Positions 1-64,000 of a stretch of 64,000 nucleotides of DNA are shown piece by piece (position 1 is the first letter of the stretch; each line of letters opens with the position of its first letter). The notes beneath the pieces are model-generated. The model did not search any database, had not been told where the DNA came from, and saw only the letters and a program-made list of their open reading frames with translations. A program made the translations under genes and the position numbers. The stretch lies in the NCBI RefSeq assembly GCF_014356525.2, contig NC_052511.1:49243975-49307974 (forward strand). The letters run 5' to 3'. This DNA comes from Nilaparvata lugens (lineage: Eukaryota; Arthropoda; Insecta; Hemiptera; Delphacidae).

Positions 1-46
1 ATATATATATAATATTATTACATATATATATTATATATATCATCCA
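1..46. repeat. AT-rich simple repeat at window edge
   Basis: The window opens inside an alternating TA tract with a few interruptions. It is a simple repeat with no coding content. Confidence 0.8.
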
Positions 47-149
47 TCTTATTCTGCCAGCTTTTATCGACCCCATACGCTAAATAAATATGTTTATCTC
101 TATTCTGCTCATTTGTTTCAGTATGTATTGTGTTGATATTTTAATTTTT

Positions 150-420
150 TTATTAGATTTGCTTCGTGTTTTCTTCAGTCTGATGGCAGAACCAGAGTAG
201 TTACTGTATGACATTATCTAAGATTGTTTTTGTCTCCTTTGATTATTCATTTGATTTTGATTCATTCCAATTTTCAATTCATTCTTTATTCATTCATACA
301 ATTAGTACACCATCAAAAATGATAGGGAGAGAGAAAATAAGGTAACCTTGTGTTATTCTTCTCCCAAATTTAGATAGGGTTACACATAGTCCAAACGAGG
401 TTGTCTTGAAGTTATTCAGT
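150..420 (+). repeat. first copy of a splice-acceptor-like cassette
   Basis: A pyrimidine-rich tract ending in CAG at 176-178 is followed by TCTGATGGCAGAACC. The same junction and similar T-rich flanks occur again at 1184, 1334-1336 and 1481-1483. The last copy directly precedes the signal-peptide exon of the gene starting at 1521, so this copy may be an alternative or decayed 5' UTR exon border. No protein-coding content was seen between 180 and 430. Confidence 0.45.
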
Positions 421-438
421 TTGTACAATTTGTTTGTC

Positions 439-1183
439 TAAGGCTAGACACACACCAGTTAGTCAAGACATGATCAGACACGTTCAGTCACAATACTTCA
501 CATAGTTGCTTATGAAGACATGTCTAATTGCAATGACTAATCAGTGTGTGTTGCGGCATAAGCAACAATGTGAAGTATTGTGTTCGATCATGTCTTGTCT
601 TGTAGCTTAAGGCTAGTCACACACCGATTAGTCAAGACAAGACTAGTCACGTTTAGTCACAATACTTCACATAGTTGCTTATGAAGTCATGTCTAATTGC
701 AATGACTAATCAGTGTGTGTTGCGTCATAAGCAACTATGTGAAGTATTGTGTCTGATCATGTCTTGTCTTGTCTTGACTAACTGGTGTGTGCGTAGCTTA
801 AGGCTGGTCACACACCGATTAGTCAAGACAAGACTAGTCACGTTTAGTCACAATACTTCACATACTTGCTTATGGAGCCATGTCTAATTGTAATGACTGA
901 TCAGTGTGTGTTGCGTCATAAGCAACTATGTGAAGTATTGTGTCTGATCATGTCTTGTCTTGTCTTGACTAACTGGTGTGTGCCTAGCTTAAGGCTGGTC
1001 ACACACTGATTAGTCAAGACAAGACTAGTCACGTTTAGTCACAATATTTCACATAGTTGCTTATGGAGTCATGTCTAATTGCAATGACTAATCAGTTTGT
1101 GTTGCGTCATATGCCACTATGTGAAGTATTGTGGCTAAACATGTCTGATCATGTCTTGACTAACTGGTGTGTGCCTAGCTAAA
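439..1183. repeat. tandem array of four hairpin-forming units
   Basis: Four head-to-tail units of about 169-190 bp start near 439, 608, 798 and 989, each with CTTAAGGCT or a close variant. Each unit is an imperfect palindrome: the block CACAATACTTCACATAG is mirrored by CTATGTGAAGTATTGTG about 90 bp later, and TAGTCAAGACA is mirrored by TGTCTTGACTA. It looks like a palindromic MITE amplified in tandem. The array ends abruptly at the TCTGATGG acceptor-like junction at 1184. The short ORF inside it is a by-product of the repeat. Confidence 0.8.
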
Positions 1184-1483
1184 GTCTGATGGCAACCAAG
1201 GGGATATGATATTTAACTCTATGATATTTTAGTTTGTTTTGTTTGATTTGATTTTTCATTTGATTTCAATCGGTGTGTCTTGTTTTTTCAAATATTATTT
1301 TACTTTTTAATTTGTTTTGTTTCGTGTTTGATGCAGTCTGATGGCAAACCAAGGGTACCTAGTTACTGTATGATATTTCAATGTGTTTTTGTCTCCTAAG
1401 ATTTTAAATTCGATTTTAATGTGTGTTTTGTTTTAGTTTTTTAAATTTTATTTTAATTTTTAATTTGTTTTTGTTTGTTGCAG
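1184..1483 (+). repeat. two tandem copies of the acceptor cassette
   Basis: Two neighbouring units of about 150 bp each begin TCTGATGGCA and run through T-rich sequence to the next acceptor. The CAG at 1334-1336 ends the first and the CAG at 1481-1483 ends the second. Only the second is followed by an open coding exon. The units look like a local duplication of the 3' end of a 5' intron. Confidence 0.6.
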
Positions 1484-1487
1484 TCTG

Positions 1488-1517
1488 ATGGCAGAACCAG
1501 GGGAGTTGGTTGTATAG
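1488..1517 (+). other. upstream ORF of 9 codons before the secreted-protein start
   Basis: If the acceptor at 1481-1483 is used, the mature 5' leader contains an ATG at 1488 opening a nine-codon reading frame. It stops with TAG at 1515-1517, three bases before the main ATG at 1521. Such close upstream ORFs can lower initiation at the main start or feed reinitiation. The upstream cassette copies carry the same ATGGCA start with different short frames. Confidence 0.45.
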
Positions 1518-1520
1518 GCT

Positions 1521-4500
1521 ATGTCTCGATGTATGCGAGGCGCATCTCAGCTGCGACTTCTCCCCCTCTTCTTTCTCACCCTTCTTCTCCACCTCTTCAC
1601 CATCTCCTCATCAGCCACGGTGCAGGCTCGATCTTTGGACGGTGCTGACCAGGTAAATATCACACTAAAATTTAAATAAATTAAAACCTTAGACCATACA
1701 AGCCTACTGTAGAAGGGAGCACAGACATTTCAATGATACATCCCCAATTTTTCACTGAGGATGATGCACACATGAGCTCTAGGCCTGTGCGTGTGTAACG
1801 GCATCAGTTCCATTACCCACGCACAAGCCTAGAGCTCACGTGTGCATCATCCTCAGTGAAAAATTGGGGATGTATCATTGAAATGTCTGTGTTCTCTTCT
1901 GAGAGAGTTCTGTTCTCTGTTCTTATGACAGCTTTTGATGAGTTCCGAACCATCGGGAAGCGATTTTTCAATTTATAAATTGTATTTTGAGAAGTTTTCG
2001 CTTTTGAAGTAGCTTACCGTTTACAAGGAGAGTAAAAACCATATGGATCTTGATTTATCTTTCAATTAAAAGTCAATCATCATTATAAATGGAGAACGAA
2101 TAACTTTGAATAAAATATCCTGCAACCTCCCCCCCCCCCCAAAATTCTCAAAATTTGGTATCCATTTAGGTACTTAAAAACTGTATATGAAAACCCCCCC
2201 CTTTTTCCCTAGTTTTTTCCAAAAATCCCCCAAAATTCAGCCTCATGTCGCAACTTGCGACATCAAAACATGCTGTCGGCATCCCCGCCTGCAACTATGA
2301 TGAATCATTTTTGGTGTCTAAAGCCGTGTACACACTGAACAAATGTTCGGCAAACATGTTTGTTGAGGAGCTCAGGGACAAACATTTTAAAAAGTTTGGA
2401 CAATCATAGTTTGTCAAACAAAAATTACTGTTTCTCCAAACATTTTCAGTGTTGACAGCTGTAAAACATAAAACCTGTTCTCCTCACCTACAAATATTTT
2501 GTTTGGTGACGCGACCATACTGGCCACGGGCAAACATTGTTTGTCAAACATAGTAAAATTTGCACAAACTGTTTCAACAAACATGTTTGTTGAACATTTG
2601 TTCAGTGTGGACACGGCTTTAAATATACTAGATTGAAACGTATGTTAAATCAACACAGAATGAAAAAAAAAAATAGATCACCACATTGGAAGATAATTTT
2701 TTGAGCTCGCCCAAATGATCTATTGAGAGTATTTAATAATGTGTACCACATGCCTCAAATGCTATCAAGCTGCATTTGATATGATTTAATAAAATAATGA
2801 TATCGATCTGCTCTTATCGAGAAAATTTATTCTGGCTTTATATTTAATTCACTAGATTCCAGATTATGATAAGAACTACGATAAACAATCAGTGATACTG
2901 ATAATAGTTTAACTACTTCCCTCAATAGAGAAAGATTCTGTCAGAAATAGAATGTTAAGTAGTAGCATAGAGAAACAAAAACATAAGTAGATATCCCATG
3001 GTATAGGGCGTTTATGTCGCAACTTTTGCTGTTATCTGAAGCTGTTAGTCCACGTAGTTTTTACCTGTGAAGCTTTATGACGCTGGTAGTCTCTCATATT
3101 GTGCCGTTCATACACTCTTACCCGGTCAAAACAGTAAAAATCGACAATAATCGACAGTATTTGTCTTGAGATAACAGTAAAAGTTGCGACATAAACGCCC
3201 TATACCATGGGATATCTACTTACACTATTGTTTCTCTAGGGTAGTAGACAGTTCAAAAGCCTAGATTCACTAGTTATTCAGTAGAGACTGAATTACTCTA
3301 CATTACTTTCTTATACTTCGTTCCATTTTTTCCAATTTACTCAATTCAATTCATTCTGATTAACCAAACTAGTACCTATTTAAGTACATCAAAATGACGG
3401 TAATATTGTAATATCGTTATGCAGTTGACATCGGAATAGTTTCTACTAATGTACATTGTGTAGCCTATTGTGGCCGCAGTCAATTTGAATCACTTATTAT
3501 TGTAAATCATTTAAGTTTTTCAAATTATTTTTTACTCAACATACATTCTAATTACATTACTATTATCAATGAACTAAATTAGTGTATAGAATGTTAAGTG
3601 AATGACTGTATTAGTAGGTCTAGAATGTTTGAGAAAATTTCATTCAGATTGAATGTTCAAGTTCTGTGTTCATTTTTTCGTGGTACTGTATGGGAAATAG
3701 GAACACATTTCAAATACCTTTACTTAAACTCTCTGGGCTAATAACTGTGTCAATAACATTAATAAAATATTATCTACTAAAATCATAACCAGTGCTAGAT
3801 GAATGGAGGTGCCTGGTTGGTGAATGGCCGAATCTCAAAGACTTCAAATTTATCAAGTATTCAATGAAAGTACATGAAAAGTTTCTTATTTTTCTTGATT
3901 TCTTTTCTCGTGTGAAACTCCCAGAGGTCTGGATTTTCGCGAAACAGAGCAATACGACTCAAGGATAGTATACAGTTACGGCCACCCCGTCTTTCGGATG
4001 GAAGCGATAAGCCGTCGGTCCCGACTACCTATAAAAAGTAGCCGTCATCTCTCATCATCATCCCTCTCACTCATTACCCACGCACAAGCCTAAGAGTTTA
4101 TGTGAGCATCACAGTATTATTATTATTATATACTGGTTTCATTAGTAATAGGTTGACTTCACATTGTAATAAATTTGTTGTACTTTTTGCCTTTACAATA
4201 AAACGTTCATTTTTATCTTTAAACCTATGTGTATTCTCCAGAGAATCTGTACAAGCATCTTATTCTCATTTTCAATAGTTTTCTTTTAATACAATGTTAA
4301 TATTGAGCTTCTTTATTCAAATTTCATGATTTTTGTATTTTTTTGCAGAGGTGGCGCGACTGGCTCCTAGTAGAGGACACGGCGCCCGCAGACGTCGCCT
4401 CAGCGCCGGGCGCGCTGGTGCGTCGGATCACACCTAAATCGGTGTTTGTGGCGCCCAACTTCCACCCCGGCTGCAAGGAGGGTCAACAGATCGACGCTCA

Positions 4501-6949
4501 GGGTCGCTGCGTCCAGATTGTCCGAGTCGACCAGGCAGCTCACCTCGATTTCCTGCTCAAACGGTTCAACTCCATGTTTGCCCCGCCACCTCCACCTAGT
4601 AAAAAGGTCGAAAAGGACAGTCCGGGTCCCTTCCACGTTAGTTTACCACTTGGAGGTGCCGAGAAACTGCAGGAAACCGGTCCAGAAACCATCAAAACAT
4701 CACCAGAAAGCATCAAACCTCTTCCAGAAACCATCAAAACATTGCCAGAAACTGTTAAGCCACTCCCAGAAACCTTGAAACCTCAGAAACCAGATCTGCA
4801 AAACCTCAAACCACACTCCTCATCCACTACCCTACAACCCCTAGCCACAACAACTCCTCTACCACAGCTGACAACCACACCCCCACCACTCACAACCACT
4901 CACAAGACTGAAACTACAACCCTCACCATGCCCCCAGCATCAACAGACCCCACCACAGAGCTGCTGAACTTCAGCGATGAATCGACCACATCAAGGGTAA
5001 CACATGAAACATTGAAGCCCACCACGTTCTTCACACAGGCAAGTCCCACAGCGTTTTTGTCGTCACCTACAACAACACTAGGGGATGAGGTATGGTCATC
5101 ACATAAGGTACAGACAATGCCTACTACACAGACAGAAACCATCACAGATCATGGATCACAGACAGAGATGGGAAACCATAGACCACACACATCATTCGAG
5201 CATCATAGACCTTCTCACAATGGGTTGGCAGCACATGGACATCAAACTTTACCAACAATACAGACAGATGTGTTTGGGACTCACAGACCTCAAGGCGTAT
5301 TTGGGTCTCATAGACCGCTAGAAGTGTTTGGATCGCATAGACCCCAAACAACAACAGATGTGTTTGAGGTTCATGGACATGAAACCTTGCCAACAACACA
5401 GACAGATGTGTTTGAGTCTCATAGACCTCAAGATGTGTTCGGGTCTCACAGGCCTCAAGATGTCTTTGGATCTCATAGACCTGAAACACTACCAACAGAA
5501 GTATTTGAGTCTCACAGACATCAAGATGTGTTTGGTTCACCAAGCTCTCAAACACATACAGATCTTTTTGGGTCTCATAGACCTCAAACTTTACCAACAA
5601 CACAGACAGATGGGTTTGGGTCACATGTACCTCAAACTACCCAAACAGATATATTTGAGTCTCATAGAACAACTTTCAATACTCAAAACCCTGAGTTCCT
5701 TTTCCAAGGCGTTCACAGGACAAGACCATCTTCTCTACAAACATCAACAGCTACAGCAGAAACTGGTGAAGATTCCGATAAAACTGCATCTTTTCCATCA
5801 CATACAACCCTGTTCACATCACCAACCCTTCAAACCATTCAACCCTTTGAAGGCCTCCACAGAACTAGACCTTCATCCCTTCAGACAACCTTCCCTGTAC
5901 CCTCTACAGTCAAAACCAACGAAGTGTTCACCCTTAAAGGGTTCCAACAAACTACCCCTACATCCTCAGAGCTCTCCTACACTAGTACAACTTCTGCAAC
6001 TACAACTTATGGTGAGGCAACTCCCACAGAGGATGAATCCGATGGAGAATCATTGATTTTCAGTGGTGATTCCGACAACAAGAAGCCATTTGTCATAATT
6101 GTGGCCAATAATACATTCAAACGCCAAGAACCAGTTGATTATGATTCTACCACAGAGTCTACTAGTGGTTCCCAAGAGAGTACCACAGTTTTGAGTAGAC
6201 CCACTAGTGAGGAATTTGAGGGTTTGGGAGGTGACACCACCACAGAGTCTAGTAGTGGTACAAGGTTCAGTTATTTCCCAACAGTTTTAACACCTCCACC
6301 AACCATAGATGAGTATTCTTTGGAGGAGTTTCCTGCTGTTGAAGAGGCACCCACTAGTATTGGGGATAAGGAAACCAGTTTTGGGGATTCCTTAGATGTG
6401 GCAGCCAGTTTCCAGCAGATGAACGCTGGGGAATCTGTGGGAAACAAACGTACCAAATGCGATTCAACCTATGAGGTGTCACAAGTCCGTGACGGGAGGA
6501 TCATCAGTCAGAGTTCTGTGACCAACTGCCAGCCTGAGGGTGGTAAAACCACCACCACCACCACCCCTCAACCACCCCTCAGGACATTGGCTCCCACAAA
6601 TTTTAGATTTCCTCTGGAGGCGCAAACTGCTGGGAGACCTAGTTTTATAAGGTTCCCTGAGGTGACTGCAGGTAGCAGCTATAACACCAAGGTGCCTGCT
6701 GCTAGCGATAACTATAACACAAAACTGTGGGGGAGTGAGAACAATAATTATGGGGCAGATAGTAGTAAACAGTCGTATTACTGGCCTCAGCAGTGGAATC
6801 CTTTTCCAAGCTCTGTGGTGAGGGGTTGGCCGGTTGTGGATAGAAGTCAGGTATCTTCGAATGTTTATAGGAAACAGTACTACCATCATCCCATGCCTCA
6901 GTGGATGAACAAGAACACAAATCAGTATTCATGGCCAGGTAGAGTCTGA
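1521..6949 (+). CDS. secreted Thr/Ser/Pro-rich mucin-like protein, two coding exons
   Basis: Spliced CDS join(1521..1652, 4349..6949), 910 aa, phase-0 intron with GT at 1653 and TTTTTTGCAG ending at 4348. Residues 1-36 are a signal peptide: basic start, Leu/Phe-rich core at 13-28, likely cleavage after VQA36. A short Cys pair follows (C86 and C98 in a C-x2-G-x3-D-x2-G-x-C arrangement). The middle is low-complexity Thr/Ser/Pro, expected to be O-glycosylated. It includes PETIK/PETVK/PETLK units near 120-150, about ten FGSHRPQ-like units at about 315-485, and two HRTRPSSLQT units near 500 and 550. A second Cys pair lies at 748 and 771, then a Tyr/Trp/Pro-rich tail. No transmembrane segment was seen near the C-terminus. 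The ATG gives the signal peptide directly and is preceded by an in-frame stop. I do not recognise the family. It is probably an extracellular matrix, cuticular, salivary or signalling mucin, and comparison with insect Fog-type secreted proteins would be sensible. The gene model is strong; the function is open. Confidence 0.85.
1711..1900. repeat. long palindrome in intron
   Basis: Arms of about 80 bp (1711-1790 and about 1820-1900) mirror each other around a 30-bp loop; the block ACAGACATTTCAATGATAC is mirrored at the far end. The inner sequence CCCACGCACAAGCCTA recurs at 4078-4093, so it belongs to a dispersed family. Confidence 0.85.
2321..2619. mobile_element. MITE with TA target duplication
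   Basis: The 299-bp segment has terminal inverted repeats beginning AAGCCGTGTACACACTGAAC (the far end carries GTGGACACGGCTT) and is flanked by TA on both sides. It has no coding capacity. TA duplication and short size fit a non-autonomous Tc1/mariner-like element. An antisense ORF across it is a by-product. Confidence 0.8.
2968..3238. mobile_element. palindromic MITE, family A copy 1
   Basis: Ends TAGAGAAAC and GTTTCTCTA enclose long inverted arms including AAGTAGATATCCCATGG and its mirror. A second copy with the same arms lies at 54794-55063, and a fragment at about 58140-58190. No ORF. The spacer between the arms differs little between copies, which supports a real family. Confidence 0.85.
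3975..4115 (+). repeat. retroelement 3'-tail-like fragment
   Basis: The sequence carries CTTTCGGATGG followed by TAAGCCGTCGGTCCCG and a run of CATCTCTCATCATC. This resembles the 3' untranslated ends of RTE-type LINEs and dependent SINEs in insects. Its distal part is shared with the palindrome at 1820-1862. The assignment rests on remembered consensus ends. Confidence 0.4.
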
Positions 6950-7064
6950 AAGCAATACAGTTACTGGTCTAAAAACAGTACAATCACTCATGTCCAGTAG
7001 GAGACTAAAAGCAGTACAATCATTGCTGGATGGTCTGAAAACAGTAAAATTTTATCCTAGAATT

Positions 7065-7070
7065 AATAAA
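7065..7070 (+). terminator. candidate poly(A) signal of the mucin-like gene
   Basis: AATAAA lies 116 bp after the stop codon at 6947-6949. The 3' UTR before it has about three imperfect 50-bp units containing ACAGTACAATCA or a variant. Further AATAAA-like signals near 8905 and 9055 would give a longer 3' UTR. Confidence 0.5.
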
Positions 7071-8616
7071 AAATGTATAAGAAATTCTAATTCCAGTATA
7101 AGAATACCTACAAGACAATGTTTTTAGTTTTTTGAAAATATATTGTCAGACTCATGTCTCTTACCATTAAAATAATATTCACAACTTTAAAAACTTTAAT
7201 GAACAATGTTTCTACATTTCTAAAATGAGGATGTCCAAATCTCTAAAATGGTCACAATACAGGTATTGTTATTTTTATAAAACTGAAGCTCGGTCATTTT
7301 TTCTATTAGTCTGACTGGGTTGAATTTCAGTAGGGGTTTTTGCAGGTTTTTCTTGTAACTTACCGTAGGTAATTTTAAACTAGAGGTTTTTCAAGCCTTT
7401 TCTAAGTAATTGTTGAAGAAACTGCTTGTAATTTTGTTGATAGATATATTATAATTTGTTATATTATGTAGTAAGTATCTTACATCAAAAGTGTTTAGGA
7501 AGAACAAATAACTATAAAGTTTATATTATACAAATGTTTTGGTAGAATAGCGTCACGAATTTATAAAATTGCAAAAACTGGATTTGAATTTTATAAAATT
7601 ATGAAAATTTTATTCAGGTAAGGATTAGGCGCTGCCTTTAAAATTACTATTTTATGTATTGAAGCATTTTTGTTTTAATTGCATGATTATTATGTCTTTG
7701 TTACAATTTGTATTAGATGATAATTATATAATTATAAGCTGTTTATTACAATTGTATAATTCGTTGAGTACCTGACAGGCTTTGAAAATATAACTTGTGA
7801 ATAAGTTTGAACAATTTATAACTGCGCACGTTTTATTGAATTCAAGATGAAACTTGGTAGAAAATTGAAAGATTCTTGAGAATCCTTGTTGAAAATTTAC
7901 TGACATGCAAGAATATTTTCCAATAATTTTGCAAGAAATGAGTAGTTGAGCATAGTTTGTGTTTAAAAATACTAGAAGCTTCTCAATAATATACATAATT
8001 ATTCTCCAATTTCAATCTCAACACATAACTTATACGAATATAGTAGAATCTATTGACATTGTATTTAATAATAGGCATTGAATAAATATGAATATCAAAT
8101 TATACTTCCACAAATTGACTCTAAATAAATTTGAATCAACCTATTATAATTTTTATCAATGATAATTGTCCTCCCAAGAGGGTTCAGTACTTGAAGATAG
8201 GGTTATTTCAATACAATAAATTATAAAGAATGATCATAAAATATAAACATTAAAATTCAGTTTTGTTGAAGATAAGACTAAACACTAACATAATCTCAAC
8301 TTCTGAATCTAAATCATGAATTAAATAAGTTATACACTGTGAAACTATCCGAAATTTACAATAAACTATTGCTATTTTAAAGCAACATAATTATTATTTT
8401 TTACTTTATAATTTTTCGATTTGACAGATAAATGTTGATTGAATATTCCTTTAGTTGTTCCGTTCATATTGAAAACTGATTTAAATAATATTGTTGGTGA
8501 TTTGAGTATAAAACTAATAGAAAATAATAAATTATAAACAAAACTGAAATAATTTCAGACCTCCCAGTTCTTCAATACTAATTGTTCGACTTGCCCTTAC
8601 AATCAATTATTGATAG
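7071..8616. other. AT-rich 3' flank, no gene seen
   Basis: This stretch has no recognisable coding exon or named repeat. A 90-codon frame on the minus strand at 7724-7996 has no recognisable features. It may be extended 3' UTR of the upstream gene. Confidence 0.5.
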
Positions 8617-8618
8617 TA

Positions 8619-8807
8619 AAGCTGCGTTTACACCAAAGTTATTAACAAAATGTTAATAACTTTATCCTTATAAATTCTATTAGATTGAGCATAACTTATC
8701 ATACACGTGATGATCATATGTGTATGATAAGTTATGTTCAATCTAATAGAATCTATAAGGATTAAGTTATTAACATTTTGTTAATAACCTTGGTGTAAAC
8801 CCAGCTT
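8619..8807. mobile_element. palindromic MITE, family B copy 1
   Basis: The termini AAGCTGCGTTTACACC and GGTGTAAACCCAGCTT enclose arms of about 85 bp, including TTAACAAAATGTTAATAAC, around a short loop. The left side is flanked by TA. Related copies occur at 10050-10233 and 31037-31226. No coding capacity. Confidence 0.88.
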
Positions 8808-9239
8808 AATGATTTATTAATTATTTTAATTTGATAATCCATTGTTATGAGTGCTTCTATGTATTGTGCTTATTGTAAATAGTTTGTATTGTGTTTTTGT
8901 TAGTAATAAATTGTTGTAGCCTTTATATTATTGAAGTAAGAAATGTGTACGTACAATGTAGCCACAAATATCGTATAGTTCCTATATATTTAGCTGGATA
9001 TTTTTAAAAGTCAAGAGATCATATATTATATCGATTATTATATTTTTGTGTAATCTAATAAAGTAATTATACTCCAGCCATTTTACTTTTTGTACATAGA
9101 TTTTGAAGATGTTGTATTTGTAAATATTAGAAGTGTATTTTGGATATTGTGAATCATTAAAATATATGTTTGATATTGTGAAGAGAGGTAAATACTTTCC
9201 TCAAAGTTTCCTTTTCGTAGATATTTCATAACTTTTGCA

Positions 9240-9648
9240 TTATTCATACTAGTAGTTCTGTGAACAGTAGACCTCACGCAGTATTCTCATCCACAAGTAC
9301 CTGATTGAAACTATAGACCTTATGGAAATACAGCAATAGACTGGCTTCTCCACACATCTGTGTAATCACTTGTCAGCTGATTTATGATGAATAATTCTAT
9401 AGTCTGATTTTTACTCTTATATTGGCGTATGAAGGAGGCTCCTTTTTCCTTTTATATTATCCTTGAAATGTAAAATTTCCAAAAACCTTTTATATACGTC
9501 GACGCGCAATTAAAAAAGGAACATACCTGTCAAATTTCATGAAAATCTATTACCGCGTTTCGCCGTAAATGCGCAACATATAAACATTAAGAGAAATGCC
9601 AAACCGTCGACTTGAATCTTAGACCTCACTTTGCTCGGTCAATAATGT
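9240..9648 (-). repeat. dispersed repeat, family C copy 1
   Basis: The sequence matches, in reverse complement, 16733-17185 and 56936-57187. Shared landmarks are GACCGAGCGAAGTGAGG at one end, TTACGGCGAAACGCG in the middle and CATACGCCAATATTAGAG. It contains no ORF. Family structure (SINE-like or MITE-like) cannot be settled from three copies. Confidence 0.85.
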
Positions 9649-10049
9649 ATATGGTGTCCAAGTAGACTAGTTTCTATAATATACCGTACTGAATTATTTC
9701 AAGTCCAGTGGAAAAGACAATGCTTTAATTTCAATTTAAAGTGAACTTCTTTCACTTTACTACATCAACCAAATAACTTCTTCTGTAGTTTTGTCACTGT
9801 GTATCTTTTTGATGTTGTGTAGTATTGTTGGGGTGTCAAAACTACACCAAAGTTATTATTATAGTGTTTCGTTATTGAAAAGAATATCAATTATTTCAAT
9901 CAAAAACTTATAAAACACAGAAAAATGATCAATTGTTCAAAATTCTCAATTTTAGTGTAACAAATTGCATTACCAGTGAAATAAATATCCTAGCATCGAC
10001 TCTGGCTAGAGTACCTTATAATGTTGAACTGATTACCTAGAACAGTCTT

Positions 10050-10233
10050 AAGCCGCAGTTACACCAAAGTTATCAACAAAAATGTTAATAACTTAATCCT
10101 TAGAGATTCTATTAGATTGAACGAAACTTGACGAACACATAAATATGTTCATCATGTGTATGATAAGTTATGTTCAATCTATAAGGATTAAGTTATTAAT
10201 ATTTTGTTAATAACTTTGGTGTAAACGCAGCTT
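10050..10233. mobile_element. palindromic MITE, family B copy 2
   Basis: Same terminal and internal arms as the element at 8619-8807, with GTTACACCAAAGTTAT at the left and AACTTTGGTGTAAACG at the right. The loop and inner arms are more diverged. Confidence 0.85.
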
Positions 10234-10239
10234 TAGTAC

Positions 10240-11085
10240 TTTGGATCCTTGATGTTGGCGAACAGATATTAGTAGATATGTTTTCTGCTCAAAATGTCTC
10301 GACATTGGCGAACATAATTATTAATTGAAAAATAACTATGGGTCGGATAGAAATGATCCAGACACCAATAGAAAGTAGACGGTCTCCCCGTTCATTTGAT
10401 ATAAAATTATTATTCATTACGACGCTACATGATTCTGAGAGAAGTGATATCTAAAAGAAAAACAAATCTTCGCGATGTTTCCAATTTTATCATAAAAATT
10501 AAATTTCCTTTTAATCTTTCAACTCTGAAACTTTTTTTAGCACTACTAGGATATCGGGGATGATATTATACATCCAATTCTGACGTTGAATTGGAAATAT
10601 GAGAAAGTTACAATTTTACATGATTTGGCAACCCTGTAATTTCTTCGGATCAACTTGTTTTACACAAACTATAGAATTAAAATTTTGTGAATCAGTAGAA
10701 AGAAAATAGAAAAACAGATCTACCGACGGCTGTTGGATGACGCAATGATTATAACAGCAGATTTTAATTTCTGTGAGTGGCCAGCTCACAAATCTTCTCC
10801 CATAAGTATTACCTATAGCTACATGTAAACTTTGAAGGACCGTAGGGAAGAGTCCTGAAGTCGGATCATAAATTTGATAGACCATAAACCTGATCCTGAA
10901 CATAACGAACACAGCTAAAATAAATCATCAAATTCGGTGCACACGTAAAAATGTTATTGAATGTCAAAATTTGAGGCTCAATTTTCATTTATATGGATAT
11001 ATAGATAGAATATATCGCCATGGCGGACGAACCGAACAAAGTTTTTTTCACGATTGGATGAAGACCAAGTTCTTCAAGAATTTGG
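10240..11085. other. intergenic, no gene recognised
   Basis: No repeat family or coding exon was recognised. A 98-codon minus-strand frame at 10616-10912 has no familiar motif and no promoter or splice context. The last 100 bp (ACCAAGTTC, GGTTCG) are the left half of the target into which the element starting at 11092 inserted. Confidence 0.5.
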
Positions 11086-11091
11086 TTCGTG
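11086..11091. repeat. left target site duplication TTCGTG
   Basis: TTCGTG abuts the left terminus AGTAGC. The identical hexamer abuts the right terminus at 26863-26868. Confidence 0.75.
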
Positions 11092-12435
11092 AGTAGCTTA
11101 GATTAGTGGGGACTGCTAAGAATTTTTGCGCAATCCGCGAGAAATAAGGAAAAAATTTTGCGCAAATCCCCCTCCCCCTCCCCCTCCCCCTCTGCGCATG
11201 CGCAAACTCCCCCTCTCATCCCCCTTTCCTCCCCCTCTCCTCCCCCTTTCCTCCCCCTCTCCTCCCCCTTTCCTCCCCCTTCCTCCCCCTCTCCCTCTCC
11301 TTCTCCTCTCCCTCTCCTTCTCCTTCTCCCTCTCCCTCTCCTCTCCTTCTCCCTCTCCCTCTCCTCTCCTTCTCCTTCTCCCTCTCCCTCTCCCTCACCC
11401 CTCTCCCAGTGAGGACGAGGGGGAGGAAGAGAGACAGTGAGGGAAAAAATAATTTCCCTTTTTCCCTTTTCTACTGACAGATTAAAGTGAATCCATCTTT
11501 CTACTGTCAAATTAAAGTGAATCCATATTTCTACTGTCAAATTAAAGTGACTCCATCTAATGTTATACTGACAGTGAGAGTCAACCTTGGAAGATATGCT
11601 CAAATTATTCTCTCAGTCAGATCTTAAGTCAGCATCATGAAGCTCTAAGAACCCAATTCAACTTATACTGACAGATTAAATTCCAGTCTAGATAAGAAAC
11701 TCTATTGTAGATGTGCTAAAACCCTATTACTCTTTAAGTTTCTCGTTCTAGAGTTAGTTGCAAGGATCTTTAAATGCAAGGATATTACTTTAAATGCAAC
11801 CCTAAAATCTTTAAATGCAAAGTGAATCCATATTTCTACTGTCAAATTAAAGTGAATCCATATTTCTACTGTCAAATTAAAGTGACTCCATCTAATGTTA
11901 TACTGACAGTGAGAGTCAACCTTGGAAGATATGCTCAAATTATTCTCTCAGTCAGATCTTAGTCAGCATCATGAATCTCTAAGAACCCAATTCAACTTAT
12001 ACTGACAGATTAATTCCAGTCTAGTATAGATAAGAAACTCTTTTGTAGATGTGCTAAATACTGACAGTGAGAGTCAACCTTGGAAGATATGCTCAAATTA
12101 TTCTCTCAGTCAGATCTTAAGTCAGCATCATGAATCTCTAAGAACCCAATTCAACTTATACTGACAGATTAAATCCCAGTCTAGTATAGATAAGAAACTC
12201 TTTTGTAGATGTGCTAAATACTGACAGTGAGAGTCAACCTTGGAAGATATGCTCAAATTATTCTCTCAGTCAGATCTTAAGTCAGCATCATGAAGCTCTA
12301 AGAACCCAATTCAACTTATACTGACAGATTAAATTCCAGTCTAGTATAGATAAGAAACTCTTTTGTAGATGTGCTAAAACCCTATTAGTCTTTAAGTTTC
12401 TCGTTCTAGAGTTAGTTGCAAGGATTTTTTCAAAT
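11092..12435 (+). repeat. left inverted arm with subterminal tandem repeats
   Basis: In order from the end: unique terminal 75 bp with TTTTTGCGCAATCC; polypyrimidine tract; TTTCCCTTTTCTACTG; short repeats of AAAGTGAATCCAT separated by CTACTGTCAAATT; then units of about 165 bp starting TGACAGTGAGAGTCAACC and ending GATGTGCTAA. Four such units are present, the first separated from the rest by TTTAAATGCAAGGATA-type repeats. The same modules occur inverted at 25630-26862, though unit order and number differ. Confidence 0.85.
11166..11415 (+). repeat. polypyrimidine tract (CT/CCCCCT-rich) in left arm
   Basis: About 250 bp are almost entirely C and T on the plus strand, built from CCCCCTCTCCT and CTCCTTCTC units. 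A perfect palindrome TGCGCATGCGCA interrupts it at 11193-11204 and matches the consensus bound by NRF-1-type factors. Mirror-symmetric homopurine tracts can form triplex DNA. ORFs on either strand here are composition artefacts. Confidence 0.85.
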
Positions 12436-12640
12436 ATTCTTTCCAAATTCATGTTAATGCATAACAATATTAGCTACAACTATTGACAACTGCTTTTTTC
12501 ATATGCACTTCAAAAAAAAAAATATTTTCTCAGTCTATATTATGTAAATTCATTTATAATTGTATATAAGTGTAAAAAACCAGTATATATTGTAATCTAC
12601 ACGAATAAAGCATTCTCTCATTAGCTTTATTTATTAGATA
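12436..12640 (+). repeat. retroelement-tail-like sequence, family D copy 1
   Basis: It follows the last subterminal unit and ends with TATATTGTAATCTACACG and AATAAAG. Nearly the same tail occurs at 15815-15960 and at 60320-60450, where it ends in (CAAT)n. A poly(A)-type signal before a short tetranucleotide run resembles the 3' end of a LINE or its SINE. The body of such an element is not present here. Confidence 0.5.
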
Positions 12641-13035
12641 GAGCGAACAATACAATAGTTGGAAAAGAAAAAACAGGCTATTGACCAAAACTTCTTCAAT
12701 TTCCTGATTTTGACACAAATCGTTCAAATATTATGTTCACTTCAATTTCAACATCAAATCTATCATATTTCGCAATCGAAATAAGCACTCATTTTATCAG
12801 TTCGAACGTTTCAAAGCAAATGACACCTTCTGTTGCTGCAATTCGATGCGTGATATACTTTCCTTATCTAATGTGATGTTACGTAGTGAAATCCATCGCT
12901 CGTGTCAAGGTTATAGAGAGAGAGAAATGGTAATGCGCTCCTATTTGTTTTAGACAAGTAGCAGACTGGTATGCACCCAATTCGAGCCTCCTCGCGCGTT
13001 GCTGCAAAAGCCATGTGTGTTGAGTTCCTTTTTAC
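12641..13035. other. non-coding stretch inside the 15.8-kb element
   Basis: No conserved coding feature was seen. A 101-codon minus-strand frame crosses 12868-13173, but it runs through the hairpin repeats that follow and has no recognisable domain. Confidence 0.4.
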
Positions 13036-13039
13036 TTCG

Positions 13040-13330
13040 TCATCCGTAAAATGGCTCTTTCCGCGTAGCGGAGCACAGCATTTTACGAATGAGGAGTAAA
13101 GAGAGAATAGAGAATTGTTCTCCACTATGATCGACCGTTCGCTACTGCTAGCAGTCAAAACAGATGGTCCCATGCGTTATCTTCTATTCTCGCTACTGCT
13201 TTTTCCTCTATTACGAAAGAGAAATCCAAAGTTCCTTTTTAATCCGTCATTCGTATACGAGCATATGCTTCTCTCCACGCAGCGATCTCTACATTACGAA
13301 TGCTGAGTAAAGGATCATGTCGGTCTCTCC
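13040..13330. repeat. two tandem hairpin units
   Basis: Unit one pairs a left arm ending CATCCGTAAAATG (from about 13030) with CATTTTACGAATGAGGAG (to about 13100). Unit two pairs CCTTTTTAATCCGTCATTC (about 13240) with ATTACGAATGCTGAGTAAAG (to about 13315). The interval between them and the following 130 bp share CCCATGCGTTATCT and TATTCTC blocks, so a segment of about 200 bp was duplicated and diverged. Confidence 0.65.
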
Positions 13331-14359
13331 TTTGATCGGTCATACGCTACTGCCAGTTTAAGTGAATCCACCTCAGCAGCTATGCCTTAGTACATCGCTT
13401 CTCACAAGTAGCAGTTTGAGATTGCCAGATAGCCCCATGCGTTATCTCCTATTCTCAAATCACCATATTTCTAAATTCCTTTTTTGCTATTATGAACAAC
13501 GAAATAAGCTATTTTGAACCATCTCTTATCACTGAAAATCCAATGTTGCCGGTTCACACACCTAGCAATGAGATTTCGCTACAACTCTTCACATTCCTGC
13601 AATATCAATTATAATTATTCCACTGTCACCAATCATTAATACTGCTGGCTTTTCTATGATTGAGATAACTACGATAATAAATACAATTGCTGTAGATTGA
13701 AGATTCCTACAACATTCCCTGTTATGACATGTTCTGTATTTTATTTTACTGAGTAGGCTCAATCCAGAAATTACTTGAACAGAAATAAACAAGTTACGAT
13801 TTTACTTCTCAACAACCATTAATGATAATGTAGATGACAAGATTTTTTAACAACAGAGTTTTAGCTGGTTCTATCTAGTTTTCAAACCCTGTGTCAACGC
13901 TACATAAATTCGTTCAAGAAAATATTTATCGTAACTACATTAATGCATCAAACTCTCAAGAGACCGATGCATTTTTTCAACATCGAGTTCAATGCATTAC
14001 TTTCAAGTATAAATAAAAGTGCCTATAGGCTCCTGACAAGAGACAACTATTATTTGATAAATTAATATCATTGATGTCACCAAAATTGTGCATCAGAGTT
14101 GAAGCAAAATTAGATGAAGTTGCACTGATGTAAAGATGTAGAAAGTACTTGAAGGTGATTGTTAAAAATGAAAGCTATTGATATAGTTATATTTGAGTAA
14201 TTATGCAAGTAGGTATTTAGATAAGTGTAAGACACTCTTGATGTATCCCTTCCAAGTCAAATGAACGTCGTGATTCAGATTAAGTTGGTGAAAGCACAAG
14301 TGGCTATTGTTGAGAGAAGCAAAGCGATTATTTGATTTCAGGTGATATGCATATTTTTT

Positions 14360-14640
14360 TTTTTTTTTGAAAACCACAGAGATATTCGGGGAACAGCAAC
14401 TAGCAGAATTTTAAAATACAAATTTGAGAGAGAGAAACTCTCTTCGATCGTAGTGACTTGTGATCACAATCACTTGGGAGATTTGTCTATCAAGAGGAAT
14501 AATTTGTCTCAAATGCTATAAGGAACATAGATTCTCTATCAATTGAGTTTCTGTCACAAGCAAGGAAAAACTTTTATGGAATACTGTAATAACACCGCAA
14601 TGCTGGAAAATTAAGATTACAATATGATGAAAGTAAGATT
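14360..14640 (+). pseudogene. short internal-deletion copy of the 19.1-20.6 kb gene
   Basis: Two blocks resemble parts of the degenerate gene downstream. GGGGAACAGCAACTAGCAG with AATTTTAAAATACAAA parallels 19825-19870. AATAACACCGCAATGCTGG parallels 20280-20300. The roughly 400 bp between these blocks in the longer copy are missing or unrecognisable. It indicates that the family exists in more than one copy within the element. Confidence 0.45.
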
Positions 14641-14644
14641 CAAG

Positions 14645-15595
14645 CAATCTTTTTGGTACGAATTTTTGTTGTTAGCATCCTTTGTTAAACAATAAATACG
14701 TGTAGAGATTTGGTTAGTTATGAGTTAGTTCTATGTCTAGTTAGATGTACACTTTCAACATGAATTAGATTACAGTTCTCCAGATAAGTATGAATAGCTT
14801 TTTTCATCTCACTACTCTCAACCCACAAAGTTAGAGTGAAAAAACACTATAATTTCATTGGCTTCAGCTGTTGTGCAATATTCTCACTCACAGTGTTGGA
14901 TAATTTCTTCATTTTGGAGGAAAGTGTGATATTTCATAGTTTCTCAAGAAACAACAGAACACCAGTCTCTCCTTGTTTTAACTGTTATTTATTCTTCACT
15001 TGTCGTTTTCACTCAGCTAACAAATAATATTAGTTGAATGACATATAACCTATAGGAAAATTTCAATGCAAAACCTGCGGATTACCGAATCTTGAATGAT
15101 TTTGCTTCTTCCTTTATGAGAAATATTAGGAAAACTATACATTTATGTTGACTCAGTGCATAAATTCAACCTTGAATATGCAAGTATATTATCTGAAAGA
15201 TTACAGAAACATGATACATAACAAATAGACAGAAAACGTTTCTGTGTAATTACAAATATTACTAGTCTATTACTCACAGCCTTTGCTCACCTCTCAACTG
15301 AACATCTAAAACTGAGTTTTTTTTTTTTCATCATGATAACATGAGAAGCAGAGTTAGAGTGGAGGATAAGGAGGAGGATGTGGAGGAGGAGGAGCACACA
15401 TCAAATCAAAGGTTCTTTGATGAAACTATTTGATAAATTATACTAATAGATCTGTTCACATTACAAGAGTTGGAAATTACTGATTCAGTTAATAGTTATT
15501 ACTTGCATATTAACTTGTTGAATCACTGTTTGATTCTGTAATATGAAAGCAAGAAATAATAATACTCACTTTGAGATTCCATGTAGTGGTAAAAC
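14645..15595. other. AT-rich stretch, no gene recognised
   Basis: No exon, domain or shared repeat was identified. A 63-codon plus-strand frame at 14836-15027 has no supporting feature. Confidence 0.4.
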
Positions 15596-15605
15596 ATATG
15601 CAAGT

Positions 15606-15960
15606 GTAGTGAGAGTCAACCTTGGAAGATATGCTCAAATTATTCTCTCAGTCAGATCTTAAGTCAGCATCATGAATCTCTAAGAACCCAATTCAACTTA
15701 TACTGACAGATTAAATTCCAGTCTAGTATAGATAAGAAACTCTTTTGTAGATGTGCTAAAACCCTATTACTCTTTAAGTTTCTCGTTCTAGAGTTAGTTG
15801 CAAGGATGTTTTCAAATATTCTTTCCAAATTCATGTTAATGCATAACAATATTAGCTACAACTATTGACAACTGCTTTTTTCATATGCACTTCAAAAAAA
15901 TATTTTCTCAGTCTATATTATGTAAATTCATTTGTAATTGTATATAAGTGTAAAAATATA
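15606..15960 (+). repeat. subterminal unit plus family D tail, internal copy
   Basis: One unit GTGAGAGTCAACCTTGG...GATGTGCTAA is followed by the same TTCTCGTTCTAGAGTTAG segment and tail found at 12350-12590. It is in the orientation of the left arm and lies 3 kb inward. It ends in (TA)n next to a different repeat. Confidence 0.8.
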
Positions 15961-15965
15961 TATAT

Positions 15966-16226
15966 ATAGGGTGACACAAGAATAACTGTACAACTGCACT
16001 GTATAACTGTACTGTATATACAGGTTACGAAATACATGTTTCACACATCTTCACGTCTGAACTACTGAACTGATTAACTGGAAATTTTGCATGAAGATTC
16101 TTAATTTACTGAGGATGGTTATTGGCTAATATTTTAATTAATCAATTGAAAACAATGTCAATCAAATGAAAAGAATCTATTCGTGCTTTCAACTGCCCTT
16201 GCGAAGCACGGGTAACTCCTGCTCGT
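15966..16226 (+). repeat. dispersed repeat with GAAGCACGGGTAA end (Helitron-like tail)
   Basis: The segment ends CCTTGCGAAGCACGGGTAAC followed by TCCTGCTCGTAG. A related end, CCTTGCGGAGCACGGGTTAC then CTGCTAGT, is at 61312-61336. CTAG followed by T is the usual 3' terminus of Helitrons, so these may be tails of one family. The bodies share only short blocks such as TTAATTTACTGAGGAT. Confidence 0.4.
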
Positions 16227-16732
16227 AGTTAATAAACATTTCCAGGATCACTCTCCTAGGCTTATTTTCCTAGGAAGATTGTCATTTCCTAATTCTATGT
16301 CTATTCCTATGCTCAAAAGGATTCCTATCTTCAAAATGATTTTTTCAAGTTCATACTAGAATTTGGAAGAATTGAGATTTAATAGAAACATTTGAAAGAA
16401 AGTCAACATTTTCAAACATGAAGAAAGCTGAAATCACCAAGCATTCTTTTCTCAGTAGAGGAAGTAAACGATTCAAGTCTTCAAGATAAGAAGGAAGAAG
16501 CCATCTGGCTTTAATATGGTTCACATTATTATAAACGCTATTTGAAAGGAAAGAAGCTGATAAGATAGACACACTGAATAAGATGCTTGTTTATGTAAAA
16601 GCTTCATCCATCTTGAAGCTATATGCTATCTGAATGAATAAACATTTACATTTTACTTTAAATTTCACTATTCATTTTCTTCAAATAAAACTTCTCTTTC
16701 TCTTTAATTATCAATATTCTGTTCGCTTTTAT

Positions 16733-17185
16733 TGACCGAGCGAAGTGAGGTATAAGATTCAAGTCGACGGTTTCGCATTTCTCTTAATGTTTAAATGTTT
16801 ATATGTTGCGCATTTACGGCGAAACGCGCTAATAGATTTTCATGAAATTTGACAGCTATGTTCCTTTTTTAATTGCGCGCCGACGTATATACAAGGTTTT
16901 TGGGAATTTTGCATTTCAAGGATGATATAAAAGGAAAAAGGAGCCTTCTTCATACGCCAATATTAGAGTAAAATTCAGACTATAGAATTATTCATCATAA
17001 ATCAGCTGACAAGTGATTACACAGATGTGTGGAGAAGCCAGTCTATTACTGTATTTCTATAATGTCTATAGTTTCAATCACAGTATATAGAAGAAGAAAT
17101 ATCTAAATACCGTGGTTTCAATCAGGTACTTGTGGATGAGAATACTGTGTGAGGTCTACTGTTCACAGAACTACTAGTTCTATTC
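16733..17185 (+). repeat. dispersed repeat, family C copy 2
   Basis: Starts TTGACCGAGCGAAGTGAGG and runs through TTTACGGCGAAACGCG, CCAATATTAGAGTAAA and CAGATGTGTGGAGAAGCC to CTACTGTTCACAGAACTAC. It is the reverse complement of 9240-9648. A 45-bp stretch near 17070-17120 is an insertion relative to the first copy. Confidence 0.85.
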
Positions 17186-17193
17186 CAAAAGTG

Positions 17194-17331
17194 ATGTACT
17201 TTTTCTTCTCTTCTTTCCAAACATATTCATCGTCTCCTGATCCTCTCTTCTTCTTCCTCTTTATCTTCATCATTTTCTTCTTCAAGAAGAATAAGAGGCA
17301 CAGACAACTAGGCCAGAATAGAATTTACTAG
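17194..17331 (+). CDS. possible 45-aa single-pass membrane peptide
   Basis: From the ATG at 17194 the frame has a Phe/Leu/Ile-rich stretch of about 15 residues, FFFLFIFIIFFF at its core, followed by a basic segment KKNKRHRQ and a stop at 17329-17331. The arrangement suits a small membrane protein, but the DNA is TTC-rich and such composition produces Phe/Leu runs by chance. It begins just inside the end of the family C repeat. Unproven. Confidence 0.15.
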   Translation: MYFFFSSFQTYSSSPDPLFFFLFIFIIFFFKKNKRHRQLGQNRIY

Positions 17332-17339
17332 TAACAATA

Positions 17340-17638
17340 AATAATCTTGTAATGAATGGTGTTTAGACATGCAACTCCATTTTTACAAAATGCAGGCTTT
17401 TCTTTATTTGTAATCATGAGTTAACAATTGGTAATTGACTCAAACGTACAGAACATGATCTGATAAGCCACTGAACAATGAGCGAGGTCATGATGATGTA
17501 TAGAGAGGCGTTTCCCAGAGATTGGAATGCAGACCAACACTCTCCACATCATCAGACAGATGTTCAAAAGAAGAACGAAATGAGAACCAATGTCAAATAA
17601 TACTTCTAATATATTTTCAACAAATGTACATCATGATA
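17340..17638. other. no gene recognised
   Basis: The stretch between the family C repeat and the integrase remnant has no open frame of note and no shared repeat. Confidence 0.4.
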
Positions 17639-17639
17639 T

Positions 17640-17868
17640 TTACAATTGATCTTTACTAATATAGCTAGGTGTTGAAAACCCAATCCATTTCACTAACAGT
17701 CCTTTTTTATCACGTTTTAATATTTTTTCAATCAAATACACTTGTCTCTCCGTTTCGTTTAATTGCGTTTTTTTTAATTTCTTCTGCATAAAACCGCCCA
17801 CTAATTACTTCTCCGTTTAGATCTTGCAAGCTATACGTTACAGGTTGAGAAGGAAATATAGAGTGTAA
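17640..17868 (-). pseudogene. C-terminal fragment of a Polinton/Maverick-type integrase with chromodomain-like end
   Basis: Reading the minus strand, an open stretch of about 75 codons has no ATG and ends with TAA at 17642-17640. It contains a QPVTYSLQDLNGE-like segment, then GRFYAEEIKK, then VYLIEKILKR and LLVKWIGF. In Polinton/Maverick integrases (the F54H12.3-type transposon proteins) the C-terminus has the same order: a 'P-x-Y-x-L-x-D-x2-G-E-x-I-x-G-x-FY' segment, an E-[IL]-x-K turn and a chromodomain 'Y-x-[IV]-E-K-[IV]-L ... LVKW-x-G-[YF]'. The end after KWIGF is degenerate compared with the usual 'S-W' finish. The DDE catalytic core would lie upstream (rightward), but a stop at 17869-17871 and the small genes beginning at 18032 replace it. 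It is therefore a truncated relic, or the last exon of a gene whose other parts are lost. The family match is from remembered motifs, not a search. Confidence 0.65.
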
Positions 17869-18031
17869 TCAGACTAAACCGCCTTCATATATTATTCTAA
17901 CTTACAACTAATACATTTATTCCTTAAACCTCTACAAGTATTACAATTAATTTTCACATTCAAAGCTTTTAGTATTTAATAGTTTTATTCTCTCCTCAAT
18001 TAACGAGTTCATCATAATCTCTGTAAAAAAG

Positions 18032-18451
18032 TTAAAGTTTGTACAACATCGCTGATTCGCCACACATTTTCATAATTTCAAATGTAAATCTTACACTATC
18101 AATGTTTTTATCTGTTAACCTATCATCAATGAAATAATACATTCGAATATTCAACCAACCTAATGAATTACAATAGCAAAATTCAGGAATTTCCTTTAAT
18201 TCGCATCTTTGATGTCTATCAACTATATTCTTATTTATAATATAACATACGCTTATATGTTCTGACTTCTGTTCTTCACTTTTACCAGGTTTTATAAATG
18301 TTAAATATTCCTCAAACGTTAGTCCTTCTTTTCCGAAATTATTCAATTCTAATATTGTTTTGTCAATAAGTTCGAAATAACAACATCTATATTTTTTATC
18401 GATTTTATTCGAAAAATAGTTCTTATCAAATGAAATTGAATCCATCTCCAA
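18032..18451 (-). CDS. small intronless gene, paralogue of its upstream neighbour
   Basis: 139 aa, ATG at 18451, stop at 18034-18032. I do not recognise the family. It resembles the product of 18476-18865. Both have a YRC near the start of the shared part, a Leu-rich helix, a (Y)LTF motif after about 25 residues, then an H-I-x-V-C segment, then an I-P-x-x-[FY]-x-C-x-C segment. The conserved Cys and His could bind a metal, but no known zinc-finger spacing is evident. Only 24 bp separate it from the end of the upstream paralogue on the same strand, which is tight for an insect nuclear genome and more like a compact viral or transposon gene block. It lies inside the 15.8-kb element, next to the integrase remnant and on the same strand. 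Intact, so possibly recently functional. Confidence 0.6.
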   Translation of the reverse strand: MEMDSISFDKNYFSNKIDKKYRCCYFELIDKTILELNNFGKEGLTFEEYLTFIKPGKSEEQKSEHISVCYIINKNIVDRHQRCELKEIPEFCYCNSLGWLNIRMYYFIDDRLTDKNIDSVRFTFEIMKMCGESAMLYKL

Positions 18452-18475
18452 TCTGAAATTAAACAGAATATGCTA

Positions 18476-18865
18476 TCAATCTTGTTCTAAGCCTGTCTCA
18501 TCTGAAGAATCTCGTAAAAAATTCCAGATAAGTTTATTTAATTGTTCTTTTGTTAAATGTTTATTTTTTTCTGTTATAACCTTCTTAATTTTATCGATAG
18601 ACTCTTTAAGATGACCACAATCACATCTGTATGAGCCTGGGATATTGCCATTCTCCCAGAATTTATCATATGATGTACCGTATAATTCACAAACTAAAAT
18701 ATGATTATAGTTATCACTATGCCAAACTCCTAATTTTTCATAATCTCTCACAAATGTTAAATATTGTAGATTTGTCCATCCTTTTTCTGCTAACTGGTCC
18801 AATAATTGGTGATGCGTCTCCAATAGTTCAGTTAGTTCACAACGATAACTTTGTATTCTCGCCAT
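18476..18865 (-). CDS. small intronless gene, first of a tandem paralogous pair
   Basis: 129 aa, ATG at 18865, stop at 18478-18476. It starts MARIQSYRCEL, has a predicted helical stretch (TELLETHHQLLDQLAEKG), YLTF, HILVCEL, and a late IPGSYRCDCG segment followed by a Lys/Glu-rich helix. The order of these blocks matches 18032-18451, so a tandem duplication followed by divergence is likely. No signal peptide or membrane segment. Function unknown. Candidates are a regulatory or host-interaction protein of the element. AT-rich sequence upstream (18870-19080) could hold the promoter. Confidence 0.6.
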   Translation of the reverse strand: MARIQSYRCELTELLETHHQLLDQLAEKGWTNLQYLTFVRDYEKLGVWHSDNYNHILVCELYGTSYDKFWENGNIPGSYRCDCGHLKESIDKIKKVITEKNKHLTKEQLNKLIWNFLRDSSDETGLEQD

Positions 18866-19143
18866 TTTTTCTAAAGAAACAGAATCATATTTACGTAATT
18901 CATTAAAATGCCTATTTATAATATACTAAGCTTATATATTCATCAAATGATTTCCGTTCGAGAGCACATATCTGAAAACATATTAAACTATAAGTTGGAA
19001 TGATCAGCGTATATAATCAATTGTAAAATATTTACTTAGTTAGTAATTGACTCTTATCTATCCAAGACGGTTCACTAAAGTGTGATTTTCTAACTACAAA
19101 TCATCATTTTTGTTTCCAAGGAGAATATAAAGAAGACTATAAT

Positions 19144-20581
19144 GTGATAGCAGATAACAATAAAACTGTTGGGATTGATTGTTTGAGTTGGGCCAATAGC
19201 AAAACCTTTGAGCCTATTCAAGATAGCTTGTCACTCTTGAATGATAGTAGAAATTATTTCCAAAATGCTCCAATTTATTCTGTGTCCTTGGCTAAAATGT
19301 GGAGAAAACTGACAGATAATTTGAAAAATAGTTGTTGTTTGATCTATAATGATCTTCTACAGTATGTTTACTGGGGGTAATAGCAATACCAGCAAATTGA
19401 GTGGAGTACAAGTAAAGCTTCCCACTGACCCACAACATAGAAATAAAATAATATCCTATGTAATCTCTGCATTTAGCTTTAATCTACTACCTATTAATTA
19501 TGTGGAAATTTTCGAGGATCCATCAAACAAAAATAATATCAGTTTCTCACAAAAGTGTGGAGAGTGGAGAGACTTTTTTCTCCAAGTCAACCGCAGTTTT
19601 CTCTACCATATCCAAAGTTGTTGACCTAGATGAGTTGGGTCTTGTAGCAACAGGTAACTTAATACCACAAGTCTTAAGAAAACGGCCAAACATAACTTGT
19701 GAGCTTCCTCCATACCCTTGTCTCCTATCTCAGTGCTATCAGCCAAGAAGCGTAAGCTAGAACTGGATGAAATTGATCTAAAAACGGAGGAAAATTGAGT
19801 TTTTTGAAGCCACACAGTCATTTAGGGAACAGCATAAGCAGCTAGAAGAATTTTAAAATAGAAAATTTGAGAGGAACTTGGACCATTCACATTGGCGAAA
19901 TTTTGAGCCTAGTGGAGTTTATAATGTGACTGCATTTACTGTGAATAATACTGGGAAATTCCCATATGTAGGTGTACTAGGGGAGAAAGATGGTTTGAAA
20001 AACGTTTACTTTGTAAAGGGCTGTCATAAAAATGTTTTCATTAATGCATACAAAGCTATCGAAACTCTCAAGAAAGAGGGTTATTTTGTAATCCCTTACA
20101 CTGACAAAAAAGAAATTATTTGTCTACCAAGGGAAGAGAAAATTTGTGTAATTACAGTCAATGCTATGTCAAGCTATAATGGGCATACATTTCCTAGAAT
20201 AGAATCAGTTAAGTTTCTCCCAGATGTTTGGAAAAACTTGGAAGACACTCCCTTCACACAAAAAGAAGTGGAGCAGTATAATAACATCACAGTGCTGGAA
20301 ATTAAAGGGAAAGTGAAAGTAGGAGAGTGTAAAAAGAGTTACCACAAGGTATAGAGTTAGTCATTATTGCAATAAAAGAAGTGTACAATAGAAACAATAC
20401 TCGGTATATACTACAGTTTGAAAATGTGGAAGCATTTTCAAACTATTGGTTAGAGGAAGAATTTGAAAAGCCGAACATAGATTTGAATTATAAAATTAGA
20501 ATCAAGCTAGATGTTTTATTCCTAGTAGGAATAAGGAAAGAGTTACTTTCTGTATTTGATTCGGGCATAGATATGCTTTGA
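19144..20581 (+). pseudogene. frameshifted gene of unknown family
   Basis: Coding-like sequence continues through successive frames. Frame one covers 19144-19380 (through MWRKLTDNL). A second frame overlaps it at 19349-19624 (through NYVEIFEDPSNKNN and CGEWRDFF). A third continues to about 19760 (through DLDELGLVATGNLIPQ). A long open frame at 19878-20354 holds KFPYVGVLGEKDGLKNVYF and a Cys/Lys-rich end. A further frame at 20381-20581 contains LQFENVEAFSNYW. Overlaps at each step and protein-like composition suggest one gene of roughly 450 codons broken by several small indels, or a spliced gene with short introns. No family was recognised. A shortened relative at 14360-14640 shows it is multi-copy. 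It could be a structural or replication protein of the host element. Confidence 0.5.
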
Positions 20582-20589
20582 TGTATGTA

Positions 20590-21150
20590 TAATAATTAAA
20601 AAATAAAGAAAATTATTGTGACAATCCTCATGACATTGAGCTCTCACCCCTTCTCCTGATTCCTCTCTCATTTTTTCTTTCCTGCTAAACGAGTGGAGGA
20701 GGAGGACAAAGGAGGAGGACAAAGGAGGAGAACGTCAATTTTTGTCCTCGGAGGGGAGGAGGAGGAGAACAATTGTCCTCCGAGGAGAGGAGGAGGAGAA
20801 AAATTTAAGTAAAAATGAACTTACATGTGTTGATTTGACGAAATGAAGCTCAGCTAGCACCTCGGCTATGATTTTCTAGATGCAGGTAAGGTTCCTTCAC
20901 GAGATTGCTTATGAGTAGTGAGGTGAGAAAATGCTGTGGAAAAACAATGTAACCAAACTGTAACACTAAATATATATTATAAAAATCAACACTTTCACAA
21001 AAATATGAGAATATAACAAAAATTTTCACTTACAATCAATAATGACCTCGAGCTAAAGCTCTGGGGAGTATCGGCAGTGTTCGCCAATTGTGATACACAC
21101 CTCCTTTGTGTTTCTATCTCACTCGTACAAGCATGCAACAGACAGAGAAA
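20590..21150. other. spacer with GGAGGA-rich repeat
   Basis: Between the broken gene and the next promoter, 20690-20805 contains repeated GAGGAGGAGGACAA-type units with mirrored blocks (GTCCTCGGAGGGGAGG, GTCCTCCGAGGAGAGG). The remainder is AT-rich and shows no gene. Confidence 0.6.
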
Positions 21151-21158
21151 CGACTTGC

Positions 21159-21194
21159 TATATAATCGCTTTTCTCAGTGGAAAATCATCATTC
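21159..21194 (+). promoter_or_regulatory. TATA box and initiator of the 21.2-kb gene
   Basis: TATATAA at 21159-21165 lies 32 bp upstream of the A in TCATTC (21189-21194), which matches the arthropod initiator TCAKTY. This is the standard spacing for a TATA/Inr core promoter and predicts a transcript start near 21191, giving a 40-nt leader before the ATG at 21231. Confidence 0.6.
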
Positions 21195-21230
21195 ACGTTA
21201 GAGAGCTATTAGTACGCGCTTCTCGACACC

Positions 21231-22770
21231 ATGGACAAGTCACATCGTGCATCCTCATCCTCATTCTTATTACCACACAGCCCGCCTGCGGAGAGGGAGC
21301 TGAACTACTGGGAACAGCAGAAGCAGCAGAAGAAGCAGCAGAAAAGCCTCAGCTCAGCTGCCACCTCTGCCGCCCCCTCCTCCTCAGCCTCAACCTCAGA
21401 TCCCTTGAAGAAACAAGGGATCTTCGTCCAAGATGAGGATTCCAGCATCATCGTGGGAGACAGCAGCCCTCCCCCGCAAGCTACTTGGGCACCACGCCGA
21501 GCAGCGCTCACATCGGTACCCGCCACCAAGCAGTCTGTCAAGAGGAGGCTGTTTGTCGACGATGAGGAGCCTGGCGTCCTCACTCAATCAAAGGTTAGCA
21601 TACAAAAAATTATTATTGTAATGTACACAAAATCTTTATAAAATGTGAATCTTATAAATCTTTTGTGTGCATTTACTGATTCTTATACTGCGAGCGAAGA
21701 CTGAGCTATCTAATTGTACTATCAAAACAATCCGAACACAGATAAATTGTCATGATGGTTGCATTGAAATTTGGATAAAAATTCAAAACATGTTTTAGTA
21801 ATTTCGATAATAAATTCGAATATGTTGCATGAAACAATTCAATTATCTACCAATTTGAATTGAGTTCAAGTAATCGGAGAATTTCCGAGTTATTACTTAT
21901 ATATATTACTTACTATATCAAATTACTGATTCGAATAATGCATAAACTGTTTGTGTGAAACAAAAATTTGCATGATTAATGATTAATTTATGTTTTCTGC
22001 AATAACTTTGATGACAAATTACTTATTACTTATATGAAAAATAGTTGTTGTTTGAGTGTGAAACAAAAATTTGCATGAGTAATGAAACGTGAAATTCGAA
22101 TAATATTGTTATTATAAATCCAATCATATTATTCTGCAATAACTTGATGACAAATTACTTATTACTTATATGAAAATTCCAATCATATGTTGATTGTAAT
22201 GAACTGAAAAAATTTTTTCGATAATTGAGAGTTATGTCAGAGAATTTCCGAGTTATTACTCACAGTTTTGAGTAGTGAATCTGTTGAGCAAGTTCTCCCT
22301 CTCTCGTATGATTTTAAACCTGAAACAAATAAGAGTCTGTTGAAATATTTTTTCAACAGAAACGTGTGGTGGATGAGGACAGCTCCATAACGCCTCTTTT
22401 GCGGGAGGAGGAGGAGGAGGAGGAAGCGGAGAACGAGATGGAGATGGAGGAGTTGCTTGCGATTATTAATCGGACAGAGAAACCGTGGACGCCTCTCCGG
22501 CAGTTGGTGGAGAACACGCCGTACCCCATCGTGGCGGTACGACAGATTACCAACCAACATGGTCGGCACATAATATTAAAAGTCCATTTGACAGCTTCAC
22601 GACTGACGGACATATACATGCCGGAGAGGTACACCCAGGGTTTGACCTCTAAAGACGTCGATCATTTCGACAAAAATTGCAAAAATCTTTGTCTCTTTGT
22701 GAAGCATGTTAATGCTTTTTTAACTGACATAAATATTGTCAAGTGCAAAATTAGCAAATTTGGCATTTGA
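21231..22770 (+). CDS. two-exon acidic, low-complexity protein with a conserved-looking C-terminal domain
   Basis: Spliced CDS join(21231..21593, 22360..22770), 257 aa, phase 0; donor AAG/GTTAGC and acceptor TTTCAACAG. The start is in good context (CACCATGG) 40 nt after the predicted initiator. Residues 1-50 are Ser/Gln-rich. Two DEDSSI motifs lie near 68 and 126, a VKRRLF basic patch precedes the exon border, and 137-155 is a run of Glu. From about 163 to 240 there is a compact domain. It starts PWTPLRQL, contains YPIVAVRQI and HGRHIILKVH (two likely beta-strands), then DIYMPERY, LTSKDVDHF and LCLFVKH. This strand pattern recalls OB-fold-like single-strand DNA-binding or transposon accessory proteins, but that is only a guess. 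Likely nuclear given the basic and acidic patches. It lies in the 15.8-kb element, so it may be an element gene that carries an intron, or a captured host gene. Confidence 0.7.
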
Positions 22771-22805
22771 CAATATTTATCTCGGTGGGCATTAACATGC
22801 TTCAC
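22699..22805. repeat. inverted repeat spanning the stop codon
   Basis: GTGAAGCATGTTAATGC (22699-22715) is mirrored by GCATTAACATGCTTCAC (22789-22805). Inside, ATAAATATTGTCAA is mirrored by TTGACAATATTTAT. The TGA stop at 22768-22770 lies inside the hairpin, so the last 24 codons of the protein are encoded by one arm and the loop. Confidence 0.85.
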
Positions 22806-22836
22806 ATGTTAATATGTATGTGTAATAGTTACCATC

Positions 22837-22842
22837 AATAAA
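22837..22842 (+). terminator. poly(A) signal of the 21.2-kb gene
   Basis: AATAAA lies 67 bp after the stop codon, just beyond the hairpin at 22699-22805. It supports the exon model. Confidence 0.6.
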
Positions 22843-22849
22843 ATGTGTC

Positions 22850-23345
22850 CATATTTGATAAAAAATTGTTTTCAATTCTTACCTGTTGTTGATAAGTTCG
22901 TAATGAATATCACACTAGTATACGTGTTGAACACTCTCCACACTATGCAAGTTGCATTGAGTGATAAGAAAAATTAAAATGTGTTTTATAGAATGAAGTG
23001 TGTACGCACGCGCAAGCATACGCATGAGCTGACATCACTCGGTCGCTCACTGTGTCAAGGTCGGCTCAACGCTCTGCCTTCCTTGTTGCGAAGTGAGGGC
23101 GTTGGTCCTTACACATCTGGTGTGATGCATTTCATTCATTCACGACCTTGCAAGGTCTTGTGTACATCGTACACATGGCTGGATTGGTATTCCATTCATT
23201 CTTATCTGTATGACTTTTTCACATCAACTATTTGAAATGCATTTTGAAAATTCATTTAAAATAGATGATCTGAATAGGCGAATTCAAAGTATTATTCCAA
23301 ATTAATAGAAAATTCCATTTTTTCTTTTAGATAGTGTAATGATTA
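22850..23345. other. non-coding stretch within the element
   Basis: AT-rich DNA with a more GC-rich island at 23000-23170 (ACGCACGCGCAAGCATACGC). An 84-codon frame at 22981-23235 crosses it but has no recognisable motif. No repeat copy elsewhere in the window was seen. Confidence 0.4.
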
Positions 23346-23353
23346 ATTAATTA

Positions 23354-24140
23354 ACTTTAGTTCTGTGGGTAGATGACACAAGTTGATAAGTCACATTTTT
23401 GACCATATTGAGTTATGCATATGGTTGTGTTCAGAAAAATTAGATCTATAAGATGGTATAACTAAATATGTTGTACCTTTTTAAATAGCTGAGATATAGA
23501 CCTTGCTTAAGCCTGATACTGCATTTTCTTCCAAACCCCAAGTTGACAAATATTGATAAGTACATATATCTCAACACTCTTCTACCGGTTTGTATTATAA
23601 TCCAATTATCAAAAGATGACAAAATTTGATAAGTGTATGTACTGGTAGGCTATTATAAAATCTGAAAATCAATAACCCATATTGAGAACTACATAACCCA
23701 TACAACTTTGCAAACAGTTCAAGTTTGGTTAACTTGATCAATACTTGTAAATAATATCAATTAATTTTTAAAACATATATTCAAATTTCTATAAAATCGA
23801 TTTTTAAGATATTACCTATACTGTTACATTGTGATTTGAAACATTTGACAGATGGCAAAACATGATATCTCTGACATCACTTGCAAAAATTCTCAATAGT
23901 TAATTTAAATAAATTGTTTTATCCCTTGATATTTAATAGTCGAGGATCAGCTGATTATATTAGTGTAAAATGCGTAAGACTATTTAAATAGTCGAGGATC
24001 ATCTGATTATATTAGTGTAAAATGGGTAAGAAAAAATATTATAGAATGTTTGCAGCTATGCCAAACTTTCAAATTGCTCTCCTGAAAAGTTTACAAATCA
24101 TGACTTATCAGCTTGTGTCATCTACCCACAGAGTTAATGT
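23354..24140. mobile_element. non-autonomous DNA transposon, family E copy 1
   Basis: Termini CTGTGGGTAGATGACACAAG (about 23358) and its mirror ending CTACCCACAG (about 24132) bound about 780 bp without coding capacity. The same element lies in reverse orientation at 59410-60132. This copy has a 60-bp tandem duplication (AATAGTCGAGGATCA twice at 23935-24030) that the other lacks. The edges here read TTAA on both sides, with a few unmatched bases on the left. The second copy does not show TTAA. Confidence 0.85.
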
Positions 24141-24395
24141 TCGAGCATTGAGTTGAAAGGTAATGAAAATATTGAATGTTGAGAACACTCTTTGTGCATG
24201 TTGATATTCTTCGCGTGAGCGTTAAATCATTCTATTGGAGGAAGTTCTTTCCAATGTACTTTCTTTCCCCAACTTCTTTTCCATGTCTGTACTTTCTACC
24301 AAATTACGCACCAATACTTCCAAGGATTCAGACATAAACTTGTAGGAATCTAAAAATTTAATTTTGCCTACTGAAAGTGTCAAAAAATTAAAAAT

Positions 24396-24638
24396 ATGTA
24401 TCAAACAAATAATTTCTTGTGCGAGAATACTCGTATGAAAAGTATGAAATTGGCGCCTATGTATACGAATGCTCAGAAAAGAAACTTTGCACGATATGGA
24501 TTCTTCTACAACGGAAAGGAATTACAGTGTGTTTATTGCTTGCATGCACTGAGACTGCATAAAGCTCGCACATGTTGTCTGTCTACAGACAAAGAAAGAC
24601 CGTTTAATTACTCTATAATAGTGCCAGCCTACACATAG
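24396..24638 (+). CDS. short BIR-like (IAP repeat) ORF, probably truncated
   Basis: 80 aa. The central part NFARYGFFYNG followed by CVYC fits the core of a BIR domain, where an [LF]-A-x-x-G-F-[FY]-Y-x-G segment precedes C-x2-C. A later HKARTC supplies a His and Cys, but the spacing C-x2-C ... H-x4-C is shorter than the usual C-x2-C-x16-H-x6-C, and the Trp and Asp landmarks of the second half are missing. It would therefore be a partial or degenerate BIR protein. Known BIR proteins block caspases or act in cell division, and insect DNA viruses often carry them, which would fit an element of viral descent. The frame ends in TAG 20 bp before the next short ORF. The start may be upstream or the ORF may be a relic. 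Confidence 0.4.
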   Translation: MYQTNNFLCENTRMKSMKLAPMYTNAQKRNFARYGFFYNGKELQCVYCLHALRLHKARTCCLSTDKERPFNYSIIVPAYT

Positions 24639-24656
24639 TTTTACTACTCGACAACG

Positions 24657-24872
24657 ATGGATCCGGCAAAGTGGTTAGCTGCTGACAACGAATTGGAAGT
24701 GAGGTTAAAAAACTGCATAGACTGGTATGATGAGTGTGAAAGTGCAATTCAGAAATCATCTAGTGAAAATTATAGTTTGGCGAAACAATTAAAGGCTATT
24801 TTTCTAAGCACAGTTAATTTGAACGATATAAAGACTATTTGTGCTATTACCGTCCATACAATTTGTCTGTAG
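24657..24872 (+). CDS. short ORF, unknown
   Basis: 71 aa from ATG at 24657. It begins MDPAKWLAADNELE and is rich in charged residues and Cys at the start (KNCIDWYDECESAI), likely helical. It ends near a Cys/Thr-rich tail that looks out of frame. No family recognised. It directly follows the BIR-like ORF on the same strand and could be its continuation after a frameshift or a second small element gene. Confidence 0.3.
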   Translation: MDPAKWLAADNELEVRLKNCIDWYDECESAIQKSSSENYSLAKQLKAIFLSTVNLNDIKTICAITVHTICL

Positions 24873-24989
24873 ATAAATTGATTAAAATTGAAGATGAAGT
24901 TATGATGTATTGTTGTAGTGAAATTTTTTAATTCAGATATTTCCTTGAACATTTTGGTTTAGTATCAGTGTAGACTTGATTGAGTGAGC

Positions 24990-25080
24990 ACGCGAGAAAC
25001 GCCCCCTCAGACACAACTGTTACAGCTTGAGCTTATCAAGAGATACGCCCCCTCAGAGTCAACTCTGTTACAGCTAAGTG
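24990..25080 (+). repeat. tandem pair of about 50-bp units
   Basis: ACGCCCCCTCAGA followed by CAACT and TGTTACAGCT occurs twice, starting near 24998 and 25044. It sits just upstream of the short ORF at 25111. Confidence 0.7.
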
Positions 25081-25110
25081 CACATTATTGTTCATAACAT
25101 AATCGAGGTC

Positions 25111-25436
25111 ATGCAGTGTTTTAGCTTTGCTAAATTCAAAAAATTATCTCGCCTCTTGATGTCAATTTCATTCAATGAATTTGATTCTATTGCAAAACTA
25201 TTAAATTTTCAACAGGATTCCAAGGCGATGATTTACCGTTAACAAAAACAGAAAATGTACATTTTCCAATTTTATCTGAGATTTTCGAATTATTGAACAT
25301 ACTAGATACAGGTCATCTACATTATTGTAGTGCAAATGATTTCTCAACTATTGTTACAATACCGATGAACTTTGGAAATGCTTGTATGACATTGCAGATA
25401 AAAAATGTAAAAGATCAACTTAGATCATTCTGTTAA
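25111..25436 (+). pseudogene. broken ORF of about 105 codons, unknown family
   Basis: An ATG at 25111 opens a frame that stays protein-like to about 25205 (FAKFKKLSRLLMS, FNEFDSIAKLL). Coding-like sequence then continues in a different frame from about 25209 to a TAA at 25434-25436 (LPLTKTENVHFP, LSEIFELLNILD). A TTTTCAACAG at the switch could instead be a splice acceptor. Function unknown. It is the last coding-like sequence before the right arm. Confidence 0.35.
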
Positions 25437-25629
25437 GACATCAATAGAGCTGATACCCCCAGTGATATAGGTCTGAGGATATCTATAGCTATTTTTGGAA
25501 TGCTTGTTCGTACTAAATTTACTATAGATATTCTCGGAGAGCACACTTAAAAAGCAACGCCTGTGGTTTGTACAGCACATAGAAAATTTCAATATAAATT
25601 TGTGAAATTTTTCTTAACTGTCGGGTGGA

Positions 25630-26862
25630 AAGCAAACCAATCAGTATAAAGATGGATTCACTTTAATTTGTCAGTAGAAAAGGGAAAAAGGGAAATTATT
25701 TTTTCACTCATCTAGCATTCACTTTAATTTTACAGTATAAAGATGTATTCACTCAGTATAAAGATGGATTCACTTTGCATTTAAAGATTTTAGGGTTGCA
25801 TTTAAAGTAATATCCTTGCATTTAAAGATCCTTGCAACTAACTCTAGAACGAGAAACTTAAAGACTAATAGGGTTTTAGCACATCTACAAAAGAGTTTCT
25901 TATCTATACTAGACTGGAATTAATCTGTCAGTATAAGTTGAATGGGTTCTTAGAGATTCATGATGCTGACTTAAGATCTGACTGAGAGAATAATTTGAGC
26001 ATATCTTCCAAGGTTGACTCTCACTGTCAGTATTTAGCACATCTACAAAAGAGTTTCTTATCTATACTAGACTGGAATTAATCTGTCAGTATAAGTTGAA
26101 TGGGTTCTTAGAGATTCATGATGCTGACTTAAGATCTGACTGAGAGAATAATTTGAGCATATCTTCCAAGGTTGACTCTCACTGTCAGTATTTAGCACAT
26201 CTACAAAAGAGTTTCTTATCTATACTAGACTGGAATTTAATCTGTCAGTATAAGTTGAATTGGGTTCTTAGAGATTCATGATGCTGACTTAAGATCTGAC
26301 TGAGAGAATAATTTGAGCATATCTTCCAAGGTTGACTCTCACTGTCAGTATAACATTAGATGGAGTCACTTTAATTTGACAGTAGAAATATGGATTCACT
26401 TAATTTGACAGTAGAAAGATGGATTCACTTTAATCTGTCAGTAGAAAAGGGAAAAAGGGAAATTATTTTTTCCCTCACTGTCTCTCTTCCTCCCCCTCGT
26501 CCTCACTGGGAGAGGGGTGAGGGAGAGGGAGAGGGAGGGAGAAGGAGAGGAGAGGAGAGGGAGAGGGAGAGGGAGGGAGAGGAGAAGGAGAGGAGAGGGA
26601 GAGGGAGGGAGAGGAGAAGGAGAGGAGAGGGAGAAGGAGAGGAGAGGGAGAGGGGGAGGAAAGGGGGAGGAGAGGGGGAGGAAAGGGGGGAGGAAGGGGG
26701 GAGGAAGGGGGAGGAGAGGGGGAGGAAAGGGGGAGGAGAGGGGGGAGTTTGCGCATGCGCAGAGGGGGAGGGGGGAGGGGGAGGGGATTTGCGCAAAATT
26801 TTTTCCTTATTTCTCGCGGATTGCGCAAAAATTCTTAGCAGTCCCCACTAATCTAAGCTACT
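25630..26862 (-). repeat. right inverted arm with subterminal tandem repeats
   Basis: Reverse complement of the modules of the left arm: three 165-bp units (25870-26355), CAAATTAAAGTGAATCC-type short repeats, the polypurine tract and the terminal segment GGATTGCGCAAAAATTC ending CTAAGCTACT at 26862. It also has a second set of GTATAAAGATGGATTCAC blocks at 25645-25780. Confidence 0.85.
26505..26790 (+). repeat. polypurine tract (GGGGGAGGA-rich) in right arm
   Basis: Mirror of the left-arm pyrimidine tract, with TGCGCATGCGCA at 26750-26761. The long Glu/Gly/Arg frames across it are composition artefacts. Confidence 0.85.
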
Positions 26863-26868
26863 TTCGTG
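26863..26868. repeat. right target site duplication TTCGTG
   Basis: Directly follows the right terminus GCTACT and equals the hexamer at 11086-11091. Confidence 0.75.
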
Positions 26869-26884
26869 GTTCGCCAATTTTCCA

Positions 26885-26946
26885 CATACACTGGGGAACT
26901 TGGTTCGCAAGAACCAAGCTCGCCGATCCAAGTTCCCTAGTGTATG
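26885..26946. repeat. palindrome flanking the insertion site
   Basis: CATACACTGGGGAACTTGG is mirrored by CCAAGTTCCCTAGTGTATG. The left flank of the 15.8-kb element (11061-11091) has related ACCAAGTTC and GGTTCG blocks, so the element probably landed in a palindromic repeat. Confidence 0.75.
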
Positions 26947-27560
26947 GGGCCCTTTATTAGCGAAAGGTTTCACTATAGATGCAAGTTGCTAGATGCTAGT
27001 AGCATTTTAGTGATGATAAAGACTTTGAAGAAATACCAGAACATTATTCAAAATATAACACTAATAAACTGCTTCAATTGAGATTTCATTATTTATTAGA
27101 TTCTAAGTCTCAATTGAATTGAGTTCAGTGTTATATTTTGAATAAAGTTTTGATATTTCTCCGCATATAACAATAGAACAAATGAGAAAAGATTTCAATT
27201 ACTGTTTTATAAGAGATAATCCAAACCGAATAATAGTTATACAATGATGAATGATGAGAATGATGATATTTTATAATTAAAAAAACAATGGTTATTTCTG
27301 ATGAAATTATGTTTGGCCATTTATCTCAGGTTGTATGAATGATACCAAGTTGTGATTCATTGGCCTATTATATTTATGTGAAATTTAAATGTCCACCGTA
27401 CATTGTTTTTTGATTTGTAAGACATCACATTATGTGTTGGCTATGATATGCCAACATCCTACATAGTTGAGCTCTATTCTCGATCAATAAAGAGAAATAG
27501 AATAATATATAGTATTCACTTTTTGTGTAGTTGAGAAGTTGATATTGTGGTAATTATTCA

Positions 27561-27798
27561 TATTGAATGAAAAAGACTAAGAAATTATCAAAAAACCACT
27601 GATTTATTGATAATTAGAAATACCGGTCTCGGTTATTACACCATTGTCAATCTCTGATAAACTGATGTTTTAAATCAGAGCCTCATAAAACTGATGTTTA
27701 TCAGAGATTGACAATGGTGTAATAGCCGAAACCGGTCTTTCTAATTATCAATAAATCAGTGGTTTTTTTGACAATTTCTTAGTCTTTTTCATTCAATA
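27561..27798. mobile_element. palindromic MITE, family F copy 1
   Basis: TATTGAATGAAAAAGACTAAG is mirrored at the right end; arms of about 105 bp include GAGATTGACAATGGTG. Half of the same element is present at 58975-59085. No coding capacity. Confidence 0.88.
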
Positions 27799-27884
27799 TA
27801 TAGTATTTTAATATTATGTTCAAAATTGAGCTTAATATGAGGATTACAAACCAGTGAGAAATTAGACTACACAAAAGCTGTGAT

Positions 27885-28000
27885 TTTTCTCATGAGAGAG
27901 AGAACCAATCAGAGAAGCCTTCTTTTCGAAAGATCTTTTTTCTGATTGGTTCTCATCTTCCCATGATATTTAATTATGATTAAAATTTAACCGGCTTGCA
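27885..28000. repeat. inverted-repeat fragment, family G
   Basis: GAGAACCAATCAGA is mirrored by TCTGATTGGTTCTC around a GCCTTCTTTTCGAAAG loop and followed by ATTATGATTAAAATTTAACC. A related inverted repeat at 55262-55381 has the same outer TTAAATTTTAACCGTGATTAA arm. Confidence 0.6.
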
Positions 28001-28022
28001 ACTGGGCAAAAATGCATGGACT

Positions 28023-28548
28023 ATTAATAGTGAGGTCCACGCTATAATGGCACTGTTTAGGTGCATACAGATATACTCGCGGCGAACATGAGCAATTCAC
28101 TTTTAATCAGCTGACTATATCTGTATTTTTACAGAAACTGTATAAGATATAGATATAAAAAGCTTGGCATCAGCTGATTAAAAGTGAATTTCTCATGTTC
28201 GCGGCGCGTATATCTGTATGCACCTTTGGATTAGCAATGGTATTGCTATCCTTGTCTATCATTCAACGAAGCTCTTTCTCGCATTCCTCTGTTACCAGAT
28301 CGTCTCTTAACAATGTAAAAATATAATTAACTAACAAAATATTCAATTTTTATTATGAAATCATAGAAAAATATAATTTCTTGCTTGATAAAATGTAACT
28401 GATTATTTTAAACGAGAATGAACAGTTAATATTACATTAATAAACCGGTATCAGTTACTCTCATAGAAGGCATTGACAAGACAGAGGATCGGCAACGTTG
28501 TTCTATATCTTTCTCCTGCCATTATAACGTGGAACTCACTATATTTGT
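28023..28548. mobile_element. GTGAGGTCCACG-ended element with a nested palindrome
   Basis: Left end TAGTGAGGTCCACGCTATAATGGC and right end GCCATTATAACGTGGAACTCAC are inverted. Within it, 28051-28226 is a separate palindrome (AGGTGCATACAGATATA mirrored, inner arm TTCACTTTTAATCAGCTGA). The distal half aligns with 29330-29660. Confidence 0.75.
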
Positions 28549-28657
28549 CTCCATAATTTTACACTAACACCTAATCAAAGGCAGTAGGCTTATAAATTGG
28601 AATTATGAAGTTATTAATACAATGTTATTTTAAAGAATACATTTTTCAAGCTCAACG

Positions 28658-28776
28658 GTATTGGCACAGTGAAGATATTATCCCCATGAGTTTTAATGGG
28701 ACTATTCACACTCAACCCGGCCAAGCGGGTATGAATAGTCCCATAAGAATTCAAGAGAATTATTTTCACTGTACCG
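28658..28776. mobile_element. palindromic MITE with GC-rich centre
   Basis: Arms containing GGGACTATTCA and its mirror TGAATAGTCCC flank the CCCGGCCAAGCGGGT centre. Outer arms CACAGTGAA and TTCACTGT extend the palindrome to about 57 bp per side. Frames on both strands here reflect the palindrome. Confidence 0.75.
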
Positions 28777-28973
28777 GACATGTTCACTGATGCTGATATG
28801 TGAGAATCCAGTTTTAATCTGTTGACGATAGAAATATGACTATGCCTCATTATGCATTCAAGTGATGATGGAATGGAGAGGTAAAATGTGAAATAAACCT
28901 ATCATTCCAATTAATTTAATAACTGTGAATTAGAAATGAATGAGACACTGAAACCTTAAAGAGTGGTACCTCT

Positions 28974-29668
28974 ATAGTAAGGACCACGTAAAATGGCAGT
29001 GGAGAAAGATAGGAGAACAATGTTGTCGAACATTGAATGCTGTCAAGGAGAATGCTGTCTTGTCAATACCTTCTATAGACGGTAGATTATACAGGGTTTT
29101 TGATGTAATATTTTAGCCTATTCTCGTTTAATATAAGCAATTATATTTTTTAATATATTTTCATAATTAAGATGAAGTATTTTGTTGATTAATTATTATT
29201 TCTACATTGTTAAAAGACGATCTGGCAACAGAGCAAAGCGAGAAAGAGTTAGCGCTATCTGCTTTGTTGAATGATAGACAAGGCTATAGTGAGGTCTACG
29301 TTATTTGGCAGTGTTTGATTAGCAATGGTGCTGATATCCTTGTCTACCATTCAACAAAGCGGATAGCACTATCTCTCTCTCGCTTTGCTCTGTTGCCAGA
29401 TCCACTTTTAACAATGTAGAATTAATAATTTAATCTACAAAATATTTCATTTAAATCATGAAAATTCAATTTGAAATTATTGAAAAATATAATTTCTTGC
29501 TTGATAAAATATAATTGATTATTTTCAACGAGAATGAACAATTAATATTACATCAATAAACCTGTATCAGCCACCGTCAAGAAGGCATTAACAAGACAGT
29601 AAGGATCGGCAACGTTGTTCTCCTATCTTTCTCAATTGCCATTATAACGTGGACCTCACTATAGCTCA
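28974..29668. mobile_element. large palindromic element of the GTGAGGTCCACG family
   Basis: The left end is TATAGTAAGGACCACGTAAA and the right end, in reverse complement, begins TATAGTGAGGTCCACG. Arms of about 320 bp share GAAAGATAGGAGAACAA and AACAGAGCAAAGCGAGA around a centre near 29300. Related sequence at 28023-28548 and a short end at 52983-53100. Confidence 0.8.
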
Positions 29669-29669
29669 G

Positions 29670-30610
29670 TGGTGTAATAGCCCCAATTCACAGAGAAGGG
29701 ATCAGAGGGAACATTCTTACCGACTATTGTTTCGCCTTATGTGTAGTATCACTTATACTGGTAGAAAGCGCTTGTATACGCAAATGACGATTTCTGTCTG
29801 AGCTGAGTTAGTACTGTAGTAGGGGGACGTAGTGGGGAGTCATTGGCATCCTACACTTCCCTCTCCAACAAACCAGTTCACACCACTCTCTCCCCCCAGA
29901 AAAACAACTGCTGACAGCATTTGTGGCTTGAGGCATGTATGTCTATGTCATTGTTTTGCTAATAGTACATGGACTAGACATTCATTTTTCTTATTCTCAT
30001 CACTTGCTACTCTCAACTCTCCAGATTAGTCCAGGCGCTGGCTTACATTGAGCATACATGAGAGAGGCAGAGAATTTGACTTCGGATTATTGTTAGGGGG
30101 TCTTTAGTGTATATGAAACTCGATGTCGTCACGTCCCAGGGTGGTCGACAGCTTGGGGGGGAGGGGGGTAAGTTGTAAAAAACGCGCGTTTATAAAATCG
30201 CCTGTCCTGCAGTTACTATTCATAGTACAGCTTTTAATTTTTTCTCAATATTATGTACACATAAATGGCTTTCAATATGGTCCTATACATTTTTGCGATA
30301 AACCACATAGTTTTTCCGTAAAAAAAAAAAATATCTCGAAAAATTTATTTTTTTATTATGGACTTTTTGTTATTTCTCGAATATTCAAGTATTAAGAGCG
30401 ACTTAGAGGAAAAGGCTCCCAATAAACGTTGTAGGCCGTTTCTTGCTGAATCCAATGATATATATAGTTTGGGGGGTTACGATCATAGATGCGGCGGTGG
30501 AGGGGATAAGTAGCACTGTACGCTGCGGCGCGGTCCTCCCCATGATTAATGCGCGTAATGGCCTGCTATCGCATCGCTCCTACTAGTCTATGCATTCAAA
30601 TTATGTATTT
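29670..30610. other. GC-richer stretch, no gene supported
   Basis: Contains poly-G and CG-rich islands (about 30150-30200 and 30490-30570, the latter with GCGGCGGTGGAGGGG and CTGCGGCGCGGTCC). Several frames of 60-90 codons exist but none shows a domain, promoter or splice evidence. It could be the 5' part of an unrecognised repeat. Confidence 0.35.
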
Positions 30611-31036
30611 CAGGAACGCTATCTTATGTATTTTCGGTCGCTGAACACGATTTTTCAACTCTCAAGCCTTAATAATTGATAATTCTCATCATAATATACT
30701 AATTATGGTCAAAATTACAAACTTCATGTCATTATCATTATTTATGATTACATTGTAATGATAAACCACTGTTAGGAATCCCAATGTGTTTCTCAGTCGA
30801 TAAAAACTGATATTCCATTAAGAGAGAATAATTATTCGATTTAGTTCAATGATCACTTTGGAATTGCGAAAGTCAAGTAATGGAGTAAGTAAACAAATAA
30901 TATAGGCTACCCCATATGGAGCACCGTGTAACAGGGGTAAAATATTTTCTTAAAATTTACAGTTGAAGCACAATAATGCCGATTACCCCCATGTGATATG
31001 ACTATATATTTGATTACAAAGGAAATACAACTCTAT

Positions 31037-31226
31037 AGCTGCGTTTACACCAAAGTTATTAAGGAGATGTTAATATAACTTAATCTTTAGATTCTATTAG
31101 ATGAACATAACTTATCATACATTTTATGATGGACATATGTGTTTCTAAGTTCCGTTCAATCTAATAGAATCTGTAAAGATTAAGTTATTAACATTTTGTT
31201 AATAACTTTGGTGTAAACGCCGCTTT
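31037..31226. mobile_element. palindromic MITE, family B copy 3
   Basis: Termini AGCTGCGTTTACACC and GGTGTAAACGCCGCTT with the same inner arms as 8619-8807, flanked by TA on both sides. The left inner arm is diverged. Confidence 0.85.
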
Positions 31227-31229
31227 ATC

Positions 31230-32555
31230 AACTGTTCTGTAACAAATATATACACAATAGATACTTTTCATCTTGCTGAGTTTGTCTGATTGTCTTGGGG
31301 GGTACTTGAGTGAAGTGGAATGGGAGATATCTTTGTTGAATTTGTAATATTGGAGAGAATACTGTTGGAAATCTATTGAGGGGAGATCAGTATAATTAAG
31401 GTGTGAGAGCAAGCAATCAATTCTATGAAACAACTACAAGGACTCATGAATGGTTCAAATATGGAGAGATTGTCAAAGTATATTTGAAAGAAGTCAGGAG
31501 CTATTTGTAGAATTTTTTAGAATCAAAATCATAAGTACTGAAATTTATGACTGATTATTGGAACATAGTTTAAATTATCTTAAATGTATTCATGATATAA
31601 GGAAGGACTCTGGTATTGCACATAGAAACTGTACGAGAAAAGATCCCATCTTCAAAGCTCAATCACACAAACTATGTTATAAAGTCTGTGTTATATCTAG
31701 AAAATATAAAAAAATACCCATAGAAGTAGAAAATAATTTCCAATAAGGAAACATTAAATCGATACAGTCAATGCATTGACTCTCTGTCAAATGAAACCTT
31801 GAAAATTTAATAAATGTGACAACCGATCATGCTTTGGAGCAAACCCTCATTCGATCATCCAAAACTGAGTGATTGGAATAGCTAGTTCTTCAAAGGTTTT
31901 TCCTAAAATGGCTGCTACTATATAAATAAATCTTCCATCAAAGATATTCTGTTCAAGTATGTTGACATCATTATGGATATCACTGGAGATTGTGAAGAAA
32001 GTCATCTAATGAAGTAAAACAAGAATAAGAGAGATGAGAATGATTTCAGAAGCATAATCTTCTCAAGAGAACATAACATTTTTCTTCAAGACTCTGATGG
32101 ACAACAGAATCTGCATAATGTTATCAATGGTCTGGAAGCAAGTGAAGAAGTGTGTGATTTTCTTTTGGACGTTTAGAAAAAAATAGTTATTCGGCCTCCA
32201 ACGATTTTTATCTGAACATAGTTGTGGCAAATTGTAAAAGTGTATTCTCACCTATAAAAAGAAACAGAATTCTTTCATTCTCCACGATGCAATCAAACAA
32301 AAATCCTAGTCTTAGTTAATTCTAGAACAAAAAGATCTGATCTCTGTATTTTTACTAGGTAGCTGTTTAAAGATGATTCAGCATTGAAGTTTTAGAAAAC
32401 ACGCACAACTGCCAACGCCCTTCTTGCAGAAAGGTGTTGCTGAAGCCTACGTGAACAATAGTATTTCAAAACATTGTTATTCGAGGAGCTATTCACAAGT
32501 AATTGTGAATAAGGGCCTGTCTATTATAAACTGTAAGATGTTGAACAAACTAATA
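31230..32555. other. AT-rich stretch, no gene recognised
   Basis: Only short frames (62-81 codons) without recognisable motifs. No repeat shared with the rest of the window was seen. Confidence 0.4.
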
Positions 32556-32557
32556 TA

Positions 32558-32947
32558 CAGTCGAACCTCTCTATAACAAACCTCCACCTAACGAAATCCT
32601 CTACACGACAAATTTTTACCTGGTCCCATGACATTTTAGAGTTTTTGCTGCTTATTTAACTCTATTTAACGAATTTCGGACCTCTCAACAACAAAGTTTT
32701 TTCTTGACTTCAACATACAATTGTAGGTGTATAAGAGCAGACGGTCATTTTCAAGGAATTCTTTAGTTTCAGCAGAAAGGTCGAGACTAAAAATAATGGC
32801 AATTCAGGTAGGAAGAAGATAGGGTGGACATATTATAAGATCCATAGGATCGTGGCAGTTTTCTTGACAGAACCTCTCAATAACGATACCTCTCAGCAGC
32901 GAATTTTTTCTCGGGATAATCGACTTCGTTATACAGAGGTTCGACTG
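32558..32947. mobile_element. pogo/Tigger-like MITE with TA duplication
   Basis: The 390-bp element starts CAGTCGAACCTCT and ends AGAGGTTCGACTG, flanked by TA on both sides. The CAGTCGAACC terminus is characteristic of pogo/Tigger-type Tc1-mariner elements. Internally ACCTCTCAACAACAA and its mirrored AACCTCTCAATAACGA are further copies of the terminal motif. No transposase. Confidence 0.85.
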
Positions 32948-32949
32948 TA

Positions 32950-34865
32950 TTTTCATTTCATAGTATTGCTTTTCGTAACATTAAAGGACTGATGATTCGA
33001 AGTATTTTCTATCTGGTTGTGAATATAGATGTTATTATGGAATGTTGAATATTATTGGTTAACTTTGCTCATATATCTATTTGTATTCATGATAAAGAAA
33101 GCTTGGTAAATATTTTGTTTATTATAGTGGTTTTGTATAGAATAATTATTGACTAGCGTGAGTTTTAACTTTTGACTTACTGAAAGACAAAGTCGTTGTC
33201 CGTCCTGTTTGTATGTTCTACAATAACTTTAGAAAGAATGGATCAATCTTCTCAAATTATGAACACATATTCTCCGAACCCTTTTACAGGTCAAGTTTGT
33301 GGACAACAAATTGACTCACTCTTTTGTCCTTTTTCAGGATATAAGAAACATTGAAAGGGCATTAGAAAAAAATTGTTATGATCTATCATTTGGTCAGCTG
33401 AAGAATTCTTTGCATGCAATTACTACAGTTTTTTCATTCCATATCATTCGTAACATCATCTGAGGTTATTTGGGAGCAAAGTTAGTAGACTGTCTACTAA
33501 CGTTGATTTGGGAGCACACACACACTGACATAATAGGATTTTAGCTGGTTCATTAGACTTTACAACTTTTGTATCAACAAAATGATATGGGTTCAATTTG
33601 CGGTTTTGGCTATTTATTTTCTCTTGGAACTATGTATCGAAATCATGTATCAACATTAAAAAAATCTTTGAGTGTCAAAGATGTTGAAGCGACAGAGTAA
33701 TATTTTTAGAGTAATTTTTCATTTCAAATGACATTCCCAATGGAAACTGCTGTCAAATTATTATTGTAAGAGAAATATTTAGCAGCTTTAGTAATTTTCA
33801 TAAACTCTGTATAATCAAAAGTTGAGGTTTCAAAGATTACAATGCAAAACAGTTCTTGAGCGAGTTCTCTGAACCACGGGGTCACAAGTCATACAGATAG
33901 AAAAAGATAAATTCTTTTAACCGTATATTATCATAATATGCTAGAATAGTATCAGTAGTTATTAGTAATTTTTCATATAGTGATAGCTAATAGTGGGTAT
34001 AGTAATTAAAAATAATAGCTATTTAGTATTTGATATAGCCTATTACTAATAAGTTTCATAGAATGTGTAAATTATTTATTATGCAGATTTTTATATAATT
34101 GCATTCATCAATTCCATTGAATTAAATTGAATGTCATTCTGGGATATATTATGTCACACACTGTCAACAAATTATTACTTATATTTCTTTTCTATAAAAT
34201 ATATTATTGAAAGGAAATAAATTATGGAGGTTCTGGTTTTCTTCGTGATCTATTCATTATTTGAATATTCATTGTTTATGAATTTTGTACTCAGAAATAA
34301 ATATGGCTGTCTAGCAAGTAGTCAAATAGAAAAAAGCATGAAATATTTTTTCTGTATACCCAGTTTCCAGTAAGTTACAATTATTATCAAAGATATAAAG
34401 AATAATTTTATTGACTTTAATTTTTATCAATGGACTAATCATAGAATAGATGGTATGGTGATTTATAATAAATTATTTGATTTGAAGTTTCACTTTGAAT
34501 TGGAAAAAAGTATAACAATAATTGATGGATCCTCAATTTAATCATTGATAAAAATTAATCTGGAAGATCTCATTATCAGATTATTGCCAATGGTAATAGA
34601 ATTGACTCATTATTTATTTATTTATGCATTCAGAGAAATAAAATAATTCCAAACTTATTATGAATTATATTGGAAAAGAACAACAGCTTTTATGTTGATA
34701 TCAGCAGCATGAGATAATACTGAGAGGGAATTATGGAGTACTGTATTATCCACAGAAAATATATTTCCTTTCCCTCTCTGAGAAGTTACTGCATAGTGTG
34801 TGATTCACTGTATGGTGTGTGCATGTGTGCGTGTATGCGCTTCATAAAATGAAAAGACAGCAGAG
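32950..34865. other. AT-rich stretch, no gene recognised
   Basis: No coding exon. 33140-33350 resembles the 'TGACTTACTGAAAGACAAAG' type of dispersed repeat, but no second copy is in the window. The remainder is AT-rich. Confidence 0.4.
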
Positions 34866-34869
34866 CAGA
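34861..34869. repeat. left target duplication CAGAGCAGA
   Basis: Nine bases abut the left terminus ACGTGCATG and recur exactly at 47737-47745 beyond the right terminus. Confidence 0.85.
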
Positions 34870-37800
34870 ACGTGCATGTCGCTGGCCCGGCCACATTCGA
34901 ATTTAACCAAACAAACTCGCCAAGATTTACTACCTATTTTCTACTATTTTCTACCTCCAATAACCGATTTTCTACCTCAAAGATAGCAGAGATATTGAAT
35001 AAACTAAAGTGCCGGGCCAGGGACATGTTAGCCCGGCCATCTCTGAATTTCACCAAATAAACTATGCCAAGATTTACTACTTATTTTCTACTATTTTCTA
35101 CCTCCAATAACAGTTTTCTACCTCAAGGATAACAGAGATATGAGCAAAAATATAGAACGGTCAATACACCTCTCAGCCCGGCCATCTTTGAATTTGACCA
35201 AACCAAATATGCCAAGATTTACTACCTATTTTTCACTATTTCTACCTCAAACCAAACTGAAATCTAACCATTCATAACGGAGATATTGACGAAAATATGT
35301 GTAGGTCACGTGCATGTCGCTGGCCCGGCCACATTCGAATTTAACCAAACAACTATGCCAAGATTTACTACCTATTTTCTACTATTTTCTACCTCAAACC
35401 AAACTAAAATCGAATCACGCATAATGGAGATATTGGCTAAAAATTGTATAGTTCCCCGTGCATGTCGCTGGCCCGGCCACATTTGAATTTCACCAAACAA
35501 ACTATGCCAATATTTACTAAATATTTTCTACTATTTTCTACCTCCAATAACCGATTTTCTACCTCAACCCAAACGGAGTTTATAGGTATTGTAATTTTTC
35601 ACCCACCCCCCTCGCCAATCACCACACACAAAAAACGTTTCTAGCCTTGTCATGATTGAATTTCTGAAAAACTAATGAGCCAATAGTAGTACACAAGCTC
35701 TGCTATGATATTCCACGAAGACCGGAATCGATAGCTCATCATAGACAAAGTTTTGATGTTTAAAGATTACCCCCCCCCCTCATAACAGCATGTCTCTGCC
35801 CGGCCACATTCGAATTTAAACAACCAACTATGCCAATTTTCTACCTATTTTCTACCTCCAATAAAAGATTTTCTACTCAACCCAAGGGAATTATAGGGGA
35901 TTGTAAGTTTTCACCACACACCCCGCCAATCACCACACACGAAAAAACGTTTCTAGTCTTGCATGATTGAATTTCTGAAAAACTAAATGAGCCATATGTA
36001 TATACACAGCTCTGCTATCATATTCCACAAAGAACGAATCGATAGTCATCACTAACAAAGTTATTGAGTGTTTAAAGATTACACCCCCACCCCTGTGACA
36101 GCATGTCTCTGGCCCGGCCACATTCGAATTTAAACAAACCAACTATGCCAAGATTTTCTACCTATTTTCTACTATTTTCTACCTCCAATAAAAGATTTTC
36201 TACCTCAACCCAAAGGGAATTATAGAGGATTGTAAGTTTTCACCCACCCCCCTCACCAATCACCACACACGAAAACCGTTTCTAGTCTTGCCGATTGAAT
36301 TTCTGAAAAACTAATGAGCCAATATGTAGTACACAAGCTCTGCTATCATATTCCACAAAGAACGGAATCGATAGCTCATCACTAGACAAATTTATGAGTG
36401 TTTAAAGATTACCCCCCCCCCTCATAACAGCATGTCTCTGGCCCGCCACATTCGAATTTAAACAAACCAACTATGCCAAGATTTTCTACCTATTTTCTAC
36501 TATTTTCTACCTCCAATAAAAGATTTTCTACCTCAACCCAAAGGAATTATAGAGGATTGTAAGTTTTCACCCCCCCCCTCACCAGTCTCCACACACGAAA
36601 AAACGTTTCTAGCCTTGTCTGATTGATTTCTGAAAAACTAATGAGCCAATATGTAGTACACAAGCTGCTATCATATTCCACGAAGAACGAATCGATAGCT
36701 CATCACTAGACCAAAGTTATTGAGTGTTAAAGATTACCCCCCCCCCTCATAGCAGCTCTCTGGCCCGGCCACATTCGAATTTAAACAAACCAACTATGCC
36801 AAGATTTTCTACCTATTTTCTACTATTTTCTACCTCCAATAAAAGAGTTTCTACCTCAACCAAAGGGAATTATAGAGGATTGTAAGTTTTCACCCACCCC
36901 CCTCACCAGTCTCCACACCGAAAAAACGTTCTAGCCTTGTTATGATTGAATTTCTGAAAAACTAAATGAGCAATATGTAGTACACAAGCTCTGCTATCAT
37001 ATTCCACGAAGAACGGAATCGATAGCTCATCACTAGCAAAGTTATTGAGTGTTAAAGATTACCCCCCCCCCTCATAGCAGCATGTCTCTGGCCCGGCCAC
37101 ATTCGAATTTAAACAAACCAACTATGCCAAGATTTTCTACCTATTTTCTACTATTTTCTACCTCCAATAAAAGATTTTCTACCTCAACCAAAGGGAATTA
37201 TAGAGGATTGTAAGTTTTCACCCACCCCCCTCACCAGTCTCCACACCGAAAAAACGTTCTAGCCTTGTTATGATTGAATTTCTGAAAAACTAAATGAGCC
37301 AATATGTAGTACACAAGCTCTGCTATCATATTCCACGAAGAACGGAATCGATAGCTCATCACTAGACAAAGTTATTGAGTGTTTAAAGATTACCCCCCCC
37401 TCATAACAGCATGTCTCTGGCCCGGCCACATTCGAATTTAAACAAACCAACTATGCCAAGATTTTCTACCTATTTTCTACTATTTTCTACCTCCAATAAA
37501 AGATTATCTACCTCAGCCCAAAGGGAATTATAGGGGATTGTAAGTTTTCACCCACCCCCCTCGCCTATCACCACACCGAAAACACGTTTCTAGTAATATT
37601 TTCAAACTGTCCAAAAATATACTGTTTCTTACTCAGCCGCCAATTTGTTACTCACACTACTATCTCAACCAAGGAATCTCAGACAGTTTCAAAATTATTT
37701 GTAGATTAATTTCGTACCCTGGAACAGTGCCTTGAATATTGGTAGGGAAACTTGGGATAATTGGTAGTGGTTGATTTTAAAAAAAGCAGGTATTGAACTA

Positions 37801-38890
37801 TGTTTGATTGTTCTGATGAAATACCATATAACAAATAATAATGTTGGGAAATAAACATAAAACAACTTATTACATAAAAATGCATTGCAAGACGTACCTT
37901 TATTTCATCAATAACTATAATTGAACATATGATACACTAATTAATATTTGAAATACCTTTATAAAATCACAACTATTGTTCACATTCTGCAAACAGAAAG
38001 GAGAATAGAAAAAACACTTTATTTGCAATGGATGTTGAAAATCGCAAACTATGTGACATATAAGATACACAATTAATATCTGATTAGCCTTATACAATCG
38101 AAACTAATCGTTCACATTTTGCAAACAGAAAGATAAGAAAAATCATCCTAATTTGCAATGGATGAAAATTGCAAACTATTCGTTCATAAGATGCACAAAT
38201 TAATATTTAAAATACCTTCATACAATCGAAAATAATCGTTCACATTTTGCAAACTGAAAAATAGAAAAACATCCTTATTTGCAATGGATGAAAATCGCAA
38301 ACTATATGAACATATGATACACTAATAAATTTGAATACCTTTATGCAATCAAAACTAATCGTTCACATTTTGCAAACTGAAAGAATAGAGAAATCATCGT
38401 AATTTGCAATTGATGGAAATTGCAAACTATATGAACATATGATACACAAATTAATATTTGAACTACCTTATGCAATCAAAATAATCGTTCACATTTTGCA
38501 AACTGAAAAAATAGAAAAACATCCTTATTTGCAATGGATGAAAATCGCAAACTATATGAACATATGATACACTAATTAATATTTGAACTACCTTATGCAA
38601 TCAAAACTAATCGTTCACATTTTGCAAACTGAAAGAATAGAGAAATCATCGTAATTTGCAATTGATGGAAATTGCAAACTATATGAACATATGATACACA
38701 AATTAATATTTGAACTACCTTATGCAATCAAAACTAATCGTTCACATTTTGCAAACTGAAAGAATAGAGAAATCATCCTAATTTGCAATTGATGTAATCG
38801 CAAACTATATGAATATGATACCAAATTAATATTTGAACTACTTTATGCAATCAAAACTAATCGTTCACATTTTGCAAACTGAAAGAAATT
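34870..38890 (+). repeat. left arm of the Foldback-type element
   Basis: The outer zone (34870-35560) has about four units with CTGGCCCGGCCACATT and TATTTTCTACTATTTTC. The middle zone (35560-37590) has six to seven units of about 330 bp with ATCGATAGCTCATCA and a poly-C run after TTTAAAGATTA. A unique link follows at 37590-37885. The inner zone (37888-38890) has about eight units with ATCGTTCACATTTTGCAAAC. Frames here repeat with the unit and are not genes. Confidence 0.9.
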
Positions 38891-38894
38891 ATGA

Positions 38895-39795
38895 TACAAA
38901 ATTAAAAAAAAGAAAACTATGGAAATTCATATATAAAACGATTGAAAATATCTTAGTCACTTTGACCTGGAAATTAGAGGCATGCTTCCAGGGTATTTAA
39001 GTAGGTTATGATTGGTTTAGCCACCAGGAAACAAGGAATGATCAAGTATGTGAGAGTAACGTATTGAGATTTCATAAAATAAGAATAATTTATTTGTTTC
39101 AAGCACATATGCTAATACAAACGAGTTGAGTGAATACAGTCATTACATTCTATGATATCACATTACTGGTATGTCTTAAATCATGCTTTAAATATATATC
39201 ACAAGTAAGAGTACTTTAGTAAGTATATATGTTCCTAATATACAGAAGAATAGATCTATCACATTCGACAAATTTGAAATTTTGAAATAAAATATCTATC
39301 TGTACATTTTCATGTAATAACAATCCCATATCTATCAATCATAGCACTCCCGTATAATATATATACCTATACATATTTTATAAACGTGCAATAACAGTTC
39401 AACTACAAAAATAATGAATTTTTTTAAAATTTATCCAATACTACATTTCTCACATACTAAAAAATACCATTTATAGTAATCAACAATAATAACATTCCAG
39501 TTTTAAATATCTACCTATTCCTATTTTATAAACGAAACGAGTAATAACAGTATTAACTTCAACAATAATCAATTCTAGACAAATATATCCAATAATACAT
39601 TTTTATATAATAATCCGTCACACATACAATAATCTCTTCCAACTATCTTATTTTTAGAGCTCAATCTATCCCCATCAAACTTACTTTATTCAGCTCACTG
39701 CATTCCCCATTAACCGTCTAAAATGAGCATCGAATACTTTTAATATTTTCAATGATAATCTCGTTCCCTGACTATAATTATCGGACATTATTCAA
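38895..39795. other. loop of the Foldback element, AT-rich part
   Basis: Low-complexity AT-rich DNA with a weak internal duplication (CTATACATATTTTATAAACG near 39370 and CTATTCCTATTTTATAAACG near 39510). No coding content. Confidence 0.5.
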
Positions 39796-39799
39796 GTGT

Positions 39800-40480
39800 T
39801 TTTATCATAGATCTGATTTCGATTGCTTTCATTGTATACCCATACAAACGGTTGATTTTCTGCTCCGTAAAGTTCGAAAGTAAAACCATGAGTTTGTCAT
39901 CGTCAGTAACCACATTTGTAGTGATTTTTCTAAATAGTGTCTTCTTATTCCACATACATCGGGCACCTTAACAGAAAATGCTCAACATATTCCTTCTCTT
40001 TCAGTTTTGTACTAGTTTTCCTTCCTTCAACTTGTAAGACTTAAGAAAACTTTCCTCTGTCCTGCCAATCTCCAACCAGATTGCAACCCGCCAGATGCAA
40101 CTGATTCTTCAACAAACACACCCAGTTACCTTGGTTATCTTGATCCTGTTGCGCCAACTCGTATAATCTATCAATGCATTCTCTGGGGTATCCCGTTAGC
40201 CATTGACATAACTCTACAGATGTATTTAATTGACTTGACGAATATAAAACTACTCAACCGTAGTCTTCCCAGCTCCAATCTCAATGACCAGCTGGGAGTG
40301 CTTCTATTCAACAGGAGTAAACGCTTTAGAAAATAAAGCTGTGCTTCTCGCCAGTGTGAACTTGGAAGAGCATTTCTAGAAGTACATCCAAAATTGACAG
40401 TTCTGGATGCAGATCGATAGTTTACAGTTCCTGGAGATAATAACGATAGTTCCATTGAAATAGTCGAAATAAATGGATTT
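39800..40480 (-). pseudogene. LINE reverse-transcriptase 3' fragment, minus strand
   Basis: On the minus strand the sequence reads as the C-terminal region of a LINE polyprotein. A frame at 40455-40171 contains FLKRLLLLNRSTPSWSLRLE and KSIKYICRVMSM. After stops and shifts a KEKEYVEHFLLRCPMY segment follows (about 40020-39955), typical of the end of such ORF2 proteins. The catalytic palm is absent. The first part has the same layout as the C-terminus of the plus-strand fragment at 42784-43905, so two related LINEs are present in opposite directions. Confidence 0.6.
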
Positions 40481-40658
40481 GAAAAAATGCTCTTCCAAGT
40501 TCCACTAGAAAAATGTATTTTTGTCAGCAGAACACAGAGAAATGCTTTAAGATCCTCGAATATGAGAGTTCTAGGCAGAGGAGGTCAACCTGAATATAGA
40601 ACAGATGAGTTCCAATTGATAAATTCAATTGATAAATTTTTATGGCTATTTGAAATTC

Positions 40659-41885
40659 AAAAAATCTGGTGTGGTACACTCACACAACTTTCCTTGCTCA
40701 TATTCGAAACTACGATCAGACTTTTGTATATGTGTATATATAATTGTTTTCAGAGTACTTTTTCCTTTGTGTAAATTGTGAAATTCAATGATTTTTTTTA
40801 GTCGTCATTTTTTTAAAGTCGTCAAAACAGCTGTTCTACAGATGAAATATCTCGACTATGTGTTCTTTTTATGAACTGCTCTACCTACCTACCTCATGCA
40901 CGAGAAGGAGGCTACAAAGTCCATTTCTCAAGGATGGGGTGGACCCCCCATTAGTTTCCCAGAAAGGAGACTCATGCCAGTTAATAGAGCTGATAAATAA
41001 AAATACAGAGTATGAATTTGAAAAAAATCGGTCAATTTATTTTGAAAAAATCGTGAAAACATGGTTTTTTAGTAATTATCCGCCATTTTTCTCAAGAATA
41101 TTACGGAGCTCCTGCAATTTTCCAAGGAAAAAACTCATGTCATTTGATAGGACTTATGAATAGCTACCCATGGCTTGAATTTGAAGAAAATCGTTAGAGC
41201 CGTTTTCGAGAAAAACGTGAAAAAACCTGGTTTTTGGTCATTATCCGCCATTTTTCTCAAGAATATTACGGAGCTCATGGAATTTTCCCAGAAATGAGAC
41301 TCATGCCAGTTGATAGTGCTTATGAATATCTATCTATCCATGGTATGATTTGAAGTAAATCGTTAGAGCAGTTTTCGAGAAAACGGTGAAAAAAATGGAT
41401 TTTTAGTCATTATCCGCCATTTTTCTCAAGCTCAAGATTTTTACGGAGCTCCTGAAATTTTCCCAGAAATGAAACTTATGCCAGTTGATAGGGCTTAAAA
41501 ATAGCTATCCATGGTATAAATTTGAAGAAAATCGTTGGAGCCGTTTTCGAGAAAACCGTGAAAAACATGGTTTTTTAGTCATTTTCCGCCATTTTTCTCA
41601 AGAATATTACGGAGCTCCTGAAATTTTCCCAGAAATGAGACTTATGCTAGTTGATAGGGCTTATAAATAGCTATCCATGATATAAATTTGGAGAAAATCG
41701 TTAGAGCCATTTTCGAGAAAAACGTGAAAAACATGGTTTTTTAGTAATTTCCGCCATTTTTTTCGCCATCTTGAATTGAATTTTATTGAATTTCTTATTG
41801 TCGGGTCCTCATGGTATAGGGACCTTAAGTTTAAAATTTCAAGTCGATCGGTTAATTAGGAATGGAGTTATCAGGTCACACAGAC

Positions 41886-41936
<51 letters not shown>

Positions 41937-42080
41937 ACACACACAGACCAATACCCAAAAATCATGTTTTTGGACTCAGGGGACCTTGAAACGTATAGAA
42001 AACTTGAAATGGGGTACCTTAATTTTTTTTGGAAAGCAATACTTTCCTTACCTATGGTAGTAGGGCAAGGAAAGTAAAAA
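40659..42080 (+). repeat. CA-containing dispersed repeat (family H), variant with internal array
   Basis: Starts ATCTGGTGTGGTACACTCAC then ACAACTTTCCTTGC and ends CTATGGTAGTAGGGCAAGG. Between 40950 and 41760 there are five tandem units of about 168 bp with CAGAAATGAGACT and CCGTTTTCGAGAAAA. A (CA)n run lies at 41889-41945. It differs from the copies at 53149, 55412 and 57182, which have one such unit only. Confidence 0.85.
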
Positions 42081-42486
42081 CGAGATAATTCACGTTTTCA
42101 CCAGAAGAACACAGAATTCAAATATTTGAGAGATGGAAATCATAGTTCTAGGAAGAGGAGGTCATCCTGAATCGAGAACAGCTGAGTTCCAATGATAAAT
42201 TCAATAGATACATTTTTATTGCTATTTGAGATTCAAAAAACGAGATAATTCACGTTTTCACCAGAAGAACACAGAATTCAAATATTTGAGAGGTGGAAAT
42301 CATAGTTCTAGGAGAGGATAACAGGTCATACACTAATACACACACACATACAGACCAATACCCAAAACCCACTTTTTTGGACTCAGGGACCTTGAAACGT
42401 ATAGAAATTTAGAAATTGGGGTACCTTAATTTTCTCGGAAAGCAATACTTCCCTTACCTATGGCAATAGGGCAAGGAAAGTAAAAG
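42081..42486 (+). repeat. short direct repeats and family H 3' fragment
   Basis: ACGAGATAATTCACGTTTTC begins two copies of a segment of about 70 bp (42080 and 42239). From about 42322 the tail of family H is present (GGACTCAGG, ACCTTGAAACGTATAG, GGGCAAGGAAAGTAAAA). Confidence 0.8.
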
Positions 42487-42783
42487 AAAATATAAACTAT
42501 TCTGCCATTCTTCAGTAATTAATGATGCATATGAACAACTCTCTCTCTCCCTCCATTTACAAGAATTTCCAGGAAATGTCCCATTCGCATAACACAAGAT
42601 ATTCTTCAAATATTGATATATCACTACTATTCAATTAAATTTCAAAACAAGAATGAATTTTGTACAAGCACAGTTTTCAATGTTCAGTATTAGTGATAGA
42701 TAGGAAATATCTTGGAGAATCACCCACAAAAGTTAAGTGCATCACATTTCTATAGTTGTTTTAGAGTGAATGCAATGTTCAAT

Positions 42784-43905
42784 AAGAAAAATGATCCCAA
42801 TAATCCTGAGAACTACAGAGCGATTTCATTTACAAATGCAATTTACAGTAATAAATATTTGTAAGTATCTTGTTGACAAGATTGGAGAAGTGGATTTATG
42901 GTCGAGAAGTCATTAGTGAGAATCAAGCAGGTTTTCGAAAAGGATACTCCGCAATAATTGATAACATTTATATTTTTTTCAACGTAATTAAACATCTCTA
43001 TCCATGTGTAAAAGATTATACTGTTTCTTCGTCGATTATAAGGCTGCGTTCGATCAGTATAGAGAGAAGCACTCTTTTATAGACTGGCCGAGATAGGAGT
43101 TTCAAGTGAATTTGTTAATTTAATAAGAGCGCTATACGGTCCAAATGCAAAATCATCGATATGGTGCAAGGAGGAGCGTCAAACTGAAGACATAAGTATT
43201 GAAATCGGATTAAGGCAGCAGGGCTGTCTCATGTCTCCACTTTGTTCACCTCATTTATTTATGATATTTGCGATATTTGGGAGGGGGATCAGGATAGGAG
43301 ATATGATATTGAACGCTCTTTTTATGCAGAACTTGTTATCATTTCCGACAATGTTACTGAAATGCAGAGAATGATCCATGGACTGCATTTCTATTGTAAT
43401 CGTTGGAGTCTAGTTATTAATATGGATGAATCAAAGATGATGGTTTTTAGAAATGGAGGAAAGCTGTGTAAAAGGGAAAAGTGGAAGTATGGAGGTGAAC
43501 CTGTAGAAATTGTGAAGGAATATAAGTATTTAGGTTTAGTTCACATCAACTCTGTCTTTATCAGCACATTTCAAGCAAAAATTAAGAACAGCAAAATTGG
43601 AATTCAGAGTTTGTGGAATAAATTGATAGCAAATGACGATGTGACTGTTTCAACAAAATGGCAAGCTTTCAATGCAGTTAGTATATCTACGGTTACTTAT
43701 GCAGCTCAGGTGTGGGGTTATCAGGAGAGAAACGATCTAGAAATATTCCATAGATTTTTTATTAAGCGTCTTTACTGGTTACCTAGAAATACTCCTAATT
43801 ATATATTGTATTTGGAGACTGATGTAAAAGAAATGTATCTCCAAACTTTAAGAATGAACAGAGATTATGTTTTGAAAACAATAACATTATCAGATAACAG
43901 GTTTG
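42784..43905 (+). pseudogene. LINE reverse-transcriptase fragment, plus strand
   Basis: Reverse-transcriptase landmarks occur in order but in different frames. They are a NPENYRAISF segment (about 42800), ENQAGFRKGYS (about 42918), motif A FVDYKAAFDQ (about 43028-43057), motif B GLRQQGC with an extra Gln (43208-43228), and the expected motif C. There the catalytic YADD is changed to YAEL (about 43320-43335). The long open frame from 43242 then carries the thumb and C-terminal part (NRWSLVINMDESKMMV, KYLGL, WQAFNAVS, RFFIKRLYWLPRNTPNY). At about 43906 it runs directly into the inner repeat of the right Foldback arm. It is inactive by stops, frameshifts and the lost Asp pair. Confidence 0.8.
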
Positions 43906-46900
43906 TTCATATGTATCATGTATCATATGTTCATATAGTTTACGATTTCCATCAATTGCAAATTAGGATGATTTCTCTATTCTTCAGTTTGCAAAATGTG
44001 AACGATTAGTTTTGATTGCATGAAGGTAGTTCAATATTAATAAATTTGTGTATCATATGTTCATATAGTTTGCAATTTCCATCAATGCAAATTAGGATGA
44101 TTTCTCTATTCTTTCAGTTTGCAAAATGTGAACGATTAGTTTTGATTGCATAAAGGTGTTCAAATATTAATTAGTGTATCATATGTTCATAAGTTTGCGA
44201 TTTTCATCCATTGCAAATAGGATGTTTTTTCTATTTTTTCAGTTTGCAAAATGTGAACGATTATTTTCGATTGTATGAAGTATTTAAATATTAATTTGTG
44301 CATCTTATGCACGAATAGTTTGCAATTTTCATCCATTGCAAATTAGGATGATTTTCTATTCTTTATGTTTGCAAAATGTGAACGATTAGTTTCGATTGTA
44401 TGAAGGTATTTAAATATTATTTGTGCATCTTATGAACGAATAGTTTGCAATTTTCATCCATTGCAAATTAGGATGATTTTTCTTATCTTTCTGTTTGCAA
44501 AATGTGAACGATTAGTTTCGATTGTATAAAGGTAATCAGATATTAATTTGTGTATCTTATATGTTCACATAGTTTGCGATTTTCATCCATTGCAAATAAA
44601 GATGTTTTTTCTATTCTCCTTTCTGGATGCAGAATAGTTGTGATTTTATAAAGGTATTTCAAATATTAATTAGTGTATCATATGTTCAATTATAGTTATT
44701 GATGAAATAAAGGTACGTCTTGCAATGCATTTTTATGATAAGTTGTTTTATGTTATTTCCAACATTATTGTTATATGGTATTTCATCAGAAACAATTCAA
44801 AACATAGTTCAATACATGCTTATTTTTAAAATCAACCACTACCAATTATCCCAAGTTTCCTACCAATATTCAAGGCACTGTTCCAGGGTACGAAATTAAT
44901 CTACAAATAATTTTGAAACTGTCTGAGATCCTTGGTTGAGAGATAGTGTGAGTAACAATTGGCGGCTGAGTAAGAAACAGTGGATTTTTGGACAGTTTGA
45001 AAATATACTAGAAACGTGTTTCGTGTGTGGTGATAGGCGAGGGGGGTGGGTGAAAATTACAATCCCCTATAATTCCCTTTGGGCTGAGGTAGATAATCTT
45101 TTTTGGAGGTAGAAAATAGTAGAAAATAGGTAGAAAATCTTGGCATAGTTGGTTGTTTAAATTCGAATGTGGCCGGGCCAGAGACATGCTGTTATGAGGG
45201 GGGGGGGGGTAATCTTTAAACACTCAATAACTTTGTCTAGTGATGAGCTATCGATTCCGTTCTTCGTGGAATATGATAGCAGAGCTTGTGTACTACATAT
45301 TGGCTCATTTAGTTTTTCAGAAATTCAATCATGACAAGGCTAGAAACGTTTTTTCGTGTGTGGTGATGGCGAGGGGGGTGGGTGAAAACTTACAATCCTC
45401 TATAATCCCTTTGGGTTGAGGTAGAAAATCTTTTATTGGAGGTAGAAAATAGTAGAAAATAGGTAGAAAATCTTGGCATAGTTGGTTTGTTTAAATTCGA
45501 ATGTGGCCGGGCCAGAGACATGCTGTTATGAGGGGGGGGGGGGTAATCTTTAAACACTCAATAACTTTGTCTAGTGATGAGCTATCGATTCCGTTCTTCG
45601 TGGAATATGATAGCAGAGCTTGGTACTACATATTGGCTCATTTAGTTTTTCAGAAATTCAATCATGACAAGGCTAGAAACGTTTTTTCGTGTGTGGTGAT
45701 GGTGAGGGGGGTGGGTGAAAACTTACAATCCTCTATAATTCCCTTGGGTTGAGGTAGAAAATCTTTTATTGGAGGTAGAAAATAGTAGAAAATAGGTAGA
45801 AAATCTTGGCATAGTTGGTTGTTTTAAATTCGAATGTGGCCGGGCCAGAGACATGCTGTTATGAGGGGGGGGGGGGTAATCTTTAAACACTCAATAACTT
45901 TGTCTAGTGATGAGCTATCGATTCCGTTCTTTGTGGAATGATAGCAGAGCTTGTGTACTACATATTGGCTCATTTAGTTTTCAGAAATTCAATCATGGCA
46001 AGACTAGAAACGTTTTTTCGTGTGTGGTGATTGGCGAGGGGGGGGGGTGAAAACTTACAATCCTTATAATTCCCTTTGGGTTGAGGTAGAAAATCTTTTA
46101 TTGGAGGTAGAAAATAGTAGAAAATAGGTAGAAAATCTTGGCATAGTTGGTTTGGTAATTCGAATGTGGGGGCCAGAGACATGCTGTACGAGGGGGGGGT
46201 GTAATCTTTAAACACTCAATAACTTTGTCTAGTGATGAGCTATCGATTCCGTTCTTTGTGGAATATGATAGCAGAGCTTGTGTACTATATTGGCTCATTT
46301 AGTTTTTCAGAAATTCAATCATGGCAAGACTAGAAACGTTTTTTCGTGTGTGGTGATAGGCGAGGGGTGTGGGTGAAAATTACAATCCCCTATAATTCCT
46401 TTGGGTTGAGGTAGAAAATCTTTTATTGGAGGTAGAAAATAGTAGAAAATAGGTAGAAAATCTTGGCATAGTTGTTTGTTTAAATTCGAATGTGGCCGGG
46501 CCAGAGACATGCGTTATGAGGGGGGGGGGGGTAATCTTTAAACACTCAATAACTTGTCTAGTGATGAGCTATCGATTCGTTCTTCGTGGAATATCATAGC
46601 AGAGCTTGTGTACTAATATTGGCTCATTTAGTTTTTCAGAAATTCAATCATGACAAGGCTAGAAACGTTTTTTCGTGTGTGGTGATAGGCGAGGGGGGTG
46701 GGTGAAAACTTACAATCCCCTATAACTCCGTTTGGGTTGAGGTAGAAAATCTTTATGGAGGTAGAAAATAGTAGAAAATAGGTAGAAAATCTTGGCATAG
46801 TTGGTTTGTTTAAATTCGAATGTGGCCGGGCCAGAGACATGCTGTTATGAGGGGGGGGGTAATCTTTAAACACTCAATAATTTGTCTACTGATGAGCTAT

Positions 46901-47736
46901 CGATTCCGTTCTTCGTGGAATATCATAGCAGAGCTTGTGTACTACATATTGGCTCATTTATTTTTCAGAAATTCATCATGACAAGGCTAGAAACGTTTTT
47001 TCGTGTGTGGTGATAGGCGAGGGGGGTGGGTGAAAACTTACAATCACCTATAACTCCGTTTGGGTTGAGGTAGAAAATCGGTTATGGGAGGTAGAAAAAA
47101 TATTTTAGTAATATTGGCATAGTTGTTTGGTGAAATTCAAATGTGGCCGGGCCAGCGACATGCACGTGACCTATACATATTTTAGCCAATATCTCATTAT
47201 GCGTGATTCGATTTTAGTTTGGTTGAGGTAGAAAATAGTAGAAAATAGGTAGTAAATCTTGGCATAGTTTGTTTGGTTAAATTCGAAGTGGCCGGGCCAG
47301 CGACATGCACGTGACCTAAATATTTTCGCCAATATCTCCGTTATGAATGGTTAGATTCAGTTTGGTTTGAGGTAGAAAATAGTAGAAAATAGGTAGTAAA
47401 TCTTGGCATATTTGGTTTGGTCAAATTCAAAGATGGCCGGGCTGAGAGGTTATTGACCTTTCTATATTTTTGCTCATATCTCTGTTATCCTTGAGGTAGA
47501 AAATCTGTTATTGGAGGTAGAAATTAAGTAGTAAATCTTGGCATAGTTTGTTGGTGAAATTCAGAGATGGCCGGGCTAACATGTCCCTGGCCCGGCACTT
47601 AGTTTATTCATATCTCTGCTATCTTTGAGGTAGAAAATCGGTTATTGGAGGTAGAAAATAGTAGAAAATAGGTAGTAAATCTTGGCATAGTTTGTTTGGT
47701 TAAATTCGAATGTGGCCGGGCCAGCGACATGCACGT
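43906..47736 (-). repeat. right arm of the Foldback-type element
   Basis: Mirrored order of the left arm: inner units with GTTTGCAAAATGTGAACGAT (43906-44720), the unique link (44740-45005), middle units with TGATGAGCTATCGATTC and poly-G runs (45005-47090), then outer units ending at the terminus. The short frames inside recur with each unit. Confidence 0.9.
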
Positions 47737-47745
47737 CAGAGCAGA
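47737..47745. repeat. right target duplication CAGAGCAGA
   Basis: Exact copy of 34861-34869, directly outside the right terminus. Confidence 0.85.
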
Positions 47746-47749
47746 GCAA

Positions 47750-48470
47750 AGCCTCATCTACTAGTAATATGGATAAGCCAATCGTGACTGGTTTTTATTT
47801 TGTTGATGGGGAGGTGGAATGACAATGAATAGCGGAGAACAAGGGAGTAGGTGACAGAGTACTACAACTGTTGGAGGGGGATTTCTGAATTAGCGGGGAA
47901 GGCCTGTAACTGTTAGTCACCCATTTGACCCCCCCTCCACCACACTCCACACTGCTGGTCACACATTAAGCGCAACATTAGATGAGTTCTCTGTCCCTCT
48001 CTGTGCCAAATTTACCAGCGAGAGTGCTACTTCAGTGTTATAGCTCAATGTTGTAAGCAGATGATTGTGTACGGGACCCCAGCTGTTTTTTGTAAGGCTG
48101 CGGCTTCCTTCCTTGCATCGTATACTCCGCCGAAAAAAAAACTTTGAAAGATATTTCAGTTTTAATTGCAAAGTTAAGGGGGTGTAAAGTGCACGTCAGT
48201 GCCAACTCACCTGTCATCAAATTTTGGTGGCGATTTAGTATGTTATTTTGAACCCAAAATCACAAGAAATAAACGGCGCTCACTATTGTTTTTAAAATAA
48301 ACAAAGTTCAAAGTGCACAATTTACATGCATTTAACCTATTAGAGGCAGCCATTTTGATTATCGAATATCAAAATCAAATTATTGAAAGGTCGATACAGT
48401 ACATATCGATGCAATACATATTATTCATTGCCAATATATCGATATCAAAAAGGCCAGTTTCGTGGAACTG
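47750..48470. other. no gene supported
   Basis: Two overlapping minus-strand frames of 60-70 codons (47959-48220) lack recognisable motifs. C-rich stretch at 47925-47945. Confidence 0.4.
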
Positions 48471-48489
48471 TGATCAGTAAAACGGTTAC

Positions 48490-48675
48490 ACACGTACGTT
48501 TGCCTCGGGTGAGCATGTGATGGGGCTTGCATTCGCACGTGTGGACACTGTTCGATGAGGCATGTGGGCGAACCGGAACCCTGTCGGTATTTTGGCGTGC
48601 TCAAAGGCGCCTCGGGCGAGCAGTGAATGACGTGTGGACGCGATTTTGCCTACGGGTGAGGCAAACGTAAACATT
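48490..48675. repeat. CG-rich inverted-repeat element
   Basis: TACGTTTGCCTC near 48495 is mirrored by GAGGCAAACGTA ending at about 48670. Internal blocks CGGGTGAGC, CGGGCGAGC and ACGTGTGGAC are repeated. This GC-rich hairpin stands out against the AT-rich surroundings and is probably a MITE. Confidence 0.6.
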
Positions 48676-49169
48676 GAAGGCGTCATAACCTAATCCAATG
48701 AATTAAGTTAATGAATGACAAATCAAATTGTGATCCAATAACTATTGTAAATTGTAGGATTTTGTAATTTTCTAGGATATGTGGATTGTCAAATATTTAA
48801 ATAGAAACATGCATGGAGGATATAATTCGTATCATGATTAACAAATTAGAACTGCATAATTTAAGTGAAAAAAGCTTCTCTACAGGGTTCTACAAGGAAG
48901 TAGTATAGCTCAACTATTATTTTACTGTGGCTATCAAATCATCTTGTGTTGGTTTCATGTTATCAATCAGAGTTGTTAATTAAAATTGTAATCTCAAATG
49001 ATATATACGTTTTAGATAGCTAGGCTATCTATAGAGAGATGTATACAAACTTTGAACTAGTATCCCTTGAAGGTAAATCTTGAAGCTAATCTTTTGGAAA
49101 TCTTGTTTTGTCATGTGTATGAGCATAGTTAGTTTAAAATGGGCAGCAATGTAGTATTTTATTCAATTA

Positions 49170-49567
49170 TTGCTAATTATTATTGGTAAAGCGGTCTTCA
49201 CAGCATTCCATGATGCTTCAATATTATTGGTATGAGCACCAGTAATGGGTCTTGAAGCTCAAGCTATGATTGCCGGTAAGGTGATGAAAACCCTCTCCCT
49301 CCAAACAGTCATATGCCTTCCCAAATCTGAAACCACAGTGGTTCAGGAAGGACATATTTTCAAGGATTGGATAAGTGTTCGGGAAGATCGGTCTCCACTG
49401 ATCCATGAAACAGTGGCCAGTACAACATCAATCCCCCGAAGACCCATGCCATTCTACTCTTTTTCCTCGATAGATTCCTTTTTCCGAATTTTGACTCATC
49501 AATCTGTACTACATGGCCTTCACCTCCAATTTTTCCTTCTGCTCTGAATTGCATGGAATGCCACCTG
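49170..49567 (-). pseudogene. Merlin/ISXO2-type transposase fragment
   Basis: On the minus strand, after a splice-acceptor-like TGTGTTACAG at 49577-49568, the frame contains GHVVQIDESKFGKRN then WVFGG. This is the first catalytic block of ISXO2/Merlin transposases (IDESKFGKR). Frameshifted continuation shows TTVVSD, a KAYDCLEGEGFHHLT segment in one frame, and TGAHTNNIEASW in another (about 49180-49235), which matches the conserved third catalytic block. Stops and at least two frame changes make it non-functional. Merlin elements move by cut-and-paste with 8-bp duplications; no termini were located. Confidence 0.78.
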
Positions 49568-49599
49568 TAACACAAACATTATTGTGAAAAAGACGAACA

Positions 49600-50229
49600 T
49601 TCTCTAAATGAAAAAAAAAAATGTTAAATATACGAAAGTTATCTTTCCCAACTTTTTGATCAAGTGACCCAATTATACAGGTTGAAACTGCCCAAACTGA
49701 GACAGCTTATAATATTGACCGCAAGAATAAAAATCTCTTAGATAAGCAATATCTTCAACATTCACCTAGTAATGGACAAACATTTAATGGGCCTTGAATG
49801 ATAAACCATATTAATAACAGTAGTAACCAACTCAATAGTATGGATGGTCATAACATCGTCTGCATAGGTGTTAATTTATTTTTCACACATCAGAAGATAA
49901 AACGTTTATTTATATTTATTTGTCCATATACAAATACAAACCAGGTAAAAACAACAGGCATTGGGCCAAAACTGCTCTAAACCTAATTTTGAATAAAATA
50001 GTCTAGAGGTTATGTAAAATGATAACTTAATTCACAAACTATTTTGAGTCCAAAAAAATGTATCTACTAATTTTTTGAATTTATCAGAACAATTATTTCA
50101 AAATACAAATCCAAACAAAAATCTTCTTTGTATTGCCAAAAATATTGTAAATTTCACTTAAATCCACAATTAATTATAGTCAAGTAAAAACATTAAAACA
50201 TCAAACATTTATTCAGCTAAGTGGGAGCA
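49600..50229. other. AT-rich stretch before the gap, no gene
   Basis: No recognisable exon or repeat. It could belong to the Merlin element or its 5' exons, but no motif supports that. Confidence 0.4.
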
Positions 50230-50329
50230 NNNNNNNNNNNNNNNNNNNNNNNNNNNNNNNNNNNNNNNNNNNNNNNNNNNNNNNNNNNNNNNNNNNNNNN
50301 NNNNNNNNNNNNNNNNNNNNNNNNNNNNN
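50230..50329. other. assembly gap (100 N)
   Basis: Exactly 100 undetermined bases, the usual placeholder for a gap of unknown size. A translated frame crossing it is meaningless. Confidence 0.99.
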
Positions 50330-50639
50330 CCGTTTGTCGTCAGCCCAGTTTGTCGTCAGCAGTTGTCATCGTCCCAGCTCAGATAACTCTAGCGATACGG
50401 GGAGAAGTCACTTCTACTGTCAGTATGGTTGGAAGGGGAAGCATTGAGCTATTTATGAGGAATTCTGACATTTTAAAGTGAATATCACTTGAAGCGAATC
50501 AGAGATGAGCAATCAGAGATAATAAAAAGCTAGAAGAAACAAGAAAGAACGGCGGACTTGCTTCAGAGGCGGGATGTCTCCTCTCACGCAAAACATTGTC
50601 CTTCTCATCATCCTGCCGACCAAATTACAGGATATGGAC

Positions 50640-51840
50640 GCCATTCGACTTCTCTTTTTCTTCTTCACTTTTTCAGTATCTTGTTCATCTTGTTCTTATA
50701 CTTCTTCTCCATCTTGGTCTTCTTCCGCAACGCGGCTTGCTCTTCCTCATATTTTTGCATTTATTCTTTTTACCATCGCTTATGATGTTTTGGTTTTATG
50801 ATTCGTCCCCTTGTCTCTGCTTGTTATCAACTCTTCTTCTCCTTCAACTTCTTCTTCTTCTCCTCTTTTTTCTCCTTTTTCTTCTCCTTTTACAACTTCT
50901 TCCAACATCACTTCTTCAACTACTACCTCTTCAACTGCGCTTTCTCCCTCTTCTTTTTGTTTTTGTGTTGTTGTTGTTGTTGTTGTTGTTGTTCTTCTTC
51001 TTCTTCTTCTTCTTCTTCTTCTTCTTCTTCTTCTTCTTCTTCTTCTTCTTCTTCTTCTTCTTCTTCTTCTTCTTCTTCTTCTTCTCCCTCCTCCTCCTCC
51101 TCCTCTTTCTTCTCCTTTTTCAATTACTTCTCAAATCACTTCTTGTTTCTTCTACAACTATTTCTCCAATCACTTTTTCAGCTACTTTATTCTTCCTCTT
51201 TTTTGTTATTGTTGTTCTTCTTTTTCATCATCAAGGAATACTCTTTTTCTTCTTCTTTTCTTCCTTCTTCTGCTTCTGCCTCTTCTTCTCTGACTTTTTG
51301 CACTTCAACCTTCTCTCCTCATTTCTTTTTCAATTAATTTTACTTCGTCTTCCTCTCCTCCTCTTCCTCTTTCTTCTTCTTCTTATTTTTCTTCTTCTCC
51401 TCCTCCTCATTCTTCTTCTTCTTCTTCTTCTTATTTTTCTTCTTCTTTTCTTCTTCTTCTCCTACTGCTCCTTTTTTAAGTACTTCTCTACATAGAAGTA
51501 CTACTTCTTCATACTCCTAATTCCTTCTCTTCTATCTTCCTCTATCCACCATCTTCTCCTTCCTTCCGTTCTCTCATTAATTTCCTCCACGATTCATTAT
51601 CTACTATCAAGTATTTATTCTCATTACCACCTCCTCCTCCTTATCCTCATTATTTTTCTCATCCTCCTCTATCTTCTTCTTCCTTACCTCCTCTTCACTC
51701 TTATTCCTTGCTTCTGTCACTTTCCCCTTTCCCTGACACTCCTTCTCTCTATTATCATCTGTCTTTTTCTCCTTCTTCTTCTTCTTCTTCTTCTTCTTCT
51801 TTTTTTCTTCTTCTTCGTCTTCTTCTTCATTCCCTGCTCA
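50640..51840 (+). repeat. (TTC)n-rich polypyrimidine region
   Basis: About 1.2 kb are almost pure pyrimidine on the plus strand, with a (TTG)n run at 50969-50993, a (TTC)n core at 50994-51085 and a second (TTC)n at 51770-51810. Long Phe/Leu/Ser frames in all three plus frames are artefacts of composition. Confidence 0.9.
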
Positions 51841-51844
51841 TCCT

Positions 51845-52975
51845 TTAGTCATCATCTATATATTCATACCTGTGTAGTAGTATGTAATCACTAAGGCTAC
51901 TAATTACTACTGAAGTATTCAAATTATTGCTGATAGCATCTATGAATGAAAATTGAAATAATTGCTTTGATTCATCGTAATTATTGTTCTCAGCATAATT
52001 CAAGTTCAGACACAGTAATTGATGGTTACAGAAATAGAGGAGAAAGTAAAATTCCTTGGAGAGAGAGATGGTGGAGTAATTTTCGAAAAAATTTTCAGCA
52101 ATTTTTTCCTTCAATGCTAAGCATTCTTATTGTTTTCTATTCGTGGACTAACAATTTATTCTTAGTGGTTTTAGAAGGTCCAGGTCGAGGGAGATGAATC
52201 GAGTTAAAATATTGTTTTCCTCCACCTACTGTCTAAAGTACTTACTTTACTCCCTGAACCTAATACTAAAGTGTCACTTTTTCGCTCTCGGTAGTAAAAA
52301 ACAGAAAAACTCCATAGGGAGGAAAAGTGACTCCATTTAAATATCATGGGGAGCATCTCTATTTTGAAACTTACTAGGTTAGAGGTCTAAGCTCAGATGA
52401 GAAAGCATAATAGAGGTGTCTGTCATTGAGTCAACTGAATCAATACCGAAACAGAAATTTGATCAACTCATGAAATATATGTTTGTATGATAATTATTAT
52501 ATTCTTATATTAGTAGACGATAAAAATTATACAATTTTAAAATATTTATTCTATTCAAAATACCAGCCAACAAATATTTTTGATCTGCAATTCAAATCTG
52601 AACGCGTGATCTGGAGTCAGCCATTTTTTGTAGCTGCCCAGCTGATATAATTGTTACAACTTTTGCGATAGATAGCACAATCAGCGCAGTGCCAATCAGA
52701 CGACCGGTGGTTTTTAGGTTTTAGATTTAGGTTATGTTTTTAGGAATCATTGTCACCAATACGTAAGTTATTGGAATGATTTTATTTGCAGTTTTATAAA
52801 AAAATGTAGATGGAGGAAAAATGTTGTGTACATCACGATCGAAAAATACTTTTTCTCCTCAGGAAAATTGCTGCCCTCGGCTTCGTCTCGGGCTTCATAC
52901 TTTTTCCCACAGGGAGAAAAAGTCGTACTTTTCACTCTAGATATACAATAACTATTTGATTTTCCTGAGTGGTGT
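51845..52975. other. no gene; partial repeat with GGAGAAAAAGT blocks
   Basis: Overlapping frames on both strands at 51845-52197 show no domain. From 52260 to 52950, GTGTCACTTTTTCGCTC, GGAGGAAAAGTGAC, CTTTTTCTCC and AGGGAGAAAAAGTC form loosely inverted blocks with a GC-richer middle (CCTCGGCTTCGTCTCGGGC), probably an old inverted-repeat element. Confidence 0.4.
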
Positions 52976-52982
52976 TTACTAA

Positions 52983-53148
52983 AATGAGGTCCACGTTAAA
53001 ATGGCAGTGGTCAAAGATAGATAGACGAACAGCGTTGCCAATTCTCTGCCTTGTCACTGCCTTCGTAGAATATATCTGATACCGGTGTTGTATCTACTAC
53101 ATTGTAAATACAGATGTAGTAACCATCCAAAATTGTATCTAGTCTCGT
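52983..53148 (+). repeat. fragment of the GTGAGGTCCACG family
   Basis: ATGAGGTCCACGTTAAAATGGCAGTGG followed by AAAGATAGATAGACGAAC matches the ends at 28974 and 29668. It is cut off by the family H element at 53149. Confidence 0.7.
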
Positions 53149-54009
53149 TTTTACTTTCCTTGCCCTATTACCATAGGTAAGGAAAGTATTGCTTTCCGAA
53201 AAAAATTAAGGTACCCAAATTTCTATACGTTTCAAGGTCCCCTGAGTCCAAAAAAGTGGTTTTTAGTTATTGGTCTGTATGTGTGTGTGGTGTGTGTGTG
53301 TGTGTGTTTGTTGTTGTGTGTGTGTGTGTGTGGGTGTATGCGTGTATGTGCGTCTGTGTACACGATCTCATCTCCCAATTAACGGAATGACTTGAAATTT
53401 GGAACTTAAGGTCCTTTCACTATAAGGATCCGACACGAACAATTTCGATCAAATGCGATTCAAGATGGCAGCTAAAATGACGAAAATGTTGTCAAAAACA
53501 GGGTTTTTTGCGATTTTCTCGAGAACGGCTCCAACGATTTGCTTAAAGTTATACCTGGAATAGTCAACGATAAGCTCTATCAACTGTCACAAGTCGCATA
53601 TCTGTAAAAATTTCAGGAGCTCCGCCCCATATATGCAAAGTTTGATTTCAGATTCTCGATTATCAGGCTTCAGATACAATTTAAACAAAAATTCAAGTGG
53701 AAAAGATTCAGCATGAAATCTCTACAATTAATTTCTAGTAACATTTTCACCTAGAATTAAAAATAAGCTAAAAATTCTAGAAAAGAATGTGATTATCCAA
53801 TTGCAAACTGTTGGCAACTGTTGATTCTATAAATGATTCACTACAAAGATAGCAGACCTCGTGTGTCTCCAGCGTTATTGCCCTGTCACCAGCTGGCTCA
53901 AATCTTTGAATAGTAGAATTGAAATTGAAATGCGCGGAACACTAGCGTCAGGTGATCAATTTTCATAACGGCAAGGAAAGTTGTGTGAGTGCGCCACACC
54001 AGATTTTTA
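53149..54009 (-). repeat. family H element, minus orientation
   Basis: Begins TTTTTACTTTCCTTGCCC and ends CAAGGAAAGTTGTGTGAG followed by GCGCCACACCAGAT. It contains a GT-rich microsatellite at 53278-53345, TCGAGAACGGCTCC and TGACAGGG (mirrored CCCTGTCA). It lacks coding capacity. The short inverted ends (ACTTTCCTTGCC / GGCAAGGAAAGT) suggest a non-autonomous DNA element. Confidence 0.85.
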
Positions 54010-54720
54010 TTATTTCGTATCTATTTATTATCTCGTTTTTATTAGTCTAGTATTATTCATTTGATAATTCTCATTAATTTCTTCTATTCCTGTATTCCTG
54101 AATTTCTTCTTCTCCTTAATGGTCTGATTTTAGGGATACAAAAGTAATTCATTCTCTCCAATTTATCTCCTTTATCGTTCATCTATGTTTTCCTCCGCTT
54201 TCTCCACCTACCTTTCTTCCCCTCATTCTTTTTTCTCTTACCCTGTAAATTCTTATGTTGTCTTTTTCTCCTGCTCATTTATTCATTGTCTGATCTTATT
54301 GTCTAATTTATTTGATTGTCTGATCTTCTGTTCTGAAGTAAGGTCTTGAGTCCGAGCTCCAAGTTCCACAGATTGTGATGCAGCTACTGAGAAGCATAGT
54401 CCATCTCTTTCTAACCTGTGTGCCATAAACCTCTTCTCTCTCTTTCTAACCTGTAGGCCTTGACCAGACTCTTCGCTAAATCCTGGTCACTTATATAACT
54501 ATATTGTTATGTAGGTCGCTTACAGTTTCGCGGTGTATCATAGCGAATTACGAGGCCTGTTCAATTGAGTATATTCCATAAATTTAGGAAGATTTAAAAG
54601 TATCACAAATTCAGAAAAGCAGTAAAATTATAAAAGTATCTTAAATTTAGAAAAGCTGGAAAATTACAAGGCTATAATCAGCTGGATATCATCACACTAC
54701 TGATAAGGTCAAAATACTGC
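54010..54720. other. no gene recognised
   Basis: Pyrimidine-rich, AT-rich DNA without supported exons. Confidence 0.4.
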
Positions 54721-55135
54721 ATATTATGACAAAGACATACTATGGAGAAAAATTAGAAAGATGTAGAAAAGATATCTTTTATCCATGGTTATACCATAGA
54801 GAAACAATAGCGTAAGTAGATATCCCATGGTATAGGGCGTTTATGTTGCAACTTTTACTGTTATCTCAAGCCGATTATTGTCGATTTTTACTGTTTTGTT
54901 GGGGTGAGAGTGTATGAACGGCACAATATGAGATACTACCAGTGTCACACAGCTTCACGGGAAAGAACTACGTGGACTATCAGCTTGAGATAACAGTAAA
55001 AGTTGCGACATAATGTCCTATACCATGGGCGTAGTAGATACTTATGCTATCGTTTCTCTATGGTCATACTATGGAGAAAAGTTGGAAAGATATAGAAAAG
55101 ATATCTTTTATCTATGGTTATACTAACAAAAATAT
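54721..55135. mobile_element. family A MITE copy 2 flanked by about 70-bp direct repeats
   Basis: The MITE (54794-55063, ends CCATAGAGAAAC and GTTTCTCTATGG) matches 2968-3238. On each side lies a near-identical segment of about 70 bp (ACATACTATGGAGAAAA to TTATACTA; 54727-54796 and 55066-55128). That is far longer than a target duplication, so a tandem duplication or gene-conversion event accompanied the insertion. Confidence 0.8.
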
Positions 55136-55261
55136 TTGGATTTGATTAAACCATGAAAGAATACAAATGATGAGAAACTATAAACGTGGATCTAAAATAT
55201 AACAGGCAGTAATATTACCAAGTCAAGAAAAAGACAGAATTTGGAAGTTGACTACTGAAGG

Positions 55262-55381
55262 CTCGGTTAAATTTTAACCGTGATTAATTGGATGAGAACT
55301 AATGAGAGGGTTTTTTGAAAAGACGGCTTCCCTGATTTGTTCTCGTGGAATTAATCACGATTAAAATTTATCCTGGTTTTG
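55262..55381. repeat. inverted-repeat element, family G copy
   Basis: TCGGTTAAATTTTAACCG with GTGATTAATT is mirrored by AATTAATCACGATTAAAATT. The inner ATGAGAACTAATGAGAG is mirrored by TGATTTGTTCTC around a TTTTTTGAAAAG loop. Compare 27885-28000. Confidence 0.7.
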
Positions 55382-55411
55382 TACAACAGGCACAAAGACT
55401 GTTGAGAAAAG

Positions 55412-56121
55412 AAAAAATCTGGTGTGGCGCACTCACACAACTTTCCTTGCCTTTATGAAAATTGATCACTGACGCTAGTGTTCCCGCGCATTTCAATTTC
55501 AATTCTACTATTCAAAGATTTGAGCCAGCTGGTGACAGGGCAATAACGCTGGAGACACGAGGTCTGCTATCTCTTTGTAGTGAATCATTTAATAGATCAA
55601 CAGTTGCCAACAGTTTGCAATTGGATAATCACATTTTCTCGAATTTCTAGCTTATTTTAATTCTAGGTGAAAATGTTACTGGACATTAATTGTAGAGATT
55701 TTCATGCTGAATCTTTTCCACTTGAATTTTTTTGTTAAATTGTATCTGAAGCCTGATAATCGAGAATCTGAAATCAAACTTTGCATATATGGGGCGGAGC
55801 TCCTGAAATTTTTACAGATATGCGACTTGCGACAGTTGATAGAGCTTATCGTTGACTATTTCAGGTATAACTTTAAGCAGAATCGTTGGAGCCGTTCTCG
55901 AGAAAATCGCGAAAAACCCTGTTTTTGACAACATTTTCGTCATTTTAGCCGCCATCTTGAATCGCATTTGATCGAAATTGTTCGTGTCGGATCCTTATAT
56001 TGTAAGAACCTTAAGTTCCAAATTTCAAGTCATTCCGTTAATTGGGAGATAAGATATCGTGTACACAGACGCACATACACTCATACATACATACACACCA
56101 CACACACACACACACACACAA

Positions 56122-56174
<53 letters not shown>

Positions 56175-56336
56175 ACACACACACACAACACACACACACA
56201 GACCAACCCCAAATATAATTTTTTTGGACTCAGGGGACCTTGAAACGTATAGAAAACATGAAATAAGGGTACCTTAATTTTTTTTGGAAAGCAATACTCT
56301 CCTTACCTATGGTAATAGGGCAAGGAAAGTGAAAAA
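55412..56336 (+). repeat. family H element, plus orientation copy
   Basis: Starts ATCTGGTGTGGCGCACTCAC, contains CGAGCTGGTGACAGGGC-like and GAAATCGCGAAAAACC-like blocks, a (CA)n run at 56082-56200, and ends ATAGGGCAAGGAAAGT. Nearly full length and similar to 57182-58115. Confidence 0.88.
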
Positions 56337-56404
56337 GAAGTTGCAAAGTTGCAGGAAATACTAGAATTTGAAGTAAGTGGGAGAAGAAGACGAAGATAGG
56401 GAAG

Positions 56405-56460
56405 CAGGAGCAGTTGAAGAAGAAGAAGAAGAAGAAGAAGAAGAAGAAGAAACAACTACA
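56405..56460 (+). repeat. (GAA)n microsatellite
   Basis: AGAAGAAGA repeated over about 50 bp, followed by ACAACAACAA. Confidence 0.85.
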
Positions 56461-56935
56461 ACAACAAGAACAAGTGAAAAGTAAGGAAAGAAAGTACCAG
56501 ATAGCCAGATAGTCCCGGATGAGAGACTTTTGACATGAAATTATGTCGATTATCATATCATCATCTCTCATTCGACCTTGAAATGATCTCAAGGTCACCT
56601 TCAGAGAAAGTCCCAAGTGGCCGACTGTATCGGTTAAACCATTAACCGGTGCATCATTAATGCACTAAAAAAACGTTTCTCAGTCGTTGTTAGTGGTGAA
56701 TGCACTTTTTTTGGAAGATAAAAGAAAAAGTGTTCTGAAAGGAAGGCTCACACACTTTCACTTGAATTAGGAAGTGAACGGACATTTTTGTGCTTGAAAA
56801 GTGAATGAATCTCAAGATTGGAGCTAGCTGTACTAGGAAGTGAGCTGATGGTTTCTTATAGAGAAATAAATAGATAGAAATAAGTAGATGAATAGAAGTA
56901 GGTAAATGAATAGAAAGAAATAGATTCTTCATTCA

Positions 56936-57187
56936 TTGACCGAGTGAAGTGAGGTCTAAGATTCAAGTCGACGGTTTGGCATTATTTCTCTCAATGTTTA
57001 AATGTTTGGTTGTTTTTATGTTGCGCATTTACGGCGAAACGCGGTAATTGATTTTCATGACATTTTACAGGTATGTTCCTCTTTAAATTGCGCGTCGACG
57101 TATATACAATTTTTGGAAATTTTGCATTTCAAGGATAATATAAAAGGAAAAAGGAGCCTCCTGCATACGCCAATATTAGAGTAAAAA
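56936..57187 (+). repeat. dispersed repeat, family C copy 3 (5' half)
   Basis: ACCGAGTGAAGTGAGG to CCAATATTAGAGTAAAAATC matches 16740-16975 and the mirror of 9405-9645. It is truncated where the family H element begins at 57182. Confidence 0.88.
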
Positions 57188-57850
57188 TCTAGTGTGGCGC
57201 ACTCACACAACTTTCCTTGCCGTGATCAATTTTCGATCACCTGACGCTAGTGTTCCCGCGCATCTCAAGTCTACTATTCATATTCGAGCCAGCTGGTGAC
57301 AGGGCAATAACGCTGAAGACACACGAGATCTGCTATCTCTTCATAGTGAATCATTTTTAATAGAATCAACAGTTTGCAATTGGATAATCACATTGTCTCG
57401 AATTTCGAGCTCATTTTTAATTTTAGGTGGAATGTTACTGAACATTAATTGTAGAGATTTTTATGCTCAATCTTTTCCACTTGGATTTTTTTTTAAATTC
57501 CATATGAAGGCTGCTAATGAGAATCTAAAATCGAACTTTGCATAGATGGGGGGAGCTCCAGGAATTTTTACAGATATAGGACTTATACAGTTGATAGAGC
57601 TTATCAATGACTATTTCAGGTATAAATTTGATCAAAATCGTTGAAACGGTTTCGAGAAAATCGCGAAAAACCCTGTTTTTGACAACACTTTCGCCATTTT
57701 GGCCGCCATCTTGAATTGTATTCGATCGAAATTGTTCGTGTCGGATCCTTATACTGTAAAGGACCTTAATTTCCAAATTTCAAGTCATTCTTTAATTGGG
57801 AGATGAGATATCGTGTACACAGACGCACATACACTCATACACAAACACAC

Positions 57851-57887
<37 letters not shown>

Positions 57888-57900
57888 ACACACACACACA

Positions 57901-57952
<52 letters not shown>

Positions 57953-58115
57953 ACTCACTCACACACAGACACACATACAGACCAATACCCAAAAACCACT
58001 TTTTTGGACTCAGGGGACCTTGAAACGTATAGAAATTGGAAATTGGGGTATCTTAATTTGTTTCGGAAAGCAATACTTTCCTTACCTATGGTAATAGGGC
58101 AAGGAATGTAAAAAA
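57182..58115 (+). repeat. family H element, third full copy
   Basis: Same ends and order as 55412-56336, with (CA)n at 57848-57980. It abuts the family C fragment directly, sharing the AAAAATCT junction. Confidence 0.88.
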
Positions 58116-58129
58116 TCAGCTTCAAATTT

Positions 58130-58190
58130 GGAACATAAACGACCTATACCATGGAATATATCTTCTTATGCTATCTTTTCTCTATAACTG
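58130..58190. repeat. remnant end of family A MITE
   Basis: ACGACCTATACCATGG followed by TCTTCTTATGCTATC and TTTCTCTATA matches the right end of 54794-55063. Confidence 0.7.
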
Positions 58191-58199
58191 AACTCTGCA

Positions 58200-58970
58200 A
58201 TTGGATGATAATTGTCGCGTTTAATATTATGCAACACAATTGCCCATCCAGCTATTGTTCTATAGACAGCTATAAAATGCGGACAACTTTCAACGATTCC
58301 AAACCAGTTTCGGAACATTACTGTCAATTTACAATGACTCCAGTACAGTTATTGTCCAAGTGAACACATCAAATTGTCATTTTTGTTACGACCTTGACAA
58401 ACAAACGATTGTAAACTGCAAAATCATAGTTTTATTTTTTGTTGAGGTCACAAAGCGATGATGGAATGGTATGGAATTATTATCAATTGGCTGTAATTAT
58501 TTGTTTGAGTACATGCATCCTTATTTGATTTTTATGTAGCACTGGTAGTCACAATGTCGATATTTTAATGTTGAGTTCCTGGTGGAGAGAATTGTTTGTT
58601 TATTGTATTTCCGCATGTCTCTGGGAAAAGTACTCTAGTAAATAATAAACTTGTGGAGGATTTACATATACTTGGAGTATTTACTCCGTTCAACAATATT
58701 TACTGTTCAGTAGCACAGAAAGAGAAACGCTAAGGGTCTCTACTCCTACTATTCTATACTCCTACAAGGAACATACTTACACAAATAATACGTGTCAGTG
58801 AATTGAGACCTTTTTATTATTATGTCATAGATTGTCAATTCACCGATGATGCTTATAGGCCTATTTCAAATGCTTCAAGATTCGTCACGGGTCTAATCAA
58901 AAATTGACGTACGTCGAAACTTGACCTACTGAAATCTTGAAGAATTTAAAATGAGCCTATAGCCATCTTT
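58200..58970. other. no gene recognised
   Basis: No domain or shared repeat found; a 70-codon frame at 58151-58363 is unsupported. Confidence 0.4.
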
Positions 58971-58974
58971 AGTT

Positions 58975-59110
58975 TATCAGAGATTGACAATGGTGTAATA
59001 ACCGAAACCGGTCTTTCTAAGTATCAATTCTGTGTTTTTTTTATAATTTCTTAGTCTTTTTCATTCAATAGGAATAATTACCACAATATCAACTTCTCAA
59101 CTACACAAGA
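58975..59110 (+). repeat. half copy of MITE family F
   Basis: CAGAGATTGACAATGGTG to TCTTTTTCATTCAATA matches the right arm of 27561-27798. The sequence beyond (AATTACCACAATATCAAC) mirrors that left of the first copy. Confidence 0.8.
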
Positions 59111-59409
59111 AGCCTATAACCATCCTCGGTAAAATTAGTATATATTTTCAAGTGAATCAGTGGAGTAGTTCAGACGTGATGATGCGTAAACTTCTTATCC
59201 CGTACGTGTATAAGCAAATTCTTCACTTTATTATATTATATAATGTAACCAATATCAACCAATATTGTATTAATACTTTGTAAATAATTGTAGCTTATTG
59301 CTTTTTGTAATCATGTCTATATTTTGAATAAACTCCTCTGATCGTTTTGTACCCTCGACCAGAGAAATAATTATTATTATAGCATATAATTGAATTATCA
59401 GGTTCATAA

Positions 59410-60132
59410 TTCTGTGGTTAGATGACACAAGCTGATAAGTCATGATTTGTAAACTTTTCAGGAGAGCAATTTGAAAGTTTGGCATAGCTGCAAACATTAT
59501 CTAATAATTTTTTTCTTACCCATTTTACACTAATATAATCAGCTGATCCTCGACTATTTAAATAGAAAATATCAAGGATAAAACAATTTATTTAAATTAA
59601 CTATTGAGAATTTTTGCAAGTGATGTCAGAGATATCCTGTTTTGCCATCTGCCAAATGTTTCAAATCACAATGTAACAGTATAGGGAATATCTTAAAATC
59701 GATTTTATAGAAATTTGAATATATTTTTTAAAATTAATTGATATTATTTACAAGTATTGATCAAGTTAACCAACTTGAACTGTTTGCAAAGTTGTTGGGT
59801 TTGTAGTTCTCAATATGGGTTTTGATTTTCAGATTTTATAATAGCCTATCAGTACATACACTTATCAAATTTTGTCATCTTTTGATAATTGGATTATAAT
59901 ACAAACCGGTAGAAGAGTGTTGAGATATATGTACTTATCAATATTTGTCAACTTGGGTTTTGGAAGAAAATGCACTATCAGGCTTAAGCAAGGCCTATAT
60001 CTCAGCTATTTAAAAAGGTACACATATTTAGTTATACCATCTTATAGATCTAATTTTTCTGACACAACCATATATGCATAACTCAATATGGTCAAAAATG
60101 TGACTTATAAACTTGTGTCATCTACCCACAGA
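59410..60132. mobile_element. non-autonomous DNA transposon, family E copy 2
   Basis: Reverse complement of 23354-24140, with termini TTCTGTGGTTAGATGACAC and GTCATCTACCCACAGAA. It has a single copy of the segment that is duplicated in copy 1. Frames inside (59270-59497, 59872-60081) are by-products. Confidence 0.88.
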
Positions 60133-60309
60133 ATTTATCAAATATAATACTCAATTTATCCATGTTCATTACAAAACTCTCTCATATCTTACAAAAGATC
60201 TCATATCTATCTCTATTGATATGTCCAAAGCTCCGCCATTTATGTAGATGCATACAATATGATTATTATCTATAGTTATTATATTACAAATTGCTTTTTC
60301 ATATCATAT

Positions 60310-60452
60310 ACAGTTCAATAATTATTTTCTCAGTCTATATTATGTAAATTCATCTATAATTTTGCTGTATTTTAAGCTATTGTATATAAGTGTATAAGCC
60401 AGTATATATTGTAATCTACATAAATAAAGTACTCAATCAATCAATCAATATC
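60310..60452 (+). repeat. family D tail with (CAAT)n end
   Basis: TATTTTCTCAGTCTATATTATG to AATAAAGTACT and CAATCAATCAATCAAT. It is the same tail as 12500-12625, here with the terminal tetranucleotide run expected of LINE 3' ends. Confidence 0.7.
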
Positions 60453-60636
60453 TATAACAACTGAATCTTAGTCTCTTTTTAACAACTAAATCCTAGATCT
60501 CCAATCCACTTCCTCATCAGATAGCCCCGTTATCTAACAGATGTTATCCTTTTCTTTTCTTACACCGTATAATCAATCCGAACTCTGGATAATTCGTACG
60601 CCAAACTATTTTTGTGCGCAACTAATCGCTGGTCTA

Positions 60637-60765
60637 AGGCCACTACACACTGGTCACTTAAGACCACTACACACTACACACTGCACAGTTGGCCTGTTTC
60701 ACATTGTAATTTCAGAGAAATGCTACGTGCAAGAATGCAGCTGACCAGTGTGGAGAGGGCCATCA
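60637..60765. repeat. short inverted-repeat element
   Basis: GGCCACTACACACTGGTCA (60639-60657) is mirrored by TGACCAGTGTGGAGAGGGCC (60742-60761). CACTACACACT is tandemly repeated inside the left arm. Confidence 0.7.
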
Positions 60766-60868
60766 TAGTGGGATTCATTTTGTACTGAGAGCATTGATCG
60801 AATGGGTACAAGCATGATGTTATTTATAAGGAATGAAAGGAAGCTTCTTGTGGTCCAATACAATCTAT

Positions 60869-61088
60869 CATAATAAGAAAACAAAGAAATTGTCAAATTT
60901 CACTAAAAATCTATTAAAAACTTTAAAACAGAACCATGGTTTCACGTAGTTAACCAACGCATCATAGGCTGTACTGAGGAAAGTACAGCTGATGATGCGT
61001 TGGTTAACTACGTGAAACCATGGTTCTGTTTTAAAGTTTTTAATAAATTTTTAGTGAAATTGGACAATTTCTTTGTTTTCTTATTATG
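60869..61088. mobile_element. near-perfect palindromic MITE, 220 bp
   Basis: CATAATAAGAAAACAAAG and its mirror bound two arms of about 97 bp that differ at only a few positions (for example TTGTCAAATT versus TTGGACAATT when mirrored). The loop is about 26 bp (TAGGCTGTACTGAGG). High arm identity suggests recent activity or conversion. Confidence 0.88.
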
Positions 61089-61184
61089 GAGAGATTTCAC
61101 AACATCACCATCAATTCTACAATCTATCAGTTTAAAGTGAAATCAGATTCAGTGATGCACTATAATTCATAAAGTGAGGTTCAC

Positions 61185-61338
61185 CGTACACGTTATAATG
61201 GTATTAATTGACTGAGTAACTTGAAATTTCGCATATTATCGATTCACTGAGGATTATTATAGGAAAATTGTAAACTTTCCAAGACTTCAGTTTGTCAAGT
61301 CTTTTATTAGATCCTTGCGGAGCACGGGTTACCTGCTA
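61185..61338 (+). repeat. Helitron-like 3' tail
   Basis: Ends CCTTGCGGAGCACGGG then TTACCTGCTAGT. CTAG/T is a Helitron-type 3' terminus, and the related tail lies at 16197-16226. No Rep/helicase. Confidence 0.4.
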
Positions 61339-61619
61339 GTTATATCATATAGATAACATGGATGCCTCCCATTTAACCAACGCTGACAATGTGAAGTGAA
61401 TGTCCGGATTGAAAAGCGAGTACAGTACTGACAAAAAATGTAACAATGGAATTTTCTCACCTGAATGAAATTTAATGAGTATTACTTCCTGTAAATTTGT
61501 ACTGTAAATTTGCGGTAGTTAGTGGATTGTGGGTAATCTGAGAGGAATTAATACGGTACAGCATCCTGGCATCCTGCTTCAATTAAATGAGTTTGGAATT
61601 GAACAAGAGTCAACGACAT

Positions 61620-62330
61620 CTCTGTTTCGAATCGTTAACTGTTTCTGATTGTCAATGGTTCAAATCTGATACTGAGATTAGTATGAATGACTGAAACTCA
61701 TTTTTGTGAATGAAACTAATCAACGTTTAGAATCGTTAACTGTTTCTGATTGTCAATGGTTCAAATCTGATACTGTGATTAGTATGAATGACTAAATCTC
61801 ATTTTTGTGAATTAAACTAATCATCGTTTAGAATCGTTAAGTGTTTCTGATTCTCAATGGTCAAATCTGATACTGCGATTAGTATAAACTCATTTTTGTG
61901 AATTAAACTAATCAACGTTTAGAATCGTTAACTGTTTCTTATTGTCAATGGTTCAAATCTGATACTGCGATTAGTATGAATGATTGAAACTCATTTTTGT
62001 GAATTAAACTAATCACGTTTAGAATCGTTAACTGTTTCTGGTTCGCAATGGTTCAAATCTGATACTGCGATTAGTATGAATGACTGAAACTCATTTTTGT
62101 GAATTAAACAAATCAACGTTTAGAATCGTTAACTGTTTCTGATTCTCAATGGTTCAAATCTGATACTGCGATTAGTATGAATGACTGAAACTCATTTTTG
62201 TAAATTAAATTTATTCAACGTTTAGAATCGTTAACTGTTGCTGATTGTCAATGGTTCAAATCTGATACTGTGATTAGTATGAATGACTGAAACTCATTTT
62301 TGTAAATTAAACAAATCAACGATATTTACG
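61620..62330 (+). repeat. tandem array, seven units of about 102 bp
   Basis: Each unit has GAATCGTTAACTGTTTCTG, CAATGGTTCAAATCTGATAC, GATTAGTATGAATGA and AACTCATTTTTGTGAATTAA, repeating from about 61624 to 62322 with small indels. A degenerate eighth unit may follow. Non-coding satellite-like array. Confidence 0.9.
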
Positions 62331-62607
62331 TTGCAGATCTTCAACTGTTCCTGAATCTACATTATAGTTTGAGAACTTTTAATAGTATGAATGAGTTTCA
62401 AACTCTGATTGAAAATATTTTGAGTCTCAATACGACTCCAAACCAAGGGTTGTATTAAGAGTTAGAATAAAGTGCAAAGAAAGTAATACTATTCCATGAT
62501 ATTTCGTAAATCTTCGACTCTTCCTGAATCTAACCGTCCACTGGAACCGTATTCAACCGATCCGTACGGCCGTTGGATCGGACGAATCTGCCGGCCGTTA
62601 TATTATA

Positions 62608-63279
62608 TCCTATCTATATCTATATTTATATAAAAGCGAAATAGCACTCACTCACTGACTGACTCACTCACTCACTCACTCGCATAACTAAAAATCTACC
62701 GGACCAAAAACGTTCTAATTTGGTAGGTATGTTCAGTTGGCCCTTTAGAGGCGCACTAAGAAATCTTTTGGCAATATTTCAACTCTAAGGGTTGTTTAAG
62801 GGTTTAAAGTTCGTCTTTTAGCATGTATATTCTTCTTCTCCCAATCTCTTAATTATAATTGAAATGTCCATATCATATGTTACTATACAACTATAATCTA
62901 GAGAGAGTACCTTTTCGAAACAGTTAACTGGCAACTATATTAATAATTTTGTCAGGTTGGCATTAAGTTGAGTTGACTTTGTTAGGTTGGCACCAAGTTG
63001 AAGATTGAAATGTATGTATCGCGGAAAAATTGATTGGGCAATACTACTTCAATCAGAGCTATTCCTGGGAATATTATATAAGTAGCCGTCAGGCTCGCTT
63101 CGCCCGCCATATCCGTTTAGCCAGATGTTTAGTCTGGACCCCCGACTGGATTGTCCTAGCATATGATAAAAATGCTTAAATGAAAAATGATCTCATTCTT
63201 GGACGATCCAGTCGGGGGTCCAGGGGGCGGAGCCCCCAGGCTAGACGGATATGGCGAGCGAAGCGAGTCTGACGGCTAG
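62608..63279 (+). mobile_element. Helitron-like non-autonomous element
   Basis: Starts TCCTATCTATATC after an A, runs through TATAAAAGCGAAATAGC, (CACT)n and ACTAAAAATCTACCGGACC, and ends GTCTGACGGCTAG before a T. The TC start, CTRR end and A/T insertion site are the Helitron signature. The last 200 bp form a long palindrome (about 63070-63290; TAGCCGTCAGGCTCGC mirrored by GCGAGTCTGACGGCTA), with a GGGGGCGGAGCCCCC hairpin. No Rep/helicase ORF. Confidence 0.6.
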
Positions 63280-63534
63280 TATATTATATGGGAAAACGTC
63301 GAGTTTGTTTTGAACTCAAGTTGTATAGCTTTCGAGTTTCAAGGAAGCAAATCAAATTGAAGTTCTGAACCAATGGTCGTAATAAAAGTAGAAGTGGAAA
63401 TGTGAATGGAATAGGTACTGTGATACTATTCCATAATCTTCATTATTTGTTTTACAAATCATAAACTGTTTCTGTGTCTGTTTCATTATTTTGATTCAAT
63501 TGAATTTTTCGCCACACTGTGTAGAAAGTAGCTG

Positions 63535-63700
63535 TTTTCCAGTCCCTACGTAGATCTGAAAGACATTGTTTGCAGACGACTCTCGTCTGACGTCAGAACA
63601 GGTTTCTTTCCGGCCTAGGCCGCAAAGAGTACCCTTTCCAGCCGCTAACATGGAACTAAGAAAGGTGATCAAAAAACTTTTCATTATTTGTGTTCATTAT
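63535..63700. repeat. GC-richer segment, probable dispersed repeat
   Basis: GACGACTCTCGTCTGACGTCAG and CCGGCCTAGGCCGCAAAG stand out by composition; GACTCTCGTCTGACGTC is partly palindromic. Frames on both strands exist, but no domain is seen. From memory such segments recur in planthopper DNA, but no second copy lies in this window. Confidence 0.35.
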
Positions 63701-64000
63701 TCAATAATTAAAACATTTATAATAATATCATCTTATTGTCATTTGAAAGAATAAAAAAGTATAAACTCAACCTCCTACATAATTGAACATCATCTTTTAG
63801 GTTATTTAGACAAATCAGAATAGAAAAAAAAAATACTTGGACAATTTCCTGATACTCAGATTACCTCAGATTTGCTAGAGCTATCACCTTTCAACACAAC
63901 ATCCTTAACATCATTTTAATGAAGCTGGAAGAGCCTCCAAGCGGTGCGCCTGGATATCCAAATCAGGATGGAGACCAAGATTTGAAGAACTAAATCGGAT
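63701..64000. other. window end, no gene supported
   Basis: AT-rich sequence followed by GCTGGAAGAGCCTCC and GCGCCTGGATATCC. Too little to call an exon. Confidence 0.3.

Follow-up and report, generated by a model that had tools for sequence, protein, structure and literature searches.

In Nilaparvata lugens, positions 11092-26862 of the window (the whole stretch of 64,000 nucleotides that was analyzed) form a single element of 15.8 kb (15,771 bases), with TTCGTG on both sides. It is very probably a non-autonomous Polinton/Maverick derivative (adintovirus-like by gene content), likely copied and inserted in trans. Mobilization in trans is likely because the ends of the family and the 6-bp duplication are present, whereas a detectable core gene is absent. 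The most novel part of the finding is a second transposon, found within Polintons where their core should be. One insect genome holds nested parasites (virus-like Polintons of one family, derivatives stripped of genes, and the second transposon at the core's place), and this nested set can be counted copy by copy. Among the literature matches listed, none was concerned with this planthopper Polinton family, as judged by title and the start of the abstract.

Ends, arms, and target-site duplication

The two TTCGTG copies join the termini of the element, AGTAGCTTAG...CTAAGCTACT, exactly. The features of its two ends are the following:

11086-11091, no strand: left target-site duplication, TTCGTG
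11092-12429, plus strand: left terminal inverted arm, 1.3 kb
11092-11166: left arm, unique terminus
about 11167-11407: left arm, polypyrimidine tract
11468-11558: left arm, 30-bp repeats
11900-12378: left arm, 160-bp array
25824-26862, minus strand: right terminal inverted arm, 1.0 kb, terminus outermost
25875-26351: right arm, 158-bp array
26358-26447: right arm, 29-bp repeats
about 26519-26786: right arm, polypurine tract
26863-26868, no strand: right target-site duplication, TTCGTG

The earlier note had described mirror-image termini directly abutted by TTCGTG, and this was confirmed, the outermost 76 bp of the arms being identical at 76 of 76 positions. Over 1000 alignment columns (11092-12429 against 25824-26862), identity of the arms was 96.5%, and 11408-11555 of the left arm matched its partner in the right arm in all 146 aligned columns. 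The polypyrimidine and subterminal tandem modules, said to be the same in each arm, were indeed found in both (polypyrimidine tract, 29-30-bp repeats, and 158-160-bp tandem modules). The stretch 12226-12578, which begins within the inner left arm and extends beyond it into the adjoining interior, has a direct copy at 15608-15956 (plus strand, 97.7%).

When the N. lugens genome was searched for paired inverted copies, as the earlier note had proposed, nine pairs were obtained (window element included), with paired copies ranging from 0.3 to 15.8 kb in length. In eight of the nine, the 6-bp duplication is perfect, and its sequence is a different one each time, so that the match between ends and duplication is not due to chance. 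Short copies with matching 6-bp duplications measured 0.3, 1.2, and 1.7 kb.

A Polinton family with and without its core

Polinton/Maverick elements have long terminal inverted repeats that start with 5′-AG. The window element has such repeats, also starting with 5′-AG, together with a 6-bp target-site duplication; PMC10045372 gives 6 bp as the duplication length of Polintons. The length of 15-16 kb and the AG...CT ends are likewise shared with Polintons/Mavericks and adintoviruses. A gene set of this type is found in copies that share these ends; it comprises PolB, rve integrase, A32-type ATPase, double-jelly-roll (DJR) capsid, C5-type protease, PLA2, and BIR proteins. Pfam matches in these copies were obtained for rve (9.3e-13; L038 and L049), Pox_A32 (3.1e-8), PLA2 (3.4e-11), DJR capsid (3.4e-91), BIR (2.3e-18), and C5 protease (4.7e-4, slightly below the cut-off). 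PolB (PF03175) was matched in a frame of L027 (7.9e-14); the 1141-aa frame of L049, which itself had no PF03175 match, is 98.7% identical to that frame over 687 aa. The genes for capsid, A32 ATPase, and C5 protease were found in L036, L032, L038, and L049.

As is expected of a non-autonomous derivative, the window element shares its termini with copies of the N. lugens genome that encode the core (L032, L036, L038, and L040; one end read in each). Within the sequence read, L038 has the left end only, and L036/L049 and L032/L050 the right end only. The suggested comparison for PolB, ATPase, and capsid, made on same-terminus copies, found all three, though no single copy was seen to unite the full core set, two ends, and matching duplications. 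Of the 15,771 bases of the window element, 6,056 are covered by loci that carry core genes; for its interior, the figure is 3,679 of 13,394.

In contrast to Polintons/Mavericks, no core gene could be detected in the window element: none of its 124 ORFs (stop to stop, at least 40 aa, between the arms) matched PolB, rve integrase, A32 ATPase, C5 protease, or capsid at E ≤ 0.05. A derived Polinton-type element devoid of replication and capsid genes, as the earlier note had proposed, is therefore supported, given that same-terminus copies encode the core and the window element does not. The note had not foreseen that one of its "unknown genes" is that of a second transposon. The interior contains the following features:

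16728-17178, no strand: nested repeat, family members at 9248-9647 and 56930-57189
18035-18472, minus strand: 146-aa open frame, no family match
18479-18925, minus strand: 149-aa open frame adjoining the 146-aa frame, no match over any family cut-off
19077-20771, plus strand: gene B, broken; remnant of a gene for an 804-aa protein, internal segments missing, split over frames
21231-21593, plus strand: gene A exon 1, deduced from N. lugens proteins P0001-P0008, with a predicted splice site
22360-22770, plus strand: gene A exon 2, holding the conserved C-terminal domain
23362-24132, no strand: nested repeat, family member at 59407-60133
24271-24386, minus strand: PolB gene scrap, 116 bp, 98% to L027 9025-9140, within the PF03175-matching frame
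24388-25893, plus strand: 3′ end of the BIR (IAP-like) gene of the Polinton plus the sequence following it, 99.4% to L036

The only detectable remains of the core set are the 116-bp PolB scrap and the BIR-gene fragment, the BIR match of which (24375-24635; 20.0 bits) lies under the family cut-off of 22.9 bits. The 146-aa frame shows two changes compared with L030 and L046, and 18133-18603 recurs in L028 and L036 (97%), both of which are core-gene loci. Judged by eye, the 149-aa frame is possibly a paralog of the 146-aa frame. The nested repeat at 23362-24132 is missing from the collinear locus L048, which represents an empty site.

The polypyrimidine and 158-160-bp tandem modules of the arms, and an interior with gene A and the broken copy of another transposon, also set the window element apart from Polintons/Mavericks. 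With MITE-like non-autonomous DNA transposons it has in common the ends of a coding family, a deleted interior, and short copies with matching duplications; unlike such derivatives, it is full-length (15-16 kb) and contains open frames recurring in other loci. PolB and integrase of the core-encoding relatives would likely copy and insert it in trans. Its own core was presumably lost via replacement by a gene-B-type transposon, and the arms may have been retained because the helper proteins recognize them.

Gene B and its transposon

Gene B in the window is a decayed relic of a separate, abundant transposon with 363 ends, other copies of which encode the open 804-aa protein. The unit measures 2.9-3.0 kb, has inverted ends of 27-31 bp, and sits in the Polinton-type elements L021 and L022 where core genes are missing. 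The target NTCA adjoins the units at 19 of 20 sampled ends, and the 4-mer recurs in the empty site, on the corresponding side, for 13 of the 14 junctions that could be tested. A target duplication of 2-12 bp was found in none of 10 units. Where the empty site is known for either side, as in four units, the unit in each case occupies the place of sequence between two sites. Protein B, relatives of which are present in Hemiptera and Orthoptera, gave weak structure matches to rolling-circle initiators and OB folds; with pT181-type rolling-circle Rep, which has a Rep fold with a catalytic tyrosine, there was no sequence match, and the structural likeness is weak.

Helitrons are not known to have terminal inverted repeats, and they insert between A and T. 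The gene-B unit resembles them in lacking a target duplication, and resembles both Helitrons and Replitrons in its possible HUH-type replication initiator; it differs from both in having terminal inverted repeats, NTCA at both ends, and a missing target sequence. Classification as a Helitron was rejected on account of the terminal inverted repeats and the NTCA-adjoining ends, and as a Replitron on account of the 27-31-bp inverted ends and the lack of a 2-12-bp duplication in all 10 units; Replitrons lack inverted repeats and make duplications of 2-8 bp (PMC10741241).

Tentatively, protein B might represent a new eukaryotic transposon superfamily that would have its main niche in other mobile elements. 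Being rolling-circle-initiator-like with ssDNA-binding OB domains, it would cut beside NTCA on both strands and join both inverted ends there without duplication, replacing the intervening sequence. The transposon would invade Polinton genomes and delete the polymerase and capsid core; core-deleted Polintons would become defective carriers spread by the remaining Polintons, and this hyperparasitism would have yielded the window element as a late product, by now decayed. If protein B does join DNA in this way, the chemistry would be one not found in the literature among the matches listed, and the units would offer a direct view of how Polintons turn into satellites.

The non-adjacent flanks of gene-B units might also, though less probably than not, stem from recombination between two separately inserted units, the intervening sequence being lost and nothing replaced. 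A suitable pair exists in L041, where two units lie in the same orientation 309 bp apart. However, if a unit had simply inserted next to a single NTCA, no TGAN would be expected opposite, the 4-mers shared with the own-side empty sites do not fit, and none of the four units testable on both sides had adjacent flanks.

Gene B also bears on the nature of the whole element, which could be new and self-sufficient, with a transposase from gene B or gene A and convergent Polinton-like ends. Among the matches listed, 55 are near full length, and 41 of these have an open gene B; the gene evolves under constraint (omega 0.16-0.37). In 15 of the 55 loci, gene A follows downstream at a distance of 1.6-2.8 kb and in the same orientation (by eye). 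Such an origin is nevertheless improbable, as gene-B units have different ends of their own and no duplication, the window element has a broken gene B, and copies as short as 0.3 to 1.7 kb bear the 6-bp duplications.

Foldback elements and independent insertions

Foldback elements have long arms built of tandem modules, and foldback/MULE elements have a 9-bp target-site duplication. The arms of the window element are akin to these, and the same window holds another element with inverted arms (34870-47736), whose duplication is 9 bp long. A foldback (FB/MULE-like) element is nevertheless most unlikely, considering that the duplication is 6 bp rather than 9 bp in eight of nine pairs and that the ends are common to copies with integrase and PolB.

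The earlier note had named two independent insertions flanking an unrelated interval as the refuting case, and some one-armed copies do occur in the genome, as does one pair with unlike flanks (the 23-kb C4 pair, L027-L029). For the window element this is scarcely credible, since TTCGTG matches on both sides and the terminal 76 bp are identical, and in view of the duplications shared by eight of nine pairs and the interiors being partly collinear at two other loci. Of the 13,394 interior bases, 7,537 (56%) are collinear with L030-31 and 8,065 (60%) with L046-48.

Ends and paired copies of the window element

The element occupies 15,771 bases (11092-26862) of the window, which lies at C8:49243975-49307974 in the 1.085-Gb assembly, and TTCGTG stands immediately outside each end. 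Its inverted arms (1,338 and 1,039 bp) are 96.5% identical over 1000 aligned columns, with the outermost 76 bp the same in both, and each is ordered from the outside inward as terminus, polypyrimidine tract, 29-30-bp repeats and 158-160-bp array. An element with giant inverted arms and a 6-bp duplication, as claimed in the earlier note, is thereby borne out. The following features lie inside it:

12226-12578, running from the inner left arm into the adjacent interior, copied as a direct repeat at 15608-15956
16728-17178, nested repeat
19077-20771, gene B, broken; its intact counterpart is an 804-aa frame
21231-21593 joined to 22360-22770, gene A, splice sites inferred, frame open in the window
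23362-24132, nested repeat, missing from the collinear locus L048, which thus shows the empty site; another copy lies at 59407-60133
24271-24386, PolB scrap of 116 bp
24388-25893, 3' portion of a BIR gene with the sequence behind it

When the genome was searched with the first 122 bp of the terminus, at least 41 matches were obtained (40 of 418 candidates scored); nine inward-facing pairs, that of the window included, account for 18 of these, and 23 are unpaired. A perfect 6-bp duplication flanks eight of the nine pairs (TTCGTG in the window, ACCTTG, CGCGTT, AACTTC, TGCTAG, CGAGTC, CATGTT and ACCATT), the copies being 0.3-15.8 kb long. The ninth, a 23-kb pair on contig C4, is composite, since its flanks are unlike (ACGCTG versus GAACAA) and PolB pieces are repeated in it. 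The TGCTAG copy (L030-31; 15.6 kb) is collinear with the window element over 7,537 of the 13,394 interior bases, and a further locus (L046-48), whose right end was not found, over 8,065 of 13,394.

Core genes and the class of the element

Neither PolB, integrase, ATPase, protease nor capsid was detected (Pfam, E 0.05) among all 124 stop-to-stop frames of at least 40 aa between the arms (12430-25820). Polinton remains (arms, PolB scrap, BIR-gene part and smaller pieces) make up 6,056 of 15,771 bases, or 3,679 of 13,394 when only the interior is counted.

Core genes are present on copies with the same ends. Locus L038, of which the left end was read, encodes an rve integrase (9.3e-13) together with an ATPase of the Pox_A32 type (3.1e-8), and L036, of which the right end was read, a double-jelly-roll capsid (3.4e-91; the same as in L032), a PLA2 domain (3.4e-11), an adenovirus-type protease match slightly below the family cut-off (4.7e-4) and two BIR proteins, one at 2.3e-18 and a weaker one below the cut-off (1.3e-3; all Pfam). 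L049, the continuation of L036, contains the same integrase and ATPase as L038, plus a 1141-aa frame. This frame gave no match in a PF03175 (PolB) search; it is 99.7% identical to a frame of L038 over 621 aa and 98.7% identical over 687 aa to the PolB frame of L027, which, like L028, lies within the composite C4 locus and matches PF03175 (7.9e-14 and 3.4e-6, respectively). Genome-wide and over all families, PF03175 has at least 92 matches (91 of 1,717 candidates scored). Each core-bearing copy has only one intact end within the sequence read, which is the principal weakness of the case for a Polinton derivative.

Because the Polinton ends are present but the core genes of a Polinton are not detected, the window element is very probably a non-autonomous derivative and not a complete member, which supports the derived Polinton-type element of the earlier note. 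Judged from sequence, it is likely mobilised in trans by integrase-coding relatives, since ends and duplication length are common to both; it might further be copied by the PolB of these relatives.

As a separate observation, core-encoding copies stop abruptly within the 30-bp arm repeats in L049 (at 2014) and L050 (at ~6329), polypyrimidine tract and terminus being absent, by either true truncation or an assembly break. Long PolB frames also occur in opposed pairs 12-17 kb apart that resemble inverted Polinton dimers, for example:

C3:4951702(-) and 4968336(+)
C15:80341406(-) and 80356018(+)
C15:32065919(-) and 32079967(+)
C1720:23631(-) and 35422(+)

Gene B, its transposon and gene A

The most novel component is the gene-B transposon. 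Gene B has at least 57 matches in the genome (56 of 1,514 candidates scored). Fifty-five matches are nearly full-length, including 41 that are stop-free. The gene-B protein has 34 database relatives, Schistocerca, Planococcus, Cacopsylla, Cinara and Aphis records among them. Across seven open copies, omega was 0.16-0.37 in 20 of 21 pairs, the remaining pair being without synonymous change. Transposon copies (units) at L021, L022, L041 and L042 measure 2,922-3,019 bp with inverted ends matching over 31 bases, the gene-B frame of L022 being split. The 27-base unit end occurs 363 times genome-wide when up to one mismatch is allowed (control, 0), and 100 listed places include at least 26 inward pairs less than 10 kb apart, 17 of them at 2.6-3.4 kb. 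Unit ends were looked for at the window copy of gene B and are absent.

In L021 and L022, one flank of the unit derives from the BIR side of the Polinton core and the other from the opposite side, that of a 321-aa gene, with different breakpoints; the unit thus occupies the place of the core. The L041 unit connects two positions of window-type elements that do not adjoin each other in the loci examined, and that of L054/55 connects the BIR side with a PolB region. For 13 of 14 junctions whose uninterrupted sequence is known, the empty site carries the identical four bases at the joint (TTCA at left-hand junctions; TGAA, TGAT or TGAG at right-hand ones); two of the 13 share one site, and at one of these (L054) 13 of 21 rows agree. 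The exception, L057, has TGAA versus CGAA in ~90%-identical paralogs. Both TGAT and TGAG match the target, so the four bases are part of it and the unit proper is TATAGG...CCTATA.

Twenty ends from ten units, read irrespective of the 4-mer, were sampled from the 17 pairs at 2.6-3.4 kb (of the other seven, three had already been examined and four were not included). NTCA adjoins 19 of the 20 ends (TTCA 13, ATCA 4, CTCA 2; the last is TTTA), against a TCA background of 2.1%. No target duplication of 2-12 bp was found in any of the ten units; in seven of them, one or both flanks lie within a Polinton-family locus over 34 bp or more.

Gene A lies 1.6-2.8 kb downstream of gene B on the same strand in at least 15 of the 55 gene-B loci (lists compared by eye); on the opposite strand, none was seen by eye in this distance range among the matches listed. 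Its exon 2 has at least 150 matches genome-wide (150 of 1,521 candidates scored), and its eight database relatives (E ≤ 0.001) are all from Nilaparvata lugens. When the window copy and three close copies were compared with one another, omega was 0.30-0.55; between the window and L030 copies it was 0.17, at a dS near saturation (1.9). The structure model was of poor quality.

Other repeats

At the gene-B loci L043-L045, a second, incomplete copy of gene B lies upstream, with TTAGG-like repeats alongside. At C5:53572313-53573659, the gene-B end recurs every ~147 bp in one orientation, forming a tandem array of the transposon end. The window holds a second giant inverted-repeat element, a foldback-type element at 34870-47736, whose ~3.8-kb arms (93% identical) are composed of 328-333-bp and 125-127-bp arrays; it is flanked by the 9-bp CAGAGCAGA at 34861-34869 and 47737-47745, and an RT-like stretch was seen, by eye only, in its interior. 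Tandem arrays lie at 439-1188 (191-bp units) and 61624-62321 (101-bp units).
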